Assembly (NCBI GenBank): GCA_030066985.1
Contig: JASJAN010000024.1
Location: 62,001-126,000 of the forward strand
Source: Desulfobacterales bacterium
Lineage (GTDB): Bacteria; Desulfobacterota; Desulfobacteria; Desulfobacterales; JAHEIW01
DNA length: 64,000 nt
Direction of reading: 5' to 3'
Positions 1-64,000 of the stretch are shown here, in pieces (the stretch's first letter is position 1; every line of letters begins with the position of its first letter). Position numbers and translations under genes: made by a program. The notes beneath the pieces were generated by a model, which was not told the DNA's origin, ran no database searches, and saw only the letters and a program-made list of their open reading frames with translations.

Positions 1-323
1 ACTGCGGCCACCATAACGTTATCAAGGACGGATAATTTGGGAAATGGTACGGGGATCTGGAAAGTTCGGGACAGGCCCCGGTGGCACATCTCTTCAGGTG
101 AGCAAGTTGTGGTTTCCTCCTCCATAAAATGAACCGACCCTGAAGTGGCGTTATTCAGCCCGGCGAGGGCATTGAGCAAGGTGGTTTTACCGGCGCCGTT
201 AGGACCGATCAGTCCCATGATTTCACCCTCTTTAACAGTCATGGTGACCCGGTTAACTGCCACTAGACCGCCAAAGCGCTTGGTCAATTCCTTGGTTTGA
301 ATGACAACATTATTGTTAGCCAT
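1..323 (-). CDS. livG: LivG-like branched-chain amino acid ABC transporter ATPase, N-terminal part
   Basis: Reverse-strand frame opening with ATG at 323 and running off the left edge, about 107 codons visible. The translation has the Walker A motif GPNGAGKTT about 40 residues in and the segment CHRGLSRTFQIP typical of LivG. It would be one of two cytoplasmic ATPases energising a Liv-type (HAAT) importer. It lies 84 bp downstream of a substrate-binding protein gene in the same direction, separated by a hairpin, so it is probably the second transporter gene of this leftward operon; permease genes are presumably beyond the window. Truncated only by the window edge. Confidence 0.9.
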   Translation of the reverse strand, partial: MANNNVVIQTKELTKRFGGLVAVNRVTMTVKEGEIMGLIGPNGAGKTTLLNALAGLNNATSGSVHFMEEETTTCSPEEMCHRGLSRTFQIPVPFPKLSVLDNVMVAA

Positions 324-342
324 ATGTCCCCACTACAATGTG

Positions 343-390
343 CAGCATATTAATAAAAATAGGGGAGGGGCGATGATTTGCCCCTTCCCC
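343..390 (-). terminator. Hairpin between binding-protein gene and livG (attenuator or partial terminator)
   Basis: On the reverse strand a G+C-rich stem (arms 380-390 and 362-371) is followed by the T-rich stretch TATTTTTATT. It lies between the binding-protein stop at 408 and the livG start at 323. Such hairpins commonly lower transporter gene expression relative to the abundant binding protein or protect its 3' end; the role here is inferred. Confidence 0.6.
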
Positions 391-407
391 GGGTCAATTA
401 TTGGCTT

Positions 408-1661
408 TTATTTGGGTACCATGAAGTCCATTTCTTTTTCGGCCAGCGGAAAGATGGTGTAAGCCTTGCCGCCTTTGTATTGGATAACCGGCATGAACCA
501 ATGGTCGCCATCCGTCACCGGATCCGGATAGAGATCAGGAGTGAACTTGTACTCCTTCATCATAATGGCGCCGTCGTTAACGCCATAGGTCAGCTTGCCG
601 GTGGCCATCTCCTCAAGCATGACTTTGTGGATAGATGCGCTGTCCAGTTTGCCTTCTCTTTCAAGGGTACGGTTAAGAACCTTGAGAAACATACCGGCTG
701 CATCGTAGGAAATACCACCAGCTGAGGCGGCTGGTTTAAACTTATATGTTTTCTCAAACTTCTGGCGATAGGCTTCGGAGCGGGGGCCCCATTTGACATT
801 CATGTCAACGATGCCATTGGAGCTTCTGCCGGTCAGCTGGTACCATTCCCCTACCCATCCCAGACCATCGACGATCAGAAGGGAGTTCAAACCGACCTCG
901 CGGGCCTGTTTGATAAAAGCGGAAACGGATGCGGCGGCGGTGTTGGTGATGGTCACCAGCGGAACGCCGGCCTTTTTATACTTGGTCAGCAGGGGATAAA
1001 AATCGGTCTGGCCAATCTGCATATAGTCTTCCTCTTTGATTGTCCAGCCATAATCTTTGATGTTCTGCTTGGCAGCCACAATCCAATCCCGTCCCCAGTC
1101 GGTTTCTTCGGCCGAAACACCCACGAGTTTATTACCGGGTTTCCAGGTTGTATTCTTTGAGGCCCAGTTGACGAAATCAAAATAGAGCTTCGCGGACAGC
1201 GCCGGATAGGACCAGAATTTGAACCAGTAACCTTTATATTGCTCATTGCCGCGGATCTTATCGGTGATGGTTTTGGCGGCACCCATGGAACCCATATGGG
1301 GAATCTTATATTTGACGGACTGATCGACACAGGCCATGGCCACCGAGCTGTGCCACCCGCCCAGACCGACCTGCATGCCTTTTCTTTCGATGGCTTCAAC
1401 GTAGGCATTGGTCGCTTTGGCCGGGTCACTCTGGGAATCGATGAAAATGATTTTCAGTTTGTAGTCGCCGACCTTGTTGCCCGCCTCTTCCAGCTTCATC
1501 AGCAGGCTGTTTTTAATACTGGCACCGGATTGAGCCGCCGGACCGGTGAACGGTCCCATCAAACCAACCACGAGCTCCTTTTCCGCGCCTGCATTCACTG
1601 CCACAAATGACATCAGAAAAAATGCAGCAATAACGATTGATAGAAAGCGTTTTGTGCGCAT
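408..1661 (-). CDS. Branched-chain amino acid-type ABC transporter substrate-binding protein
   Basis: A 417-residue periplasmic-binding-protein fold type I protein (LivJ/HAAT family). Residues 1 to about 24 form a Sec signal peptide (MRTKRF, hydrophobic core, cleavage near AGA), followed by the family opening VVGLMGPFTGPAAQSG. ATG 1661 is chosen over upstream in-frame starts because AAAGGAGG precedes it at good spacing and the signal peptide begins there. It lies 169 bp downstream of an MttB-family methyltransferase on the same strand and before livG, which suggests it binds the methylated substrate of that enzyme, for example a betaine or methylamine derivative. The ligand cannot be read from sequence; the protein is rich in Trp and Tyr, but a cation cage is only a guess. 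Stop TAA. Confidence 0.9.
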   Translation of the reverse strand: MRTKRFLSIVIAAFFLMSFVAVNAGAEKELVVGLMGPFTGPAAQSGASIKNSLLMKLEEAGNKVGDYKLKIIFIDSQSDPAKATNAYVEAIERKGMQVGLGGWHSSVAMACVDQSVKYKIPHMGSMGAAKTITDKIRGNEQYKGYWFKFWSYPALSAKLYFDFVNWASKNTTWKPGNKLVGVSAEETDWGRDWIVAAKQNIKDYGWTIKEEDYMQIGQTDFYPLLTKYKKAGVPLVTITNTAAASVSAFIKQAREVGLNSLLIVDGLGWVGEWYQLTGRSSNGIVDMNVKWGPRSEAYRQKFEKTYKFKPAASAGGISYDAAGMFLKVLNRTLEREGKLDSASIHKVMLEEMATGKLTYGVNDGAIMMKEYKFTPDLYPDPVTDGDHWFMPVIQYKGGKAYTIFPLAEKEMDFMVPK

Positions 1662-1830
1662 CGTGAATCCTCCTTTTGCTATGTCCTCGGTTAATGAAAT
1701 GTATGCTGAGCATCTATCCATCCCAAAACAAATCGCACGTATAATTAAGGATATGGCGGCTGAGCACATTTCTTTCCAAATTCAATATCAATGATTGCTG
1801 TGGGTATCACCTCCTTTTCATGATTTACTT

Positions 1831-3252
1831 TTATTCATTTTTGCGTCTCGTCACGTATTCGGTAAGCATCTGTTCGATATCTGAATCTATGTCAGGTTTT
1901 ACGTATTCTGCAAGTCTTTGTTCTAGCAGCGCCGTGGCTGATTCCTTCAGCGTTTTTTTGCCGGCATTCGCCCAGGATTCGTAATCAACGCGGCTCATCA
2001 GACTGGGCAGATAAAATTCGGAGCGGCAGTGTTCGAAAGTTCGGTCATGGGTAAGATATTCGCCGCCGACGCCCACTTCTTTGATGGTGGGTAGATCGAT
2101 GCGATCATTGCTCACATCAAGAGGTCTTAGGTATCGTCGCAGCATTCCGCACAATTCTTCATCCGCCAGAAACTTTTCGTAACTCATGGCAATGTACGAA
2201 CCCAGGATGCCGCAGGCGTGTAAAATGAAATTGGCACCACTCAGGATGGTTTGGGAGAGTGCAAAGGTGGACTCGATGCCGGCTTGCATATCCGGGAAAT
2301 GGGCATCGGTAAGGCCGCCGCTGCCCCTGCTGGGCAGGCCATAAAATTGGGCCATCTGCATAGTGGCATTTTGAATCATGGCCAGTTCGGGCGCCCCGAT
2401 GGCCAGCGCGCCGGTTCTCATCTCGGTGATCGTCGACGTTGTCCCATAGACAACCGCAGACCCGGGATTCACCAGTTGCGCCAAAATGATACCGGCCAGA
2501 ACCTCTGCATTTTGAACCGCCAGAAGACCGGGAAGCGTTACCGGGCCGGTGGCGCCGGCTTGCATCAAAAGGGCCACCATATTCGCCTGTCCGTGGCGTG
2601 CATATTCGATCAGGGCACCGGCCATTTCAGCGGAATATTGCAACGGCGAAAGCGAACTGATGATGCCCATCAGGACGGGCCGGTCTTTAATTTTGTCTTT
2701 CCCGCCCCAGGCGATACCGGCCATTTCAATGGAATCGATGGCCGCCTGGCGCGATACCGAACTGCCCAGACAGGGTTTGTCACATAGAACAAAATTCGAG
2801 AAAACCTGATCCAGGTGTGCGGTTTCGGCCGGTCGATCCGATGGCTCCACCATCAGGCAGCCATTCATATCAACGTATTTGGAGGTCTGCACCAGTTTAC
2901 AAAAATTGTCATAATCGTCCATGACGGCTTCTCTTTGTTCGCCGTCCTTGCTGATCATAAATGGGCTGCCGTAACCGGGCGCTATGACAAGGTTATCGCC
3001 CCCGATAGTAACACTTTTATCGGGATTGCGCCCTTCGATCACAAATTCAGTAGGCGCTGATTCCAGTGCTTTGTCAACGAGGTCTTCTTCGAAAAAAACC
3101 ACATTGCCATCGATGCGCGCACCGGCCCCCTTAAAGATTTCCAGTGCTTCGGGTTCATGGAAGGCAACACCCAAATCCTTGTAAATCTCAAGTGTTGCCC
3201 GATGCAATTTATTGAAATCTTCTTTACTTAGTAGATGCATCCGCTCATACAT
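1831..3252 (-). CDS. MttB-family (COG5598) methyltransferase without pyrrolysine
   Basis: A 473-residue member of the trimethylamine methyltransferase (MttB) superfamily. No in-frame amber interrupts it, so it belongs to the non-Pyl branch whose characterised members demethylate quaternary amines such as glycine betaine (MtgB) and hand the methyl to a corrinoid protein. Family segments include YGLPSRGSGG and TDAHFPDMQA (about residues 304-324) and the C-terminal GGEYLTHDRTFEHC. It is followed on the same strand by a substrate-binding protein and livG, and has no corrinoid gene beside it. A good sigma-54 promoter lies about 105 bp upstream, with TyrR-box-like palindromes further upstream and the sigma-54 activator gene divergent. 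The substrate is unknown. Stop TAA. Confidence 0.9.
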   Translation of the reverse strand: MYERMHLLSKEDFNKLHRATLEIYKDLGVAFHEPEALEIFKGAGARIDGNVVFFEEDLVDKALESAPTEFVIEGRNPDKSVTIGGDNLVIAPGYGSPFMISKDGEQREAVMDDYDNFCKLVQTSKYVDMNGCLMVEPSDRPAETAHLDQVFSNFVLCDKPCLGSSVSRQAAIDSIEMAGIAWGGKDKIKDRPVLMGIISSLSPLQYSAEMAGALIEYARHGQANMVALLMQAGATGPVTLPGLLAVQNAEVLAGIILAQLVNPGSAVVYGTTSTITEMRTGALAIGAPELAMIQNATMQMAQFYGLPSRGSGGLTDAHFPDMQAGIESTFALSQTILSGANFILHACGILGSYIAMSYEKFLADEELCGMLRRYLRPLDVSNDRIDLPTIKEVGVGGEYLTHDRTFEHCRSEFYLPSLMSRVDYESWANAGKKTLKESATALLEQRLAEYVKPDIDSDIEQMLTEYVTRRKNE

Positions 3253-3368
3253 AGTACTCCACCTATCACTAATGCGACAATTTTTTCAAGGGAATTATAA
3301 TTTTTATTTTAAGTTAAATGATTGAATGTTATTTATTTATCAAATTTTTACCTAATCTTTTATGTCAC

Positions 3369-3384
3369 TGCAAAAAAGGAGCCA
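3369..3384 (-). promoter_or_regulatory. Sigma-54 promoter for MttB-family/binding-protein operon
   Basis: Reverse strand reads TGGCTC-N5-TTGCA, one mismatch from the -24/-12 consensus TGGCAC-N5-TTGCA, with GG and GC exactly 10 bases apart. Transcription would start near 3358, leaving a leader of about 105 bases before the ATG at 3252. The nearest gene on the other side encodes a sigma-54 activator. Confidence 0.7.
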
Positions 3385-3552
3385 CAGATATCGTTTATTG
3401 CTGACCCAAAAAAATTTGGACCGAAAGTGGTCCAAGACATTTTTCAACAAGATAAATCACGCGATATGAATGACTTAGCGAAGAATCGGTTTAGAGTCCG
3501 CGTTGATTTAAAGGATCAAATTTGAATACCTGAAACCATGTTTGCATAAAAC

Positions 3553-3570
3553 TGATTCATAAATGCATCA
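3553..3570. promoter_or_regulatory. TyrR-box-like operator, site A
   Basis: TGATTC-N6-GCATCA, an 18-bp imperfect palindrome with six-base half sites, about 180 bp upstream of the -24 element at 3369-3384. The same 6-N6-6 layout recurs at 3675, 10010, 10076 and 10132. Confidence 0.6.
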
Positions 3571-3674
3571 TCTTCTTTTTTGCTTTTGGCAAAATGCTGT
3601 AGGTAAAAGACTATCAGTTGTGTATTTTAAGAACTGAAGAACGATTAATGGTTTTATTTTAAAAATATAAAAAT

Positions 3675-3692
3675 TGATTCAAAAATGAATCA
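3675..3692. promoter_or_regulatory. TyrR-box-like operator, site B
   Basis: TGATTC-N6-GAATCA, a perfect palindrome of the same layout, roughly midway between the sigma-54 promoter and the activator start. It could serve as enhancer for the leftward operon and as autoregulatory site of the activator. Confidence 0.6.
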
Positions 3693-3893
3693 ATTCAGAT
3701 TCATTTTGAGTCGCCGCCTTAGGGTTAATGCCTTTCTATATTTTGGACAGCCTGAGAAACAGGCGCCTATCGTTTGACCTGCAGCGTATTTGCTGCTACC
3801 CAGAATCTTTAGCGCCAAAAGGCGCTGCCAAACGCGGTCAACACCCAACAGCTAAACAATGGATTAGGCCATTTAGCTATAAAGGACATCATC

Positions 3894-5630
3894 ATGCAGA
3901 ATATCACCTACGAGCATATCTTTAACTCGACCAGCAACGGTGTCATCGCTATCGATGCGAGCGGACGCATTGTTTTAATCAATCATCAGGCCGCAAACAT
4001 TCTGCAGTTGGATCAAAAAGATGTTATCGCTGCCCAGATTACAAATGTGTTACCGCTGACCGGGCGTCTGATGATCAAATGTCTCGAAAGCGGTCAGCCG
4101 CAATTGGGACGTCACATTGTCGGCAAAAAAATAAGTCTGGTTGTGAGCGTCACGCCTATCAAGGACGGAAATCGCATACTGGGCGCAATGGGGAATTTTC
4201 AGAAATTACAGGACTTTGAAGATTCGGCCCAGCAGTTGGAATCGTATCGCCGATTGAATGTCCAACTGGAGGCGATTTTTAAATCCTCATCCGATGGCAT
4301 TTGGCTGTGTGACGGCAACGGCAAAATACTCAATATCAATAAAGCCTCTGAAAAGATCAACGCCATTAAAGGCAAGGATGTTGTCGGCAAAAATGTGCGT
4401 GAAATCGTGGCAGAAGGCCTGATAGATCGATCGGTAACGCTGGAGGTATTGGAGACCGGACGGCAGGTCAGTCTTTTGCAAAACCTCAAAAGGACGAACA
4501 AATATTTGCTGGTTACCGGCACACCGGTCTTTGATCAGCGCGGGCAAATTTCTCTGGTGGTGGTCAACGAACGTGACATGACCCAACTGAACACGATGAA
4601 AGAACAGCTGGCCCAAACACGCATGGAAACACAAAGATTTAAAGACGAACTTGTGGAATTAAGCTTGTTGGAACTGAAGGAACAGGAAATCATCGCCCAA
4701 AGCGAAGAAATGCGCCAGGTTCTAAGGGTCGCGATTAAGCTCGCTAAAATGGAGGCCTCTGATATTCTGATCTTAGGCGAAACCGGAACCGGCAAAGGAC
4801 TATTGGCGAAATTTATCCATCACTACAGCAACCGGAAAGATAAAGCGTTTATTCAGATCAACTGTGCGGCGCTACCCGAAACCCTGTTGGAGGCCGAACT
4901 TTTCGGTTATGAAAAAGGGGCGTTTACCGGTGCCCGGGAAAGCGGCAAAATCGGGCTTTTTGAATTGGCCCATGAAGGCACCCTATTTTTAGATGAAATC
5001 GGCGAGCTGCCGCTTTCGGTTCAGGCTAAACTTTTAAAATACCTGGACGACCATGAAATTATGCGCCTGGGCGGCATTAAACCCAAAAAGGTAGACTGTA
5101 CTATCATTGCGGCCACCAACCGTAACCTGGAAGCCCGTAGTCGTCAACGTAAATTCCGGCAGGATTTATTTTTTCGCTTAAATACATTTGTAATGCAAAT
5201 TCCGCCGCTAAGAGAAAGGCCGGATGATATTTTTGAAATGGTCAATCATTTATTGGATAGATATAACCAGCAATACCGACTCAAACGCCGAATCTCCCCA
5301 AAAGCCATGCAGTATCTAAAATCACATTCTTTTCCCGGCAATGTGCGCGAATTGAAGAACATCATGAAAATGGCTGTTCTTATGAGTGAAACGGATTCTT
5401 TGGATGAATATATCTTGCGGAATTTAAAAATGCCTGTATTCGAACAGATCGAAAACGGTCAGAGGCCCGGGAGCCAGAAGAGTTTAATAGAGGAGACCAG
5501 CGCCTATGAAAAAAGATTATTGCAAAACGCCATGACCAGCTATAAAACGACGCGTGAAATGGCCCGTTTTCTGGGAATCAATCAATCGACGGTTGTTCGC
5601 AAAATGAAAAAGCACGCTCTGTCGTGGTAA
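3894..5630 (+). CDS. Sigma-54-dependent transcriptional activator, PAS-PAS-AAA+-HTH (TyrR/RocR type)
   Basis: A 578-residue enhancer-binding protein. Two PAS domains (about 5-100 and 125-225) are followed by a short coiled coil (230-265) and an AAA+ domain with Walker A GETGTGKG (295-302), the sigma-54 contact loop GAFTGA (342-347) and Walker B LFLDEIG (364-370). The C-terminal HTH (about 550-578) contains the segment [18 protein letters not shown], like TyrR-type regulators. There is no receiver domain, so a small ligand or redox signal sensed by PAS is likely. AAAGGACATC precedes the ATG. It is divergent from a sigma-54-driven methyltransferase operon and probably controls it through the nearby palindromes. 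Stop TAA. Confidence 0.92.
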
Positions 5631-5943
5631 CCATACAGTCGGGCAAAATAAAAAAGTGTATCAAAATTAATTTAAAATAACTGAATTTTACAGGTTAAGC
5701 CCGTTACCCGCTTGTCCGCCTCAGGCGGGTTGGCCCGTTTGCCAGTTAGTTAAAAAACCTACAATTTCCCCTTTTCAATGCGCTCTACGTGCTCAATACC
5801 GTTTTGTGCGAAGATTCGGCCGGCTCAACCGGCTCAACGGGCTCAACCGGCCAACTTATAAAGTTGAACAAATAATTTATATCTTCTAATAGAAAAAACT
5901 AATCTCTAGAAACTATCTCCTAAAGTGAAAGAAAGGTTGAAAT
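5631..5943. repeat. Intergenic gap with dispersed palindromic repeat (R2 family)
   Basis: A 313-bp gap. Bases 5696-5750 carry a GCCCGTTACCCGCTTG / TCCGCCTCAGGCGGG / TTGGCCCGTT module also found at 35643-35695 and, inverted, at 31376-31433. Bases 5818-5855 repeat GGCTCAACCGG/GGCTCAACGGG units. No promoter for the following aminotransferase could be assigned with confidence. Confidence 0.7.
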
Positions 5944-7128
5944 ATGGACCACGTACTCTGGTGCAATAAACATCCGCTGTTTCTGCCCGATATTGCTAAA
6001 GGTGAGGGCTGTTACCTGTATGACCTTCAGGGCCGCAAATATCTCGACCTGGAATCGGGAATATGGTGCCTACCGCTGGGCCATTGCCATCCTCAAATTA
6101 ATGCTGCCATCAGGGCGCAGTCCGATGAGATCATGCATTCCGGTTACACCTATGGCAATCCCATAATTGAAGAGGCATCGCAGGCGGTACTTGATATTCT
6201 AGATCTGCCGGACGGCAAGTGTGTCTTTTTGAGCTCCGGCAGTGAGGCTGTGGAATTCGGCGTTCAGGTTATCCGGAAAATTTCGGACAGGCCGCTGGTG
6301 CTCACCCTTTCCGACTCCTTTCTGGGGTCCTATGGATCAGCTGGCAAAAAGCAGATAGAGGAATGGGTCCTCTTCGACTGGCAGCGGTGCCGTACATGCA
6401 GTTCTTCAGAGGAATGTGACCCGCAATGTCCTTATTTTTCCGAAATTCCGTTCAGCCGCCTCGGGGGTTTTGTGTTTGAGCCCGGCAGTTCATCGGGTCT
6501 TGTGCGTTTTCCGCCAAAAGCATTTATTCAAAATGTCGTCAAATTTATCCGCCAGCACGATGGCTTCATCCAGATAAATGAAATCACAACCGGACTCGGA
6601 CGCACCGGCAAATGGTTTGGATTTCAACACTATGACATCAAACCGGATATTGTTTCCATGGGCAAAGGATTGGGCAACGGCTATCCGGTCAGTGCCATAG
6701 CTATGACACCGGACATCATCGCGAAGTTAAGCGAAATGGGTTTTTACTACTTCCAATCACACCAAAACGATCCGCTCGGATGTGCCGCCGCAAAAGCCGT
6801 CATCACCACCCTGCAAAAAGAAAGCATCATTGAAAAGAGTAAATCCGTTACCGAATATCTCAACGACAGGCTGCAACAATTGGCTGAAAAACATGCCATT
6901 ATTCAGGAAATCAGAGGCAGGGGATTGATGATTGCGATTGAATTCAGCGACAAGCTGCCAGATGATGTCTTATCGGACTTATATGCCCAATGTATTCAGC
7001 GGGGTCTTATTTTAGCAAAGCGCCCGGGATTGAATGTATTTCGCATCGACCCCCCCTTGATTATCCAGAAAGAAGATATTGATCAGTTTCTGGAAACCTT
7101 TGATCAACTATTGACGAACATGAGTTGA
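5944..7128 (+). CDS. Class III PLP-dependent aminotransferase, atypical (Asp to Asn, Cys-rich insert)
   Basis: A 394-residue fold-type I aminotransferase. The catalytic lysine is visible in SMGKGLGNGYPVS (K241) and the class III signature as INEITTGLGRTGKW. The residue normally Asp in the DEV motif, which pairs with the pyridine nitrogen of PLP, is Asn here (N212). A four-Cys cluster, C149-x2-C-x5-C-x3-C162, sits where most relatives have none and could bind metal. Related subfamilies with an NE motif may exist, so this need not mean loss of activity. GAAAGG precedes the ATG. A transporter-like gene follows by 26 bp, probably co-transcribed. Substrate unknown. Stop TGA. Confidence 0.85.
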   Translation: MDHVLWCNKHPLFLPDIAKGEGCYLYDLQGRKYLDLESGIWCLPLGHCHPQINAAIRAQSDEIMHSGYTYGNPIIEEASQAVLDILDLPDGKCVFLSSGSEAVEFGVQVIRKISDRPLVLTLSDSFLGSYGSAGKKQIEEWVLFDWQRCRTCSSSEECDPQCPYFSEIPFSRLGGFVFEPGSSSGLVRFPPKAFIQNVVKFIRQHDGFIQINEITTGLGRTGKWFGFQHYDIKPDIVSMGKGLGNGYPVSAIAMTPDIIAKLSEMGFYYFQSHQNDPLGCAAAKAVITTLQKESIIEKSKSVTEYLNDRLQQLAEKHAIIQEIRGRGLMIAIEFSDKLPDDVLSDLYAQCIQRGLILAKRPGLNVFRIDPPLIIQKEDIDQFLETFDQLLTNMS

Positions 7129-7154
7129 TGATGGATCGTCGATGAGGCATTTTC

Positions 7155-8102
7155 ATGCATGACATCGCGTCGATTGCCGGTAAATTAGCCGGCGTCATAT
7201 CGCTTTCGGCATATGCTCCTTATATCCTGTCGATATTGCGAAAGGAGACAAAGCCCAACCGGGCGAGCTGGATCATCTGGGCGATTGTCAGCACCATCAT
7301 TGCGTTGAGCTATCGAGAGGCCGGTGCCAGTTATGCTTTTCTGGCACCCGTCGGGTATGTGATTGGCTCGACTATCGTATTTATCCTTTCCATCCGACAT
7401 GGTGTCGGCGGGTGGACACCTTTTGATCGCAGATGCCTGATCGGGGCGGCAATCAGTCTGGTGCTATGGTGGGTTTTTAATTCTCCGATGAGCGCCCTGT
7501 TGATCAATCTGTTCATTAACCTTCTGGGTACCCTGCCAACAATGCGCAAAGCCTGGTATCAACCCGAAACCGAAAGCAAGGTGGCATGGAGTTTGTTTTC
7601 CCTGGGAAGCATTATCAACCTGTTTGCCGTTGAAAGCTGGACTTTTTCCATGGCCGTCTATCCGGTATCAATGATTTTTTTAATTGGTATGGTGACGGTT
7701 CCTGTATTGTGGACGAGGAGGCCCCGGGTTATGGGCAATAATTTGGACTGGGAAAAATGTCCGTATCGTGCCGAAATGAATGCGGAAGGCGGAACGGTAT
7801 GCAGATTCGGGTTCCCAACTTTTGAAGCGTCCGTAAAAAATGACGCGCCAAACGGCAGGTTGAATGCAGGCGATTGGGTCAAAAAGGGCGTCGATTTATA
7901 TAAATCTGGTGATTATCAAAAAGCAATTCATGCCTTTTCAATCGCTATTGATTTAGATGTAGCTTTATCTGAGGCTTATTTAACCCGGGCAGTGGCTTAC
8001 TACAAACTTGGGGATAAAAAACAGGCGATTAAAAACTTGGCGGTTGCAGCAAAGTTAGACAATAAGAATGCGCGCGTCTTGTTGAAGAAGCTCACCGGTT
8101 AG
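7155..8102 (+). CDS. SemiSWEET/PQ-loop-like membrane protein fused to TPR domain
   Basis: A 315-residue protein. The N-terminal two thirds has about six to seven hydrophobic segments in two units, with PQ-loop-like stretches YAPYILSILRKETKPNRASW and LGTLPTMRKAWYQPETESK, reminiscent of MtN3/SemiSWEET small-solute carriers. After residue about 230 a soluble domain carries a TPR pair (GVDLYKSGDYQKAIHAFSIA and AYYKLGDKKQAIKNLAVAAK). The fusion is unusual. It lies 26 bp downstream of the class III aminotransferase, suggesting the pair handles one amine or amino acid. Stop TAG, with an in-frame TAA nine codons later. Transport function is inferred. Confidence 0.7.
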   Translation: MHDIASIAGKLAGVISLSAYAPYILSILRKETKPNRASWIIWAIVSTIIALSYREAGASYAFLAPVGYVIGSTIVFILSIRHGVGGWTPFDRRCLIGAAISLVLWWVFNSPMSALLINLFINLLGTLPTMRKAWYQPETESKVAWSLFSLGSIINLFAVESWTFSMAVYPVSMIFLIGMVTVPVLWTRRPRVMGNNLDWEKCPYRAEMNAEGGTVCRFGFPTFEASVKNDAPNGRLNAGDWVKKGVDLYKSGDYQKAIHAFSIAIDLDVALSEAYLTRAVAYYKLGDKKQAIKNLAVAAKLDNKNARVLLKKLTG

Positions 8103-8240
8103 CCCATCATCTTTGCAATATACTGCTAATTAAAAAATACCCTAATTGAGACTAATAATGCAATAAGCTAATGATATTCTGTGACTTTATTTTTATTATA
8201 TGCAGGGACCAAAGACAAGATCGTATAGGGGGAATTGACT

Positions 8241-8392
8241 AGAAGTGGTTTCAAAACCTCAGATCAGGTTCAAGGGCAAGGCGGCCCGCGAATTGAAAGT
8301 GGAGCGTACACGTTAGTACGTGAGCATTTCAATTTGCGGGGCAACGCAGCCATTGGGCCTTAGTCCGCCGGAGGCGGATTGAAACCACTTCT
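8241..8392. repeat. MITE-like element R1, copy 1
   Basis: A 152-bp element bounded by perfect 14-bp inverted repeats AGAAGTGGTTTCAA / TTGAAACCACTTCT and flanked by T and A, so a TA target duplication is possible. Inside are hairpins including CGTAC-N6-GTACG and an AAATTGAAA-type stem. A second copy lies at 12065-12271. It abuts the end of the leftward MttB-family gene, whose TAG stop takes its last two bases from the element. The rest of the 8103-8390 gap shows nothing else. Confidence 0.75.
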
Positions 8393-9875
8393 AAGCGTCA
8401 ATACCTTTTTCTCTTTCATAAAGAGCCACGATATCCTGCATGCGATCGGCTGCACCCTCGGGCAGCGCCCTGGGCTCGTGATGAGATAGCAGTTCAGTCG
8501 CCTTTTCTTTAGCGCGTTCATACATGTCCTGCCTTCCTGCGCCGACCCACTGCTCAAATCCTGTGCGACAGAAAAGGCCACCTGGCGTCATTTCGCGCAT
8601 GTGATTGAACGTATGATCATGGGTCAGAAAATTGCCGCCGGGTCCCACCTGATCGATCACATCAAGGGCCAGCGTCTCCTCGTTGATCTGGATGCCTTCG
8701 ATCATCTTGCGGATGTAACGGAACATTTCATGGTCGATCACCATTTTGGCATAATCAAAGGTGAGAATGGAGTTGATGCTGCCGCCACCCATAATAAGGT
8801 TCCCACCGGCAAGGGCTAAAAACATAGCGTTCATGGTCCCTTCAAGAATCGCCTGGGCGTCAACGATCTTGCTATCGTTGTAGCCGGCACCACCGACCCA
8901 ACAGGGCAAGCGATAGTATTGGGCCAGCTGGGCGCTGGCCGCATTGATCAGTCCGGTTTCAGGGGCGCCCAGCGCGCCGAGGCCGGTTTTAAGGTCCATC
9001 ATCACGCTGGTCTGAGAATATGTATAAGGCGCCCCTCTTTTGGCCAGCTGGTTGAGCACCAGCAGGCTGAGAATTTCAGCATTGGATTGCACCAGCGTAC
9101 CGGCCAGCGTCACCGGCGAGGTCCCGCCGGCCATCGTCATGGAAATACCGACCACATTAACGCCCTGGCGGGCAGCGGCTATGGTGATGTCCGAGCAGGT
9201 GGCTAGAATGAATAGCGGCGAGCTGACCGTTAGATTCATGGTAATGCAGGGCCGCTCGTTGAAAATCTCAGGTCCACCGCAACATGCTGCTGCCATCTGA
9301 ACAAGACAGTTGAATTTTTCAACACTTCCGGCACAGCCCAAAATATGCTTGGAGGTGTTGGTCAGCATGGCTTCAAAATTATGCAGTTGGATGCTTTCAT
9401 TCGGACAATCGGTGGGCAACCCCGCCCGCTCAAAAACCATTATTTCATCCAGCGCATCGCACAATCGGGCGACATCGGCGCTATCCTGCTTTGCAAACGG
9501 CCGCGTTTCACCGCTTTTCAGATCGACGACACTGGGGACCACGCCAACGTTTTGGAAACTGAAGCGGTTGGGTTCGGCTACAAAATCATCTTCAGGCGTA
9601 CGGCCATAAAATGTGATGGTGCTCGGAGCGGACTGGATGCTGTCCTCCACCATGTGGGCTGGAATTTTTACCAGGGCATGCCCATCACTTTGCTGCACTT
9701 CAGCACCACCGGATTGAAATAAGTCGGTTGCCTGTTGGCTTTCGACTTTGATACCCGTTTTTTTGAGTACCTGCAGCGTGGCATAGTGCAGGGTGTCGAG
9801 CTCATCATTGGATAACAATTTTAATCCGCTGGTTGTCATTGAATCAAACCCTGACTTTGTTCCGTATTTGGCCAT
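8391..9875 (-). CDS. MttB-family (COG5598) methyltransferase without pyrrolysine, second copy
   Basis: A 494-residue MttB-superfamily protein with segments LPCWVGGAGYNDSK and VDAQAILEG where the family motif GG-x-D-x-K-x-x-D-x-QA is expected, and GPGGNFLTHDHTFNHM near the C-terminus. ATG 9875 (MAKYGTKSG) is preferred over 9935 because AAAGGAAAA precedes it. Expected activity is methyl transfer from a quaternary or tertiary amine to a corrinoid protein; no corrinoid gene is adjacent. Transcribed alone, divergent from the FAD oxidoreductase at 10291, with three palindromic operators between. The stop is TAG formed at the edge of the R1 repeat; readthrough would add only repeat-derived residues. 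Confidence 0.88.
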   Translation of the reverse strand: MAKYGTKSGFDSMTTSGLKLLSNDELDTLHYATLQVLKKTGIKVESQQATDLFQSGGAEVQQSDGHALVKIPAHMVEDSIQSAPSTITFYGRTPEDDFVAEPNRFSFQNVGVVPSVVDLKSGETRPFAKQDSADVARLCDALDEIMVFERAGLPTDCPNESIQLHNFEAMLTNTSKHILGCAGSVEKFNCLVQMAAACCGGPEIFNERPCITMNLTVSSPLFILATCSDITIAAARQGVNVVGISMTMAGGTSPVTLAGTLVQSNAEILSLLVLNQLAKRGAPYTYSQTSVMMDLKTGLGALGAPETGLINAASAQLAQYYRLPCWVGGAGYNDSKIVDAQAILEGTMNAMFLALAGGNLIMGGGSINSILTFDYAKMVIDHEMFRYIRKMIEGIQINEETLALDVIDQVGPGGNFLTHDHTFNHMREMTPGGLFCRTGFEQWVGAGRQDMYERAKEKATELLSHHEPRALPEGAADRMQDIVALYEREKGIDA

Positions 9876-10009
9876 GGTGATTTTCCTTTCTTTGGGTTTT
9901 ACCTCCGTTAAAGTGCCAACTGGAGCAAAAATCAATTAAAAATCGGCCTAAAAATGGGCTTTATACTACAAAGCGTTAACGGTATTTCAAGGTCAAAATC
10001 ACAAGATAT

Positions 10010-10027
10010 CGATGCCATATTGCATCA
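10010..10027. promoter_or_regulatory. TyrR-box-like operator, site D
   Basis: CGATGC-CATATT-GCATCA, one mismatch from a perfect palindrome; identical in its last 17 bases to the site at 10076. Confidence 0.65.
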
Positions 10028-10075
10028 TAACATTATTAACTAGCTAAAAATAAGCAAGTTAAGAATTTTTACCAT

Positions 10076-10093
10076 TGATGCCATATTGCATCA
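10076..10093. promoter_or_regulatory. TyrR-box-like operator, site E
   Basis: TGATGC-CATATT-GCATCA with perfect half sites, 66 bp from site D and 56 bp from site F. Confidence 0.7.
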
Positions 10094-10131
10094 TAGGAAT
10101 ATAGCAGCATTTTAAAGCCTTATTTCATCAT

Positions 10132-10149
10132 TGATGCGAATTCGCATCA
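10132..10149. promoter_or_regulatory. TyrR-box-like operator, site F
   Basis: TGATGCGAATTCGCATCA, a perfect 18-bp palindrome through the centre. It lies about 75-90 bp upstream of the sigma-54-like element at 10224-10240, a normal distance for an enhancer-binding protein. Confidence 0.72.
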
Positions 10150-10223
10150 AAACTCAGGTTGCATGTTTGTTAAGTAATATTATAACTATATGAAATTATA
10201 TTAAATATTTAATTAGCTGCCCC

Positions 10224-10240
10224 TTGGCATGTATTTTGTT
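10224..10240 (+). promoter_or_regulatory. Possible sigma-54 promoter for the FAD oxidoreductase gene
   Basis: Plus strand reads TTGGCAT-N5-TTGTT; the -24 box is nearly perfect but the -12 GC is GT. The start would be near 10252, about 39 bases before the ATG at 10291. The call depends mostly on the adjacent operator array. Confidence 0.4.
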
Positions 10241-10290
10241 TATAAATTTGTTGCCAGCATCAACATTCACATTTTTCCTAATATCAAATA

Positions 10291-11583
10291 ATGGGTTTTT
10301 CGACAATGAACCAGAAAGGCTCCCGTAAACGCCGAAAGCATTTAATCATCGGCAATAGTGCGGCAGCCTTGAATGCGGTTAAGGCCATCCGCGAAACCGA
10401 TTCTGCCAGCCACATTACACTGGTTTCCGCCGAGAATCATTACGCCTACTCACCGGTTCTACTAACCTACTATGTTGCTCAAAAAATCAAGCGCTCAGCA
10501 CTGTTTTTGGCAAATGAGGACTTTTATAAACAAAATGGCGTCGAGCTGATCCTGGGTAATCCGGCCATGCAAGTCGATCCGCAAAACCAGCAGGTGCACC
10601 TTGCCAGTGATGACATTCTGGCATACGACAGGCTACTGATTGCAACCGGATCTTCCGCCAAACCGCTGGGCATACCGGGTGAAGATTTAGCGGGCGTATT
10701 TACCTTAAAAACCATCGACGATGCCGATAAACTGGTCAAAGCCGCCGCTAAGATGAAGGACATTGTCATCATGGGAGGCGGCCTGATCGGCTTGCAGGCG
10801 GCCAATGCGCTATACCGGGAAGATCGCAACATTAAAATTATCATCGGCTCCAAACAGCCCCTTTCGCGCAACGTTGATCCATCCTGTGCGGAAAATGTCT
10901 GTCAGGGTATTCGGGAGTGCGGTATGTCCATTTTATTTGAAACCCAAGCCGTATCCATTGATAAAGCCAAAAATAAACTAGCCGTTACGCTAAGTTCAGG
11001 TAACCATCTCGAGGCTGATGCCGTTATTATCGGCAAAGGTGTCAGCGCCAACGTGCAGCTTGTTGCCGAAAGTGAAATTGAAGTCAATTACGGCATTATC
11101 GTGGATGAAACCATGCGCACCAATGTCCCCAGTATCTTTGCCGCCGGTGATGTCGCCGAGGGCCTCAATTTGATCACCGGCCAAAGACAGGTGATTGCCA
11201 CCTGGCCCAACGCCTGTTCCCAGGGCCGCACCGCCGGCATCAACATGGCGGGCGGCCTGGAGCGTAACGAGGGCCTCAGCAGTAACATCTGTGGCTTTTT
11301 GGGAAGTGCCGTCGCATCGGTGGGCATCACCAATCCGGATAATGGCGACTTTGAAGAAGTGGTCTGCGAGGATCCAATCAAAATGCGGTATCGCAAACTG
11401 GTCTGGAACAAAAAAGACGAATTGGTCGGCGCCGTTTTAATGGGCGCGGTTGCCGATATCGGGGTGATCACAAACCTGATCCGAAATCGCGTTAAAATTC
11501 CCAGAGAAAAGCGGGATCTAATGGTTCGTTCGCCCGTCAGATATGGGGATTGGTTTTCAGAAAAAACCGGACACTTCTTTTAG
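10291..11583 (+). CDS. FAD-dependent NAD(P)H oxidoreductase (AorC-like)
   Basis: A 430-residue pyridine nucleotide-disulfide oxidoreductase-family flavoprotein. The FAD-binding start HLIIGNSAAALNAVKAI, the NAD(P)-binding Rossmann motif IVIMGGGLIGLQAA in the middle, and the second FAD motif SIFAAGDVAEG are visible. The redox-active Cys pair of disulfide reductases is absent, as in NADH:acceptor reductases. It opens an array with a MoaD-like protein, a ferredoxin-like protein and an AOR, matching the composition of AorABC-type complexes in which a flavin subunit passes electrons to or from NAD. Start may be ATG 10291 or the internal ATG at 10306. Stop TAG. Confidence 0.85.
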   Translation: MGFSTMNQKGSRKRRKHLIIGNSAAALNAVKAIRETDSASHITLVSAENHYAYSPVLLTYYVAQKIKRSALFLANEDFYKQNGVELILGNPAMQVDPQNQQVHLASDDILAYDRLLIATGSSAKPLGIPGEDLAGVFTLKTIDDADKLVKAAAKMKDIVIMGGGLIGLQAANALYREDRNIKIIIGSKQPLSRNVDPSCAENVCQGIRECGMSILFETQAVSIDKAKNKLAVTLSSGNHLEADAVIIGKGVSANVQLVAESEIEVNYGIIVDETMRTNVPSIFAAGDVAEGLNLITGQRQVIATWPNACSQGRTAGINMAGGLERNEGLSSNICGFLGSAVASVGITNPDNGDFEEVVCEDPIKMRYRKLVWNKKDELVGAVLMGAVADIGVITNLIRNRVKIPREKRDLMVRSPVRYGDWFSEKTGHFF

Positions 11584-11713
11584 TTTGGCTGCTGGCCTCT
11601 CGCTTCTGGCTTCTGGCCAGTAGCCAGTGACCAGGGGCAGGAACCTGATGACTGAACCATAATGTAACGTTTCTTCAGGTTCTACGATATACGGAACCAG
11701 TGAAAAGAATAAG

Positions 11714-11962
11714 ATGATCTCAATCAGCGTGAAAATCCACCACGGTTTTAAAAAATTATTACCGGCCGGCATCAAAACGGGTGAATCTTTTAACGTATCC
11801 ATTGAGGACAATACGGCTGTGGGGGATTTGTTGCGGGATAATATCAAATTCTCAGCCGATATTCCGAAGATGATTTTGATCAATGGCCTGCACAGCAAAG
11901 AACAGCAAACCCTGAAAGATGGTGATAAAGTCAGTTTATTCATGCCGATGGCGGGGGGCTAA
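11714..11962 (+). CDS. MoaD/ThiS-family sulfur carrier protein
   Basis: An 82-residue beta-grasp protein ending in Gly-Gly (MPMAGG), the thiocarboxylated tail of MoaD/ThiS proteins; the core VSLFMPMAGG and the DGDKV turn are typical. Such carriers donate sulfur for the dithiolene of molybdopterin or tungstopterin and often accompany AOR genes, as here between the FAD oxidoreductase and the ferredoxin/AOR pair. The Shine-Dalgarno is weak (AAAAGAATAAG). Stop TAA. It could instead serve another sulfur transfer, but the context favours tungsten cofactor assembly. Confidence 0.8.
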   Translation: MISISVKIHHGFKKLLPAGIKTGESFNVSIEDNTAVGDLLRDNIKFSADIPKMILINGLHSKEQQTLKDGDKVSLFMPMAGG

Positions 11963-12288
11963 AGGCAGATTTGCCATCTGATTATCACCATTAATACTTG
12001 GGCACAGCAGTGACAAATTCAACTTCTCATTAAGTATCATGGATATTCTAGAATTAATTTTAGATAAAAGTGGTTTCAAAGCCTCAGATCAGGTTCCCCG
12101 CTTGAAAGCGGGATTTCACGTCTGATTTCTTAAACTTGATGTGTTCAACAAAGCAAGGCGCCCCGCAAATTGAAAGTGGAGCGTACACGTTAGTACGTGA
12201 GCATTTCAATTTGCGGAGTAACGCAGCCATTGGACCTTTGTCCGCCGGAGGCGGATTGAAACCGCTTTTTAATGAAAGGAGTGTAAAC
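11963..12288. repeat. Intergenic gap with MITE-like element R1, copy 2 (12065-12271)
   Basis: A 326-bp gap almost filled by a second R1 element with imperfect ends TAAAAGTGGTTTCAA / TTGAAACCGCTTTTTA. Its interior matches the copy at 8241 except for an extra block of about 55 bp (around 12094-12155) that includes a small CCCGCTTGAAAGCGGG hairpin. The element ends about 18 bp before the ferredoxin ATG, so it forms the leader of that gene if the array is transcribed through. Confidence 0.75.
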
Positions 12289-12768
12289 ATGTCAAAGGCG
12301 CTGATCGTTAACCTGGATAAATGCACGGGCTGTAGATACTGTGAATTAGCCTGCTCGTTCGCACATCACCGGGAATACAATCCAGCCAAATCCAACATTC
12401 AGGTCAGTATCTTTACCGAAGACGCCTTCTATGTCCCCATGGTTTGTACCCAGTGCAACAGGCCCTTCTGTGGTGAAGTGTGTCCGACCGGTGCGATTTC
12501 TGCGGATGAAGTCAATGGGGCTTATGTGGTTTTGGTGGATCCGGAAAAGTGTGTCGGATGCAAGATGTGCACGATGGCCTGTCCTTTTGGTGCGATTACC
12601 TACCAGAGCTCAGGAATCGTGCAAAAATGCGATTTGTGCGGCGGCAAACCCGAGTGTGTCGAATTTTGCGTCCCCAATGCACTGGAATTTAAAGACGTTG
12701 AATTGACCAATGTTCGCAAATGCCGGGCATATGCCAAAAAAATCTACCATCAGAAGGAGGAAGACTAA
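12289..12768 (+). CDS. Four-cluster ferredoxin-like electron transfer subunit of AOR (AorA-like)
   Basis: A 159-residue protein with four Cys groups: CTGCRYCELAC, CTQCNRPFCGEVC, CVGCKMCTMAC and CDLCGGKPECVEFC, enough for four [4Fe-4S] clusters of the HycB/DmsB type. ATG 12289 has GAAAGGAG at the right distance; a longer upstream frame passes through the R1 repeat and is rejected. It overlaps the AOR gene by one base (TAATG), so the two are translationally coupled. It should relay electrons between AOR and the flavin subunit at 10291 or free ferredoxin. Confidence 0.9.
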   Translation: MSKALIVNLDKCTGCRYCELACSFAHHREYNPAKSNIQVSIFTEDAFYVPMVCTQCNRPFCGEVCPTGAISADEVNGAYVVLVDPEKCVGCKMCTMACPFGAITYQSSGIVQKCDLCGGKPECVEFCVPNALEFKDVELTNVRKCRAYAKKIYHQKEED

Positions 12769-14609
12769 TGGACGCATGGGTGGGTAAGATTTTAAGAGTG
12801 AATTTAACCAAGGGCGCTGTATCGGTTGAGGATTTAGATCAGAAAAGTGCTCATGATTATATCGGCGGACGCGGCTTAGGGATCAAATACCTTTACGATG
12901 AGATCGACCCCAAGGTCGACCCGTTGAGCCCCAGCAACAAGCTCATCATGGTCACCGGCCCGATGACCGCAACGGGCGCCTTGGCGGGCGGTCGCTATAC
13001 CGCCGTAACCAAATCACCTTTAACCGGAGCGATCGCAAACTCCAATTCAGGCGGGTACTTTGGGGCTGAATTGAAGTATGCGGGTTACGACATGATCATA
13101 CTGGAAGGCAAGGCCAAAACGCCTGTTTATCTGTGGATCGAAAATGACAGCATCGAAATTTGCAAGGCCAAACATCTGTGGGGCCTGGAAACCCAGCAGA
13201 CCACCGAAGCGATACTATCCGAAACGGATGCGGAAGCCAAGGTGGCCTGTATCGGGCCGGCGGGTGAGAAGCTGGTCAAATTTGCATGCATTATGAACGA
13301 CACGGGTCGCGCTGCCGGACGATCGGGCGTCGGCGCGGTGATGGGATCAAAGAATCTTAAAGCCATAGCGGTCAGAGGCACCCAAGGCGTGACAGTTGCC
13401 GACCCTGAGGGATTCAGGGCCGCGGTGTTGGATGCCATCAAGGAATTTTACGACCCGTATATGTCCGAAGTTCTGGGGCAGTATGGCACTTCAGATGTGG
13501 TCGAGTTTTCAAATGAGGTCGGCCTGCTGCCCACGCGCAATTATCAGACCGGTGTATTTGAGGGGGCCGCTAAGATCGGCGGTGCAGTGATTGCCAAATA
13601 CAATCTCAGAGGGGCCGCCAAAACCAAGGGCTGTTTTGGCTGCCCGCTGGCCTGTGGCCGGGTAACGCGTATTCCGGAAGGAGAGTTTAAAGGCGCGGGG
13701 GAAGGACCCGAATATGAAACATTGGGCGCTCTTGGCTCTGCTTGCGGAGTCGATAATCCTGAAGCCGTCATCCAGGCCAATTATCTTTGCAACCGCATGG
13801 GCATGGATACCATTTCCACCGGCGTCACGATTGCCTGTGCCATGGAACTTTTTGAAAAGGGCTATCTGACCAAAAAAGATGTCGGTGGTGAGCTGGCTTT
13901 TGGTGACGGCAAAACGGTGGTTGAACTGGTGGAAAAGACCGCCCGGCGTAAGGGATTTGGTGACGCGCTCGCCGAAGGGTCCTACCGGCTGGCGACAAAG
14001 TACGGCCATCCCGAGATGTCCATGACTGCCAAAAAACTTGAATTTCCCAGTTACGACCCTAGAGGCGGACAGGGTTTTGCCCTGGCCTATGCTACCTCAA
14101 ACCGGGGTGGTTGTCATATCCGCAACGAAGTGCATTGTGTCGAATTTTTCGGCATCTCGCTGATGGGTATCGTCAAAACAGGGGATAATTTGGATCGTTT
14201 CACAACTAAAGGCAAGCCGGCGGTGGCCAAAAAGGTCCAGGATTTTTACAGCATGATCGATTCATCCGGAATCTGCAACTTTATCGTTATCGGTTCACCG
14301 GATGCCAAGGTCTTCATCAATCTGATGGAAAAAGGGACTGGCATGAAATTCGGCGGATTGAAGGGTTTTCTCAAAACCGGTGAACGCATCTATAATCTGG
14401 AAAGGCTGTTTAATCTCAAGGCCGGCCTGACAGCCAAAGATGACACCCTGCCCAAACGCATGCTCAAAGAACCGATGCCTGAAGGCCCCGGCAAAGGCCA
14501 GATAGTGCGCTTGGATAAAATGCTGCCGGAATATTACAAACTGCGAGGCTGGTCCGCTAAAGGAGTTCCCTCTGCCAAGAAGCTGTCAGAGCTCGGAATC
14601 GCTACTTAG
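12768..14609 (+). CDS. aor: Aldehyde:ferredoxin oxidoreductase, tungsten (AOR), copy 1
   Basis: A 613-residue AOR-family enzyme, near the usual 600-620. The N-terminal tungstopterin region (RVNLTKG, YIGGRGLGIKYLYDE, SPLTGAIANSNSGG) and the middle GRAAGRSGVGAVMGSKNLKAI are canonical. The [4Fe-4S] ligands start with CFGCPLAC. It oxidises aldehydes to carboxylates with reduction of ferredoxin, in the cytoplasm. AGAAGGAGG precedes the ATG, which overlaps the ferredoxin stop. Partners are the ferredoxin, the MoaD-like protein and the FAD oxidoreductase just upstream. Stop TAG, with an in-frame TGA six codons later. The aldehyde is unknown; the downstream transaminase could supply a semialdehyde. 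Confidence 0.93.
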   Translation: MDAWVGKILRVNLTKGAVSVEDLDQKSAHDYIGGRGLGIKYLYDEIDPKVDPLSPSNKLIMVTGPMTATGALAGGRYTAVTKSPLTGAIANSNSGGYFGAELKYAGYDMIILEGKAKTPVYLWIENDSIEICKAKHLWGLETQQTTEAILSETDAEAKVACIGPAGEKLVKFACIMNDTGRAAGRSGVGAVMGSKNLKAIAVRGTQGVTVADPEGFRAAVLDAIKEFYDPYMSEVLGQYGTSDVVEFSNEVGLLPTRNYQTGVFEGAAKIGGAVIAKYNLRGAAKTKGCFGCPLACGRVTRIPEGEFKGAGEGPEYETLGALGSACGVDNPEAVIQANYLCNRMGMDTISTGVTIACAMELFEKGYLTKKDVGGELAFGDGKTVVELVEKTARRKGFGDALAEGSYRLATKYGHPEMSMTAKKLEFPSYDPRGGQGFALAYATSNRGGCHIRNEVHCVEFFGISLMGIVKTGDNLDRFTTKGKPAVAKKVQDFYSMIDSSGICNFIVIGSPDAKVFINLMEKGTGMKFGGLKGFLKTGERIYNLERLFNLKAGLTAKDDTLPKRMLKEPMPEGPGKGQIVRLDKMLPEYYKLRGWSAKGVPSAKKLSELGIAT

Positions 14610-14816
14610 CCGGAGGCGAAGAATTGACTTGTTAAACATCGACATAGAAGAAGACTCGAAGAAAGGAGGTGAAAGAGGACTCGCGTATTAGGGGACAAGT
14701 GATCAGAGACACTTTCAAATGAGCAAATACTGATTTTAGGGGCAGCTGACTGATCATTCATTTGATTGTAAATTTTATCCTTTGAATAAGAAAAACCTAA
14801 AAAGGAGTACAAACCG

Positions 14817-16055
14817 ATGAAAGCAAATCGTCTTTTTATCATTGCGAGTTTAGCTGTTGTGGTTCTATTTAGCGTCCAGGTAATGGCGGCGGAGCCGATT
14901 AAAGTGGGCGCACCCAATCCGCTTACGGGTTATTATGCTTCTGACGGCAATGTGATGTTGAACGCTACAGAGATGGCCGTGGCCGATATTAACGCCCGGG
15001 GTGGGCTTTTGGGGCGACAACTCAAAGTGGTCTCGTTTGATGTTGAAGATATGTTGCCTGAAAAACTGATATCCGCTGCGGAAGTCCTGGTCGTAAAGGA
15101 AAAAGTTGATGTGGTTGTCACCGCCTGCAATGCCATGGGCCCGGATGTACAGGCCTTTGGCAAGTACGATGTCCCTTACATCAACAATAATGCTTCCACC
15201 GTTGCCACGGGTATGGTGAAAGATGATCCCGCTCAGTATTGGAATGTCTTTCAGGCCGGTGATAATGAGCCGGCTTATGTTTCAAAAACCATCGAAACCT
15301 TCATGGGGTTTGGTTACAAACTGCCTAACAAGAAGATGGCCGTGGTTTACAGTGAATACGATTGGGACAAAAAAATCGCGGCTGCTCTGAAAGAGCAGGC
15401 CAAACAATACAATCTAGACCTGGTCATATATGAACAAACGCCTGCAGCCACCAATGCCTGGGGACCCATTCTGACAAAAATTCGGGCCCATGACCCCGCG
15501 CTGGTATTTTTGAGCATTTACGCTCCTGAAAGCATTGCCGCTTTTGCAGATCAATACCTGCAAAACCCGACCAATTCTCTGGTGGACCTGGGTTATGCAG
15601 TCTCCATTCCCTCCTTTATGGAGGTCGCCGGCAAATATGCCGATGGGTTTAGCGGTTACGCGGCCCTGGCGATTCCACCTGAGGCGACGCCCGAAGGGCG
15701 CGCCCTTGAAGCCCGATACAAAAAAATGTTTAAAACCGATAGCATGCCAATCAGCGTTGTGCCCTGCGTGTATGACGGCGTAATGGCTTGGGCGGCGGCG
15801 GTTGAAAAGGTTGGCGATGTAAAAGATTACAAGGCCGTTTCCGCCACCATGAAGACCAACCGCCATAAAGGCATCGGCGGGGTATACGACTTCAACAACC
15901 CGCGCCAGGCGGCCAGAGCGGGGGATGATCTGCTACCGGTCAATCTATTTCAAGCCGAAAAAGGCAAACTCGTGCTGCGCAATCTGGGTAGCAAGCAAAT
16001 ATCGCTCTATCAGCTGCCGCCGTGGTTAAAAGAAACCTGGCCAAAGGCTCAGTAA
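14817..16055 (+). CDS. Branched-chain amino acid-type ABC substrate-binding protein
   Basis: A 412-residue periplasmic binding protein with a Sec signal (residues 1-24, ending VMA-AEP) and the type I fold opening KVGAPNPLTGYYASDG, LNATEMAVADINARGGLLG. AAAAAGGAG precedes the ATG. It heads a complete Liv-type cassette with ATPases and permeases directly behind, followed by an aminotransferase, a Pyl methyltransferase and a corrinoid protein, so its ligand may be the N-methylated substrate of that pathway; this is inference. It resembles the binding protein at 408 only at the family level. Stop TAA overlaps the next ATG by one base. Confidence 0.92.
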   Translation: MKANRLFIIASLAVVVLFSVQVMAAEPIKVGAPNPLTGYYASDGNVMLNATEMAVADINARGGLLGRQLKVVSFDVEDMLPEKLISAAEVLVVKEKVDVVVTACNAMGPDVQAFGKYDVPYINNNASTVATGMVKDDPAQYWNVFQAGDNEPAYVSKTIETFMGFGYKLPNKKMAVVYSEYDWDKKIAAALKEQAKQYNLDLVIYEQTPAATNAWGPILTKIRAHDPALVFLSIYAPESIAAFADQYLQNPTNSLVDLGYAVSIPSFMEVAGKYADGFSGYAALAIPPEATPEGRALEARYKKMFKTDSMPISVVPCVYDGVMAWAAAVEKVGDVKDYKAVSATMKTNRHKGIGGVYDFNNPRQAARAGDDLLPVNLFQAEKGKLVLRNLGSKQISLYQLPPWLKETWPKAQ

Positions 16056-16819
16056 TGGCGAGCACTGCAGATTTCAACTCGCAAAACGAAGGCGTGGGGG
16101 CGCAAGCCCCCATCCTTCAAGTCCGAAACCTCACCAAGGCATTCGGGGCCATGCTGGCCGTCAATGATTTAAGTTTTGAGGTCCCTGCAGGCGAGGTGTT
16201 TGGTATTGCCGGGCCCAATGGTGCCGGAAAAACAACGGTGTTCAATTTGATTACCGGCTTTCTGCAGGGGACCGGCGAGGTGCGCTTCGAAGATAAAAAT
16301 GTGACCAACCTTAAACCCTATCAGATTTGTCACCGCGGCATCGCCCGGACACTTCAAATTCCGCAGGTCTTTTCCAGCCTTGATGTGTTCAACAATGTCC
16401 GATTTGGTGCGCATTTTGGTAACAAACACCTAAAGGATGGTAATGAAGCGGAGATTATCCATCGGGTTATAGATTTCGTTGGTTTGCAGGATGATAAAAC
16501 AACCATCGCTGAGAATATGGACCTGTTTCATAAAAAGCTGATTATGATTGCGGCAGCGCTTGCGACCCAGCCGCGCCTATTGTTGCTCGATGAGCCCATT
16601 GGTGGTCTGAGCCCGGCGGAGATTGATCCACTCATCGAACTCATTCGCAAGATCAATCAGGAATTGAATATCACCGTCATTATCATCGAGCATCTGATGA
16701 AAGTGCTCAAAGAGCTTTCTGATCGTCTGATGATCCTGCACTACGGGGAAGAAATTCGCACTGCCCCCCCGACGGAAGTCATGGAAGATGAAAAAGTAAA
16801 AGAAGTTTATCTGGGTTAG
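16055..16819 (+). CDS. livG: LivG-like ABC transporter ATPase
   Basis: A 254-residue ATPase with Walker A GPNGAGKTT, Q-loop region ARTLQIPQVF and Walker B LLLLDEP followed by IGGLSPAE. The ABC signature expected before Walker B is degenerate (FHKKLIMIAAALA instead of an SGG-type motif). It starts at the TAATG overlap with the binding protein, so is translationally coupled. It couples ATP hydrolysis to the LivH/LivM permeases encoded downstream. Stop TAG; a LivF-type partner follows after 10 bp. Confidence 0.9.
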   Translation: MASTADFNSQNEGVGAQAPILQVRNLTKAFGAMLAVNDLSFEVPAGEVFGIAGPNGAGKTTVFNLITGFLQGTGEVRFEDKNVTNLKPYQICHRGIARTLQIPQVFSSLDVFNNVRFGAHFGNKHLKDGNEAEIIHRVIDFVGLQDDKTTIAENMDLFHKKLIMIAAALATQPRLLLLDEPIGGLSPAEIDPLIELIRKINQELNITVIIIEHLMKVLKELSDRLMILHYGEEIRTAPPTEVMEDEKVKEVYLG

Positions 16820-16829
16820 GAGAACCGTT

Positions 16830-17534
16830 TTGCTCGAATTGAAGAACATCAATACCTATTATGGTGAATTCCATGCCATCCGAGACGTTTCTTTTACAGT
16901 CGCTCCGGGTGATTTTTTCCTGGTGATCGGACCCAACGGCCACGGAAAGAGCACTTTACTGAAAACGATCTGCGGCTTACTCCGCACAGCCTCAGGGCAA
17001 ATCGTTTTCAATTCAACCGAAATTAACGGATTCGCGACGGATAAAATCGTGGAGATGGGCCTGGTGTATGTGGCCGAGGAGCGACATCTTTTCCCCCAGA
17101 TGACTGTTCTGGATAATTTAAAGCTGGGCGCCTATAACACCAATGCCCGGGCTAAAGAACGCGAAACCCTCGAATACGTCTTTCATTTATTTCCACATTT
17201 AAACAAATTTAAAGATAGATATGCAGCCACACTCAGCGGCGGAGAAGCACGCATGCTAACCCTCGGCAGAGGTATTATGTCATGTGCCAAGCTGTTGGCC
17301 ATTGATGAACCGTCCTTCGGATTGGCTCCCATCCTCAGAAACGAAGTATTCGACAAGATCAATGAGATCAACTCCAGCGGCATGACCGTCCTTTTGGTGG
17401 AGCAGAATGTCAATCAGGTGGTGAACTTCGCAGACCGAATCTGTCTGATCGAAGACGGATGTATCGTCTTTAATGGCCCAAGAGAAGAGGCCCTGCTCAA
17501 CGAACACGTTAAAGATGTATTTTTAGGTGGATAA
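16830..17534 (+). CDS. livF: LivF-like ABC transporter ATPase
   Basis: A 234-residue ATPase with Walker A GPNGHGKST, a full signature TLSGGEARMLTLGRG, Walker B LLAIDEP and the FGLAP stretch typical of LivF. Translation likely starts at TTG 16830, preceded by TTAGGAGAACC; no in-frame ATG fits the family N-terminus (LELKNINTYYGEFHA). It forms a heterodimer with LivG; its intact signature contrasts with the degenerate one in its partner. Stop TAA, 5 bp before livH. Confidence 0.9.
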   Translation: MLELKNINTYYGEFHAIRDVSFTVAPGDFFLVIGPNGHGKSTLLKTICGLLRTASGQIVFNSTEINGFATDKIVEMGLVYVAEERHLFPQMTVLDNLKLGAYNTNARAKERETLEYVFHLFPHLNKFKDRYAATLSGGEARMLTLGRGIMSCAKLLAIDEPSFGLAPILRNEVFDKINEINSSGMTVLLVEQNVNQVVNFADRICLIEDGCIVFNGPREEALLNEHVKDVFLGG

Positions 17535-17539
17535 TACCG

Positions 17540-18421
17540 ATGAATATTTGGGTTCAACAGATCATTCAAGTGATTATTAGTGGGATTGTGACGGCTTCAG
17601 CATACGCGATTATGGGTATCGGATTATCGGTTATTTACGGCATATCGCGGGTATTCAATTTTGCCTACGGATCCTTTTTTACCTGGGGCGCTTATTTTGC
17701 CTGGATTTTATTTGCCACATTTTCATGGATGAATTATCCGCTGGTTTTTTTGATTGTAGTGCCGGCAATGTTTTTTTTGGGTATGGGTACCGAAAAGATT
17801 GTGGTGCGGTCCCTGCGCTGGCGCAAAAACTGGCAGGTGACCACGATGATGGTGACGCTGGGATTGGCCTTTTTAATGGATAATCTGGCGCTGGTTATTT
17901 TTGGCGGATTTGCCAAGCCGCTGCCGCCGATGTTTCGTGGTTCCATAAATCCGTTTGGTTTCACCCTGAGCGTGCAAGATCTGGCTATGATGATTATCGC
18001 CGTAACGGTGATGATTGCCTTTGGTTTATTTCTGTCCAGAACCCGGATCGGAAGATGCATGCAAGCCATCTCGCAAGATATGACCGGCGCCGAAATTGTC
18101 GGCATTCCAATCAAAAAAGTATTTAGCTATACCTTTGGGCTGTCCACCGCACTGGTGGGAACCGGTGGTATTCTGCTGGCACCCCGCTATTTCATCACGC
18201 CTCATGGCGGCTGGGCCCCATTTTTCCGTGTGTTTGTCATCGTGGCATTTGGCGGCCTGGGCAGCATTCGGGGAACACTCTATGCGGCCTTTATCCTGGC
18301 GATTTTTGAGTCCTTTGTTTCCTGGGGGCTGGGTGCCACCTGGGTCATGCCTTTTTGGTTTTTGGTCTTCTTAGGGGTACTGGCATTTCGTCCTTCGGGA
18401 TTAATGGGCACTTGGGGTTAG
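17540..18421 (+). CDS. livH: LivH-like ABC transporter permease
   Basis: A 293-residue integral membrane protein of the LivH family: SGIVTASAYAIMGIGLSVIYGISRVFNFAYG near the N-terminus, about eight hydrophobic segments, and the cytoplasmic loop RTRIGRCMQAISQDMTGAEIVGI that contacts the ATPases. Typical length. It lies 5 bp after livF and 8 bp before livM in one operon. Stop TAG, followed in frame by TGA three codons later. Confidence 0.92.
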   Translation: MNIWVQQIIQVIISGIVTASAYAIMGIGLSVIYGISRVFNFAYGSFFTWGAYFAWILFATFSWMNYPLVFLIVVPAMFFLGMGTEKIVVRSLRWRKNWQVTTMMVTLGLAFLMDNLALVIFGGFAKPLPPMFRGSINPFGFTLSVQDLAMMIIAVTVMIAFGLFLSRTRIGRCMQAISQDMTGAEIVGIPIKKVFSYTFGLSTALVGTGGILLAPRYFITPHGGWAPFFRVFVIVAFGGLGSIRGTLYAAFILAIFESFVSWGLGATWVMPFWFLVFLGVLAFRPSGLMGTWG

Positions 18422-18429
18422 ATAGAAAA

Positions 18430-19440
18430 ATGAAAATGGAAATCAGACAAGAGCTAATCATTTATTTGGCCATATATCTCGTTTTGCTGTTTTTGCCCGT
18501 GTTTCTTTACAAGGATGCATATATCATCGGGATCCTGATTACCTGCATGGTCTGGGGCGCGGTAGCATCCGTATGGAATTTCACGATGGGGTATGCCGGT
18601 ATTTTTACCTTTGGTCAGTTTGGTTTTTTTGTAGTGGCCGCCTATACATCCGGCATGGTGACCAAATACCTGGGGATCTCCCCCTGGCTGGGCATTTTGA
18701 TTGGCGGATTGATGGCCGCACTGGTGGGTGTTCTCATCGGCCTGCCGTGCATGAAATTAAAAGGCGCCTACATTGCTTTAATCACCTTTGCACTTCATCT
18801 GGTTGTGGCACCGATGATTAAGGTGGCCGACCCACTGGGCACCGGCGGTAGCACGGGTCTGATGTCCATTCCAAAATTAAGTTTAGGCGCATATACGTTT
18901 TCACGTACCGATCTGATTCCGTGGTATTATACCGCTTTGGTAATATCCTTTTTGGTCCTTTTAGTTGTCTATAAAACCATTTTTTCCTCAATTGGTTTAG
19001 GATTCATCGGCCTGCGCGACTCAGAGGACTTTGCCAAAACCCTGGGCATAAATGAATATAAGTATAAATTGATGGTATTTGGCCTTTCGGCATTTTTGAC
19101 CGGAATCATGGGTGGATTTTATGCTCATTATGCCGGCATTATCTCTCCCCGATTGTTGGGTCTTGATATCTTCCTTTTGGTCATGCTCATGATGATCATC
19201 GGAGGCATGGGAATCTTTCCGGGCGCCTTTTTAGGCGGTTTTATTATTCTTTTTTTAAATGAGTTTTTGCGTCCGTTAGAAGCCTATCGTTTCCTGATTT
19301 TTGGCGCGATTGTCGTCGTTGCCATCAAACTCATGCCGGAAGGCATACTGGGGAATCTCAACTTTTTTAAGAATCGAATGGGTAAGCGTTTGCTAGGCAG
19401 AGCAGCGGAGGTGAAATCGACCACCGGCCAAAATGTTTAA
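18430..19440 (+). CDS. livM: LivM-like ABC transporter permease
   Basis: A 336-residue permease with the LivM hallmarks GYAGIFTFGQFGFFVVAAY, GLPCMKLKGAYIALITFA and a GMGIFPGAFLGG segment near the C-terminus. ATG 18430 is taken as start; the in-frame extension upstream overlaps livH and lacks family similarity. It completes the importer set. A strong hairpin follows the stop TAA. Confidence 0.92.
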   Translation: MKMEIRQELIIYLAIYLVLLFLPVFLYKDAYIIGILITCMVWGAVASVWNFTMGYAGIFTFGQFGFFVVAAYTSGMVTKYLGISPWLGILIGGLMAALVGVLIGLPCMKLKGAYIALITFALHLVVAPMIKVADPLGTGGSTGLMSIPKLSLGAYTFSRTDLIPWYYTALVISFLVLLVVYKTIFSSIGLGFIGLRDSEDFAKTLGINEYKYKLMVFGLSAFLTGIMGGFYAHYAGIISPRLLGLDIFLLVMLMMIIGGMGIFPGAFLGGFIILFLNEFLRPLEAYRFLIFGAIVVVAIKLMPEGILGNLNFFKNRMGKRLLGRAAEVKSTTGQNV

Positions 19441-19441
19441 A

Positions 19442-19461
19442 TGACGCTGCTCGCAGCGTCA
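19442..19461 (+). terminator. Intercistronic hairpin after livM
   Basis: TGACGCTG-CTCG-CAGCGTCA, a perfect 8-bp stem with a tetraloop, one base after the livM stop. There is no downstream T run, so it more likely stabilises the transporter mRNA or attenuates than fully terminates. Confidence 0.5.
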
Positions 19462-19561
19462 GCGGATGGCTAAAAACCTATTATCGCTGGCGCGCATCAT
19501 AGCGCAAAGCAAGGTTCAAGCATTATTTCTTTTTTAACGTTTACAGAAGAGGAGCAAATCT

Positions 19562-20836
19562 ATGAGTCTTCAAGCAAAAAACGAAGTGTTGCACGAACAA
19601 AGGAGCCGCTATGTCTCCGACGGGGTGGCAAGTGTGACGCCCTTATATGTCGAATCCGCCAAAGGGGCCATCATAAAGGATGTTGAAGGCAGAGAATATA
19701 TTGATTTTGCCGGTGGCATCGCGGTTATGAACATCGGGCACAGCCATCCCAAGGTGGTGGCGGCGATAAAGGATCAGGCCGAAAAATTTACCCACACCTG
19801 CTTTATGGTCAACCCGTACGAATCGGTGGTAATGCTGGCTGAAAAACTCTGCCAAGTGACCCCCGGCGATTTCCCCAAAAAAGCGGTTTTTCTCAACTCC
19901 GGTGCGGAAGCGGTTGAAAATGCGGTTAAGATTGCCCGCTATTACACCAAACGGCCTGCCATTATCGTCTTTGAAAACGCTTATCACGGCCGCACGTTGC
20001 TGACCATGACGATGACCAGCAAGGTCAAGCCCTATAAATTCGGATTCGGCCCCTTTGCGCCGGAGGTATACCGGATGCCTTTCGGCGACGAGGTGGGGCC
20101 GGAGAAGCTTCATGATTTTTTTGTCCAACACGTCAACCCAGAAGCGGTGGCAGCGGTTGTGATCGAACCGGTACAGGGTGAGGGCGGCTTTATTGCGCCA
20201 CCGCCCGGCTATTTTCAGGAGCTGGCCAAAATTTGCCGAGAAAACGGCATTCTTTTCGTGGCCGATGAAATTCAGAGCGGCATGGGTCGGACCGGCAAGA
20301 TGTTTGCCATCGAACACTGGGATGTAGAGCCGGATTTGATTACGGTCGCCAAAAGCCTGGCAGCCGGTATGCCGCTGGCAGCCGTCATCGGCAAGCAGGA
20401 GATCATGGATTCCATCCATCCCTGGGGTCTGGGCGGAACGTATGGGGGCAATCCCGTGGCATGTCGGGCTGCACTGGCCGTGCTGGAGGTTTTCGAGGAA
20501 GAAGGCCTGGTAGAAAAAGCGGCGGTTTTAGGGGAAAAGATGAGAGCGCGGTTTGAAAAGTGGCAGCAGCAATTCGCGATGATCGGAGAAATCAGAGGTC
20601 TGGGCGCCATGCTGGGGCTGGAGCTGCTCAAGGGAGACAATAAAGAACCCGCTACCGATGAAGCCAAACAACTGGTAAGTTTCTGCTACGAAAGAGGTCT
20701 GGTGATCCTGGCCTGTGGCAGCTTCGGCAACATCATACGAATTTTGGCGCCGTTTGTGATTACGGATGAACAACTGGAACAAGGCTTTGCCATCATGGAG
20801 GAAGGGCTGGCAGCCCTCTCGAGTGCCAATGAATAA
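19562..20836 (+). CDS. Class III omega-aminotransferase (4-aminobutyrate aminotransferase-like)
   Basis: A 424-residue PLP enzyme with SGAEAVENAVKIAR, the YHGRT motif, VADEIQSGMGRTGKMF (intact PLP Asp) and catalytic Lys in TVAKSLAAGMPLAAVIG. Closest in pattern to GabT-like enzymes acting on terminal amino groups, giving a semialdehyde with 2-oxoglutarate or pyruvate as acceptor. Its place between a Liv-type importer and a methyltransferase, with AOR genes on both sides, suggests it deaminates the demethylated substrate to an aldehyde for AOR. AGAAGAGGAG precedes the ATG. It overlaps the next small gene by 8 bp. Stop TAA. Confidence 0.88.
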   Translation: MSLQAKNEVLHEQRSRYVSDGVASVTPLYVESAKGAIIKDVEGREYIDFAGGIAVMNIGHSHPKVVAAIKDQAEKFTHTCFMVNPYESVVMLAEKLCQVTPGDFPKKAVFLNSGAEAVENAVKIARYYTKRPAIIVFENAYHGRTLLTMTMTSKVKPYKFGFGPFAPEVYRMPFGDEVGPEKLHDFFVQHVNPEAVAAVVIEPVQGEGGFIAPPPGYFQELAKICRENGILFVADEIQSGMGRTGKMFAIEHWDVEPDLITVAKSLAAGMPLAAVIGKQEIMDSIHPWGLGGTYGGNPVACRAALAVLEVFEEEGLVEKAAVLGEKMRARFEKWQQQFAMIGEIRGLGAMLGLELLKGDNKEPATDEAKQLVSFCYERGLVILACGSFGNIIRILAPFVITDEQLEQGFAIMEEGLAALSSANE

Positions 20837-21158
20837 GAACAATAATGCCATATTGGCAAACTTCGCAGAGATCAAACAGAATCTGGATCCGTCTTCTGAT
20901 TACATCATTTTCGAAAAGACCGGAACCATGGAAAACAGATCAGATTTCAGCGAGGCTGATGCGTTTATCATGCGGTATCAGAAATCCGTCATCACCCAGG
21001 AGGTGCACCACGACCCTACCGGAAAGCACCACTTACTTATTGTTAAATTAAAGGTGGATGAGTTGGATGAGATTTCACAGGAAATTTTAAATCTCACGCT
21101 CCCGGAGAATATCACGGTTTATGTTTACGGACGTCGCCCGAGCATTGAAACCGCTTGA
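20829..21158 (+). CDS. Small conserved-context protein of unknown function
   Basis: A 109-residue soluble, acidic protein with no signal peptide or membrane segment and a single-domain look (SSDYIIFEKTGTM, KHHLLIVKLKVDELDEI, NITVYVYGRR). I do not recognise a family. ATG 20829 overlaps the aminotransferase stop by 8 bp and mtbB starts 26 bp later, so it is embedded in the operon and translationally coupled. Alternating hydrophobic residues suggest a beta-rich fold. It could be an accessory or small subunit for the methyltransferase or transaminase. Stop TGA. Confidence 0.7.
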   Translation: MNKNNNAILANFAEIKQNLDPSSDYIIFEKTGTMENRSDFSEADAFIMRYQKSVITQEVHHDPTGKHHLLIVKLKVDELDEISQEILNLTLPENITVYVYGRRPSIETA

Positions 21159-21184
21159 GCGAAAAAAGAATAAGGGAGGATATT

Positions 21185-22570
21185 ATGGGAAAGATTCTTA
21201 CCCGTTTCGGTGACGGAACGCCCACTGAAATGAGCGAAAGTGAGCTGCGGGCGGATTTGGAAGCCGGCACCGAGGACGCGGCGGATCGTGGCAAAATACC
21301 GCCGCTAACCGAAGATGAGCTAAACCATCTATTCGATATTTTTAGCTCGCCCTATAAATTTATCAGTGTGGAGCCCGGGCAGGAAATCGTTCTGACCTAC
21401 GATGGCGCCCATGTGAAAATCAGGCGCCATGGGCTCAATCTTGAGCGCATCCAGGGCCTGCAGGTATATGAAAAGGTCATGGGCGCCGACACACTGGAGC
21501 TCTGCCACGTGGATTATAGCTTCAAACCCATCAAACCCATCGTTACCTTTGAGCAACCGGTCATGGAACAGGCCCTTTTAACCACGCATGCGCCCATGTT
21601 TTATGGCGCCATGCCCAATTTGGGCCTTTACTCCCAGCCTGACGGCCCGTTTCCGAATCCGGCCGAGCTCATGCCGGCGGGCAAAATAGAAGAGGCGCAG
21701 GCATCCCACGAACTGGCGGTCAAAGAGGCTGTCAGAGATATCGTCTTTGTGGGCAGCTGCATGATTGAATGCGGGGCCGACGGGATAAATATCGACTCCA
21801 CAGGTGCAGCCGGCGATGCTGATTTTCTGGCGGCCCTGTTGGCCACCCAACAGTTGAAGGAGAAATACCCGCATACGTGTGTCGAGATCGGTATGGCCGG
21901 TGAATTCATCCTCGGCATGCACGCCGGTCTTGAATTTGAAGGCACCCGACTGGCCGGACTCTACCCTCACGATCAAGTCAAACTGGTCGAAAAAGCCGGG
22001 GGCACGATCTATGGCCCGGTTGTCAATACCAATACGACCGAGTCCACCCCCTGGAATGTGGCGCGGGTGGTGACCTTCACCAAAGCGGTCGGCGAAGTCG
22101 CCAAAATTCCCATTCACCCGAATATGGGTATGGGTGTCGGGGCCGTCCCAACCTGCGATCATCCCCCCATCGATACGGTTTCCCGGGCGTCCAAAGCCAT
22201 GGTGGAAATCTGTCGATTGGACGGGTTGTAGGTTGGCGTCGGCGATCCGTTCGCCATGGCGCTTGCTCACGCACACGCCTCGGGCATGGGCGGAATGCGG
22301 ACCTCCGGAGATCTGGTCGCCCGCATGCAAATGTCCCGCGGCATGAAAATTAAGGAAGCCAAAGAGTATGTCGCCAATAAATTAAGTTTATCGGTAGCCG
22401 AAATAGCTGACCCGGTCATTATGACTGAAGTCCGCCAGGATCTGAACCTAGGTGTTATTTCACCGCAGGCCGGCGATGCTCTGGGCATTGAAGCCAAATG
22501 CCGCATTGCCGAAGTTCTGGATATCGATATCAATTGCGTCAACCGCTTTAAAGCCAAAGCTGGGATTTAA
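21185..22570 (+). CDS. mtbB: Dimethylamine methyltransferase MtbB with in-frame amber (pyrrolysine) codon
   Basis: A 461-residue protein when the in-frame TAG at 22229-22231 is read as pyrrolysine (residue 349). The flanks match archaeal MtbB closely: the N-terminus LTRFGDGTPTEM, GADTLELCHVDYSFKPIKP, FYGAMPNLGLYSQPDGPF, DSTGAAGDAD, and around the amber VEICRLDG-O-VGVGDPFAMALAHAHASGM; archaeal MtbB has Pyl at about residue 356. MtbB transfers a methyl group from dimethylamine to the corrinoid protein MtbC, Pyl binding the amine. AGGGAGGATATT precedes ATG 21185. The mtbC gene follows, and the pyl operon lies 3 kb downstream. True stop TAA. A related secondary amine is possible as substrate. Confidence 0.95.
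22229..22231 (+). other. In-frame UAG decoded as pyrrolysine in mtbB
   Basis: TAG at codon 349 of mtbB, between family-conserved segments EICRLDG and VGVGDPFAM. Frame and homology continue without shift for 113 more codons to TAA. A matching amber-decoding tRNA-Pyl is encoded at 25462-25535. Confidence 0.95.
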
Positions 22571-22602
22571 GATTAAATTGTAGCCGTAGAGGAGATAGGT
22601 TC

Positions 22603-23256
22603 ATGATAGATGAAAAGATCATTGAGGAAGCCAAACAGTTGATTGTTCAGCAAGACAAAGAGGAAGCGGCTAAATTCGCCGAAAAAGTCATTGCCGAAGG
22701 CACCGATCCGCTTGAGTTATTAAAGGAAGGATTTATTCCCGGAATCAATCATGTGGGCGATTTATTCGGACGCGGCCAATTGTTTTTACCGGAATTGATT
22801 AAAGCCGCCGATGCCATGAAAACGGTCACCGACCTGGTAAACGAAGCCATCGCCGACGAATCGCAAAAGCAGGCCAGCCCGGCGACAGTGCTTATTGCCA
22901 CAGTCAAGGGTGATGTCCACGATATCGGCAAGGCAATCGTGGTTTCATTGATGAAGGCCAACGGATTTACCGTACATGATTTGGGTCGCGATGTTGAGAC
23001 CGACAAAATTATCGAAGAAGCCGAAAAATTAAATGCGGACATCATTGGCACAAGCGCCCTGCTAACGACCACCATGCCGAAGCAAAAAGAGATTGAAGAA
23101 GCACTCAAAAGCTCAGGTCTTAGGGATCGCTTTAAAACGATCGTCGGTGGCGCTCCGGTAACACCCCGCTGGGCGGCCCGCATCGGTGCAGATGCCTATG
23201 CTGAAGATGCCCAGGACGGTGTTTTAAAAGTCAAAGAGCTCCTGATGCAAGATTAA
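22603..23256 (+). CDS. mtbC: Methylamine corrinoid protein (MtbC family)
   Basis: A 217-residue corrinoid protein. The N-terminal helical cap (about 1-88) contains GRGQLFLPELIKAADAM; the cobalamin-binding domain has D104-x-H106-x-x-G109 in KGDVHDIGK (His is the lower Co ligand), the SALLTTTM segment and a VGGAP loop near 180. It accepts the methyl group from MtbB and would pass it to a methylcobamide methyltransferase, which is not in this window; no RamA-type reductive activase was found either. AGAGGAGATAGG precedes the ATG. It is the only corrinoid protein seen here and may also serve the three non-Pyl MttB-family enzymes. Stop TAA. Confidence 0.93.
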   Translation: MIDEKIIEEAKQLIVQQDKEEAAKFAEKVIAEGTDPLELLKEGFIPGINHVGDLFGRGQLFLPELIKAADAMKTVTDLVNEAIADESQKQASPATVLIATVKGDVHDIGKAIVVSLMKANGFTVHDLGRDVETDKIIEEAEKLNADIIGTSALLTTTMPKQKEIEEALKSSGLRDRFKTIVGGAPVTPRWAARIGADAYAEDAQDGVLKVKELLMQD

Positions 23257-23349
23257 TTTTGCATGCCGTTAATTTCGGTCTCGGTATCTAATGGATTCCA
23301 TTCCGCGGCGTGTCATTGATGAACATGCCGCCAATGACAGGGGGAAGAC

Positions 23350-25113
23350 ATGCACGGGTTTTACAACCGCATATTAAAAATCGATTTAAGCAACAAGCGT
23401 TTTTCCATCGAGGCCCTCGACGAAGACGCCAATAATCTGCTGGGCGGCAAAGGTTTATGCGCCCATCTGTTATCGAGCCTCAATCCACCGGGTGTTGATC
23501 CGTTGTCCCCGGAAAACTCTTTAATTTTTGCCACTGGGCCCAGCGGGGGAAGCACCATCTGGGGATCGTGCCGCTATGGGGTTTTCACCAAGTCACCTCA
23601 GACCGGATTCTATTCGGAATCGTATTCCGGCGGCAAGGTGCCTGAGGCCATCGACAGCACCGGGTTTGACGCCATTGTCATCCAAGGAAGGTGCGCCGAG
23701 CGCACCATCCTGGTGATTCATCCCGAAGGAGTAGATTTTCATGAAGCGGGTGATATTTGGGGAATGGAAACTTACGCTGCTGAAGATGCCGTTATGCAGC
23801 GCTTCGGCAAATCCGATAATCGGTATCGACGCAAAGGCGCGGTGGTAATTGGACCGGCTGGTGAAAATCAGGTCTGCTTTGCGGTCATTGAAAACGATTA
23901 CTGGCGATCCGCTGGAAGAACCGGTGTCGGCACAATCATGGGCGCCAAACAAATCAAAGGCATTTTATTTCAGGGCGATCAGAAACGTTCGTTTTATGAT
24001 GACAAAGCGGTGCGCGAATTTTCCAAGAATCTCGCGGCAGAGGCCAAAGACAGCCCGGCGACCAATGCTTATAAGTCACTGGGAACCCCCATGATGGTCA
24101 AGCTGATCAACACCGCCGGTGCGTTTCCAACGCGCTACTGGGCAGAAGGCGTCTATACGGATTGGGAAAAAATCAGCGCCGATGCCCTGCATGAAAGATG
24201 CGATGTCAAGCCCCATGCCTGCCTAAAGTGTTTTATGGCCTGCGGGCGCATGAGCACCGTCCAAAAGGGTCGTCATGCCGGCCTCAAGATCGAAGGACCG
24301 GAGTATGAAACCATTTATGCCTTCGGGGGACTGTGCCTAATCGACAGCATCGAAGAAATTGCCTATCTGAATGATATCTGTGATCGTCTGGGCATGGATA
24401 CGATTACAGCCGGCAACCTTTGCGCCTTTACGATTGAAGCTGCCAAACAGGGCCGCATCGATTATCCGATCGACTATGGTGATGTCGACGCCATCGCCGA
24501 CTTGCTTCATAAAATCGCCGCCAGAGAAGACATCGGTGAAGTGCTGGCTGGTGGCATAAAAGCGGCGGCCCGGCAATGGCAAATGGAAGACCAGGCGGTT
24601 CACGTTAAGGGACTTGAGCCGGCGGGATATGATCCGCGTTCTCTCAAAGGCATGGGCTTGAGCTATGCCACCTCGGATCGGGGGGCGTGTCACTTGAGAG
24701 CCACTTTTTATAAACCGGAAATCAGCGGCATGATCCCACCGGAGCAAATTGAAGGTAAAGCCGAGCTATTTTTGGATTTTGAAGATCGGTTGACCCTTTT
24801 CGACACGTTGATTCTTTGCCGGTTTTACCGTGATTTCTACGACTGGGATAAGCTGGCAGAAATGATCCGGGCCTTAACCGGCATCGATGAAGGTAAAGCA
24901 GGACTGCAGCAGAGGGCCCGGCAGATTGCTGACATCATCCGGCGGTTCAATTTGCGGGAAGGGTTAAAGCCCGAGGATGATCGGCTGCCGAAAATCTTTC
25001 ACCGCAAACTTGAAGATTCCGGGCTGGTCATCACCGAAGATGAGCTTGAAACCATGCTGCAGGATTATTATCGACTGCATGGATGGGACGAAATGGGTCA
25101 GCCTCAAGGCTGA
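23350..25113 (+). CDS. Aldehyde:ferredoxin oxidoreductase family protein (AOR), copy 2
   Basis: A 587-residue AOR-family protein, slightly short. The N-terminal pattern is a variant (LLGGKGLCAHLLSS; FTKSPQTGFYSESYSGG instead of the usual SPLTG...SNSGG). The mid motif RSAGRTGVGTIMGAKQIKGI and [4Fe-4S] ligands CLKCFMACG plus a late Cys (LILCRF) are present. There is no dedicated ferredoxin gene next to it. It lies 93 bp after mtbC, upstream of tRNA-Pyl, so it is part of the methylamine/Pyl island; oxidation of the aldehyde made by the upstream transaminase is a natural inference. GGGGGAAGAC precedes the ATG. Stop TGA. Confidence 0.88.
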   Translation: MHGFYNRILKIDLSNKRFSIEALDEDANNLLGGKGLCAHLLSSLNPPGVDPLSPENSLIFATGPSGGSTIWGSCRYGVFTKSPQTGFYSESYSGGKVPEAIDSTGFDAIVIQGRCAERTILVIHPEGVDFHEAGDIWGMETYAAEDAVMQRFGKSDNRYRRKGAVVIGPAGENQVCFAVIENDYWRSAGRTGVGTIMGAKQIKGILFQGDQKRSFYDDKAVREFSKNLAAEAKDSPATNAYKSLGTPMMVKLINTAGAFPTRYWAEGVYTDWEKISADALHERCDVKPHACLKCFMACGRMSTVQKGRHAGLKIEGPEYETIYAFGGLCLIDSIEEIAYLNDICDRLGMDTITAGNLCAFTIEAAKQGRIDYPIDYGDVDAIADLLHKIAAREDIGEVLAGGIKAAARQWQMEDQAVHVKGLEPAGYDPRSLKGMGLSYATSDRGACHLRATFYKPEISGMIPPEQIEGKAELFLDFEDRLTLFDTLILCRFYRDFYDWDKLAEMIRALTGIDEGKAGLQQRARQIADIIRRFNLREGLKPEDDRLPKIFHRKLEDSGLVITEDELETMLQDYYRLHGWDEMGQPQG

Positions 25114-25461
25114 TCATTTGATGTATTTTGATATTTGGTGCTTGAATTTGCATGAAAATTAATGAGAAGCAATCATAAAAATATACAATAGCGATGCAAC
25201 GAACCGGCGGAGTATAACAATAGCAGATCATTCTTAATGGATGTGTATCATTCTATCTCATTAATTTTCACCCTGGAAACAATGCGGCGAGCCTCAGGCT
25301 TCCATCGGTCCGCCTGAGGCGGATTATTCAGAGCGAAGCATAGTTCACTATAGCTTCGCCCTGAAATGCCTTGCATATGAAAGCCTGCGACTCGTGCAAA
25401 ATTCATGCACATTTATTGAGAAATATCGTTTTGCAAAAAATGTAAATCATCATTAAAATGC
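25114..25461. other. Intergenic region before tRNA-Pyl
   Basis: A 348-bp gap holding repeat R3 copy 1 (25255-25403). No clear promoter for the pyl operon was identified; a TTGCAA-N17-TAAAAT match ends only two bases before the tRNA and is rejected as a tRNA promoter. Confidence 0.6.
25255..25403. repeat. Structured dispersed repeat R3, copy 1
   Basis: About 149 bp shared with 37086-37224: ATCTCATTAATTTTC at one end, the palindrome TCCGCCTGAGGCGGA (25309-25323), a hairpin with stem 25333-25339 / 25353-25359, then GCCTTGCATATGAAAGCCT. Compared with copy 2, the stem differs at three pairs and all three changes are compensated. Confidence 0.75.
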
Positions 25462-25535
25462 GGGGGGTGGATCGCAATGTGATCGTGTGGACTCTAAATC
25501 CACATAGGCGGGTGCAACTCCCGTACTCCCCGCCA
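25462..25535 (+). tRNA. pylT: tRNA-Pyl (anticodon CUA)
   Basis: 74 bases including encoded CCA. A seven-pair acceptor stem (GGGGGGT / ACTCCCC), a short D arm GATC/GATC, a six-pair anticodon stem TGTGGA/TCCACA with loop CTCTAAA placing anticodon CTA at 25494-25496, and a T arm GCGGG/CCCGT lacking the usual TTC. Discriminator G before CCA. Compact D loop and six-pair anticodon stem are tRNA-Pyl hallmarks, and the sequence is close to the Desulfitobacterium hafniense tRNA-Pyl. It sits 35 bp upstream of pylSc. Confidence 0.97.
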
Positions 25536-25570
25536 TTAAACTTTAGATTCTGCCAGAGTTGAGGATTCAT

Positions 25571-26413
25571 ATGGTTACGTGGACCGAAACACAGCTAAGA
25601 CGATTGCAGGAGCTGGAAGCATCCGAGTCTGATTTGAACCAGGAATTTGAGAATACGGCTGCTCGGGAAAGTGCTTTCCAGAAAATCGAAAATAAGCAGG
25701 CGCAGCAATTACGGCAGCGCCTAAAAGCGTTTCGTGAAAATGAAATGAGGCCCGGACTATGCAGGCTTGAAACCAAGCTGGCAGAGGAGCTGATCAAACA
25801 GGGCTTCGTCCAAGTCACCACACCGATATTAATGTCGCGGGGCCTATTGCAGAAAATGTCGATTGACGCCGACCACCCGCTGAATTCCCAGATATACTGG
25901 CTCGATAAAAATAAGTGTTTGCGACCCATGCTGGCACCCCATCTGTATTACGTTTTGGTGGACCTGCTGCGCCTGTGGGATAAACCGGTCAAGGTTTTTG
26001 AGATCGGTCCCTGCTTTCGCAAGGAATCTCATGGTGCCCAGCATTCCAGTGAGTTCACCATGCTCAATTTGGTTGAAATGGGGCTTCCCACCGATCAGCG
26101 AAAAAAGAGAATTTCAGAATTAGGCGCTTTGGTTGCTGAGACCGCCGGCATCAGTAGTTATCGCTTTGAGAAGATAAAATCCGAAATCTATGGTGATACC
26201 ATCGACATGGTGGCTGGAAAGGATCCGGTTGAGATCGGTTCGGCCGCTATGGGCCCGCATCCGCTGGATCGGCCCTGGAAAATAACGGATACATGGGTTG
26301 GCATCGGTTTTGGGCTCGAACGGCTGCTCATGGTGGCTGCTAGCAGTAGCAATCTGGCAAAGATGGGGCGCAGCCTCACCTATTTGGATGGTATCCGCTT
26401 AAATATTCAATGA
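25571..26413 (+). CDS. pylSc: Pyrrolysyl-tRNA synthetase, C-terminal catalytic subunit PylSc
   Basis: A 280-residue class II synthetase catalytic domain, lacking the N-terminal tRNA-binding domain found in archaeal PylS. Motif 2 is FRKESHG (149-155); the pocket residues matching archaeal Asn346 and Tyr384 are N166 (TMLNL) and Y207 (IYGDT); motif 3 is GIGFGLERLL (244-253); LRPMLAPHLYY is the ATP/amino-acid pocket strand. ATG 25571 follows TTGAGGATTC; the upstream TTG is not needed. It charges tRNA-Pyl with pyrrolysine together with PylSn. Its TGA overlaps the pylB ATG by four bases. Confidence 0.97.
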   Translation: MVTWTETQLRRLQELEASESDLNQEFENTAARESAFQKIENKQAQQLRQRLKAFRENEMRPGLCRLETKLAEELIKQGFVQVTTPILMSRGLLQKMSIDADHPLNSQIYWLDKNKCLRPMLAPHLYYVLVDLLRLWDKPVKVFEIGPCFRKESHGAQHSSEFTMLNLVEMGLPTDQRKKRISELGALVAETAGISSYRFEKIKSEIYGDTIDMVAGKDPVEIGSAAMGPHPLDRPWKITDTWVGIGFGLERLLMVAASSSNLAKMGRSLTYLDGIRLNIQ

Positions 26414-27537
26414 GAATTAAAGTGAACGATGCAGACAAAGGGCAAGTCTTTGAAGCCCTGCTTTCCAAAATAAAAGCAGAAGAAAACCTGTCAACAGCTG
26501 AGATGTCATTTCTTCTGAACCTGCAGGATGAAGGTCAGATCGAGGCGCTTTTTGAAAAGGCCCGCAACGTGCGTCGCAATTATTTCGGTAACAAAATTTT
26601 CATGTACGGATTTATCTACGCCAGTACCTATTGCCGTAATGATTGCCGCTTTTGTCTTTTTCGCCGCTCGAATGTGCAAACCACACGATACCGCAAAACA
26701 AAACAGGAAATTATGACTGCCGCCACCCGCTTGGCGGATTCCGGTGTTCATCTGATCGATCTGACCATGGGTGAAGACCCTGATATGTTCAACGGCCCTG
26801 GGGCTGGTTTTGATCGGCTTGCGGATCTGGTGGCATCTTTACAAAAACAAACAGGGCTGCCGATAATGGTCTCTCCGGGGGTGGTGCCCGCGGGGGTTAT
26901 GCAGCGGCTGGCCGCAGCAGGCGCGGTTTGGTATGCGTGCTATCAGGAAACCCACAATCCATCGTTGTTCGAAAAACTGCGACCCAGTCAGGATTATCAT
27001 CGTCGCATGCAAAGTAAAGTTGACGCCCACCATTGCGGTATGCTCGTAGAGGAAGGTTTGCTGTGCGGGGTGGGCGAAACCCCGGATCATATCGTTCAAT
27101 CGCTAAAGGTAATGAATAAAGTGGGAGCGGATCAAATCAGAGTAATGAACTTTGTTCCGCAACTAGGGACACCCATGGCACAACAAGCGCCACCGGACCC
27201 CCTCAGAGAGACCCTCATGATTGCGATCATGCGACTTGTCTTTCCTGATCGCCTTATCCCGGCATCATTGGACGTGGCAGGCATCGCCGGGTTGAGAAGC
27301 CGTCTAAATGCGGGCGCCAATGTGGTCACATCCATCGTACCCCCTGGTGAAGGCCTTTTCGGTGTCGCTCAGCATTCGCTGAACATAGAAGAAGGCGGTC
27401 GCACAACAGCGGCCGTGCAAAACGTTTTGCAGCCCCTTGGGCTGCAACCGGCTAGCCGCAAAGTTTACCAGAGCTGGCTCAAAGGCCGCCAACAATTTGT
27501 CGCCAACCCTCAAATCCGCACGGAGGCTGCATGTTAG
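26410..27537 (+). CDS. pylB: Methylornithine synthase PylB (radical SAM)
   Basis: A 375-residue radical SAM enzyme that isomerises L-lysine to (3R)-3-methyl-D-ornithine, first step of pyrrolysine synthesis. The cluster motif is C75-x3-C79-x2-C82 in STYCRNDCRFC, after the family segment RNYFGNKIFMYGFIYAS. The start overlaps the pylSc stop (ATGA). Its own stop is TAG, which this organism can decode; the frame would run only about 40 codons further and overlaps pylC. Order pylSc-B-C-D-Sn is the usual bacterial one. Confidence 0.97.
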   Translation: MRIKVNDADKGQVFEALLSKIKAEENLSTAEMSFLLNLQDEGQIEALFEKARNVRRNYFGNKIFMYGFIYASTYCRNDCRFCLFRRSNVQTTRYRKTKQEIMTAATRLADSGVHLIDLTMGEDPDMFNGPGAGFDRLADLVASLQKQTGLPIMVSPGVVPAGVMQRLAAAGAVWYACYQETHNPSLFEKLRPSQDYHRRMQSKVDAHHCGMLVEEGLLCGVGETPDHIVQSLKVMNKVGADQIRVMNFVPQLGTPMAQQAPPDPLRETLMIAIMRLVFPDRLIPASLDVAGIAGLRSRLNAGANVVTSIVPPGEGLFGVAQHSLNIEEGGRTTAAVQNVLQPLGLQPASRKVYQSWLKGRQQFVANPQIRTEAAC

Positions 27538-28703
27538 TCGCCGTCGCCGGCGGGAATCTCCAGGGTGTTGAAGCAGCTTACCTGGCTCACAAGGCAGGCT
27601 GGGACGTTCTCGTCCTTGACCGCAAGCCGGTCGCTCCAGCCGCCGGTCTTGGTAACTCCTTCACCCGCATAGATGTTACCTCAAAAAAGGATCTAACTCA
27701 GGCACTGGATGGTGTCGACCTTGTTATACCTACCCTGGAAAATCCAGCCGCCCTGGACTGTTTACACCGGGTAACCCGGAACATGGAAATCCCGTTTGCT
27801 TTTGATCCCACCGCGTACGGCATTTCCTGCTCTAAAATCACATCCGATCAACTTTTCAAATCTGCCGACATATCCACTCCCGCCGGTTGGCCGGAATGCA
27901 ACTTTCCGGTGATTGCCAAACCCGGTATCGGAAGCGGAAGCCGGGGGCTAAAAATCTATAAAGAGCGAGCCGACCTGCCGGACGCCATCATCGCTGATAA
28001 CCGGGAATGGCTTATTCAGGAATTTGTTACCGGGCCGTCATATTCTTTAGAGATCGTCGGGTTGCCGGGACAATATGTGACACCGCAGGTCACCGAACTG
28101 GAAATGGACAGCCGCTATGACTGCAAACGGGTAACAGCACCATCGAATCTGGCCGATTCGCTGATTGATGAATTTGAACGGCTTTCGCTGACACTGGCGA
28201 ATACCTTAAATTTGAAAGGCATCATGGATGTCGAAGTCATTTTACATAAAAATGAACTGAAAGTGATTGAAATCGACGCGCGTCTGCCCAGCCAGACCCC
28301 GACGGCTGTCTATTGGTCAACCGGCATAAATATGGTTCAATTGCTGGGGGAGCTGTTTATAGACCGCTGGCCTTACACTGATCCCGTACCTGCTCGTGAA
28401 TCCGACGTGATATACGAACACCTTAGGGTAACATCTGATCGCCTTGAAATCGCCGGCGAACGCATCATGACGATAGAGGATCCCCTGCATATCGAGCCGG
28501 GTTTTTTCGGTGCCGATGAGGCTATAACCAACTACGCCGGAGGCCGTCAGGAATGGGTTGCCACCCTGATTGTGACGGAAGAAAATATGATGGCCGCTCG
28601 GGAAAAACGCAACAGCATCATTGATGAAATCCGCAAAAGCTTAAATCTTGACAATTATCAAGATTCCACCCCTGCAGGATTCGGATCAGGAGAAAATTTG
28701 TGA
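27531..28703 (+). CDS. pylC: Methylornithine:lysine ligase PylC (ATP-grasp)
   Basis: A 390-residue ATP-grasp enzyme joining methylornithine to L-lysine. The N-terminal Rossmann-like segment LVAVAGGNLQGVEAAYLA, the ATP-grasp core (FPVIAKPGIGSGSRGLK, WLIQEFVTGPSYSLE) and metal ligands in DVEVILHKNELKVIEIDARLPSQTPT are visible. ATG overlaps the pylB stop by seven bases. TGA stop overlaps the pylD GTG. Confidence 0.97.
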   Translation: MLVAVAGGNLQGVEAAYLAHKAGWDVLVLDRKPVAPAAGLGNSFTRIDVTSKKDLTQALDGVDLVIPTLENPAALDCLHRVTRNMEIPFAFDPTAYGISCSKITSDQLFKSADISTPAGWPECNFPVIAKPGIGSGSRGLKIYKERADLPDAIIADNREWLIQEFVTGPSYSLEIVGLPGQYVTPQVTELEMDSRYDCKRVTAPSNLADSLIDEFERLSLTLANTLNLKGIMDVEVILHKNELKVIEIDARLPSQTPTAVYWSTGINMVQLLGELFIDRWPYTDPVPARESDVIYEHLRVTSDRLEIAGERIMTIEDPLHIEPGFFGADEAITNYAGGRQEWVATLIVTEENMMAAREKRNSIIDEIRKSLNLDNYQDSTPAGFGSGENL

Positions 28704-29557
28704 CCCGACTGATCAACACTGACATTAGCGATATTGCTGCTAATTTGAAGAATTATGATGCGGAATTGGCTGCCCGGACGGGTCATACCCTGAGCAGCAT
28801 CGCCTGTCGTGCCGTTGACACCGGTGAAGGACGCATCAAAAACGTACTGCCCGATCTTCAGGTATCCGTCGTCCCCATATCCAGCGGCCAAGGCATCATT
28901 GGCGGTTTCTGCGATGCTGTTTTAAGCATCCTTGCACACATGGGTGCAAACGCTTTTGTGACTCAGTCCACGGATGTTGCCGGCATTGCAGAGGCAGTTC
29001 AAAAGAAGGCGGATGTGATGATGCTGGCCGATGATGAACGCTTTGTGGCGCTGCATATTCATAGCCGGAAAATTGCCGACAATGCGGTTTGCACTGGGCA
29101 GGTCTATGCCACAGGTCTCAATCTGATGACCGGCGGCTTGAAAGACAAGACAGTGCTGGTGATCGGTTGTGGTCCGGTGGGCGGCAGTGCAGCGCAATCT
29201 TTGGTTCATATGGGTGCCCGGGTTTCGGTTTATGATATCAACGGGGAAACCGCACAGAATTCGGTTGAAGCGATCCGTCACAAATTGGATACGCATATTC
29301 AGCTTGTCGATACGTTGGACGCCGCGCTTGTGCAGCACAGATTGATCATAGATGCCTCACCGGCCGGCAACATTATCCATGCACAGCATATTACGCCGCA
29401 TACCTATGTGAGCGCTCCTGGAATGCCGTACGGTCTGGATGATGAAGCCCACACCGCGATATCCAATCGAATTCTGCATGATCCCCTTCAGCTGGGGGTG
29501 GCCACGATGCTGGTCAGCGCCGCCAGGCACCACTGTGAATACCTTTCAGAAAGCTAA
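28700..29557 (+). CDS. pylD: Pyrrolysine synthase PylD
   Basis: A 285-residue NAD-dependent enzyme that oxidises and cyclises the lysine-methylornithine dipeptide to pyrrolysine. The Rossmann motif VLVIGCGPVGGSAAQSLVHMG begins near residue 150. GTG start at 28700 in the TTGTGACCC junction with pylC. Stop TAA, one base before pylSn. Confidence 0.96.
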   Translation: MTRLINTDISDIAANLKNYDAELAARTGHTLSSIACRAVDTGEGRIKNVLPDLQVSVVPISSGQGIIGGFCDAVLSILAHMGANAFVTQSTDVAGIAEAVQKKADVMMLADDERFVALHIHSRKIADNAVCTGQVYATGLNLMTGGLKDKTVLVIGCGPVGGSAAQSLVHMGARVSVYDINGETAQNSVEAIRHKLDTHIQLVDTLDAALVQHRLIIDASPAGNIIHAQHITPHTYVSAPGMPYGLDDEAHTAISNRILHDPLQLGVATMLVSAARHHCEYLSES

Positions 29558-29558
29558 A

Positions 29559-29903
29559 ATGATGGCGAAACGATATTACCGCAAACGCGTTGATCTTTTT
29601 CGGCTGATTGATAAGATTAAATTGTGGCCTTCGCGCAAAGGAGTTTTACACGGTATCCGGAATATTCAACTGATAGGGGACCAGGCTCAGATTACCACCC
29701 ATTGCAACAAAACCTTTATGGCCAACGATTCCCGCAACAGCCGCGCGGCCCGCTGGCTGAGAAATAAATGGTTTAAGGATGTGTGCCCAATTTGTCAAGT
29801 TCCCGCCTGGAAGCTGGAAAAATATTCATCCACCCAGTTTAAGCGTCACTACGGCTCAGCCCTGCTTTCTGAGGACGAGTTGGAAGATAAAAATAGCGGT
29901 TAA
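29559..29903 (+). CDS. pylSn: Pyrrolysyl-tRNA synthetase N-terminal subunit PylSn
   Basis: A 114-residue tRNA-Pyl-binding protein, separate from the catalytic subunit as in bacteria. It has the family pattern RKRVDLFRLIDKIKLWPSRK, HGIR, THCNKTF and a CPIC pair (C76, C79) which, with H31, may form the zinc site. Basic overall. The tandem ATGs at 29559 and 29562 start directly after the pylD stop; either may be used. It enhances PylSc specificity for tRNA-Pyl. Stop TAA. This completes the pyl set; no terminator was seen before the convergent transporter gene. Confidence 0.94.
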   Translation: MMAKRYYRKRVDLFRLIDKIKLWPSRKGVLHGIRNIQLIGDQAQITTHCNKTFMANDSRNSRAARWLRNKWFKDVCPICQVPAWKLEKYSSTQFKRHYGSALLSEDELEDKNSG

Positions 29904-30050
29904 ATATGAAGATGCAAGATACTTGGTTTCTATTGATAATATCTGCTATTTAAGCGCACCTGTGATATGTTGGTACCTGAAGATTCCGTCTAAATTAAAA
30001 CTGATGATTAAGTTTACAGCTCAAAGACTAATTCTCAGTCGGTTCGCTCC

Positions 30051-30962
30051 TCATCGATTTACCAAATAAAGCCCCCCACCCACACAAGCTAATCCTACCC
30101 AAACCAATAAAGTTATCGGCTCATTCAAAATCAACCCGCCCAGAATAACCCCAAAAAGTGGTGCCAAGAAAGTAAAAGCCGCCAACCGGCTCACTGTATA
30201 CCGGTGAATCAACCAAAACCAAACCAGAAACGAGGCAAAAGCTACAATTACGCTCTGATAAAAAAGCGAGGCCAATACTAATGGAGTAAGATTTAAGTCT
30301 GCAGGTAACTCGAACACAACTGACCCCATGGCCAGTAATGGAAAGGAGTATATGAGCTGAGCGAAGAGGGTTTGATAATGATTCAGATTCACCTTCTCGG
30401 TGATGCGCTTAACGTACAAGGTGGTGGCGGCCCAGAAAATGGCCCCAGATAGCGCCATCAGATCCCCTACCCAATAAAGGGGGGGCAGTTCAGGCGAGCG
30501 AGCCCGAAACACCGCCGCCACCCCGCAGAAAGCAAGTACCAAACCGAAAAGCTTGGTCGGGGTCAGACGGTCGTCTTTCAAAAAAAAATGCGCACCTAAC
30601 GCCACCCAAAAAGCATGGGTGTAAAGAATGATAAGTGAACGTGAGGCTGGGGTAAAAGTGAGGCCCCAGTATATAAACAAAAAATCCAGACCGAACAGAA
30701 GACCGATCACCAGGGCGTGACGGGTTTGTCCTGGAGGGAAAGCCACCGTATGTCCATTCATGCGGGCATAGGCCCATAGTAAGGCCCCGGAAACCAAAGA
30801 GCGCAGGGCGGCGGCCATGAGTGGCGGCATTCCCTGGTTGCTGAACTTGATGCTCACCGCATTGGCGCCCCACACAAAGCAGAGCAGAATCAAAATAAGT
30901 CCGGCGCTCACTGGCAAACGCCCTGTGGTCTGGTTATCCTGCAGAGATATGATCCTCCCCAT
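30051..30962 (-). CDS. EamA/DMT-superfamily transporter
   Basis: A 303-residue membrane protein with ten hydrophobic segments and two EamA repeats (GLILILLCFVWGANAVSIKF; GDLMALSGAIFWAATTLYVKR), typical of drug/metabolite transporters that export or import amino acids and small metabolites. GGGAGGATAC-type Shine-Dalgarno is not clear before ATG 30962. It is convergent with the pyl operon and separated from the next leftward gene by 545 bp. Substrate unknown. Stop TGA. Confidence 0.9.
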   Translation of the reverse strand: MGRIISLQDNQTTGRLPVSAGLILILLCFVWGANAVSIKFSNQGMPPLMAAALRSLVSGALLWAYARMNGHTVAFPPGQTRHALVIGLLFGLDFLFIYWGLTFTPASRSLIILYTHAFWVALGAHFFLKDDRLTPTKLFGLVLAFCGVAAVFRARSPELPPLYWVGDLMALSGAIFWAATTLYVKRITEKVNLNHYQTLFAQLIYSFPLLAMGSVVFELPADLNLTPLVLASLFYQSVIVAFASFLVWFWLIHRYTVSRLAAFTFLAPLFGVILGGLILNEPITLLVWVGLACVGGGLYLVNR

Positions 30963-31507
30963 GCGGCGGCATTATCAATACTCCGCCAATAATCGCTAAA
31001 TTCCAGATATATTGAAAGTATCTTCAAAAATCCACGCTCATGAAAATCTATGATACCATTAAATATCACAAATTGCCCAGGCGATGGTATTGAGCAAGAT
31101 ATCAAATTCCTGGCCGCTGGTTACTGGTCACGACTCGGCTGAGCCGTTCGGCTCTGCTTGACGAAAACGATCTCAAAAACAAAAATGGTACTTAGTCCAT
31201 TTTGCCACAACCTATAGACGCTGAAACTAAATTAGCTGTTGTAGAATACATCTCTAATCCATAACCCAAAACCTATTCTCAAAATAGTAGATCACGTTTT
31301 CCGGTTGGCCAGTTGAGTCCGCCTCCGGCGGATTGAGCCCGGAAAAAGGGGGAAACTGCGTAAATTTATTTTTTAACCGGCAAACGGGCTAACCCGCCTG
31401 AGGCGGACAAGCGGGTAACGGGCTCAACCTGTAAAATCCGAGCATTTTGAATCGCTTTATAATCCGCCACGAATATTGGCGGATTAGATGCATTTTGAGG
31501 ATAGGTT
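30963..31507. repeat. Intergenic gap with dispersed palindromes (R2 family, inverted)
   Basis: A 545-bp gap. It holds GGCTGAGCCGTTCGGCTC near 31137, the palindrome TCCGCCTCCGGCGGA at 31318-31332, and an inverted R2 module at 31376-31433 with CCGCCTGAGGCGGA. No coding sequence or promoter recognised. Confidence 0.65.
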
Positions 31508-32278
31508 TTAAATGTAGCCCTTGAAAGATCGGCGGACTACGGCGCTGTATACCCAATCGATCAGCGTGACAAAATCATAAACCGGCATCTTGATAGCATC
31601 CTGGACGGCCCGGCCGTGAGTGGGAAAGAGCGTGCACTCTAAAAGCATGGATCCCACCTCCGGTTGTTCTTCCACCATATTGCGCGCCAGCTGCACCAGT
31701 CCCTTTTCGAGTTGATAAACATTGTAATGCCCCTCGCCGGCCAGGATTTTCTGCATCTCGGGCAATACCTCTGCGCCGCTGATAATCACCCGGGAAGGAT
31801 CCGCTATCCCACAATTTTTAAGCACCGGGGCACCGTTGAGAACCTCGCCATTGGCAGTGAGCACCCCGACTTTTTGCTCCGGCTTCAGAGAGTTGAGGAT
31901 CAGCGGAACCTGCATCAAGCTCGAAAAAAAGCAGGGTACATTCAGCTCACTGACCACCTGCGGCAAATAGTTGCCGAAAAAGCCACAAGCACCGATAATG
32001 GCCCGACAGCCCTGCCGCTGCAGGTGCTTTCCGGCTTCGATCAGCTGGGATAAAACCGCCGCATCCAGCTCGGGCGAAACAACGCTTTCCACCGAGGCCG
32101 CCTCGATAGATGTATACAGCACCGGGTATTTAAAGGAGGTGGCGTTTTCAACGCTGCCCGGGGGCATGGCATAACCGGCCTGGCCAAAAAGGATGATCCC
32201 AATGGCCACACCGCTGACAACCTGTCCATCGATACTGTGAACCTCTTCATCTTTCAAATGGCTTGTATATGTGTACAT
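31508..32278 (-). CDS. Aspartate/glutamate (hydantoin) racemase-family protein
   Basis: A 256-residue protein of the Asp/Glu racemase superfamily. Two Cys-centred motifs carry the putative two-base catalysis: GACGFFGNY (about residue 96) and LLECTLFPTHG (about residue 215), as in hydantoin/Asp/Glu racemases and maleate isomerases. GGGAGGACAGT precedes ATG 32278. It lies downstream of an AOR gene and, further upstream, a sarcosine-oxidase-like gene, so an amino acid or hydantoin substrate is plausible. Stop TAA. Confidence 0.8.
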   Translation of the reverse strand: MYTYTSHLKDEEVHSIDGQVVSGVAIGIILFGQAGYAMPPGSVENATSFKYPVLYTSIEAASVESVVSPELDAAVLSQLIEAGKHLQRQGCRAIIGACGFFGNYLPQVVSELNVPCFFSSLMQVPLILNSLKPEQKVGVLTANGEVLNGAPVLKNCGIADPSRVIISGAEVLPEMQKILAGEGHYNVYQLEKGLVQLARNMVEEQPEVGSMLLECTLFPTHGRAVQDAIKMPVYDFVTLIDWVYSAVVRRSFKGYI

Positions 32279-32300
32279 ACTGTCCTCCCATATAAAAAAG

Positions 32301-32452
32301 GTGTCAGGTTTCAGCCAAAAAAAGTGTTCAGGTGTCGGGTGTCAGGTGTCAGGTGTCAGGTGTCAGCAAAAAAATGACTGTGAGTAGAATTTGATAATCA
32401 TTGTGTCAACGCTTTCGCTATCCTGACACCTGAACACTGACACCTGAAACCT
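32301..32452. repeat. GGTGTCA tandem repeat with inverted partner
   Basis: A run of GGTGTCA heptamers (about 32331-32366, one unit variant) and its inverse TGACACC units at 32420-32446 frame an 80-bp spacer, so the intergenic DNA between the racemase and AOR genes could fold into an imperfect hairpin. Repeats are too short for CRISPR and no spacers are evident. Confidence 0.7.
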
Positions 32453-32494
32453 AAAATAAAAAAGTGTTTTGAAAATCGTTGGCGGTACCCAACG

Positions 32495-34324
32495 CTATAC
32501 CAACTTTAGTCGATTCAGCGTCTCCTTGAGGGGCACACCGGCTGAATCCCAGCCGCGATGTTCATAGTACTCTTCAAGCATTGTCGCCAGATCAACCACC
32601 TGGCCCTTGGCCGGTCCCTCGGGCATAGGCTCTTTGAGCATTCGCGGCGGCAGGCTGTCGTCTTCCCTGGTAAATCCCGCCTCCGTCAAAAAGAGTCGTT
32701 CCAGGTTGTAAATGCGTTCACCGGCTTCAAGCAGCCCGGCCGGATCATAGCCTATTCCGGTGGCAGCACTCATGGCCTCGGTCATACGGTCAAGCTCCAG
32801 GCTTTCATCATGTTTCATCAAATGCCGCATGGCCACAAAGGCGCATACCCCGACCGAGTCGACTACAGCATAGATATCCTGCATCTGCTTGCAATAGCGG
32901 GCCTTGTCCTGCTCAGTAAGAGGATCGAGTCGAAAATCAAAATAGCCAAACTCCAGGTAGATCATATCGCCTTTCATATGGGAGGCGCCAATGTTGGAAG
33001 TCGCATAAAGAATGCCCATGCCTTTGGCCCCTCGTGGATCGTAACCTGGAAGCTCCAGCTTTTTGGCGGTTATGGAATACTCCGGGTGGCCGTATTTCTG
33101 GGCCAATCGATAGCTGCCTTCGGCCAGCTGGTTGCCGAATCCTTCCCGCAGACCCGTTTGTTCGGTCAGTGCGACCATAGCTTCCGCATCACCGAAGTTC
33201 AGGGTTCGACCTACGTCCTCCTGGGGCAGCAGGCCTTTTTCGAACAGCTCCATGGCGCAGCCGATGGTCATGCCCATCGAAATGGTATCCAGCCCCAGCT
33301 CATTGCAAAGGTAGTTGGCCTTGATGATCGCCTCCAGCTCATCCACGCCGCAAGAAGAGCCCAGGGAGGCCAGGGTTTCATATTCCGGTCCTTCGCCCTG
33401 TCCCTGCCAGCGGGGATGATCCATTTTTGTGATGCGGCCGCAGGCAATCGGACAGCCCCAGCAGGCGCCGGGACGAACCAGATATTTCTCGGTCAGAACA
33501 AGTCCTGAGATCTTATCGGCCCCTTGAAAGACACCGGTCTGAAAGTTGCGCGTTGGGCACATACCGGCCCCGGAGGTCACCGGCGGCATGTAAGCGGTTC
33601 CGTAATCTCTCAGAACCAATTTGCCGGCGTCGGCTGTCGCCTTGACTTCATCTCGAATTTTGCGTGAGAGCGCTTTGACGCTTTCCGGTTCGGCCAGGCT
33701 TACTTTCTGGGATCCCTTTATCACCACGGCTTTAAGTTTTTTGGCGCCCATCACAGCGCCCACCCCGGCTCTGCCGGCAGCCCGGTGTTTGTCATTCATG
33801 ATCGCAGCAATACGAACCTGGTTTTCACCGGCCGGTCCGATGACGGCTGTTTTGGCTGATTCGGTGGTCTCATCCCGCAGGATTTGGTCGGTTTCCGGCA
33901 CAAGCCGGCCCCAGAGATGATCTGCCGGCCGCAATTCAGTCTGCCCATCTTCAACATATAAATAGACCGGTTGCGCCGCTTGGCCCTCGATGATGATCAT
34001 GTCAAAACCTGCTTTTTTCATCTCGGTCGGGAAATAGCCACCGGAATTTGAGCAGGTCAGGGCGCCGGTCAAAGGGCTTTTAGTAATGACCATGTAGCGG
34101 GCGCCGGTGGGAATTGGCGTGCCGGTAAGGGGCCCATTTGCCATGATCAGTTTATTTGCAGCTGAAAGGGGATCGACCTGTGGATCGACCTCATCCATCA
34201 GATAGCGAACAGCCAGCCCCCGGCCACCCAGATAATCTTTCAGCTTGCTCCGGGGAATCTTCTCCTTTGCAACAGTGCCGGCCGTCAGGTCAACCCGCAA
34301 TAATTGCCCTCTCCAAGCATGCAT
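32495..34324 (-). CDS. Aldehyde:ferredoxin oxidoreductase (AOR), copy 3
   Basis: A 609-residue AOR with canonical YLGGRGLAVRYLMDE, ITKSPLTGALTCSNSGGYFP and RAAGRAGVGAVMGAKKLKAV, and cluster ligands CWGCPIAC. AAGGAGGTAAATGAC precedes ATG 34324. The C-terminus (PPRMLKEPMPEGPAKGQVV) resembles AOR copy 1 strongly, so these two may be closer paralogues. It follows a sarcosine-oxidase-like FAD protein on the same strand by 30 bp; oxidative demethylation or deamination by that enzyme yields aldehydes that AOR could oxidise. No ferredoxin gene adjoins. Stop TAG. Confidence 0.92.
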   Translation of the reverse strand: MHAWRGQLLRVDLTAGTVAKEKIPRSKLKDYLGGRGLAVRYLMDEVDPQVDPLSAANKLIMANGPLTGTPIPTGARYMVITKSPLTGALTCSNSGGYFPTEMKKAGFDMIIIEGQAAQPVYLYVEDGQTELRPADHLWGRLVPETDQILRDETTESAKTAVIGPAGENQVRIAAIMNDKHRAAGRAGVGAVMGAKKLKAVVIKGSQKVSLAEPESVKALSRKIRDEVKATADAGKLVLRDYGTAYMPPVTSGAGMCPTRNFQTGVFQGADKISGLVLTEKYLVRPGACWGCPIACGRITKMDHPRWQGQGEGPEYETLASLGSSCGVDELEAIIKANYLCNELGLDTISMGMTIGCAMELFEKGLLPQEDVGRTLNFGDAEAMVALTEQTGLREGFGNQLAEGSYRLAQKYGHPEYSITAKKLELPGYDPRGAKGMGILYATSNIGASHMKGDMIYLEFGYFDFRLDPLTEQDKARYCKQMQDIYAVVDSVGVCAFVAMRHLMKHDESLELDRMTEAMSAATGIGYDPAGLLEAGERIYNLERLFLTEAGFTREDDSLPPRMLKEPMPEGPAKGQVVDLATMLEEYYEHRGWDSAGVPLKETLNRLKLV

Positions 34325-34354
34325 GTCATTTACCTCCTTGGTTATGGGTGTTAT

Positions 34355-35563
34355 TTAATGCCGGCCGCGCAACAAGGCACCGGGCGCAACCGAGACCCCT
34401 TCATCGAAACGGGACAGGCGCAGGGGGTTGTCCGCAGGCTTCATCCGGCCAATGATCATGTCCGCCGTCCAGCGGCCTGCGGCCGGTGAGAGCATGACCC
34501 CGGGCCAGTAGGCACAGTTGAGAAAAAAGCCGGGAACGCTTTCGACCGGCCCAAGGATGGGCTGGTCATCCGGAGCGTGCACATACTGGCCGGCGTGAAC
34601 AACGAGGTCGGGTTTCTTGAAATCACCGATGATGTCATTCCAAAAAGGAGACAGCACACCGACTTTGTCAAAGGTATAAGCCGGAAACTCATAATCTCCG
34701 AGAGGTTTTCGCATCGGCTCGGTTTTGGGCTCTTCTGGATCATGCCAACCCATCAGGGCGCCGCCGGTTTCCGGCCGCCAGTACGAATCGTTGTCGATAT
34801 CAATAGTCAAGGGTGCATCCTGGGGTATGCGTGGATGGGGCGCGACAAAGACCCTTTGCCGCCTGACCTGGAAAACCGGCAACTCAACCCCGGCCATCTC
34901 GCCGATCTTGATGGCAAATGGGCCGGCGGCGTTGACGACGGTTCGGGTAGAAATCGTTCCCCGATTGGTCACCACTGCACTGATCCCCTTCGCATCCACG
35001 ACAATATCCTGCGCCTCAGTCTCGAGGAAAAATTGCGCCTTTTGAGAGCCCTTCGCCAGGCCCTGGGTGGCTTCATGTGCTGAAAACCAACCATCTTTGG
35101 CGCGAAAGGCGCCGGCGATCACATCGGCCGAAACCCAGGGATAGCGAGCCCGGACATCATCGCCGATCCAGAACTCGGAATCAGTGACACCGACCGCATG
35201 ATAGCCGTCGACTGTCTTCTTGATCTCTTCGAATTTGCTTTCATCTTTGCTGATAAACAGATAGCCGCCGTGACGCAGGTTGATTTGATAGTCCGAGATG
35301 CCGACCACTTCGGCAAAGTTCTCCCAGACCTCGATGGATTCCCTGGCCAAAGCCGCCATGGCCGGTTCGGTGAACTGGGCCCGAAACGATTCGATCGATG
35401 CCGCCGTTGTCAGTGTTGATAGCCCATCACGTATCTCAACCAGGATGGTTTTCAAACCCGCTTTAGAAAGCCAAAAAGCCGTTGCCACGCCTACGATCCC
35501 GCCTCCGATCACAACAGCATCCGCCGTGCGATCGGCCGTATCCGGCACAAAAATTTTACCCAT
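34355..35563 (-). CDS. FAD-dependent amine oxidoreductase, sarcosine oxidase beta/DAO family, copy 1
   Basis: A 402-residue DAO-family flavoprotein. The ADP-binding motif VVIGGGIVGVATAFWLSKAG starts near residue 17; VVNAAGPFAIKIGEMAG and the C-terminal DDQPILGPVESVPGFFLNCAYWPGVMLSPAAG match SoxB, glycine oxidase and dimethylglycine dehydrogenase-type enzymes. Expected substrates are N-methyl amino acids or other secondary amines, with electrons leaving to a quinone or another carrier. AAAAGGGGGGAAGA precedes ATG 35563. A close paralogue lies at 44199-45404. Flanked by AOR copy 3 and an enolase-superfamily gene. Stop TAA. Confidence 0.88.
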   Translation of the reverse strand: MGKIFVPDTADRTADAVVIGGGIVGVATAFWLSKAGLKTILVEIRDGLSTLTTAASIESFRAQFTEPAMAALARESIEVWENFAEVVGISDYQINLRHGGYLFISKDESKFEEIKKTVDGYHAVGVTDSEFWIGDDVRARYPWVSADVIAGAFRAKDGWFSAHEATQGLAKGSQKAQFFLETEAQDIVVDAKGISAVVTNRGTISTRTVVNAAGPFAIKIGEMAGVELPVFQVRRQRVFVAPHPRIPQDAPLTIDIDNDSYWRPETGGALMGWHDPEEPKTEPMRKPLGDYEFPAYTFDKVGVLSPFWNDIIGDFKKPDLVVHAGQYVHAPDDQPILGPVESVPGFFLNCAYWPGVMLSPAAGRWTADMIIGRMKPADNPLRLSRFDEGVSVAPGALLRGRH

Positions 35564-35642
35564 ACCCTCTTCCCCCCTTTTTTGATAGTTTCAGTTCGGC
35601 TTTATAAACCGTTCTAAAAATTATCTCAATAATTCATCAGGT

Positions 35643-35755
35643 TGAGCCCGTTACCCGCTTGTCCGCCTCAGGCGGGTTGGCCCGTTAGCCGGTTGAAAAA
35701 GATAGAGTAAGACATCTTTCCTTTTTTAACGGGCTTAATCCGCCTGAGGCGGACT
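35643..35755. repeat. R2 dispersed palindromic module
   Basis: A GCCCGTTACCCGCTTG / TCCGCCTCAGGCGGG / CCCGTTAGCCGGTTG module (35643-35695), nearly identical to 5696-5750, followed by a facing TCCGCCTGAGGCGGA (35739-35753). It fills the gap between the FAD enzyme and the enolase-superfamily gene. Confidence 0.75.
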
Positions 35756-35776
35756 CAACCGGCTAAATCCAGAAAG

Positions 35777-36961
35777 CTAGTCGAGTGGCAGGCGCCGGAA
35801 GTACTCAGGATTTTCCGGATTATAATAATGGTCTACCGGCCCATTTTCCTGGTAATGCTGGTGCCACCGCTTGAGGGCCTCTCTATCCAACTCGACACCC
35901 AGACCGGGGCCTTCGGGTACATCCACTACATTGTTTTTGGGTTTAAATGGGCCGCCCTTGATGACATCGCCGATCTGCCAGCGTTTTAAGGATTGACTGG
36001 GCTCGTATATCCATTGCATGGCTGCGCTGACATGTAAATATGCCGCCGTACAGATTCCCGCATCGCCGCTGTAGCACCAGAAACCGACGCCCATAGCTTC
36101 ACAGGCACCAATGAAGCGAATAGCCCGATTGATCCCCCCCAGCACTGCAAAATTGGTTACAAAGGTATCCGGCACCCCCAAAGCCACCGCCCGCCGAATG
36201 TCGGGCACGTGGGAGGAAAACGGTATGCTTGAATGCTGACGCAAGGCCGCCATTTCCTCAAAGGTCGCCACCGGGTCTTCATAGTTGCGGATGTTATAGG
36301 GTTCGATCTCGCGCAAAATCTGGCGGGCGGTCGACAAAGACCAGGCCATGTTTGAATCCAGACGAAGCATCACTTCGGGGCCGAGTTTTTCACGCAGGCA
36401 TTTGACCGTGGCAACTTCAAGATGGGGATCTCCGAGCGTTAACTTGCCTTCAAACATGGAGGAGCCGTGTTCTTCCCGCATCTTCATACAGTAATCGGCA
36501 ACCGCCTCAGGGGTAACCTCACCACCACGTCCATCTTCTTCTACCCGAAAACAAAAGTATTCGGTAAATGGAATTTTCTTGCGCACAGCACCGCCCAGCA
36601 ATTCATACAGCGGTTTATTCCACGCCTTGCCCCGAATATCCCACAACGCGATCTCTATACCGCCGAACGCCTTGACCACAGAGGCGTCGTCGGTGTTTTG
36701 AACGACGCACCACTCCGGCAGGCAGCGCATCTCACAGGCGGCGATATCGATGGGATTATAGCCGATCAATCGCGGCGCCATGTCATTGTTGATCACCTCG
36801 GCGCAGTCTCCTGACGGGGATTCACCCAGGCCGACAATGCCTTCATCGGTTTCGACTTCGATAATGGTTTTGGTCGTACCCGGATAGGTCCCCACCGACC
36901 AATAAAAAGGCGCCTCGAGGGGGATGTTGACAGGGGTTGCCCGCACTTGGGTTATTTTCAT
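35777..36961 (-). CDS. Enolase-superfamily (mandelate racemase/muconate lactonizing) enzyme
   Basis: A 394-residue enzyme. The capping domain (1 to about 125) is followed by the barrel with candidate residues: Lys in FEGKLTLGD, metal ligands Asp in LRLDSNMAW and Glu in NYEDPVA, then SSHVPD and YSGDAG. The pattern is closest to glucarate/galactarate dehydratase-like or uncharacterised MR subgroups that abstract a proton alpha to a carboxylate. GGAAGGAGG precedes ATG 36961. Substrate unknown; neighbours point to amino- or sugar-acid catabolism. Stop TAG. Confidence 0.82.
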   Translation of the reverse strand: MKITQVRATPVNIPLEAPFYWSVGTYPGTTKTIIEVETDEGIVGLGESPSGDCAEVINNDMAPRLIGYNPIDIAACEMRCLPEWCVVQNTDDASVVKAFGGIEIALWDIRGKAWNKPLYELLGGAVRKKIPFTEYFCFRVEEDGRGGEVTPEAVADYCMKMREEHGSSMFEGKLTLGDPHLEVATVKCLREKLGPEVMLRLDSNMAWSLSTARQILREIEPYNIRNYEDPVATFEEMAALRQHSSIPFSSHVPDIRRAVALGVPDTFVTNFAVLGGINRAIRFIGACEAMGVGFWCYSGDAGICTAAYLHVSAAMQWIYEPSQSLKRWQIGDVIKGGPFKPKNNVVDVPEGPGLGVELDREALKRWHQHYQENGPVDHYYNPENPEYFRRLPLD

Positions 36962-37514
36962 TAGCAGTCCTCCTTCCTACCTTGCATAAAATTAATGAGA
37001 AATAGAAACTACATTAATAAAACCAAGTCAACTGTATAGGTCATGCAAGGTATCAATATTTTTTTTAAAAGGATCAGATCATATTATCTCATTAATTTTC
37101 CCCTTGCGGGCGAGCCAGAAGCCTCCATCGGTCCGCCTCAGGCGGATTATTAAGGACGAGACATAGTTCAATATAGTCTCGTCCTTAAATGCCTTGCATA
37201 TGAAAGCCTCCGGTTTGTGCAAGAATTATCTCTCAAACTGTTTAGAGCAACAATCGACAATGGCGGAATGAATTATCAGCAGCGGAATCGTGCACTGTTT
37301 GAATGCATTAGGGTGCGTTGCGAAAGAACAGCTCCTAACCCAAAAGCTGCTGATGAGCGTGAAGCTGATTTTATCGTTTGCCCATTATTTTATATTTGAT
37401 AGCCGGTCTTTCGTTACGCCCCCTTATGCATGAGTTTGCACGATGCAGTCGCTGATTATTCATGCAGCGATCGAATCAACAAAACTCTCTGATCCTCACC
37501 TAATTATGATGTCG
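36962..37514. repeat. Intergenic gap with structured repeat R3, copy 2 (37086-37224)
   Basis: A 553-bp gap. Copy 2 of R3 has a perfect 12-bp stem (37151-37162 / 37176-37187) around ATAGTTCA, the palindrome TCCGCCTCAGGCGGA at 37132-37146, and TTGCATATGAAAGCCT near its end. Short frames in the rest look like noise. Confidence 0.7.
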
Positions 37515-39407
37515 TCAATCTTGCTCTTTGACAACTTCACCCAGGCCCAGACGTTCAAGCGTCTCCTCGGTGGGGATTCCGTTTTGATCCCAGCCCCGGG
37601 CGCGGTAATATTCATCCAAAAGCGTATCAAGCTCCTTTTTGTTGAGATAATGACCTTCATTGGGGCCGCTGGGAGTCGGCTCCGTGTAAAACCTGGCGGG
37701 TGGGTAATCCAGGCGGCGCCCGAAATCTTCGACTTCACGGGCACTAAACAGCCGCGTCAAATTCCATATCCGTTCGGAGACTGTTAGCAACTCCTGCCAG
37801 GTTTTCTTTTTGCCGGTGATCAGATAAAAAAGTGTTTCGTAATTTTCCTGCTCAAAACCCAGCTCCATGTATTGCAACCGGCAAATCCCAAGGACATCAA
37901 ACAGTGGGCGGGTGTGCTGGCTATCGATCACATATTGAGCACAATCCGGCTTTACAATGGCCTTGGGCATTTTTTCCGAATCGCCGCCACTGCTGATCAG
38001 GTCATGAACACTGGTCCAGGCACCAGCCACATCGTACCCCAGCACCCAGGCACGGTTGTGGTGAGCACCGATATCGGCCGTCATATAAGCCAACATCATC
38101 GAAGGCGCATTGCGGGTTTCATAGCCGGTCCATTCGAGTCCTTTGACATGGATGGCGAAAGCATCTGATCCTTTTCCGATTTTTTCGGATGCGACCTTAA
38201 CACCCTCGGCCAATAGATCGCCAATGCCTTCACGCCGGGTGATCTGATTGAGCAAAAAATCGACGGTTGGCAAATCAGCAAACTTAATCTCACGACCCAC
38301 CTCAGCGGTACCGATAAGTTTCTTTTCGAAGCATTCAATGGCCCAGGAAATGACTGCGCCGGCGGAAATGGTATCGAGGCCCAGTTCATCACACAGATAA
38401 TTGGCATAAGCTACCTCTGAGATGGTTTGCAGCAGGCAGTTGCCACCGAAAAGCGCGATAGTCTCATATTCCGGCCCTTCCACATATGCGTTGCCCAGAT
38501 CGGTTTTGGTGTGACCGTACTTGCCACACGGCGTGGGGCAGCAGTAACAGCCTTTGTCGGTAATTTTTAGCTGTTCGAGAATGGCTTTGCCGTTGATATC
38601 CTGGTAGTGGTCGGCATAGGAGGTCTGAAAATTCCGGGTCGGAAAAACACCGACCTCGTTGGTCCAATTGGTGATACCGGCGGTGCCTTCGGGTGTCCAT
38701 TCTTTAAATCCGGGTTTAGCAAATACCTTCTGATAGGCATCCTTGCCGGCGGCATAGGCCCCTTCAACATCATGGAGCGGAAGGCTGCCGGTGCCTCTGA
38801 CGGCGATGGCTTTGATATTTTTGGATCCCAACACAGCCCCCACACCGGTACGCCCGGCCTGTCGGCCGAAATCATGAGAAATGCAGGCAAACCGGACCCG
38901 GTTTTCGCCGGCCGGCCCGATGGTCATAATTTGAAAATCTTCACCCAGGTCTTTTTTAAGCTGTTCTTCACACGATAGGGCGCCCATTCCCCAATAACCA
39001 TCTGCCGGACGGATCTCTACCCGCTCATCATCGATAAACAGATAGCTTGGAGTTTCTGATCTGCCCGTTAGCACCAACACATCATATCCAGCATACTTCA
39101 ACGCCGGGCCGAAATGGCCGCCCATGTTGCTGTCGGCATACCCGCCGGTGGCCGGTGATTTGGTGGCAAAATGAACTTTTCCGCTGGCCGGCAAAAAGTA
39201 TCCTGAAAGGGGCCCGGTGGCCGCCATAAACATGTTTTCGGGACCATAGGGGTCCGTATTCGGTGGCAGCTCATCATAAAGCAGTTTGGCCAAAAAACCC
39301 CGGCCACCGATATAGTCTTCAACCAGATCGTCGGGCAACGGTTTTTTTTCAACCTCTCCGCGGCTCAAATTTACTCTTAAAATTGCTCCGGCATATCCGT
39401 TACGCAT
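37515..39407 (-). CDS. Aldehyde:ferredoxin oxidoreductase (AOR), copy 4
   Basis: A 630-residue AOR with YIGGRGFLAKLLYDE, ATKSPATGGYADSNMGGHFG, RQAGRTGVGAVLGSKNIKAI and cluster ligands CYCCPTPCG. AAAAGGAG lies 8 bases before ATG 39407; a GTG at 39416 is less well placed. The variant SPATG...SNMGG differs from copies 1 and 3, suggesting another aldehyde. The ferredoxin-like gene 44 bp upstream is its likely electron partner. Part of the leftward GntR-controlled unit. Stop TGA. Confidence 0.92.
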   Translation of the reverse strand: MRNGYAGAILRVNLSRGEVEKKPLPDDLVEDYIGGRGFLAKLLYDELPPNTDPYGPENMFMAATGPLSGYFLPASGKVHFATKSPATGGYADSNMGGHFGPALKYAGYDVLVLTGRSETPSYLFIDDERVEIRPADGYWGMGALSCEEQLKKDLGEDFQIMTIGPAGENRVRFACISHDFGRQAGRTGVGAVLGSKNIKAIAVRGTGSLPLHDVEGAYAAGKDAYQKVFAKPGFKEWTPEGTAGITNWTNEVGVFPTRNFQTSYADHYQDINGKAILEQLKITDKGCYCCPTPCGKYGHTKTDLGNAYVEGPEYETIALFGGNCLLQTISEVAYANYLCDELGLDTISAGAVISWAIECFEKKLIGTAEVGREIKFADLPTVDFLLNQITRREGIGDLLAEGVKVASEKIGKGSDAFAIHVKGLEWTGYETRNAPSMMLAYMTADIGAHHNRAWVLGYDVAGAWTSVHDLISSGGDSEKMPKAIVKPDCAQYVIDSQHTRPLFDVLGICRLQYMELGFEQENYETLFYLITGKKKTWQELLTVSERIWNLTRLFSAREVEDFGRRLDYPPARFYTEPTPSGPNEGHYLNKKELDTLLDEYYRARGWDQNGIPTEETLERLGLGEVVKEQD

Positions 39408-39451
39408 ATCCAACACTCCTTTTCTAATGTATTACCTGAATCTTGACACCG

Positions 39452-39853
39452 CTAAGCTTGATCGACAGCAACCATTTCCAGGGCTTGACGGGGACAAATC
39501 TCAGCACATTCTCCGCACAGGGTGCATTTGATGGGAACTTCCATTTGCTTATGTTCAAAAAGAACATCATGCGGGCAATCTTCCACGCATTGCAGGCATC
39601 CTGTGCATTCCTCCGCATCAATGATAAAGGCATCGTTTTTGCGTTCGATGGCCTCCACCGGGCAGACCTCGGCACAGACGCCGCACTGATCGCATAAATG
39701 AATGTGGTAATCTCCCGGAGCGGGAAAACGCCCTTCGATCCGCAGGGCCGCTTTGGCAGGATTAACCTCGCGGAAATTTTCCAGGGCGCAAACCACCCGG
39801 CAGACCCCGCAGCCGGAACAGTTTTCATGAATTGCTTTAAGCTCCATTGCCAT
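39452..39853 (-). CDS. Polyferredoxin, AOR electron-transfer partner
   Basis: A 133-residue protein with four Cys clusters: CSGCGVCRVVC, CDQCGVCAEVC, CTGCLQCVEDC and CTLCGECAEIC, followed by a Pro as usual for [4Fe-4S] ferredoxins in three of them. ATG 39853 is chosen because AAAGGAGTTAAG precedes it. It lies between an MttB-family gene and AOR copy 4. Similar in layout to the ferredoxin at 12289 but with different spacing. Stop TAG. Confidence 0.9.
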   Translation of the reverse strand: MAMELKAIHENCSGCGVCRVVCALENFREVNPAKAALRIEGRFPAPGDYHIHLCDQCGVCAEVCPVEAIERKNDAFIIDAEECTGCLQCVEDCPHDVLFEHKQMEVPIKCTLCGECAEICPRQALEMVAVDQA

Positions 39854-39890
39854 TCTTAACTCCTTTGCGTTGTTCATTGTCTGTTTGTAT

Positions 39891-41303
39891 TTATCCCAGC
39901 GTATCTATGAACCGTTTTAAATCTTCGTCGGCATCAGCCGGCAGGGCCGGTTCGCTATACTCGCCCAATATCTGCTTAACCTTCTTGTTCGCTGTTTGCA
40001 AAATTTGTTGCGAACCATTTGCCAACCAAGTATCGAAGTTGTCACGATTGGACAGCATTGGTTGATAAAACTCTTGGCGAAAATGTTCAAAAGTATGATC
40101 CTGGTCCAGAAAATGACCACCGGGACCAACCGCTTTGATCACATCAAGGGCCAGGGTGTCGGCGCTCACCGCATATGCATTTTTGATGCGTTTGACCATA
40201 CCGCAGATTTCATCATCGATAATGAATTTCTCATAGGACATACAGCTGTAGGATTCCAGGATACCGGCGCTGTGTAAGACAAAATTAACGCCACTTACCT
40301 GAGCCATCAGCAAACTCATCATTGATTCATAAGCCGCCTGGGCATCCGGCACCTTGGCGTCACTGACGGCACCACCGCCTCTGACAGGCAGATTGTAAAA
40401 CCGTGCCATTTGCGCCGTAGCAGCGGCATTGACCGCCATTTCCGGTGAACCGATACTCAAGGCACCCGAACGCATTTCAGTATTGGAAGAAGAGCCCGAA
40501 AAAACCACGGGCGTCCCTTCCCGCACCAGCTGGGCCAAAACAATCCCCGCCAGAATTTCAGCGTTTTGCAGCGCCAGGGTACCGGCCAGGGTGGTGGGCC
40601 CGGTGGCACCGGCAATCACCAATGATGAAATCAACTGCGGCTGTCCGGCACGGGCATATTCGATGATTGCCCCCAGCATACGCTCATCATATACCAGCGG
40701 CGTCAGGGAAGTCAGAATACTGATCATGCGTGGTTTTTCGACCAGCTGGTCTTGGCTGCCGAATAAAATGGACGCCATTTGGATACTGTCTTTTGCCCCC
40801 TGCGCCCCCATGGCACTTCCCATAAAGGGTTTTTCAGAATATTTCAGGGCCGCATAAATCATCTTGGCATGTCGGATATCATGGGGCACATCGTTGGGCT
40901 CAATAACCATGCCGCTGCAGATATCTTGATACGGGCTGGTTTGGGTTAGTTTGACGAAACTTTCAAAATCCTGCAGGCTGCCTTCCCGCCTGCCGCCGTC
41001 CAGATCGGTGACAAACGGTGCGCCATAACCCGGAATATAGGCCATGTGATCGCCCCCCAGCACAACATCGGCATCGGAATTGCGTGCATAGAGAGTAAAC
41101 TCAGCCGGTGCCTTTTTGATCTGCGCCTCAACCAGTTGTGCAGGAAAAAATGCCCGCTCACCATCGACCCGGGCTCCACCCTTTTTCAAAATCTCCAGCG
41201 CCGGTGGATAGCGAAAATCAATGCCAACCGATTCCAGGATATTCAATGAGGCTTGATGTATTTGCTCAACCTGTTGTTGTGTCAAAAATTCATACCATTG
41301 CAT
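39891..41303 (-). CDS. MttB-family (COG5598) methyltransferase without pyrrolysine, third copy
   Basis: A 470-residue MttB-superfamily protein: YNLPVRGGGAVSDAKVPDAQAAYES carries the family motif, and GPGGHFLDQDHTFEHF lies near the C-terminus. No internal amber. AAAGGAATTC precedes ATG 41303. It lies directly downstream of the GntR gene and upstream of a ferredoxin and AOR, with a sarcosine-oxidase-like gene in the same unit, so a betaine-to-N-methyl-amino-acid route is imaginable: MttB takes one methyl from the quaternary amine, the FAD enzyme takes the next. No corrinoid gene nearby. Stop TAA. Confidence 0.9.
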   Translation of the reverse strand: MQWYEFLTQQQVEQIHQASLNILESVGIDFRYPPALEILKKGGARVDGERAFFPAQLVEAQIKKAPAEFTLYARNSDADVVLGGDHMAYIPGYGAPFVTDLDGGRREGSLQDFESFVKLTQTSPYQDICSGMVIEPNDVPHDIRHAKMIYAALKYSEKPFMGSAMGAQGAKDSIQMASILFGSQDQLVEKPRMISILTSLTPLVYDERMLGAIIEYARAGQPQLISSLVIAGATGPTTLAGTLALQNAEILAGIVLAQLVREGTPVVFSGSSSNTEMRSGALSIGSPEMAVNAAATAQMARFYNLPVRGGGAVSDAKVPDAQAAYESMMSLLMAQVSGVNFVLHSAGILESYSCMSYEKFIIDDEICGMVKRIKNAYAVSADTLALDVIKAVGPGGHFLDQDHTFEHFRQEFYQPMLSNRDNFDTWLANGSQQILQTANKKVKQILGEYSEPALPADADEDLKRFIDTLG

Positions 41304-41348
41304 GTTGAAGAATTCCTTTCAAAGCACCTGCAATTTGCCGGTCAGAGG

Positions 41349-42056
41349 TCAGCTGCGAGTATTGACCACCCGCTGCAGCTCGATTTCTACCAGCCCCAGG
41401 TGTTTCTGCATGTATTCGGAGGCTTTTCGGCCGTCACCGATCTTGAGACAGTCAACAATTCTTGAAGCGGTAAAAATCGCCTGCTCCGGCGGGCACAAAC
41501 GATCCGGCATAAACTTCTCATAATATTCATGGGATTTTTCAACAACCAGCTTCATCATTTCGCAGATCATCTCATTGTGGGTGGCCTCCGCGATGGCCAC
41601 ATGAAATTCAAAATCCGGATCATAGAATTTCTTGATATCCGACTGACAGGCCCGCATGCGCTCCAGCGCTTGAGTGATTCGCTCAATGTCTTGCGCGCGC
41701 GCGCGTTGTGCGGCCAGTTTGACCGCATTGCACTCTAAGATTATTCTGAGCTCCATTAACTCTATGATTTGTTCAGCCACTAGGGTATTTTGAAGATGGG
41801 TTAAATCTAAATCATTTACGGGAAGGTCTTTTCTGACAAAGGTACCTTTTCCCTGGGCAGACTCTAAATAACCTGAAAGGACCAGGCCTTTGATGGCTTC
41901 CCGGATGGATGAGCGCCCAACACCAAACATCTGAGACATGTCACGCTCTGTCGGCAGTTTATCGCCCGGCTTAAGTTGACCCGATTTTACGTGTTCAACA
42001 ATTTCGTTAATGATAATTTCAGGGGTTGAGCTTTTCTGAATGGTTTTAAATTTCAT
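41349..42056 (-). CDS. FadR/FCD-type GntR transcriptional regulator
   Basis: A 235-residue regulator: winged HTH (KLPTERDMSQMFGVGRSSIREAIKGL, about residues 30-60) then an all-helical FCD ligand domain with DFEFHVAIAEATHN, whose Asp and His may bind metal. ATG 42056 lies about 12 bases after AAGGAG. Encoded inside the unit it probably controls; a matching palindrome TGGTCTGACCA sits at the promoter of the first gene of the unit. Stop TGA. Confidence 0.9.
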   Translation of the reverse strand: MKFKTIQKSSTPEIIINEIVEHVKSGQLKPGDKLPTERDMSQMFGVGRSSIREAIKGLVLSGYLESAQGKGTFVRKDLPVNDLDLTHLQNTLVAEQIIELMELRIILECNAVKLAAQRARAQDIERITQALERMRACQSDIKKFYDPDFEFHVAIAEATHNEMICEMMKLVVEKSHEYYEKFMPDRLCPPEQAIFTASRIVDCLKIGDGRKASEYMQKHLGLVEIELQRVVNTRS

Positions 42057-42120
42057 CAACTGACAGTTCTCCTTGATATATGTTATCGGCCAAGGCTGAC
42101 CAAGGGGACACTGGGCGTTT

Positions 42121-43020
42121 TCATTCGCTCGCAGATTCCTGACCCACACCTAGCTCTTCGCGGGTGAATCGGATACTATCGACAACGGCCTGGTACTCCC
42201 TTTGGCGGGCTTCCTCGGGGCCGTCGTCTTCTGGATCAAACTCCACTTCAATATTCAGACGCTTCATATTCGGATTGGCCCGGATGATCTTGTAAGCCTC
42301 TCGCATGGGGACATCTCCGGTTCCGGTGGCTACCCCCACGATACGGCAGCCGTATTGATCAAAGACAATGCGATGATCGGAAAAATGGTTGGTGAAAGAC
42401 ACCGGAGCCAGCTTTCGGATGGCCGTCAACGGGTCTTCGCCCACCATGAGCGAGTTGTTGGTATCCACACATGCGCCTACATAGGGGTGGTTTACCCGAT
42501 TGATAATCCAGAGCACTTCATCGCTGAAGGCCTCGGTATGATTCTCCAGACACAGCCGTACCCCCGCATTCTGGGCCACAGGAGCAGCGGTTTCAGCTTT
42601 GCGGGCAATTACTTCCAATTGGGGGATCACTGCCGGATGAAAGGCAGAGCCGCACACCGGGTGCGGTCTGTTGACATCCATGCTAATTTTTCCGATATCC
42701 GAGCCAATTTTTTCGGCGATGGCGATACCTTCTTCCATGGTATTGGTCAGGCGGTCATCGTATTCAGATGCATCTAAAGAAAAATTGTACTCCAGGAATA
42801 GTCCTCTTTCTTCCGCCGCTAGGCGCACATCGCGCAGGTGGGCTTCATCGGTTTTGCCCAGATCGGCAGCCGTTAGATGCAGCCCGTCGAGCCCTAGCTT
42901 TTTAGCCTCATCCATCAAACCAAAGACATCCCAGACCGAATCCCATTGCAGTTTATAGCCGCCCCAGTTTTGTCCCATGCCGTGCAGATGAAAACTATAT
43001 GTATGTAGTCCCAATAGCAT
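42121..43020 (-). CDS. Sugar phosphate isomerase/epimerase-like TIM-barrel protein
   Basis: A 299-residue protein of the xylose isomerase-like/AP endonuclease 2 superfamily. Metal-binding residues are visible in LCLENHTEAF, VGACVDTNNS and FTNHFSDHRI, and LNIEVEFDPED near the end. TTAGGAGGGC precedes ATG 43020. Such proteins isomerise or dehydrate sugars and related hydroxyacids; substrate not assignable. In the same leftward unit as the MDR and FAD enzymes. Stop TGA. Confidence 0.85.
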   Translation of the reverse strand: MLLGLHTYSFHLHGMGQNWGGYKLQWDSVWDVFGLMDEAKKLGLDGLHLTAADLGKTDEAHLRDVRLAAEERGLFLEYNFSLDASEYDDRLTNTMEEGIAIAEKIGSDIGKISMDVNRPHPVCGSAFHPAVIPQLEVIARKAETAAPVAQNAGVRLCLENHTEAFSDEVLWIINRVNHPYVGACVDTNNSLMVGEDPLTAIRKLAPVSFTNHFSDHRIVFDQYGCRIVGVATGTGDVPMREAYKIIRANPNMKRLNIEVEFDPEDDGPEEARQREYQAVVDSIRFTREELGVGQESASE

Positions 43021-43031
43021 AACAAGCCCTC

Positions 43032-44141
43032 CTAACCCGGTAAAATCACAAAATTTCCAATGTGTTCTTTTGCTAAAAACGCTTCTTGTGCTTTTTTGAT
43101 GTCATTGATTGAAAATTGCTTGGCCAGCAAAGGACGAATTTCACCATTTTCGATGTAGTTAACAAGATCTTCAAATATCCCGACCGGCATGACAGTGGCA
43201 CCATGCATCTCAATATCTTTTAGGTACAGGGTGCGCAGATCTAGCTCGACAAGAGGTCCGGCGATAGCCCCAGAAGTAACGTAACGCCCGCCCCGGCACA
43301 AAAGGTTAAAACACGTTGAAAAAATAGCCCCTCCGACGACATCGGCGACGACATCGGCTTCGCCACTTGGCAAAATTGTTCGGATCTGATGTTCAAGATC
43401 TTCTTGGCTTCGATCCAATACGGCATCGGCTCCCAATTCTCGAATTGAATCCATTTTTGACTTGCTCGTGATGGCCAATACCCATGCACGCCTTCTTTTC
43501 GCTAGCTGTACCAGGGCTGAACCCACCCCGCCAGAAGCGCCCGGAATAACGATTTTTTCACTCTCACTTAGCCTGACACGATGCAGCATATGTTCTCCGG
43601 TCGAATAAGAGCAGGGAAATGTGGCTAATTCGGCATCAGTTAATTTGGATTCAATCAAGAAAGCATTTTCCGCGGGCACATTGGTAAATTGAGCAAAGCC
43701 GCCATCACGTTCGCTGCCAAGATAGGTTGCCAGATTCCGATCCTCCGGCTCCGATGGATCGCGCAGCCAGGGGTCAACAATGACGCGTTCTCCGATGCGT
43801 TTTGAAGAAACATCACCACCTACCGCCACAATGCGACCGACAACATCAGCACCTTGAATACGCGGAAAGGCAAGCGTCCCTCCGCTCCAGGAGGCATCTT
43901 TTCCCGATAACCTGTCTAATCCATCCGAACCGCCTGTTGAAGTTGTTCCGCTGTTGACCCGTTTTGAATACCAACCAATCCGGGTGTTGATATCTGTGTT
44001 ATTCATTCCACAGGCACCCACTTTGATGAGCACGTCGTTGGCTTTTGGTTCAGGCACAGGCATATTGTTATGAACAATTAGTTTATCGAGCCCCCCATGT
44101 CCCTTAAGAACAGCTGCAGTCATGTACTTCGGAAGGGACAT
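43032..44141 (-). CDS. Zinc-type MDR oxidoreductase (quinone reductase-like)
   Basis: A 369-residue medium-chain dehydrogenase/reductase. GroES-like domain with VGACGMNNTD, cofactor domain with the nucleotide motif IPGASGGVGSALVQLAK. The Cys/His of catalytic zinc enzymes is partly present (GACGMNNTDIN), but the structural four-Cys zinc loop is absent, pointing to a quinone- or enone-reductase type. AAAAGGAGAAAAG precedes ATG 44141. Stop TAG, 9 bp before the next gene start. Confidence 0.87.
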   Translation of the reverse strand: MSLPKYMTAAVLKGHGGLDKLIVHNNMPVPEPKANDVLIKVGACGMNNTDINTRIGWYSKRVNSGTTSTGGSDGLDRLSGKDASWSGGTLAFPRIQGADVVGRIVAVGGDVSSKRIGERVIVDPWLRDPSEPEDRNLATYLGSERDGGFAQFTNVPAENAFLIESKLTDAELATFPCSYSTGEHMLHRVRLSESEKIVIPGASGGVGSALVQLAKRRRAWVLAITSKSKMDSIRELGADAVLDRSQEDLEHQIRTILPSGEADVVADVVGGAIFSTCFNLLCRGGRYVTSGAIAGPLVELDLRTLYLKDIEMHGATVMPVGIFEDLVNYIENGEIRPLLAKQFSINDIKKAQEAFLAKEHIGNFVILPG

Positions 44142-44198
44142 TTCACTTTTCTCCTTTTTCTCGTTTGTCTGCGTAATTTTTGACAGATTCGGAACAGT

Positions 44199-45404
44199 TT
44201 AATGGCTCATCAGTGTCTTGCCTTCTTTTTTACCCAGCCCCTCCTTGTAGCGCGTCGGTCGCAGCGGATTATCTTTGGGATCCATCATACCGGTTACCAG
44301 ATCGCTGATCCATTTGCCGGCCTGGGGTGAGAGCATCACACCGGCCCAATAGCCGCAGTTGACATAAAAGCCGGGAACTTCAGGCACCGACCCAATCAAC
44401 GGTTGGTCGTCGGGTGTATACATATAGAATCCAGCTGAGGTATCCATGTCGGGCTGGCGGACAGTTTTCTCAATTTCTTCAAAAAAAGGTGTTAAACGTT
44501 TGACTTTGTCCAGCGTTAAGGCCGGAAACTCCCAATCGGTGGGGACTTTTTCAACCGGCTGGCTGACCGGCTCATCTGCATCCACCCAACCGATGATGGC
44601 CCCGCCGGCTTCCGGGCGCCAGTAGCAATTGTTATTGACATCAACCGTAAAGGGCGCATCTGGCGGAATGTCCACCGAGGTTTGGATGTACACTTTTTGG
44701 CGGCGAACCGGCTCCAGGGGCAATTCCAGCCCGACCATGCGCCCCACCTCCCCGGCGAAGGGGCCGGCGGCATTGACCACGGTGCGGGTTTGCAGGATAC
44801 CCCTGTTGGTTTCCACACCGCACACGCCTTTTGCATCCATTTGAATCCCGCTCGCTTTGGTGTTCAAAAAGAATCTGGCATTGCTGCCTTTGGCAAATCC
44901 CTGGGTGGTTTCATGGCAGGACAGCCATCCGTCCCGCTGCCGGAAGGTGGCCGCCAGAGCTGTGGGCGCCACAAAAGGAAATCGTTTCAGGATTTCTTCA
45001 CGTTCTAAAAATTCAGAGTCGGTTACCCCCAGTTTGTACTGCTGGGCGATATTTTCCTTGAGATCGTCAACCGTTTCGACGTTATCGGTCAGAAACAGAT
45101 ACCCCTGCTGCTTGATCGAAATATTATAGCCCGGCATCCCGATAACCTCATCAAAATTTTCGAACATCTCGATGCTGGGTATGGCCAAAGCCGCCATGGC
45201 CGGCTCGGTAAACTGGGCTCGAAAGCATTCGGCTGACGCTGGCGTGGTCAAGGTGGAAAGGCCGTCGCGCATCTCGACCAATACAACATCCAACCCGGAC
45301 CTTGAAAGCCAGAAGGCCGTGGCGGTGCCCACAATTCCACCACCGATCACAACCGCATCGGTGGTCCCAAAATCATTGTCAGTCGGGGTAAAAATTTTTC
45401 CCAT
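44199..45404 (-). CDS. FAD-dependent amine oxidoreductase, sarcosine oxidase beta/DAO family, copy 2
   Basis: A 401-residue paralogue of the 34355-35563 protein, sharing the N-terminus MGKIF, VVIGGGIVGTATAFWLSRSG, GLSTLTT-A-S, FRAQFTEPAMAALA, VVNAAGPFA and the C-terminal DDQPLIGSVPEVPGFYVNCGYWAGVMLSP. AAGGAGGGTT precedes ATG 45404; the longer upstream frame is rejected. It is the first gene of the GntR-linked unit, behind a strong sigma-70 promoter. Likely substrate is an N-methyl amino acid such as sarcosine or dimethylglycine. Stop TAA. Confidence 0.88.
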   Translation of the reverse strand: MGKIFTPTDNDFGTTDAVVIGGGIVGTATAFWLSRSGLDVVLVEMRDGLSTLTTPASAECFRAQFTEPAMAALAIPSIEMFENFDEVIGMPGYNISIKQQGYLFLTDNVETVDDLKENIAQQYKLGVTDSEFLEREEILKRFPFVAPTALAATFRQRDGWLSCHETTQGFAKGSNARFFLNTKASGIQMDAKGVCGVETNRGILQTRTVVNAAGPFAGEVGRMVGLELPLEPVRRQKVYIQTSVDIPPDAPFTVDVNNNCYWRPEAGGAIIGWVDADEPVSQPVEKVPTDWEFPALTLDKVKRLTPFFEEIEKTVRQPDMDTSAGFYMYTPDDQPLIGSVPEVPGFYVNCGYWAGVMLSPQAGKWISDLVTGMMDPKDNPLRPTRYKEGLGKKEGKTLMSH

Positions 45405-45472
45405 CTCAATAACCCTCCTTCCATTCAACCGTTGCGCCTGATTGATCAAAATTCAAGCACCCATCGATGTCA

Positions 45473-45501
45473 TGTATAATCCGATACATATGGTATGTCA
45501 A
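45473..45501 (-). promoter_or_regulatory. Sigma-70 promoter of the GntR-linked catabolic unit
   Basis: Reverse strand reads TTGACA (45501-45496), 17-bp spacer, TATACA (45478-45473): perfect -35 and near-perfect -10. Start near 45466 gives a leader of about 62 bases to ATG 45404. An inverted repeat ACATA-N3-TATGT lies inside the spacer and -35 (45486-45498). Confidence 0.85.
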
Positions 45502-45514
45502 TATGTTTATCAGA

Positions 45515-45525
45515 TGGTCTGACCA
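45515..45525. promoter_or_regulatory. GntR/FadR-type operator
   Basis: TGGTCTGACCA, a perfect palindrome around a central T, fitting the T-N-G-T-N3-A-C-N-A pattern bound by many FadR-subfamily regulators. It lies just upstream of the -35 box; the regulator gene at 41349-42056 is in the unit driven by this promoter. Confidence 0.7.
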
Positions 45526-46057
45526 ATTCTAGTTTTTATGTTTAATTTTTGAGCTCATTTGCCAATTTAAGGCTTGGATGAAGCAGCCAGAGCCACCACC
45601 GATGATTACCGGATACAAATTGGGGTGAAGGTTTTTGCCACCCTCATTATGGGTTTTATTTCTAATTTTTAGTGGTCATTTGCCAATTTGATCTTTGGAT
45701 GATGCAGTGGCCATTAGTCCATGTCAGCCAAATTGAACTGCGTTGGTGACTTTTTGCACCATGTTTGGGTGGGAATATTTGTCGTTTTATAGGGTTGTGT
45801 TCTGAATACGAACTTGTTAATGACAATTTATTCCTATTGCCCGCATAGAACGCCAAACCAGTCGACTCAGTTGCTTTATTTGATGGCGAATTTTGTTAGC
45901 CTTTTGGCACAGATTGCTATTGATTTTTCCCTGACTTTTTTTTTATGTCATCTTAAGTGGACCTATTTCCATTATTTTAAATACATCTGGTTTTCTCATA
46001 CGGATCTAATGGTGGAATGTTTTAAATACACAACCATCAATTATAAAGGGAGGACGC

Positions 46058-46525
46058 ATGTTTTCATTAAAAGTTAACGGGAAAATATATACCATTGATG
46101 CGTCGACGGAGACACCGCTCATGTGGGTCCTGCGGGATCAGCTGGGATTTACCGGCGTCAAGTATGGCTGCGGGATCGGAGAGTGCGGTTCCTGCACGGT
46201 GCTGATCGATGGCGAGGCCGTAAGGTCCTGCACCGTCACTGCGGACAGCGTCCAGGGCAGCGATATTCTGACCATCGAGGGCATGCCTGAAGACCACCCG
46301 CTCAAACAGGCCTGGATCGCCGAGCAGGTTCCCCAGTGCGGTTATTGCCAGCCGGGCATGATCCTGCAGGCAGCCGACTTTTTAAACCGCGAGCCCAATG
46401 CATCCGGGGAAGAGATTGCCGAAGCCATGGATGATGTGATCTGTCGCTGCGGGACCCATCCCAGGGTAATGAAAGCCATGAAGATCGCGGCCAAACAGAT
46501 GAAGGCCAAAGGAGGTGTCTCATGA
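46058..46525 (+). CDS. Molybdenum hydroxylase small subunit, [2Fe-2S] (IorA-like)
   Basis: A 155-residue two-cluster protein. The plant-type cluster ligands are C38, C43, C46, C58; the second cluster uses C94, C97, C129, C131 (QCGYCQPG, CRCGTHPR). It matches the small subunit of isoquinoline 1-oxidoreductase and related xanthine-oxidase-family enzymes that hydroxylate N-heterocycles or oxidise aldehydes. AAGGGAGGACGC precedes the ATG. TGA overlaps the large subunit ATG by four bases. Electrons pass from Mo to an external acceptor. Confidence 0.93.
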   Translation: MFSLKVNGKIYTIDASTETPLMWVLRDQLGFTGVKYGCGIGECGSCTVLIDGEAVRSCTVTADSVQGSDILTIEGMPEDHPLKQAWIAEQVPQCGYCQPGMILQAADFLNREPNASGEEIAEAMDDVICRCGTHPRVMKAMKIAAKQMKAKGGVS

Positions 46526-48663
46526 AAAAAGAAATGACGCGCCGGACATTTATCAAGAGCACTGGCCTGATGATCGCCGTCTGCGCGGCGCCGGGCGGCC
46601 TGGTGAATGTGTCCCTGGGCCTGGCCGGGAAGGCCGCGACCTTCAAACCCCATGCCTTTTTGGAGATTGCCACCGATGACACCGTGACCGTCTGGGTGGG
46701 CCAAACAGAACTGGGCCAGGGCACCCACACCGGAATTGCCATGATTTTGGCCGACGAGCTGGGCGCAGCTTGGGAGCGTGTGCAGGTCAAACAGGCCCTG
46801 GCCGGCGAACCGTTCAAGGATCCTCTGTGGAAAAGTCAGTTTACCGGTGGCAGCACCAGTTTGCGCCACCGCTGGGATCTTTTCCGAAATGTGGCGGCCT
46901 CTGCCCGCGAGATGCTCATCGGGGCGGCCGCCCAGGAATGGGGCGTCAAGCCTTCAGAGTGCCGGACTGAAAACAGCAAAGTGCTGCACCCGGACGGTCG
47001 CAGCTTAAGCTTTGGCCAACTGTGCCAGAAGGCAGCTGCCCTTCCGGTCCCCCAGAAGCCACCGCTTAAAGATCCGAAGGACTACCGCATCATCGGCAGC
47101 AAGAGGGCCCGGCTGGACATACCGGATAAGGTCGCCGGCCGCACGCAATTCGGCATCGACTTTAAAGTGCCCAACATGATTACGGCAGCAGTGGCCCGCC
47201 CGCCGGCCTATGGCGCCAGGCCGCTTTCTTTTGATGAAAAAGCGGCCAGGGCCGTACCAAGCGTATTGGCAGTGGTGCCTCTGGGAGACAAAATGGCGGT
47301 CTGCGCCAAGACCACCTATGCCGCCCTGCAGGGCCGTGATGCGTTGAATATCAAGTGGGCCGGTGGCACCCATCCCGACCTCAACGATGAGAACCTGGAC
47401 AATTGGTACAATGGGTTTCTCGCCAAGACCGGGGCCATTGCCGAAGCCAAAGGCGATGCCAAAAAGGCTTTAGGCCAGGCGGCCAAAACCCTGGAAGCCC
47501 GCTATAAGTTTCCTTACATTGCACATGCCACCCTGGAGCCTATGAACTGCACGGCGCATGTGGAAAAGGATCGGGTCCGGATCTGGGCCCCCACCCAGGG
47601 CCAGACCAATACCCTGATGACCACCGCCAAAATCACCGGGCTACCGCCGGATAAGATCGAAGTCATGACCACCTATTGCGGCGGTGGTTTCGGGCGTCGC
47701 AACGAAGTCAGCGTGGTAATCGACGCGGTTTCCCTGTCCATGCGGATGAAACGCCCGGTCAAAGTGGTCTGGACCCGTGAGGACGATTTTAAACACGATT
47801 TCTACAGGCCCGGCAGCTTAAGCCATGTCCAGGCCGGTCTGGACTCATCCGGCAATCTAATTGCATGGATTCACAAGCTCGCCACCCCGTCCATCATGAG
47901 CCGCGTATTTCCCCAGGGCATGAAAAACGGGGTGGATAGCTGGTCGGTGGAAGGCGTAAACAACATGGATTACGAGCTGCCCAACCGGCTGGTGGAGTGC
48001 GTGAACGTGGACCTGCCCATCCCGGTAGGTTTCTGGCGCTCGGTGGGCAACACCTTTAATCCCTTTGCGGTGGAAACCTTCATGGATGAGCTGGCTGCAG
48101 CAGCCGGCAAGGATCCGGTGGATTTTCGTATGAACCTGTTGCCCAAGGGCTCCCGTCCCTACCGCACCCTGCAGCTTCTTGCCGAAAAATCCGGCTGGGG
48201 CGGAACGGTACCGGCCGGCCGCAGCCGCGGTGTCGCCCTGCGATCCTGTTTCGGCTCCACCGCCGGTCATGTGGCCGAGGTCTCGGTCAATCAAAAAACC
48301 GGTGCGGTCACGGTGCACAAGGTCATCTGTGCAGTCGATTGCGGCCCGGCAGTCTATCCCGACGCCATTAATGCCCAGATGGAAGGCGGGGTGGTCATGG
48401 CCCTGAGCGTGGCCTTTTACGAGCAGATCCGATTTGCCAATGGCGGGGTAAAGACCGCCAACTTCGATGAGTACCCTGTTTTAACCATGACCGCTGTGCC
48501 CGAAATTGAGGTGCATATCGCCAAAAGCCATCACAAAATCGGTGGTATCGGCGAGTTGGGTATTCCCACGGTGGCGCCGGCGGTGGCCAACGCCATTGCC
48601 AGTGCAGTGGGCGTGCGCTTGCAGGGACTGCCCTTTGACAGCGAGCAACTCAAAAAAACCTAA
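46522..48663 (+). CDS. Molybdenum hydroxylase large subunit, Tat-exported (IorB-like)
   Basis: A 713-residue molybdopterin (probably MCD) protein of the isoquinoline 1-oxidoreductase beta / aldehyde dehydrogenase type. The N-terminus has a twin-arginine signal TRRTFIKSTG, so the enzyme should act outside the cytoplasm. Family blocks include VGQTELGQGTHTGIAMILADELG, YCGGGFGRRNEV and the C-terminal GIGELGIPTVAPAVANAI with the catalytic Glu. It pairs with the upstream small subunit, which lacks its own signal and probably hitchhikes. No FAD subunit and no cytochrome gene are adjacent. Stop TAA. Confidence 0.92.
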   Translation: MKKEMTRRTFIKSTGLMIAVCAAPGGLVNVSLGLAGKAATFKPHAFLEIATDDTVTVWVGQTELGQGTHTGIAMILADELGAAWERVQVKQALAGEPFKDPLWKSQFTGGSTSLRHRWDLFRNVAASAREMLIGAAAQEWGVKPSECRTENSKVLHPDGRSLSFGQLCQKAAALPVPQKPPLKDPKDYRIIGSKRARLDIPDKVAGRTQFGIDFKVPNMITAAVARPPAYGARPLSFDEKAARAVPSVLAVVPLGDKMAVCAKTTYAALQGRDALNIKWAGGTHPDLNDENLDNWYNGFLAKTGAIAEAKGDAKKALGQAAKTLEARYKFPYIAHATLEPMNCTAHVEKDRVRIWAPTQGQTNTLMTTAKITGLPPDKIEVMTTYCGGGFGRRNEVSVVIDAVSLSMRMKRPVKVVWTREDDFKHDFYRPGSLSHVQAGLDSSGNLIAWIHKLATPSIMSRVFPQGMKNGVDSWSVEGVNNMDYELPNRLVECVNVDLPIPVGFWRSVGNTFNPFAVETFMDELAAAAGKDPVDFRMNLLPKGSRPYRTLQLLAEKSGWGGTVPAGRSRGVALRSCFGSTAGHVAEVSVNQKTGAVTVHKVICAVDCGPAVYPDAINAQMEGGVVMALSVAFYEQIRFANGGVKTANFDEYPVLTMTAVPEIEVHIAKSHHKIGGIGELGIPTVAPAVANAIASAVGVRLQGLPFDSEQLKKT

Positions 48664-48805
48664 AGGGGATATTGCGTATAAAAAACCAGGGGCAGGCTCA
48701 ACATCATAATGAGATCAAACGCAATGATGGAAGGCCGCGCATAGGGTTTCATGCCGGTCCTTTATTCTTCATCAACCTCGGTTTGGTGTTTACTTACGTT
48801 ATTAG

Positions 48806-50035
48806 TTAATCACCTGAAACAGATGTTGAGGCCTTCTTTTTTTTCCGAACTTTCATTACCCGCTTCACCAGCCAAATCAGCGGTTTGGTCATAAACCCTT
48901 CCATGTCCTCCTGCACATCGTTGAGCAATTCCGGTATGGGAAGATGCTGGGGACATTTTTCCAGACATTCTTCGCACTGCACGCACACGGAAGCCATCGA
49001 TGGCTTATCGGTTACGATACCACCATTAAAGAAATGATACATCATTTTCGCTGCTTTATCCTTGAACACATGCCTGGAATTATAAAATTCGAAACAGCTG
49101 GGAATATTCACCCCTGCTGGACAGGGCATGCAATACTGGCAGCTCGTGCAGCCGACCTTCATCACCCGTCTAAATTCAGCTGCCGCTTCATCGACCAATT
49201 GGTTTTCTTTTTCAGAAAAGGAATTTGGTTGGGCTTTCTCAGCCAGGGCCAGGTTTTCTTTGATATGGCCATCGTCGTTCATCCCTGAAAGAACCACCGT
49301 GACCTCTGGATGGTTCCAGATCCAACCCAGCGACCAATCCACTGGCGTTTTCTTATGTTCGGCCTTGGCCCAGATGTCCTTTATGCTTGGTGGCGGTGTT
49401 TTGGCCAGATTCCCGCCCCGCAGGGGCTCCATAATAATCACGGCCAGGTCTTTGGATGCTGCATATTGCAGCCCGGCGGTCCCGGCCTGATTCTGAGTGT
49501 CCAGATAATTGTACTGAATCTGGCAAAAGGTCCAGTCATAGTCATCCACAATGCCGTTAAATTCTTCGGCCAGCCCGTGAAACGAAAACCCGGCATTGAT
49601 GACCTTGCCCTTTTGCAAGGCATCATCCATAAATTCGATGACGCCGTGACGCTTTGCCGTTTCCCAGAGCTCGCCGTTCAGTGCATGGATCAGATAATAA
49701 TCGATACGGTCGGTTTTCAATTTTGACAGCTGCTCATCCAAAATATGGTCCATGTCCGCTTTGGAATGGGCTCTCCAGTGGGGAAGCTTGGTGGCGATCT
49801 TTACATTGTCCCGACATCTGTTTTTGGATAAAACCTTACCCAGAAACGGCTCACTTTTGCCGTTATGATAAGGAGCTGCCGTATCAAAATAATTGATCCC
49901 TTTATCAAACGCATACATGAGCTGTTTTTCGGCAAGTTTTTGATTAATGGATCCCATCCGCACCGGAAACCGCATGCACCCATAACCCAGCACCGATAGT
50001 TTATCCCCGTTTTTGGGTACATCTCGATAAAGCAT
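48806..50035 (-). CDS. Aldo/keto reductase with C-terminal ferredoxin domain
   Basis: A 409-residue protein. Residues 1 to about 280 form an AKR barrel (GYGCMRFP, FDTAAPYHNGKSE with Asp/Tyr of the tetrad, KIATKLP with Lys, YYLIHAL with His). A C-terminal extension has CTSCQYCMPCPAGVNIP and CVQCEECLEKCPQHLPIP, for two [4Fe-4S] clusters. This architecture is frequent in anaerobes and suggests reduction of carbonyls with ferredoxin rather than only NADPH. GGAGTGGAGGAG precedes the ATG. Stop TAA. Confidence 0.92.
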   Translation of the reverse strand: MLYRDVPKNGDKLSVLGYGCMRFPVRMGSINQKLAEKQLMYAFDKGINYFDTAAPYHNGKSEPFLGKVLSKNRCRDNVKIATKLPHWRAHSKADMDHILDEQLSKLKTDRIDYYLIHALNGELWETAKRHGVIEFMDDALQKGKVINAGFSFHGLAEEFNGIVDDYDWTFCQIQYNYLDTQNQAGTAGLQYAASKDLAVIIMEPLRGGNLAKTPPPSIKDIWAKAEHKKTPVDWSLGWIWNHPEVTVVLSGMNDDGHIKENLALAEKAQPNSFSEKENQLVDEAAAEFRRVMKVGCTSCQYCMPCPAGVNIPSCFEFYNSRHVFKDKAAKMMYHFFNGGIVTDKPSMASVCVQCEECLEKCPQHLPIPELLNDVQEDMEGFMTKPLIWLVKRVMKVRKKKKASTSVSGD

Positions 50036-50084
50036 CGTACTCCTCCACTCCTGAGTCGAGCGTTTTAAATATCAAAAATTATCT

Positions 50085-50122
50085 AAAAAAGTAAGCCCCC
50101 AATCTTTATGCTGATTGAGGGC
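50085..50122 (-). terminator. Rho-independent terminator after ssb
   Basis: Reverse strand: ten-position stem (50122-50113 with 50104-50095, one mismatch), 8-base loop, then TTACTTTTTT. It lies between ssb and the aldo/keto reductase gene on the same strand and should separate them. Confidence 0.7.
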
Positions 50123-50206
50123 CTAAAATCCAGATCTACATATATGTCAAGATGTTATAATCTTTATGGGTGACTCAAATTTTTTACAATTTGTTCATAT
50201 TTGGGG

Positions 50207-50635
50207 TCAAAACGGAATATCGTCATCCTCGGGTGCCTGAATGGGCCCACCGGGTGCACCTCCGGCTGCCGGACCACTCGGTTTATAGGCATCACCGGCA
50301 TCCCTTGAACCCAGCATGAGCATCTGAGAGGCAACGATCTCGGTGGTATATCTTTTAACGCCATCCTTGTCTTCCCAGTCCCGGGTCTGAATACGTCCCT
50401 CGATGTAAATCTGTTTGCCTTTTGAAAGGTATTCGCCGCAAATTTCGCCCAATTTGCCGAAGGCGACAATCCGGTGCCATTCGGTGCGGGTTTCTTTTTC
50501 GCCCTCCTTGTTGGTCCAGGTCTCCGAAGTAGCGATGCTGAAATTAGCAACCGCCAGGCCGCTGGGCGTGTATCGCACCTCCGGGTCCCGACCTAGATTT
50601 CCGATCAGAATGGCTTTGTTCAAACCGTTGGCCAT
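50207..50635 (-). CDS. ssb: Single-stranded DNA-binding protein
   Basis: A 142-residue SSB. OB fold opens with [21 protein letters not shown] and contains [23 protein letters not shown]; a Gly/Pro-rich linker leads to the acidic tip EDDDIPF that binds partner proteins. GGGGGGAGGG precedes ATG 50635. Housekeeping gene for replication, recombination and repair; its presence supports a chromosomal location but SSB can also be mobile-element borne. Stop TGA. Confidence 0.96.
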
Positions 50636-51004
50636 TTGTACCCTCCCCCCTGTTGATATTTAGTGTGATTGATTTTTGATACAGCAAAGGTAGCACAATG
50701 TCAATCCACCTGGATTTTCGTTTCTGGATGGACCTTTTTCCAATGAGCTGCGTTCTCCGCGGATTTCAGCCTTCAGCGTACTTCAAGTACGCTGAAAACT
50801 AAAATCCTTGTGCGGCCTGGCTCATTGAAAAAATTTCTCACCCAGAAAAGAAAATCAAGTTAGTATTTCTCTTTAAGCATTGCATCTCAGTTCAATTTGC
50901 TCAATAAAAACTGAGCTCCAGCTTCGGCGATAGCTGTTGCATGCCCTCTTAGAATGTGATTGTTTTAAAAACGGCACATTCACCCAATTGGAAAAACACC
51001 TAGC
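50636..51004. other. Intergenic gap with strong hairpin
   Basis: A 369-bp gap. A near-perfect hairpin TTCAGCGTACTT / AAGTACGCTGAA (50772-50796) with almost no loop sits inside a GGATTTCAG...CTAAAATCC outer match; it looks like a dispersed palindromic element. Nothing else recognised. Confidence 0.55.
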
Positions 51005-52204
51005 TTGAGCAGTAAAATGCCTGCGACATCCCCTCTATACAAACGCATTAAGCGCCATGTCATTGGACGGGAGCACCTCTTTTTTGCAGCCACCTCTCCG
51101 GGTTTTGAAAACAGTTGTCATCAGGAGTTGCTCAATCGTCTGCCCGACATCCGTCAGGTCAGTACCATCCCGGGTGGGGTGGAATTTATGGGCAGGCTGG
51201 AAGACTGCTTTTATGCGAATTTACACCTGCACCTGCCCAATCGCATATTGATGCGCATCAATACCTTCAAAGCTACCAATTTCAGGCAGCTTGAAAAAAA
51301 GGCAGGCGATATGGCCTGGGAGTTGTATCTGCCTCTCCAAACCCGCTTGAAGGTGCATGTAGCAGCCCGGCATTGCAGACTGCATCACACCAATGCAATA
51401 GCCGAAAGAATTGATCGGGCCATCAGCGAGCGAATGTCCGACTTCACATTTGAACAAGAAATTTCTGCGACTACAGGCGCCGATCAGCATATCTATGTGC
51501 GCGGTGTTGACGATCATTTTAGCGTATCGATCGACAGCAGCGGTGACCTTCTTTACAAACGTGGTCTCAAAGCTCACAGCGGCAAGGCACCGCTGCGTGA
51601 AACCCTGGCAGCCGGCGCCTTGGTGCTGGCCGGTTACGATGGCCGGGAACCTTTACTGGATCCGCTGTGCGGCAGCGGGACCTTCTCGCTGGAAGCTGCC
51701 CTGATGGCCAAACAAATACCGGCTGGCTGGTTTCGGGATTTTGCCTTTACCCGCTGGCCCTCTTTTATCGAAAAACGCTGGAATTACATCAGACGCCAGG
51801 CCGCATCCAGAATTTTGCAGCCCCAACAGCGATTGATCTTTGCCTCAGATACTGACAGCGAGGCTTGCCATAAGCTGGAAAGCTGCATTCAGAATTACAA
51901 CCTGAACGATACCGTTGCGGTTCGCCAGATTGATTTTTTTGAGTTTGATCCGCGCGATGTGTCCGACCGGACCGGAACCGTCTGCATCAACCCGCCTTAC
52001 GGGCGCCGCCTCGGTGGGAAACAAGAATCCGAAGAATTTTTTCATGCTGTAGGTGAAAAGCTCAGGCAGGCATACCGGGGGTGGAAGCTGGTGTTAATAG
52101 CGCCCAGCAGACAAACAATGAAATCGTTCCAATTTCAAATGCAATCTATCCCCATATGGCATGGTGGTTTGAAATTGAGGTTGTTGATCGGAAAGATTAA
52201 ATGA
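51005..52204 (+). CDS. THUMP-domain RNA guanine-N2 methyltransferase (RlmL/Trm14-like)
   Basis: A protein of up to 399 residues. An N-terminal ferredoxin-like/THUMP part (about 30-165) is followed by a class I SAM methyltransferase: LDPLCGSGTFSLEAALMA and the catalytic INPPYGRRLG. It probably methylates guanosine in 23S rRNA or tRNA. The start is uncertain: TTG 51005 or ATG 51017, neither with a clear Shine-Dalgarno; alignment would favour the ATG. Stop TGA. Confidence 0.87.
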   Translation: MSSKMPATSPLYKRIKRHVIGREHLFFAATSPGFENSCHQELLNRLPDIRQVSTIPGGVEFMGRLEDCFYANLHLHLPNRILMRINTFKATNFRQLEKKAGDMAWELYLPLQTRLKVHVAARHCRLHHTNAIAERIDRAISERMSDFTFEQEISATTGADQHIYVRGVDDHFSVSIDSSGDLLYKRGLKAHSGKAPLRETLAAGALVLAGYDGREPLLDPLCGSGTFSLEAALMAKQIPAGWFRDFAFTRWPSFIEKRWNYIRRQAASRILQPQQRLIFASDTDSEACHKLESCIQNYNLNDTVAVRQIDFFEFDPRDVSDRTGTVCINPPYGRRLGGKQESEEFFHAVGEKLRQAYRGWKLVLIAPSRQTMKSFQFQMQSIPIWHGGLKLRLLIGKIK

Positions 52205-52454
52205 TTGTTGAGAAGATGGTGACATTTAGCGAGAAAAGATTTTTTTAACCACAAAGAGCACGAAGAAACACGAAGAAAAACATTAAAGTTTTAAGTGTTA
52301 CGCTTCGTGGCCTTCGTGAGCTTCGTGGTAAAGATCGCCGCACGGAAACATTAGGATACTTATTATCCACCACTAAGAGCACGAAGAAGCACGAAGATTA
52401 ACTAAATTAATATTTAGCTTCTTAACTTTGTGTCTCTGTGTCTCTGTGGTTAAA
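52205..52454. repeat. ACGAAG-type dispersed repeats
   Basis: Two blocks of the imperfect repeat AGAGCACGAAGAAACACGAAG (about 52254-52278 and 52376-52399) with their inverse CTTCGTG...TTCGTGGTT between and TGTCTCTGTG units beyond. A related fragment GCCACGAAAACACGAA follows the M20 gene at 54131. Non-coding. Confidence 0.6.
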
Positions 52455-52661
52455 CTACAGAGGATCCGGTCCGCAAAGATTTTCTGCATTGGCGGCGGCC
52501 CGACCGCAATTTTTGCAGACAAACTTGGCGTTGCGAACATAATTTTTGTATTCTTCAAGATTATTCTTTACAAAGCCCACGTTGTCGGCCATGCACAGAT
52601 GGGCTTCATGCCCCGGATGGGGTTCAGTCAGATGTTGGGGGAGTGGAAACCATTCAGCCAT
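52455..52661 (-). CDS. Small Cys-containing (zinc-ribbon-like) protein
   Basis: A 68-residue protein, too short for easy classification, but with a strong Shine-Dalgarno (TTGGAGGTG, 5-bp spacing) before ATG 52661 and a gene-like composition. It has FVCKNCGRAAANAENLCGPDPL at the C-terminus (C-x2-C plus a distal Cys), a pattern I associate with small conserved proteins of sulfate reducers, function unknown. Metal binding is inferred. Stop TAG. Confidence 0.75.
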   Translation of the reverse strand: MAEWFPLPQHLTEPHPGHEAHLCMADNVGFVKNNLEEYKNYVRNAKFVCKNCGRAAANAENLCGPDPL

Positions 52662-52884
52662 TTTTACACCTCCAATATTTTTAAAGATTTACAAAACACT
52701 TTTTATCTAAAATATATATTAAGAATAAGAATCATAGAATTGGTGTCAAATGATAATAAATTCGCTTTTAATTTTTGGGTAAAATAATATAAGTGAAAAG
52801 CTTATACGAACTTGATTTAAGAAACGAAAAAAACTATTCTCACCTATTTTTATGCTTGAATAATTCATTTAGTGGAGGTGATAT

Positions 52885-54126
52885 ATGGATAACAAGGACG
52901 TACGTGTCAACGGCAAGCGCCTGCAAACCTCGCTGGAGGAGATGGCCAAAATCGGGGCCACACCGGGAGGGGGTGTTCAGCGTCTGACCCTTACAGATGA
53001 AGACAAAAAGGCCCGCGATCTTTTTGTCTCATGGCTTAAAGAATTGAACCTGGAAATTACCATCGACGAAATGGGCAACATCTTCGGAAAACGCCCGGGA
53101 AAAAACAATGACCTGCCGCCGGTGATGAGCGGCTCGCACATTGATTCCCAGCCCAAGGGTGGGCGCTTTGACGGGATTCTGGGGGTGATGGGGCCGTTGG
53201 AAGTATTGCGCACTTTGCATGAAAACAACATCGAAACCGAGCGGCCGATTACGATCGTCGATTGGACCAACGAAGAAGGATCGCGTTTTGCACCGGCGAT
53301 GGTTGCATCCGGGGTATGGGCAGGAGCGTTGGAGCGTGATTGGGTTTATGATCGCACCGATATAAACGGCAAGCGCTTTGAAGACGAACTGATCCGCATC
53401 GGCTACAAAGGCAGCGCACCGGCAAAAAAATGGCCGGTGCACTGCTACTATGAATACCATATCGAACAGGGACCGATGCTGGAACGCGAGGGCAAAAAAA
53501 TCGGAGCCCCCAAAGGCATTTTGTGCCTGCACTGGTATGATATTTATCTGGAAGGAGAGGCCAACCAGGTGGGGCCGACCCCCATGGAAGGCCGGCATGA
53601 TGCCCTGTGCGCTGCGGCTGAGATGATTTTAAAAGTCAATGAGCTGCCGGATCGCATGGGCGGCAATATGGTGGCCACTGTCGGCGAAATCCAGAATTAT
53701 CCCAATTCGCGAAATATCATTCCGGATAAGGTTCATTTTACGGTGGACATCCGCTCGTGGGACGACGACCATGCCTTAAAGGCCTGGGAAATTGTTCGCA
53801 AGAATTTTGAAGATATTGCCGCACGCAGGGGCTGCCCGATCAAAATAGAAGAAACCTGGCGGGTGGAGCATTCACCTTTCGATGAAAAATTGGTGCAGCG
53901 GATTTTAGATGTTGCCGATGGGCTGGGGTATTCCAGCCTGCACATGGTCAGCGGCGCCGGACACGATGCCAGTTATATGAATCAGGTGTGCCCGACAGCC
54001 ATGATTTTCGTGCCCAGCATTGGCGGCCGCAGCCATGTAGAGGTTGAAAGCACCACCTGGGAGGATTGTGAAGCCGGTGCCAATGTTTTGCTGCATGCTA
54101 TGCTGCAGTCCGCCAACGAAGTGTAA
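52885..54126 (+). CDS. M20-family N-carbamoyl-L-amino acid hydrolase / allantoate-type amidohydrolase
   Basis: A 413-residue Zn/Mn-dependent amidase of the HyuC/AllC/beta-ureidopropionase group. Metal ligands appear in SGSHIDSQPKGGRFDG, DWTNEEGSRFAP and YEYHIEQGPMLE; dimerisation lid VGPTPMEGRHDAL; the C-terminal SGAGHDASYM supplies another His. GTGGAGGTG precedes ATG 52885. With the pyrimidine cluster 3-10 kb away it may hydrolyse N-carbamoyl amino acids from hydantoins or uracil; the racemase-family gene at 31508 is another possible partner. Followed by an intrinsic terminator. Stop TAA. Confidence 0.9.
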   Translation: MDNKDVRVNGKRLQTSLEEMAKIGATPGGGVQRLTLTDEDKKARDLFVSWLKELNLEITIDEMGNIFGKRPGKNNDLPPVMSGSHIDSQPKGGRFDGILGVMGPLEVLRTLHENNIETERPITIVDWTNEEGSRFAPAMVASGVWAGALERDWVYDRTDINGKRFEDELIRIGYKGSAPAKKWPVHCYYEYHIEQGPMLEREGKKIGAPKGILCLHWYDIYLEGEANQVGPTPMEGRHDALCAAAEMILKVNELPDRMGGNMVATVGEIQNYPNSRNIIPDKVHFTVDIRSWDDDHALKAWEIVRKNFEDIAARRGCPIKIEETWRVEHSPFDEKLVQRILDVADGLGYSSLHMVSGAGHDASYMNQVCPTAMIFVPSIGGRSHVEVESTTWEDCEAGANVLLHAMLQSANEV

Positions 54127-54504
54127 AATAGCCACGAAAACACGAAATTTAAAAAGCACGAAAATTTTATTCTCATAAACAATTGGAAAAATAAAAAGGT
54201 GCAGGACTTAATTCCTGCACCTTATGTTTTTTTTGATACCGAAATTGGCTTTAAAGGGTTATGCGGATTTAGAATTGATCAAGCTATCCACAAAATTTTT
54301 AAAATGCGAGTCCATAGCCGGAACATACAATTCAACCAAAGTGGGGATTACATACCCTAAGATAAACAATGGACAGCACGAAAGCGATGGGATTATAAAC
54401 CTGAGATATTAATCGAATACCACAAGTTTTTAGGAGTTTCGAAATCTTTGATATGTTGGAGTAACATGCAGTTTTGAAAATAATTTTCAGTTGTAGAGAT
54501 ATAT
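54127..54504. other. Intergenic gap
   Basis: A 378-bp convergent gap containing the terminator of the M20 gene (54196-54234) and otherwise AT-rich sequence without a credible gene. Confidence 0.6.
54196..54234 (+). terminator. Rho-independent terminator after the M20 gene
   Basis: Perfect 11-bp stem AAGGTGCAGGA / TCCTGCACCTT (54196-54206, 54213-54223), then ATGTTTTTTTT. The stem core GGTGCAGGA recurs in the terminator at 57514. Confidence 0.88.
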
Positions 54505-55101
54505 TTATTTTGGATAGGTGTCTATATGGGGCATAATGGCCTTGCCGAGCCAATCGATGCTTTTTCCAAGGTGACGCATGTTTGCTAAGCCTTCCTCGTC
54601 TTTAAGAACCTCTCCTTTACCTAAGCCAAAACCCATATTCCAATAAGTCGAGCAAGGAATGACCATTCTGGACATTTGGAACATGTGGTTGATGGTATCA
54701 TATGCATGTGTGGCACCGCCTCTTCTAACCGCTACTACTGCAGCCCCTATTTTGCCAGAAAAAGCGTGGCCGTTGGCATAAGCCACATAACCTGCTCTTT
54801 CAGTCAATGCCTTCAAATCGGCAGATACTGCTGCAAAATAGGTAGGGGAACCCAGAATCATTGCATCAGCTTTTAACATTTTTGAAAAGATAGTGTTAAA
54901 TTTATCTTTTTTGACTGAGCATTCATTGTCTTTATTTTCAAAACATTTTTCACATGCAATGCAACCGCGAATTGCTGTTCCACCCACTTTTTCAAGTTCT
55001 GTTTCCCAGCCTGCGGTTTTCAGTTCACCGAGAACCTCCTTTAGAAGTAATTCGGTATTCCCTTCCTTACGTGGACTTCCGTTTATTGCTATTACATACA
55101 T
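54505..55101 (-). CDS. Iron-sulfur flavoprotein / NADPH-dependent FMN reductase-like
   Basis: A 198-residue flavodoxin-fold protein: INGSPRKEGNTELLL phosphate-binding loop at the N-terminus, a compact Cys segment RGCIACEKCFENKDNECSVKKD (C-x2-C-x2-C-x7-C) as in Isf-type flavoproteins, and GSPTYFAAVSADLKAL. ATG 55101 has AAAGGAGGCTTT in front. It would carry electrons between ferredoxin and an acceptor, or reduce quinones. Upstream on the same strand is an MDR quinone-reductase-like gene. Stop TAA. Confidence 0.88.
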   Translation of the reverse strand: MYVIAINGSPRKEGNTELLLKEVLGELKTAGWETELEKVGGTAIRGCIACEKCFENKDNECSVKKDKFNTIFSKMLKADAMILGSPTYFAAVSADLKALTERAGYVAYANGHAFSGKIGAAVVAVRRGGATHAYDTINHMFQMSRMVIPCSTYWNMGFGLGKGEVLKDEEGLANMRHLGKSIDWLGKAIMPHIDTYPK

Positions 55102-55166
55102 AAAGCCTCCTTTTGTTACCAGTTGCACAGCTATTTGCGTCGACTGCATAAGCCTTGTTAAGCAAT

Positions 55167-56147
55167 TTAAAATCTCATCACAATCTTTCCAACAGTCCTC
55201 TGATTCAGCATATCGTTTAAGGCTTCACCTACCTGATCAAGAGCGATAGTCTTTAGAACAGGCACCTTGATTTTTCCTTGTTCAACCAATGACGAGAATG
55301 CATGTCCTGCTGATGTCAAAGCGGCTTTAGCAGATATGCCATGCCTGTGTCCTGCCCCCAAACTAAGCTGGTGAAAACTTAACCCTTTCATAAAAGCATC
55401 TTGGTACTTAAGAGGTCTAACGGTATCTACCAGTTCAACCATTTGGCCTTCATATTTTAGAGAATTTGCAACAAAAATATCATTATCAGAGCCGACGGTA
55501 TCAAGTCCTATAGAAACACCCTGTTGTTCTGTTATATCAAGCACACGGGCAACGACGTCTTCGGCCTTATAGTCTATAACGTGGGTTGCGCCCAGTTCCC
55601 TCACATATTTGTGATTAGCTGTCGAGCAGGTGACGATGATCTTCTCTAAATCAAAATATGAAGCTATCTGAGTTGCGAAGCCCCCAACGCCTCCTGAGCC
55701 GCCTGTAATTAGAATGGAATTATGTTCATGTGCTCGCAGCTTGTCATTCAGCGCACGCCAAGCTGTCCAGCCTGCGCAGGGTATTGCAGCTGCAACCTCT
55801 GCCCTCACACCTGGATGCGGAATAAGTGCTTGCGCATCTTGGACAGTAAACTCAGCAAAACCTCCATTTGGACGGAACATGTCTCCATGGCAAAGTACTC
55901 GGTCACCGACCATCCATTTTTCGACTTTTCTGCCTATTTTAGCAATGTAACCTGATACATCCAAACCAGGGACCCAAGAATTCTCCATATTGGGCACCAT
56001 GGATTTCCATAATCTTATTTTCGCATCTACTGGATTTAGACCACAGGCATCTACTTCAATTAAAACATCATCATCACTTATGCTCGGAACTGGAAGCTTT
56101 GATACTTGAAATTGATCTGTCTTGGGGGCAAATGTGAGAGCTCGCAT
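55167..56147 (-). CDS. MDR-family NAD(P)H:quinone oxidoreductase-like protein
   Basis: A 326-residue zinc-independent MDR protein: ACGLNPVDAKIR, AIPCAGWTAWRAL, ITGGSGGVGGFATQIAS nucleotide motif, HVIDYKAEDV. ATG 56147 preferred for AGGGGACC and family N-terminus (MRALTF). Likely reduces quinones or activated alkenes in the cytoplasm; paralogous at family level to the 43032 gene. 66 bp upstream of the flavodoxin-like gene in one direction. Stop TAA. Confidence 0.87.
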   Translation of the reverse strand: MRALTFAPKTDQFQVSKLPVPSISDDDVLIEVDACGLNPVDAKIRLWKSMVPNMENSWVPGLDVSGYIAKIGRKVEKWMVGDRVLCHGDMFRPNGGFAEFTVQDAQALIPHPGVRAEVAAAIPCAGWTAWRALNDKLRAHEHNSILITGGSGGVGGFATQIASYFDLEKIIVTCSTANHKYVRELGATHVIDYKAEDVVARVLDITEQQGVSIGLDTVGSDNDIFVANSLKYEGQMVELVDTVRPLKYQDAFMKGLSFHQLSLGAGHRHGISAKAALTSAGHAFSSLVEQGKIKVPVLKTIALDQVGEALNDMLNQRTVGKIVMRF

Positions 56148-56417
56148 ACTTCGGTCCCCTATCTGGTTTTTTCCTAATATTGATATTCTGCATATGTCCA
56201 TATGGGAATGCTATATAGCCGTTTCGATAACATCCCATGTAGGGACAAAAAAATAGCCAATTTCAGACTACTATCGTATTTCGAATCAGCTATAGATCAG
56301 TATATTCGGATTACAGTAACTATTGAGAGAAACACAACTATCGCAATTTTACATATATCAAACAAGTATCACAAGGTTTTTCAGGGTTTCAAAAATACCG
56401 ATTTGACTTTGCTACAA

Positions 56418-57329
56418 TTAGGCTAAAGGAGGGGGTGGTGGAGGAAGTTCTCCCTTCTTATATGCCTCTCGAGCCTTTCTTACAGGTATGTGGGTTTCAC
56501 AAGGCACACCAACTTGGCAGAGGCCACAGCCGTAACCTTCATAGTTATAAGTCTTTTTGACATACTGACTGGCAGCTATCAGGTGCTGACGGCAGGTTTC
56601 CTTGTCGTGGCCTGCAGTGGTGAGTGCTCGTACCGGGCAGCGATCAATGCATTTGCCACATGAGCTATCGGCAAAGAAAGAACACCAGGCACGGTGGTTG
56701 TTATAGAACCTGATAGAAGGCTCCACTTGTATGTTTGCCACCACAGAACCGGTTCTCATGGCCTTGCCTTTAGGGGTGATCAGTCCGTCACAAAGCCCAA
56801 AAGTACCCAATCCCGCGGCGTGGGCTGCGTGGCGTTCTGACCAGGATGACGCATATCCGTAATTCTTCGATTTCACCCAAGCCCAATTCGGTGCCAGCAT
56901 TGGCGCCACTGCCGGATAGCCATGATCGGTCAGGGTCTCAGCAACATGCGCCCTGAGACCGGCATTGCACTTTTCACCTTCAATGCGCGCTCTCGCCCAG
57001 TCCTCGGCGGGAAATTTTCTTGCTTTGCGGTTCATATCACGCACGGCTTTACGCTGAGGTAAAACCCAGGAGATGACCGTGAGGTCTCCGGGGGTAGCCT
57101 TGCTATCGGGGTGATATTGATTATAGATCTCCCAGGGAGTCCAGTGAAAAGGACCGATATACTCCTTGTATTCTTGGAAGAGGGGGTCAGCCCCTGAGGC
57201 AAAGCCCACCAAAGCCTCATCCCAGGCCGGGGTACCGTCTTTGTTTTGCAGATTGTTAAGGGGAGATTTGGCTAAGAAACGTTCTACTAAGCCGGTGATC
57301 CAAGCTGTTGGGTTTTCTTCTTTTGGCAT
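56418..57329 (-). CDS. QueG-like double [4Fe-4S] cluster protein
   Basis: A 303-residue protein similar to epoxyqueuosine reductase/reductive dehalogenase-like Fe-S proteins. Cluster ligands: CGKCIDRCPVRAL and CGLCQVGVPCE with an additional C in DKETCRQH. ATG 57329 is chosen because CAGGAG is 8 bases upstream; the longer frame adds a segment without similarity. The C-terminus ends in a run of six prolines. Corrinoid dependence cannot be judged from sequence alone, and QueG's C-terminal HEAT repeats are missing. Stop TAA. Confidence 0.75.
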   Translation of the reverse strand: MPKEENPTAWITGLVERFLAKSPLNNLQNKDGTPAWDEALVGFASGADPLFQEYKEYIGPFHWTPWEIYNQYHPDSKATPGDLTVISWVLPQRKAVRDMNRKARKFPAEDWARARIEGEKCNAGLRAHVAETLTDHGYPAVAPMLAPNWAWVKSKNYGYASSWSERHAAHAAGLGTFGLCDGLITPKGKAMRTGSVVANIQVEPSIRFYNNHRAWCSFFADSSCGKCIDRCPVRALTTAGHDKETCRQHLIAASQYVKKTYNYEGYGCGLCQVGVPCETHIPVRKAREAYKKGELPPPPPPLA

Positions 57330-57513
57330 GATTATGCTCCTGTTTCTTGGCATATTTAAACTCATGATAGCGGTTGGGAAAACTTGCCAAGACTTTAATT
57401 CATCCAAATTGCATATGTGTTTTTGATACCAGAACCAAGCACACTTGCCAATAGTCTTCAACCGGCATTGATCGATCTTACCACGTAATATTTGCAACAT
57501 TCTTTTGGTAAGC

Positions 57514-57549
57514 AAAAAGGTGCAGGAATTATTTCCTGCACCTTTTTTT
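57514..57549. terminator. Bidirectional rho-independent terminator
   Basis: Stem AAAAAGGTGCAGGAA / TTCCTGCACCTTTTT (57514-57528, 57533-57547) with A and T runs on both sides. Placed just past the pyrimidine catabolic unit (ending at 57600, minus strand), it should terminate that unit. It shares its stem core with the terminator at 54196. Confidence 0.85.
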
Positions 57550-57599
57550 GCAAACCGGCTAACGGGCCAACGGGCTCAACGGAACAACGCGCCAACCCG

Positions 57600-58991
57600 C
57601 TAAAAATTTTCGAAGGGTTCTCTTTTGATAAACCTACCCCGACCGACCTGACCGACAAACTCCATCTGATCGCCGTTCCACTGGGACACTTTTTTGCCGC
57701 GCGCGTAGACCACTTTGGGCATCCCGGTGACCTCAAAGCCCTCGTAGGGCGTGTAGTCAACGTTCATATGCAGTTTGCTCTGGGTGACGGTAAACTTTTG
57801 ATCGGGATCAAAAACCACTATATCGGCATCTTTGCCGACAGCGATCTCACCCTTGTCCTTGAGACCGAACATACGGGCAGTACCGGATGAGAGCACATCC
57901 ACCATCTTCTCGAGGCTGATACGCCCTTTGGCCACCCCTTCCGAGTGCAGCATGATGAGCAAAGTTTCGATCCCCGGCGCACCATTGGGGATTTTCTTGT
58001 AGTCGTCTTTGCCGTTCATGTCCTTGATGCCTTTGAAGTCAAACGGGCAATGGTCGGTAGCCACCACCTGCAGATCTCCGCCACGCAAACCCTCCCACAG
58101 GGCTGTGTTGCTTTCTTTGGTTCGCAGCGGGGGCGACATGACGTATTTAGCGCCGTTCCAATCCGGCTCTTTATAGCGCTCGTCATCCAGCAGCAGATAC
58201 TGCGGGCAGGTCTCGGCATAGACGTTCACGCCGCGATCGCGCGCTTCTTTGACAATCCAGAGTCCTTCTTTGGACGACAGGTGCACGATGTAGATGCGGG
58301 ATCCGGTCAACTCGACCATTTTAGAGGCCCGGTAGATGGCTTCTTCTTCGGCTATATTCGGCCGACTCATGGCATGGTAGTAAGGATCCAGCTTGCCTTC
58401 TTTTTCCAGCACCGCGTTCATGTGATCGATGATATGCACATTTTCAGCATGCACCTGAACCAGACCGCCATATTCTTTGGTTTGTTCCAGCAGTTTGACC
58501 ATGGTGGCATCATCGACCCTGAAGTCATAAACCATAAATATCTTAAAACTGGGGGTGCCGTAATCCTGGCAAGCCGCTTTGACTTCCTCGATGACTTCCG
58601 GTCTGGGATCCATGACCGCCGGGTGCAGGGAATAATCAACCACCGCTTTGCCTTCCGCTAAGGCTTTTTTGCGTTCTATGGCTTCGAGCAATGACTCGCC
58701 TTTTTGCTGCAGGTCAAAATCCACCACACAGGTTACACCGCCGCAGGCAGCCGCGATGGTGCCGCTTTCATAATCGTCCTGAGCGTAGGTTCCCATAAAC
58801 GGCATGGAAATGTGGGTATGCGGATCGATGGCGCCGGGCAGCACATAAAGCCCTTTGGCATCAATCACTTCATCAGCCGGATTGTCCAGGTCTGTTCCGA
58901 TCGCCGTTATCCTGTCGCCGTCGGCAAAGACGTCGGCCACATAGCGACCGGTGGCATTAACGATCGTACCGCCTTTAAATAACACACTCAT
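57600..58991 (-). CDS. hydA: Dihydropyrimidinase (D-hydantoinase)
   Basis: A 463-residue amidohydrolase that opens dihydrouracil to N-carbamoyl-beta-alanine. DPHTHISMPF gives the metal His pair, PSFKIFMVYDF holds the Lys expected to be carboxylated, VHAEN, VHLSS and ATDHCPF supply further ligands and catalytic Asp. AAAGGAGGG precedes ATG 58991, which overlaps the end of preA by 17 bases. With PreTA, beta-ureidopropionase and a uracil permease it makes up the reductive pyrimidine route. Stop TAG. Confidence 0.93.
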   Translation of the reverse strand: MSVLFKGGTIVNATGRYVADVFADGDRITAIGTDLDNPADEVIDAKGLYVLPGAIDPHTHISMPFMGTYAQDDYESGTIAAACGGVTCVVDFDLQQKGESLLEAIERKKALAEGKAVVDYSLHPAVMDPRPEVIEEVKAACQDYGTPSFKIFMVYDFRVDDATMVKLLEQTKEYGGLVQVHAENVHIIDHMNAVLEKEGKLDPYYHAMSRPNIAEEEAIYRASKMVELTGSRIYIVHLSSKEGLWIVKEARDRGVNVYAETCPQYLLLDDERYKEPDWNGAKYVMSPPLRTKESNTALWEGLRGGDLQVVATDHCPFDFKGIKDMNGKDDYKKIPNGAPGIETLLIMLHSEGVAKGRISLEKMVDVLSSGTARMFGLKDKGEIAVGKDADIVVFDPDQKFTVTQSKLHMNVDYTPYEGFEVTGMPKVVYARGKKVSQWNGDQMEFVGQVGRGRFIKREPFENF

Positions 58992-60285
58992 TGGGACCCT
59001 CCTTTGTAAATGGCTCATGTTTTACGTCTTTTTCCAGACTGCTGTCCATTACAGCCGTGTCTTGACGTTTCCATCCTTTGGGCATTTCCTTGTGTGAAAT
59101 CAGGTCCGGGACCGGACAGACAAATTTGCACAGCATACAGCTTAAACATTTGTCTTCGATCACATTCGGCCGACGGCTCTCGGCATCCCATTCAATGGCC
59201 TGGCCGGCGGCATCCTGACAGACAATATAGCACTGCCCGCAGCCGATGCATTTATCCATATCATATTCGGCAATTCCCTGACGCTCCAGATCAAAAGCCT
59301 CGGTTTCATGCAGGTTCGGCAGGGCTTTGCCCACTAGATCCGAGATCTGTTTAACGCCGCTTTCGGTCATAAAATCCGATAGGCCTTCGATCATATCATC
59401 GATGATGCGATAGCCGTAATGCATAATGCCGCTGGTCACCTGAATGGTTGACGCCCCCAGCAGGATATATTCTAAGGCATCGATCCAGGTCTCAATACCG
59501 CCAATACCGGAAAGCGGCAGGTTCAGCTGATCGTTTTGGGCCATGGAGGCAATGAAATTCAACCCGATGGGCCGCACTGCCGGTCCGGAGGTCCCGCTGA
59601 TAGCCCCTTTGCCGAAAACATTGGGGGTGGGCACAAAATCATCCAGGCCCACCGAGGAAATGCCCCGCACGGTATTGATGGCGGAAATGGCGTCGGCGCC
59701 GCCATTTTTGGCATACATGGCTGGCTCATTCATATCGGTAATATTAGGCGTCATTTTGGCGATCACCGGGATAGATACAACCTCTTTGACCGCCGCGGTA
59801 AAACCCTCGAGCAATTGGAAAGCCTGGCCGACCTTATGACCGGCACCTTCGATGCACATGTGCGGGCAGGAAAAGTTAAGCTCCAACAAATCGGCCCCGT
59901 TGTCTTCAGCGGCTTTGGCCAGGTACACCCATTCATCGGTAAAAAATCCCATGATACTGGCGATGATCGGATAATCCGGATAGTTTTTCTTCAAATACAG
60001 AAACTCCATCAGATTGTCTTTGAGCGGGCGGTCAGAAATCATCTCAACGTTTTGCACCGCTACTTGCTTTTTGCTGCCAATATCAACGCAGTGCATACGG
60101 GGTGAAGGATGCACGATGGGCAGGCGGTCTGAATTCAGGGTTTTAAAGACCACCCCGCTCCAGCCGGCATCAAATGACCGCGCCACCATCTCGGCGCTGT
60201 TGGAAACCGGTGATGATGACAACAGAAACGGGTTTTTGAAATGAACACCGCAAAAATCTATGGATAAATCGACGTTATTTGCCAC
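58975..60285 (-). CDS. preA: NAD-dependent dihydropyrimidine dehydrogenase subunit PreA
   Basis: A 436-residue FMN barrel (NPFLLSSSPVSNSAEMVARSFDAG, LELNFSCPHMC, VIAKMTPNITDM, GIGGIETW) with a C-terminal two-cluster ferredoxin (CIGCGQCYIVC, CLSCMLCKFVC). It reduces uracil/thymine to the dihydro form, with PreT as electron-input subunit. GTG start at 60285 behind GAAGGAG. Stop TAA. Confidence 0.94.
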   Translation of the reverse strand: MANNVDLSIDFCGVHFKNPFLLSSSPVSNSAEMVARSFDAGWSGVVFKTLNSDRLPIVHPSPRMHCVDIGSKKQVAVQNVEMISDRPLKDNLMEFLYLKKNYPDYPIIASIMGFFTDEWVYLAKAAEDNGADLLELNFSCPHMCIEGAGHKVGQAFQLLEGFTAAVKEVVSIPVIAKMTPNITDMNEPAMYAKNGGADAISAINTVRGISSVGLDDFVPTPNVFGKGAISGTSGPAVRPIGLNFIASMAQNDQLNLPLSGIGGIETWIDALEYILLGASTIQVTSGIMHYGYRIIDDMIEGLSDFMTESGVKQISDLVGKALPNLHETEAFDLERQGIAEYDMDKCIGCGQCYIVCQDAAGQAIEWDAESRRPNVIEDKCLSCMLCKFVCPVPDLISHKEMPKGWKRQDTAVMDSSLEKDVKHEPFTKEGPNECVI

Positions 60286-60448
60286 AGTTATTTCTCCTTC
60301 TTCATAGGTTCAAAGGTTCTAAGTTCAAGAGCTTGTTTAATTGGTTTTATTGGTCTTATTGGTTGAATTGGTTGGCTTAACTCGAACCAATTGAACGAAT
60401 TGAACCAATTAGACTAATGAAACGTTTGCCGGCAGGCAAACCTTGAAC

Positions 60449-61801
60449 CTATTTCGCCAGAAATTTTTTGATGGCCCGGGCGGCCACCTTACCATCCTGC
60501 ACAGCTTGGACCACCAAGGCTGGGCCGCGAACAATATCACCGCCAGCAAAAAGACCGGGAACCGATGTCTCGCCGGTTTCAGGATCGGCTTTGATCAATT
60601 TTTTGCCATCAACCTTGACGTTCGGGTACCATTCGGGTGAATCATCAGGCGCTATATTGCCGATGGCCTCGATCACCATATCCGCATCCAGGTTCCATTC
60701 CGAACCCTTGATTTCGACCGGACTTCTTCTACCGGATTCATCCGACTTTCCCAGCCGGGTGCGGATGAGTTTCAATCCTTTAAGACGGTTCTTTTTATCG
60801 GTTATGTAATCCATTGGTTGATTGAGCAGCAGAAAATGGACCCCGGTTTCCAGGGCTTCGATACGCTCATCGGGTTCAGCGGGCATCTGCGAATAAGAGC
60901 GTCGGTAGATCAAATAGACATCTTTGGCACCCAGACGGACAGCAGACTCGATGCAGTCCATGGCTACCGAACCGCCACCGATGACGGCAATGGTTTTACC
61001 TTTGACATTTTTTTCCATTTTCTCAAAGCGCCCATCACGTAAGGACGCAAGATAGTCCACCGATGAGTATAGGCCCTGAATGTCTTTGGCGTCCGATTTG
61101 ATCGTGGCCGCATCCCACAGCCCCGGTGCCAGAAAGACAGCATCAAAGCCATCCTGCAGCAATTTTTCCGCTGCGCTCTTGCCTTCAACCGGTGAATTGC
61201 ACTTAAATGTGATCCCCAGGGATTTGATGTCTTCCATTTCACGTTCTAAAAAGTCCATGTCAAAGCGATAGGAAACCACCCCGTAACGCAACACGCCGCC
61301 GGGCTCTGGTCGGGCTTCAAAAACCGTGACCTGATAGCCTTCCTGGGCCAGCTCGGCCGCGCAGCTCAAACCGCCGGGTCCGGATCCCACCACCGCAATT
61401 TTTTCAGCGCGGGAGGCGGGTTTCTCGAACACCTTGAAACCCCTGTCCCATGAATGTTCAATCAAAAAGCGCTGGATTTCACCGATCTGAATGGGTCGAT
61501 CGGCACCTTCGGGACGATTTTGCGATTTAAACATCGCGCTGCACTTTTCTTCACACAAGCGGGAGGTCGGGCACAAAACGCCGCAGGCGCCGCCTAAGAT
61601 ATTGTTTTGTTTGATGGTGCGAATGGCGCCGGTAATATTTTTAAAGCGCAGCTTACGGATAAATTCAGCCGGCCGGGTATCAGCAGGGCATCCTTCAGAA
61701 CAAGGGGCATCATGGCAGAGCAGGCAGCGGTCCGCTTCAGCAATGGCCTGCGCCAGATCGAGTCCCTTGCGCATGTGTTTAAATTTATCGACAGCACTCA
61801 C
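60449..61801 (-). CDS. preT: NAD-dependent dihydropyrimidine dehydrogenase subunit PreT
   Basis: A 450-residue protein related to the glutamate synthase small subunit. The N-terminal Cys-rich region (RCLLCHDAPCSEGCPADTRP, GGACGVLCPTSRLCEEKC) binds [4Fe-4S] clusters; FAD motif VVGSGPGGLSCAAEL and NAD(P) motif AVIGGGSVAMDC follow. It feeds NADH electrons to PreA. GTG 61801 follows AAGGAGG. The promoter at 61941 lies upstream. A 163-bp gap to preA contains AACCAATT-type short repeats. Stop TAG. Confidence 0.93.
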   Translation of the reverse strand: MSAVDKFKHMRKGLDLAQAIAEADRCLLCHDAPCSEGCPADTRPAEFIRKLRFKNITGAIRTIKQNNILGGACGVLCPTSRLCEEKCSAMFKSQNRPEGADRPIQIGEIQRFLIEHSWDRGFKVFEKPASRAEKIAVVGSGPGGLSCAAELAQEGYQVTVFEARPEPGGVLRYGVVSYRFDMDFLEREMEDIKSLGITFKCNSPVEGKSAAEKLLQDGFDAVFLAPGLWDAATIKSDAKDIQGLYSSVDYLASLRDGRFEKMEKNVKGKTIAVIGGGSVAMDCIESAVRLGAKDVYLIYRRSYSQMPAEPDERIEALETGVHFLLLNQPMDYITDKKNRLKGLKLIRTRLGKSDESGRRSPVEIKGSEWNLDADMVIEAIGNIAPDDSPEWYPNVKVDGKKLIKADPETGETSVPGLFAGGDIVRGPALVVQAVQDGKVAARAIKKFLAK

Positions 61802-62129
61802 AATATTCCTCCTTGAGTAGAGTATTTTTCTTTAATGTTGGTTAAAATGGTGAATTCTCTGTCAAGCTCCGGACACGAAGGTTTGGTGAAATTTTTTAAC
61901 CCCATGATAAACCTGAATAAATGGCTTGAACAAAGCCGTTATTTTAGGCTTTTCGGGTAAAATTGTCAATCAGTATCGGCTTTAACAGTTGAATGAAATT
62001 CATTGTCCATAACGATATTGAAAAAAGCTTGACGCCAATTTCTGATACAACTATAGAATAGCTAATTTGTATCTATGAATGCCTGCCCGTTGACCCGATG
62101 ATAATGGTGATGTCGTATAAGGAGGTGTA
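61802..62129. other. Divergent intergenic region
   Basis: A 328-bp gap between preT (left) and the beta-ureidopropionase gene (right). It carries the sigma-70-type promoter for preT, leaving an mRNA leader of about 130 bases; no riboswitch fold was recognised in it. No promoter for the rightward gene could be assigned. Confidence 0.6.
61941..61969 (-). promoter_or_regulatory. Sigma-70 promoter of the preT-preA-dihydropyrimidinase unit
   Basis: Reverse strand: TTGACA (61969-61964), 17-bp spacer, TAAAAT (61946-61941). Start near 61934. Confidence 0.75.
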
Positions 62130-62999
62130 ATGTCGCGTGTCGTAAAATGTGCCCATATTCAGGCATCCAATGCCCAACATGATGGCACACCCGCCGAAAT
62201 CAAGGAAGCCATGATCCAAAAACATATCCCGCTCATCATAGAGGCCGGTGAAAAAGGGGTCAACATCCTGTGTCTGCAGGAAATATTCTATGGCCCCTAT
62301 TTTTGTGCCGAGCAGGACATTAAGTGGTATCAAACCGCCGAACCGGTACCCGGGCCGACCACCGAGCTGCTGGCCAAGTATGCCCAAAAATATCGTATGG
62401 TCATGGTGATTCCGGTTTATGAGATGGAAATCGAAGGGGTCTATTACAATACAGCGGCAGTGGTTGATGCTGACGGCAGCTATCTGGGCAAATTTCGCAA
62501 AATTCACATCCCTCACACCTGGCCTGGTTTCTGGGAAAAATTTTATTTCAAACCGGGCAATCTGGGGTTTCCGGTATTTCAAACCGCCTACGCTAAGATA
62601 GGCGTTTATATTTGCTACGACCGGCATTTTCCCGAGTGTGCCCGCCTGCTGGCCCTCAACGGGGCGGAAATACTGTTTAACCCGTCCGCGACGACATCCG
62701 GCAAGTCACAGTATTTATGGGAGCTGGAGCAGCCGGCCCAGGCAGTTGCCAATGGCGTATTCATCGGTGCCAATAATCGCGTCGGTCTCGAAAAACCCTG
62801 GGAATTCGGCAACTTTTACGGTTCCAGCTATTTCGTGGATCCGCGCGGCGAACTGCTGGTCAAAGGCAGCGAGGACAAAGACGAAATCGTCATTGCTGAT
62901 CTTGATCTGGAGCTTATCCGTGAAGTCCGCGACGGCTGGCAGTTTTTTCGCGATCTGCGACCCGATCAATACACCGATTTGACCCGCACGATCGGTTAA
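62130..62999 (+). CDS. Beta-ureidopropionase / N-carbamoyl amidohydrolase (nitrilase family)
   Basis: A 289-residue nitrilase-superfamily C-N hydrolase with the catalytic triad Glu in LQEIFYGPY, Lys in KFRKIHIPH and Cys in VYICYDRHFPE. It would split N-carbamoyl-beta-alanine to beta-alanine, CO2 and ammonia, the last step after dihydropyrimidinase; N-carbamoylputrescine amidase is the alternative in the same clade. AAGGAGGTG precedes ATG 62130. Uracil permease follows by 151 bp. Stop TAA. Confidence 0.91.
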   Translation: MSRVVKCAHIQASNAQHDGTPAEIKEAMIQKHIPLIIEAGEKGVNILCLQEIFYGPYFCAEQDIKWYQTAEPVPGPTTELLAKYAQKYRMVMVIPVYEMEIEGVYYNTAAVVDADGSYLGKFRKIHIPHTWPGFWEKFYFKPGNLGFPVFQTAYAKIGVYICYDRHFPECARLLALNGAEILFNPSATTSGKSQYLWELEQPAQAVANGVFIGANNRVGLEKPWEFGNFYGSSYFVDPRGELLVKGSEDKDEIVIADLDLELIREVRDGWQFFRDLRPDQYTDLTRTIG

Positions 63000-63150
63000 T
63001 AAATTTAAGCCCTATTTTTCATGCTTTGGTTGGTCGAATGGCTATAGCCGCTTTTTCGACCTTTGGTTTTGAGGAAGGAAAACCCTATTCATTAACTTTA
63101 ACCATCCCCGCACAACACGGGGGCAACTGCATTAAGGAGGTCAACAGATA

Positions 63151-64000
63151 ATGAGTGAAGAAAACGCACAGGAGAAGCAACACTGGATTGTTTATCCGCT
63201 TGGCAGTAAACCCAGGTGGCCGCTGGCGGTTCTGCTCGGCATCCAGCAGTACCTGACGATGTTTGGCGCCACGGTTCTTATTCCCTTCATTGTCGGCGGG
63301 GCCATGGGGTTGCCCCCGGAGGAGCTGGCATTGATGATTTCAACCATCTTTTTTACCTCCGGACTATGCACCCTGATTCAGCAATCACCGCTGGGCAACA
63401 AGCTGCCGGTTATTCAGGGCGGTACGTTTTCATTTCTGGGGCCCACATTTGCCATCATCGGTATGGTGGCGGCCCAGAAACTAACCGGCCCGGAGCCCAT
63501 GTGGCAGATTCAGATCCAGCACGTGGCCGGTGCGATCATGATCGCCTCGGTTTTTGAAATTGTCCTGGGATATACCGGTATCATGGGGCAGGTGCGCAAA
63601 ATCATCAGCCCGATCGTTATCGGCCCCACCATCGCCATGATCGGTCTGGCGCTCTACGGCATCGGTGCCCCCTGGATGGCCACCAACTGGGTTATTTCAC
63701 TGATTACGCTGGTGGCCTTGATTCTATACTCCCAGGTACTTTCACATTCATCCCGGGCCTTCATGCTCTTTCCGGTCCTGCTGGCTATCCTGACAGGCTG
63801 GCTGGCCGCACTGATCGGTACAATAACAGGCATGATTTCTCCGGACAGCCCGGCTTATTTGAAAACCGACCTGATCGCCAACACCCCCTGGTTAAGTTTG
63901 AAACCGTTGATGCCCTTTAAATGGGGTGTTCCGGATTTTGGCAGCGCCACCCTGTGGGCGGGCGCATTTGGCATGCTGGCCGGTTATCTGGCTTCCATGA
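63151..64000 (+). CDS. NCS2-family uracil/xanthine permease, partial
   Basis: 283 codons visible, open at the right edge. NCS2 hallmarks: GIQQYLTMFGATVLIPFIVGGAMG, the TLIQ and LPVIQGGTFSFLGP segments and IGPTIAMIGLALYG; several hydrophobic helices. AAGGAGGTCAACAGATA precedes ATG 63151. Clustered with the reductive pyrimidine pathway, it most likely imports uracil or thymine by proton symport. Confidence 0.93.
   Translation, partial: MSEENAQEKQHWIVYPLGSKPRWPLAVLLGIQQYLTMFGATVLIPFIVGGAMGLPPEELALMISTIFFTSGLCTLIQQSPLGNKLPVIQGGTFSFLGPTFAIIGMVAAQKLTGPEPMWQIQIQHVAGAIMIASVFEIVLGYTGIMGQVRKIISPIVIGPTIAMIGLALYGIGAPWMATNWVISLITLVALILYSQVLSHSSRAFMLFPVLLAILTGWLAALIGTITGMISPDSPAYLKTDLIANTPWLSLKPLMPFKWGVPDFGSATLWAGAFGMLAGYLASM

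Follow-up and report, generated by a model that had tools for sequence, protein, structure and literature searches.

The DNA studied is a 64-kb window (the whole stretch analysed, to which the coordinates below refer) from contig JASJAN010000024.1 of an uncultured Desulfobacterales bacterium (assembly GCA_030066985.1). At 14817–25113 lies an operon of five Liv genes, a GABA transaminase, a 109-residue protein, MtbB, a corrinoid protein and AOR2, in which every gene is on the + strand, gaps do not exceed 121 bases and several genes overlap. Open reading frame and family searches of the window thus confirmed the gene order, single direction and short gaps given in a preliminary description of the region. 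Beyond the stretch covered by that description are a full pyl cassette, which lies downstream of the operon and runs through 29903, and an upstream group (10291–14609) composed of AOR1, an Fe-S protein and a flavoprotein. The features are as follows.

3894–5630, +, PAS/sigma-54 activator (domains checked)
8391–9935, −, non-Pyl MttB homologue, oriented divergently to the AOR1 genes (pyrrolysine column occupied by Tyr)
10291–11583, +, pyridine-nucleotide flavoprotein (top NCBIfam match PadH, below cut-off)
12136–12768, +, 4Fe-4S ferredoxin-like protein adjoining AOR1 (Pfam)
12720–14609, +, AOR1, a second AOR immediately preceding the operon (family search; conserved in the near twin genome G002)
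14817–16055, +, LivJ-type periplasmic binding protein (Pfam Peripla_BP_6; top PDB sequence match 3h5l, weaker 3ip5/3ipc)
16022–16819, start codon uncertain, +, LivG-type ATPase (Pfam ABC_tran; top NCBIfam UrtD and LivG, below cut-off)
16830–17534, +, LivF-type ATPase (family searches)
17540–18421, +, LivH-type permease (Pfam BPD_transp_2)
18355–19440, +, LivM-type permease (Pfam BPD_transp_2)
19562–20836, +, 4-aminobutyrate (GABA) transaminase, a class III aminotransferase (TIGR00700)
20829–21158, +, u109, the 109-residue protein (predicted ferredoxin-like beta-alpha-beta-beta-alpha-beta fold; AF2 mean pLDDT 78.6)
21185–22570, +, MtbB, Pyl-type methyltransferase with one in-frame TAG at residue 349 (TIGR02368; PF09505; PYLIS_2 at 22229–22328)
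22603–23256, +, MtbC-like cognate corrinoid protein (TIGR02370 above cut-off, NF041607 below)
23350–25113, +, AOR2, aldehyde:ferredoxin oxidoreductase (Pfam AFOR_N/AFOR_C; PDB 9mqx, 1aor, 8c0z)
25096–25115, +, terminator-like hairpin at the AOR2 stop codon (pattern match only)
25462–25535, +, tRNA-Pyl, anticodon CTA (ARAGORN)
25559–26413, +, PylSc (TIGR02367)
26410–27537, +, PylB (TIGR03910)
27531–28703, +, PylC (TIGR03909)
28700–29557, +, PylD (TIGR03911)
29439–29903, +, PylSn (TIGR03912)

Judged by its domains, the Liv/HAAT importer set is complete, with a binding protein, two ATPases and two BPD_transp_2 permeases. The transaminase passes TIGR00700 (572.2 bits, cut-off 506.65), and the active-site residues I50, R141, E211, Q242, K268 and R398 of E. 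coli GabT align with I53, R144, E207, Q238, K264 and R393, so that all are kept; the position of V241 is I237. AOR2 matches solved AORs over its full length. Terminator-like patterns such as the one at its stop codon occur at a frequency similar to that in shuffled sequence (17 versus an average of 15.0 in shuffles).

MtbB scores above the cut-offs of both the dimethylamine methyltransferase model TIGR02368 (503.3 versus 369.1) and PF09505 (650 versus 25), and its TAG falls at the conserved pyrrolysine site, with the pyl cassette in the same genome. The corrinoid protein passes TIGR02370 (223.5 versus 215.3) and falls below the dimethylamine-specific MtbC model NF041607 (203.3 versus 350). Neither MtmB nor a Pyl-type MttB was found in the window's own assembly, whose nine MttB proteins all lack an internal stop, and there is one MtbB; it is thus the sole pyrrolysine-containing member of the three classical families in the assembly, and the customary stepwise set of methylamine enzymes is missing. 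The MttB homologue in the window was considered as a Pyl-type enzyme and rejected, since tyrosine occupies its pyrrolysine column and its TAG, at residue 515, serves as the stop codon, although it passes TIGR02369 (538.7 versus 525, as a read-through reading frame) and PYLIS_3. Among its PDB matches, the trimethylamine methyltransferase 7xcl ranks ahead of 9yce (glycine betaine methyltransferase) and 2qne.

Elsewhere, the genome encodes a succinate-semialdehyde dehydrogenase. Pfam domains of the genes at 57576–61801 suggest a dihydropyrimidinase and the two parts of a dihydropyrimidine dehydrogenase, names that are interpretive, and a methylmalonate-semialdehyde dehydrogenase is encoded 4.7 kb past the window end on the same contig.

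Recurrence of the gene association

The preliminary description had pointed to conserved synteny in other genomes as a check, and mtbB, the GABA transaminase, the corrinoid protein and AOR do recur jointly, which disproves the first of the refuting outcomes it had listed, synteny confined to this genome. In 17 of 103 distinct mtbB rows, representing 14 loci in 12 genomes, a GABA transaminase with 54% identity or more is encoded no farther than 8 kb from mtbB, as opposed to 0.2–0.4 rows expected by chance at 1–2 transaminase copies per 5 Mb; for the other 86 rows, many of them on short contigs, a close transaminase was not found within that distance. The window's MtbB belongs to a clade of 21 rows (SH-aLRT 97), 11 of which are linked to the transaminase and 8 to AOR2, while the remaining 82 rows include 6 and 1 such linkages, respectively. 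Among 58 genomes, the window's own included, a close transaminase is present in all nine that bear mtbB, versus 12 of 49 that are mtbB-free. Starred branches of the 37-row transaminase tree require five or more changes of mtbB linkage, some linkages possibly being hidden by contig ends, which indicates that the linkage has been repeatedly gained or lost. Several relatives (for example at L207, L209, L210 and L217) carry such transaminases away from mtbB although mtbB is present elsewhere in the genome. A single run of Liv, transaminase and MtbB genes was seen, among the loci compared, only in the window and in G002; Liv genes also adjoin MtbB in a spirochaete (L107), and AOR1 with its Fe-S protein adjoins mtbB in L060, L066 and L075.

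The transaminase also keeps this company where mtbB is missing. Twelve mtbB-free relatives have a transaminase match, and in 9 of the 11 whose surroundings were read (G007, at a contig end, was left out) it stands with Liv and/or AOR2, AOR2 being its neighbor in L205, L208, L213, L218 and L219. Homologues of u109 accompany the transaminase in mtbB-free L208 and L214, and they accompany MtbB/MtbC, with no transaminase seen, in L046 (20 kb) and L057 (12 kb). Because Liv, transaminase and AOR2 genes group in this way without mtbB, they need no methylated substrate, and demethylation has been joined onto a GABA module consisting of the transaminase with Liv and/or AOR. Activators similar to the PAS/sigma-54 protein of the window occur in other transaminase loci (one cluster takes in 12 of the 28 loci compared), their domains having been checked for the window, L052, L208 and L214.

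Two cultured bacteria, Desulforhopalus singaporensis and Desulfocicer vacuolatum, each possess one locus with a BCCT carrier, non-Pyl MttB, Pyl-MttB, Pyl-MtbB, MtbC and the transaminase, and a second with transaminase, MtbB, MtbC and AOR. In the first D. singaporensis locus (L100) the order, all on the + strand, is BCCT, non-Pyl MttB, MtbC, Pyl-MttB, Pyl-MtbB and transaminase, the last starting 8 bases past the MtbB stop; in its D. vacuolatum counterpart (L108), also all +, it is non-Pyl MttB, Pyl-MttB, Pyl-MtbB, BCCT, transaminase and MtbC. Both kinds of MttB are found with MtbB and transaminase in L056 (the non-Pyl MttB as a partial match), L062 and L063 (MtbB on a divergent arm), and with the transaminase at a contig end in L211. 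Of 26 genomes examined, 15 encode an MtmB homologue, in one case with a TAG.

Candidate pathway and its alternatives

The reading toward which we lean, with modest confidence, is that the operon imports and oxidizes a GABA-like omega-amino acid and that MtbB/MtbC opens its N-methylated form for use. From gene content, synteny, TAG codons and family membership, which are established directly, we infer the substrate, the amine-class logic and the direction and order of reactions. Methanogen MtbB removes one methyl group from dimethylamine, a secondary amine, so the window's MtbB would most likely demethylate R-NH-CH3 to R-NH2, for example 4-methylaminobutyrate to GABA. The corrinoid protein would accept the methyl group and hand it to tetrahydrofolate, while the primary amine would be left for the transaminase to convert to succinic semialdehyde, which AOR2, reducing ferredoxin, would oxidize to the acid. 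In relatives, non-Pyl MttB (quaternary amine), Pyl-MttB (tertiary) and MtbB, together with BCCT, would allow complete demethylation of a betaine, for instance gamma-butyrobetaine or beta-alanine betaine, leaving the free amino acid; the tertiary-amine step is absent in the window's organism, as its assembly is without Pyl-MttB. The related operons in cultured bacteria suggest demethylation before use of GABA-like compounds.

The earlier interpretation is partly supported. Its single N-methylated omega-amino acid best fits the loci with BCCT and both kinds of MttB, but its requirement that all parts share one methylated substrate was too strong given the mtbB-free modules. Its sequence of demethylation, transamination and AOR is better put by amine class, a secondary amine yielding the primary amine for the transaminase, with no MtmB required and none found in this genome. 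Oxidation of the semialdehyde by AOR is not the sole possibility: AOR2 is not required for GABA because a succinate-semialdehyde dehydrogenase is present.

The substrate may be GABA, beta-alanine or a longer omega-amino acid, and MtbB may yet prove to act on dimethylamine alone. Beta-alanine (derived from its betaine or from N-methyl-beta-alanine), 5-aminovalerate or carnitine-derived 3-hydroxy-GABA would obey the same logic and be compatible with the main explanation, a possibility that merits consideration but is on balance doubtful. GABA transaminases often accept such amines, the domains at 57576–61801 suggest a dihydropyrimidine route to beta-alanine, and the methylmalonate-semialdehyde dehydrogenase beyond the window points the same way, whereas the top family matches are GABA transaminases, TIGR00700 is passed and the aligned GabT residues are kept.

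We consider it unlikely that the operon unites two independent modules, one made of Liv, transaminase and AOR for GABA uptake and oxidation, the other a standard dimethylamine module of MtbB, MtbC and the pyl genes, co-regulated for nitrogen or carbon scavenging, with the monomethylamine from MtbB excreted or used otherwise. Such an arrangement would accord with the occurrence of the GABA module without mtbB, the match of MtbB to the dimethylamine model, the similar activators in transaminase loci both with mtbB (L052) and without (L208, L214), and the MtmB homologues, with which some relatives could use monomethylamine. It is harder to reconcile with the lack of a detectable MtmB in the organism's own assembly, the concentration of linkage in a single MtbB clade, and the varied arrangements in 12 genomes, including BCCT/MttB loci, one of which has an 8-base gap between MtbB and transaminase.

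A glycine betaine series, in which MttB and MtbB would give dimethylglycine, sarcosine and glycine while the transaminase merely moves nitrogen, seems improbable. Organisms that use glycine betaine typically have BCCT carriers and non-Pyl MttB, the former occur in sister loci, and the window's MttB matches 9yce and 2qne, albeit behind 7xcl; yet glycine offers no evident use for a GABA transaminase and AOR, and the same transaminase accompanies AOR2 in five mtbB-free loci. A chance neighborhood in a single genome is refuted by synteny, the arrangement being kept in G002 and parts of it in 12 genomes, with nothing found in its favor.

Relation to known systems

The window shares with the dimethylamine MtbB/MtbC system of methanogens the MtbB family, the in-frame TAG, an adjacent corrinoid protein and a nearby pyl cassette; it differs in the placement of MtbB inside a GABA uptake and transamination operon, to which sister loci add BCCT and MttB, in the apparent absence of MtmB from its assembly, and in a corrinoid protein that scores below the MtbC-specific cut-off. 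GABA catabolism elsewhere pairs GabT with a semialdehyde dehydrogenase. Here the transaminase is shared, but the neighboring AOR would replace or supplement GabD and the importer is Liv-type. In the lower nicotine pathway of aerobes, 4-methylaminobutyrate oxidase converts N-methyl-GABA to GABA, which is then transaminated and oxidized; the steps are alike, but that enzyme is an O2-dependent flavoprotein, whereas corrinoid/pyrrolysine chemistry and AOR are proposed here.

The known substrates of pyrrolysine enzymes are three small methylamines. PylRS is said in a review to serve only mttB, mtbB and mtmB (PMC11363022), and no literature report of pyrrolysine enzymes demethylating GABA-like amino acids before use was found. 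Gene sets from the same broad bacterial group, the deltaproteobacteria, with Pyl-MttB, Pyl-MtbB and a pyl cassette, have been discussed as serving trimethylamine use in a source that also mentions the dimethylamine methyltransferase; its main text, searched for the words aminotransferase, transaminase and aldehyde, gave no hits (PMC8318568). Belief and doubt are about equal for the broader proposition that pyrrolysine reaches beyond the methylamine methyltransferases, such that the MtbB clade and linked Pyl-MttB would demethylate N-methylated omega-amino acids and anaerobes could take an omega-amino-acid betaine all the way to the semialdehyde and acid, by successive quaternary, tertiary, secondary and primary amines, the window's organism keeping pyrrolysine coding mainly for one enzyme. 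Should methylated amino acids prove to be substrates of these paralogues, the 22nd amino acid would serve a wider range of substrates than thought, and gene annotations as trimethylamine or dimethylamine methyltransferase would, in such loci, be misreadings. Two cultured species hold loci with all of the proposed steps, which makes direct growth and enzyme tests feasible.

A further close system is MtyB, the gamma-butyrobetaine:corrinoid methyltransferase of Eubacterium limosum (PMC8604678), an MttB-superfamily enzyme that, with a corrinoid protein, takes the first methyl group from the betaine of an omega-amino acid. Its product is 4-dimethylaminobutyrate, which did not support growth of E. 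limosum and whose gut fate is called unknown in that source (PMC8604678). The clusters described here add Pyl-MttB, Pyl-MtbB and the transaminase and could carry 4-dimethylaminobutyrate to GABA and further, so that this compound would, if the proposal is true, gain a candidate anaerobic route.

The operon and its surroundings

The preliminary description had placed a run of genes, from an importer to an aldehyde:ferredoxin oxidoreductase (AOR), on one strand at 14817-25113, and ORF and family searches bear it out. The region contains the following features.

10291-14609, upstream of the operon: flavoprotein, 4Fe-4S protein and a second AOR (AOR1)
14817-25113, + strand: operon of a five-gene Liv-type importer, GABA transaminase, u109, MtbB, corrinoid protein and AOR (AOR2)
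25096-25115, at the AOR stop: hairpin and T-rich tail, a pattern match of a kind that shuffled sequence holds about as often
25462-25535, downstream of the operon: tRNA-Pyl
Downstream of tRNA-Pyl: pylSc, B, C, D and Sn

The MtbB gene, of the pyrrolysine (Pyl)-type dimethylamine methyltransferase family, carries a single in-frame TAG and most likely starts at the ATG at 21185; the likeliest start of u109, a 109-residue protein, is 20829. The GABA transaminase retains the residues aligned to I50, R141, E211, Q242, K268 and R398 of E. coli GabT, and AOR2 is similar to solved AORs in a PDB comparison. In its arrangement the flavoprotein, 4Fe-4S protein and AOR1 set resembles the three-part AOR known from Aromatoleum.

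Recurrence of mtbB with transaminase and AOR

An alignment of 14 MtbB sequences served to scan 84,980 species genomes, and the best 80 of 168 relatives were taken, as 79 loci. After exclusion of matches shorter than 350 residues and of identical or contained copies, 103 MtbB rows drawn from the fetched loci were compared. Seventeen of these, representing 14 loci in 12 genomes, count as linked, with a GABA transaminase of 54% identity or more no further than 8 kb from mtbB; chance would give 0.2-0.4 if every 5 Mb held one or two copies. The other 86 lack such a neighbour. The synteny of mtbB with a class III transaminase and AOR that was to be sought in other genomes thus exists, for example in Desulfocicer vacuolatum (L052) and Desulforhopalus singaporensis (L053), both with the order transaminase, MtbB, MtbC (the cognate corrinoid protein), AOR2. 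In three Desulfobacula loci (L068, L073, L114), AOR2 and an MtbB from the window's clade (see below) occur with a less closely related class III aminotransferase (32%).

Other linked loci also contain homologues of the trimethylamine methyltransferase MttB. A further D. singaporensis locus, L100, reads in one direction as a betaine-type transporter (BCCT), non-Pyl MttB, MtbC, Pyl-MttB, Pyl-MtbB and, 8 bases behind MtbB, transaminase, and L108 of D. vacuolatum holds non-Pyl MttB, Pyl-MttB, Pyl-MtbB, BCCT, transaminase and MtbC. Both kinds of MttB likewise accompany MtbB and transaminase in L062, in L063 (with MtbB on a divergent arm) and in L056, where the non-Pyl MttB is a partial match. L211 has both kinds of MttB and the transaminase, directly behind which its contig ends, and in L107 Liv genes adjoin an MtbB without transaminase.

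In a quick tree search, the MtbB of the window falls in a 21-row clade (SH-aLRT 97) that includes 11 transaminase-linked and 8 AOR2-linked rows, as against 6 and 1 among the other 82 (Fisher p 1e-5 for transaminase linkage, uncorrected for kinship); within it, two loci (L122, L070) have flanks below 2 kb and the mtbB of L129 begins at base 295. Residues specific to the clade include R80, H135 and H364. The AlphaFold model of MtbB is too poor (mean pLDDT 60.7) to place them in the pocket, and a profile search of the PDB gave 0 matches to a solved MtbB. In a tree of 37 transaminase rows (those below 330 residues or 40% dropped; the L056 and L003 rows are one gene), linkage to mtbB changes at least five times on starred branches, gain being indistinguishable from loss and contig ends possibly concealing linkages.

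Among open-licence literature, searched by titles and the starts of abstracts, no paper was found that links mtbB with a transaminase or AOR.

The GABA module and its ties to the methyltransferase

A transaminase match at E 1e-100 occurs in 21 of 58 genomes. Each of the 9 mtbB-bearing genomes, among them the one the window comes from, has such a match, as do 12 of the 49 mtbB-free ones, mtbB-free meaning a draft assembly without a PF09505 match; with genomes collapsed to families, the counts are 5 of 5 and 11 of 48 (p 0.0015). The 12 mtbB-free carriers rule out the presence of mtbB as the explanation of the transaminase. In 9 of the 11 among them whose surroundings were read, the transaminase adjoins Liv genes and/or AOR2, and importer, transaminase and AOR therefore constitute a separate GABA module. 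The proposal that all parts of the operon serve one methylated substrate is partly supported in that mtbB, transaminase and AOR recur together, but is weakened in that the module stands without mtbB.

The two halves are tied together by u109, which accompanies the GABA module in the mtbB-free L208 and L214, as well as in L233, L236 and L237, and adjoins MtbB/MtbC, with no transaminase seen, in L046, L057 and two short loci (L069, L235). Foldseek returned only generic ferredoxin-like matches for it (best E 1.5e-3). A broader u109-like group (24-31%) has an ABC ATPase close by in all but one of 21 loci (L238-L258), a separate setting.

Amine classes and the pyrrolysine enzymes of the genome

Established chemistry allows the methyltransferases of this group to be ordered by amine class: quaternary amines are the substrates of non-Pyl MttB, tertiary ones (trimethylamine) those of Pyl-MttB, secondary ones (dimethylamine) those of MtbB and primary ones (methylamine) those of Pyl-MtmB. 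The steps of the first three, together with a betaine-type carrier, are all present in L100 and L108, and the same order may apply in these loci to an omega-amino acid. With such a residue as R, MtbB would yield the primary amine required by the transaminase, so that MtmB would not be needed. The pathway first suggested, of demethylation, transamination and oxidation by AOR, is partly supported when restated by amine class; an obligatory AOR is ruled out, as the genome also encodes succinate-semialdehyde dehydrogenase (SSADH), another candidate oxidiser. MtyB of E. limosum converts gamma-butyrobetaine to 4-dimethylaminobutyrate, on which growth was reportedly absent (PMC8604678); the clusters described here could carry on from that product. 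Pyl-MttB and Pyl-MtbB of marine Deltaproteobacteria are already described, and are discussed as enzymes of trimethylamine use (PMC8318568).

The source assembly (5.07 Mb, 97.8% complete) has one MtbB, no MtmB was found in it, and all nine of its MttB homologues lack an internal stop; of the three classical pyrrolysine families, only MtbB thus carries a TAG in it. PF14574, the RamA-type family, has three matches, and pterin-binding enzymes have four. The near-twin genome G002 has Pyl-MttB and MtbC within an 11.4 kb stretch (L259, 5556-16977) that matches about 200 bases inside one contig of the window's assembly, and this position within a contig rules out a contig gap at that site as the cause of the missing Pyl-MttB. 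MtmB matches occur in 15 of 26 genomes; among the matches listed, TAG is found in L166 only, TAA in one fragment and no stop in the rest.

The MttB homologue divergent from the flavoprotein, 4Fe-4S and AOR1 genes is ruled out as a Pyl enzyme, having Tyr at the pyrrolysine column and TAG as its stop at residue 515. In trees it clusters with the non-Pyl MttB of L062, L211, L063 and L046 and with one other MttB from the source genome (support 98), in a group adjoining the Pyl-MttB clade, and the non-Pyl MttB of L100 and L108 form a separate, distant pair. PYLIS_3 (Rfam) exceeds its gathering score at 8782-8882 (- strand), inside this gene without a pyrrolysine codon, and TIGR02369 passed too; these matches mark homology, not pyrrolysine use. 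Another pairing of Liv importer and methyltransferase lies at 408-3252 (- strand), where a non-Pyl MttB adjoins a Liv-type binding protein.

Elsewhere in the window, a second class III aminotransferase (Pfam; 5944-7128, + strand), kept at the same place in G002, has no NCBIfam match at E 1e-80. Another AOR adjoins a flavoprotein of the DAO family and a gene of the enolase superfamily (32363-36961, - strand), near a 256-residue protein (31508-32278) with no Pfam match. Pfam domains at 57576-61801 (- strand) suggest dihydropyrimidinase and parts of dihydropyrimidine dehydrogenase, a route that would yield beta-alanine, possibly a second source for the transaminase.
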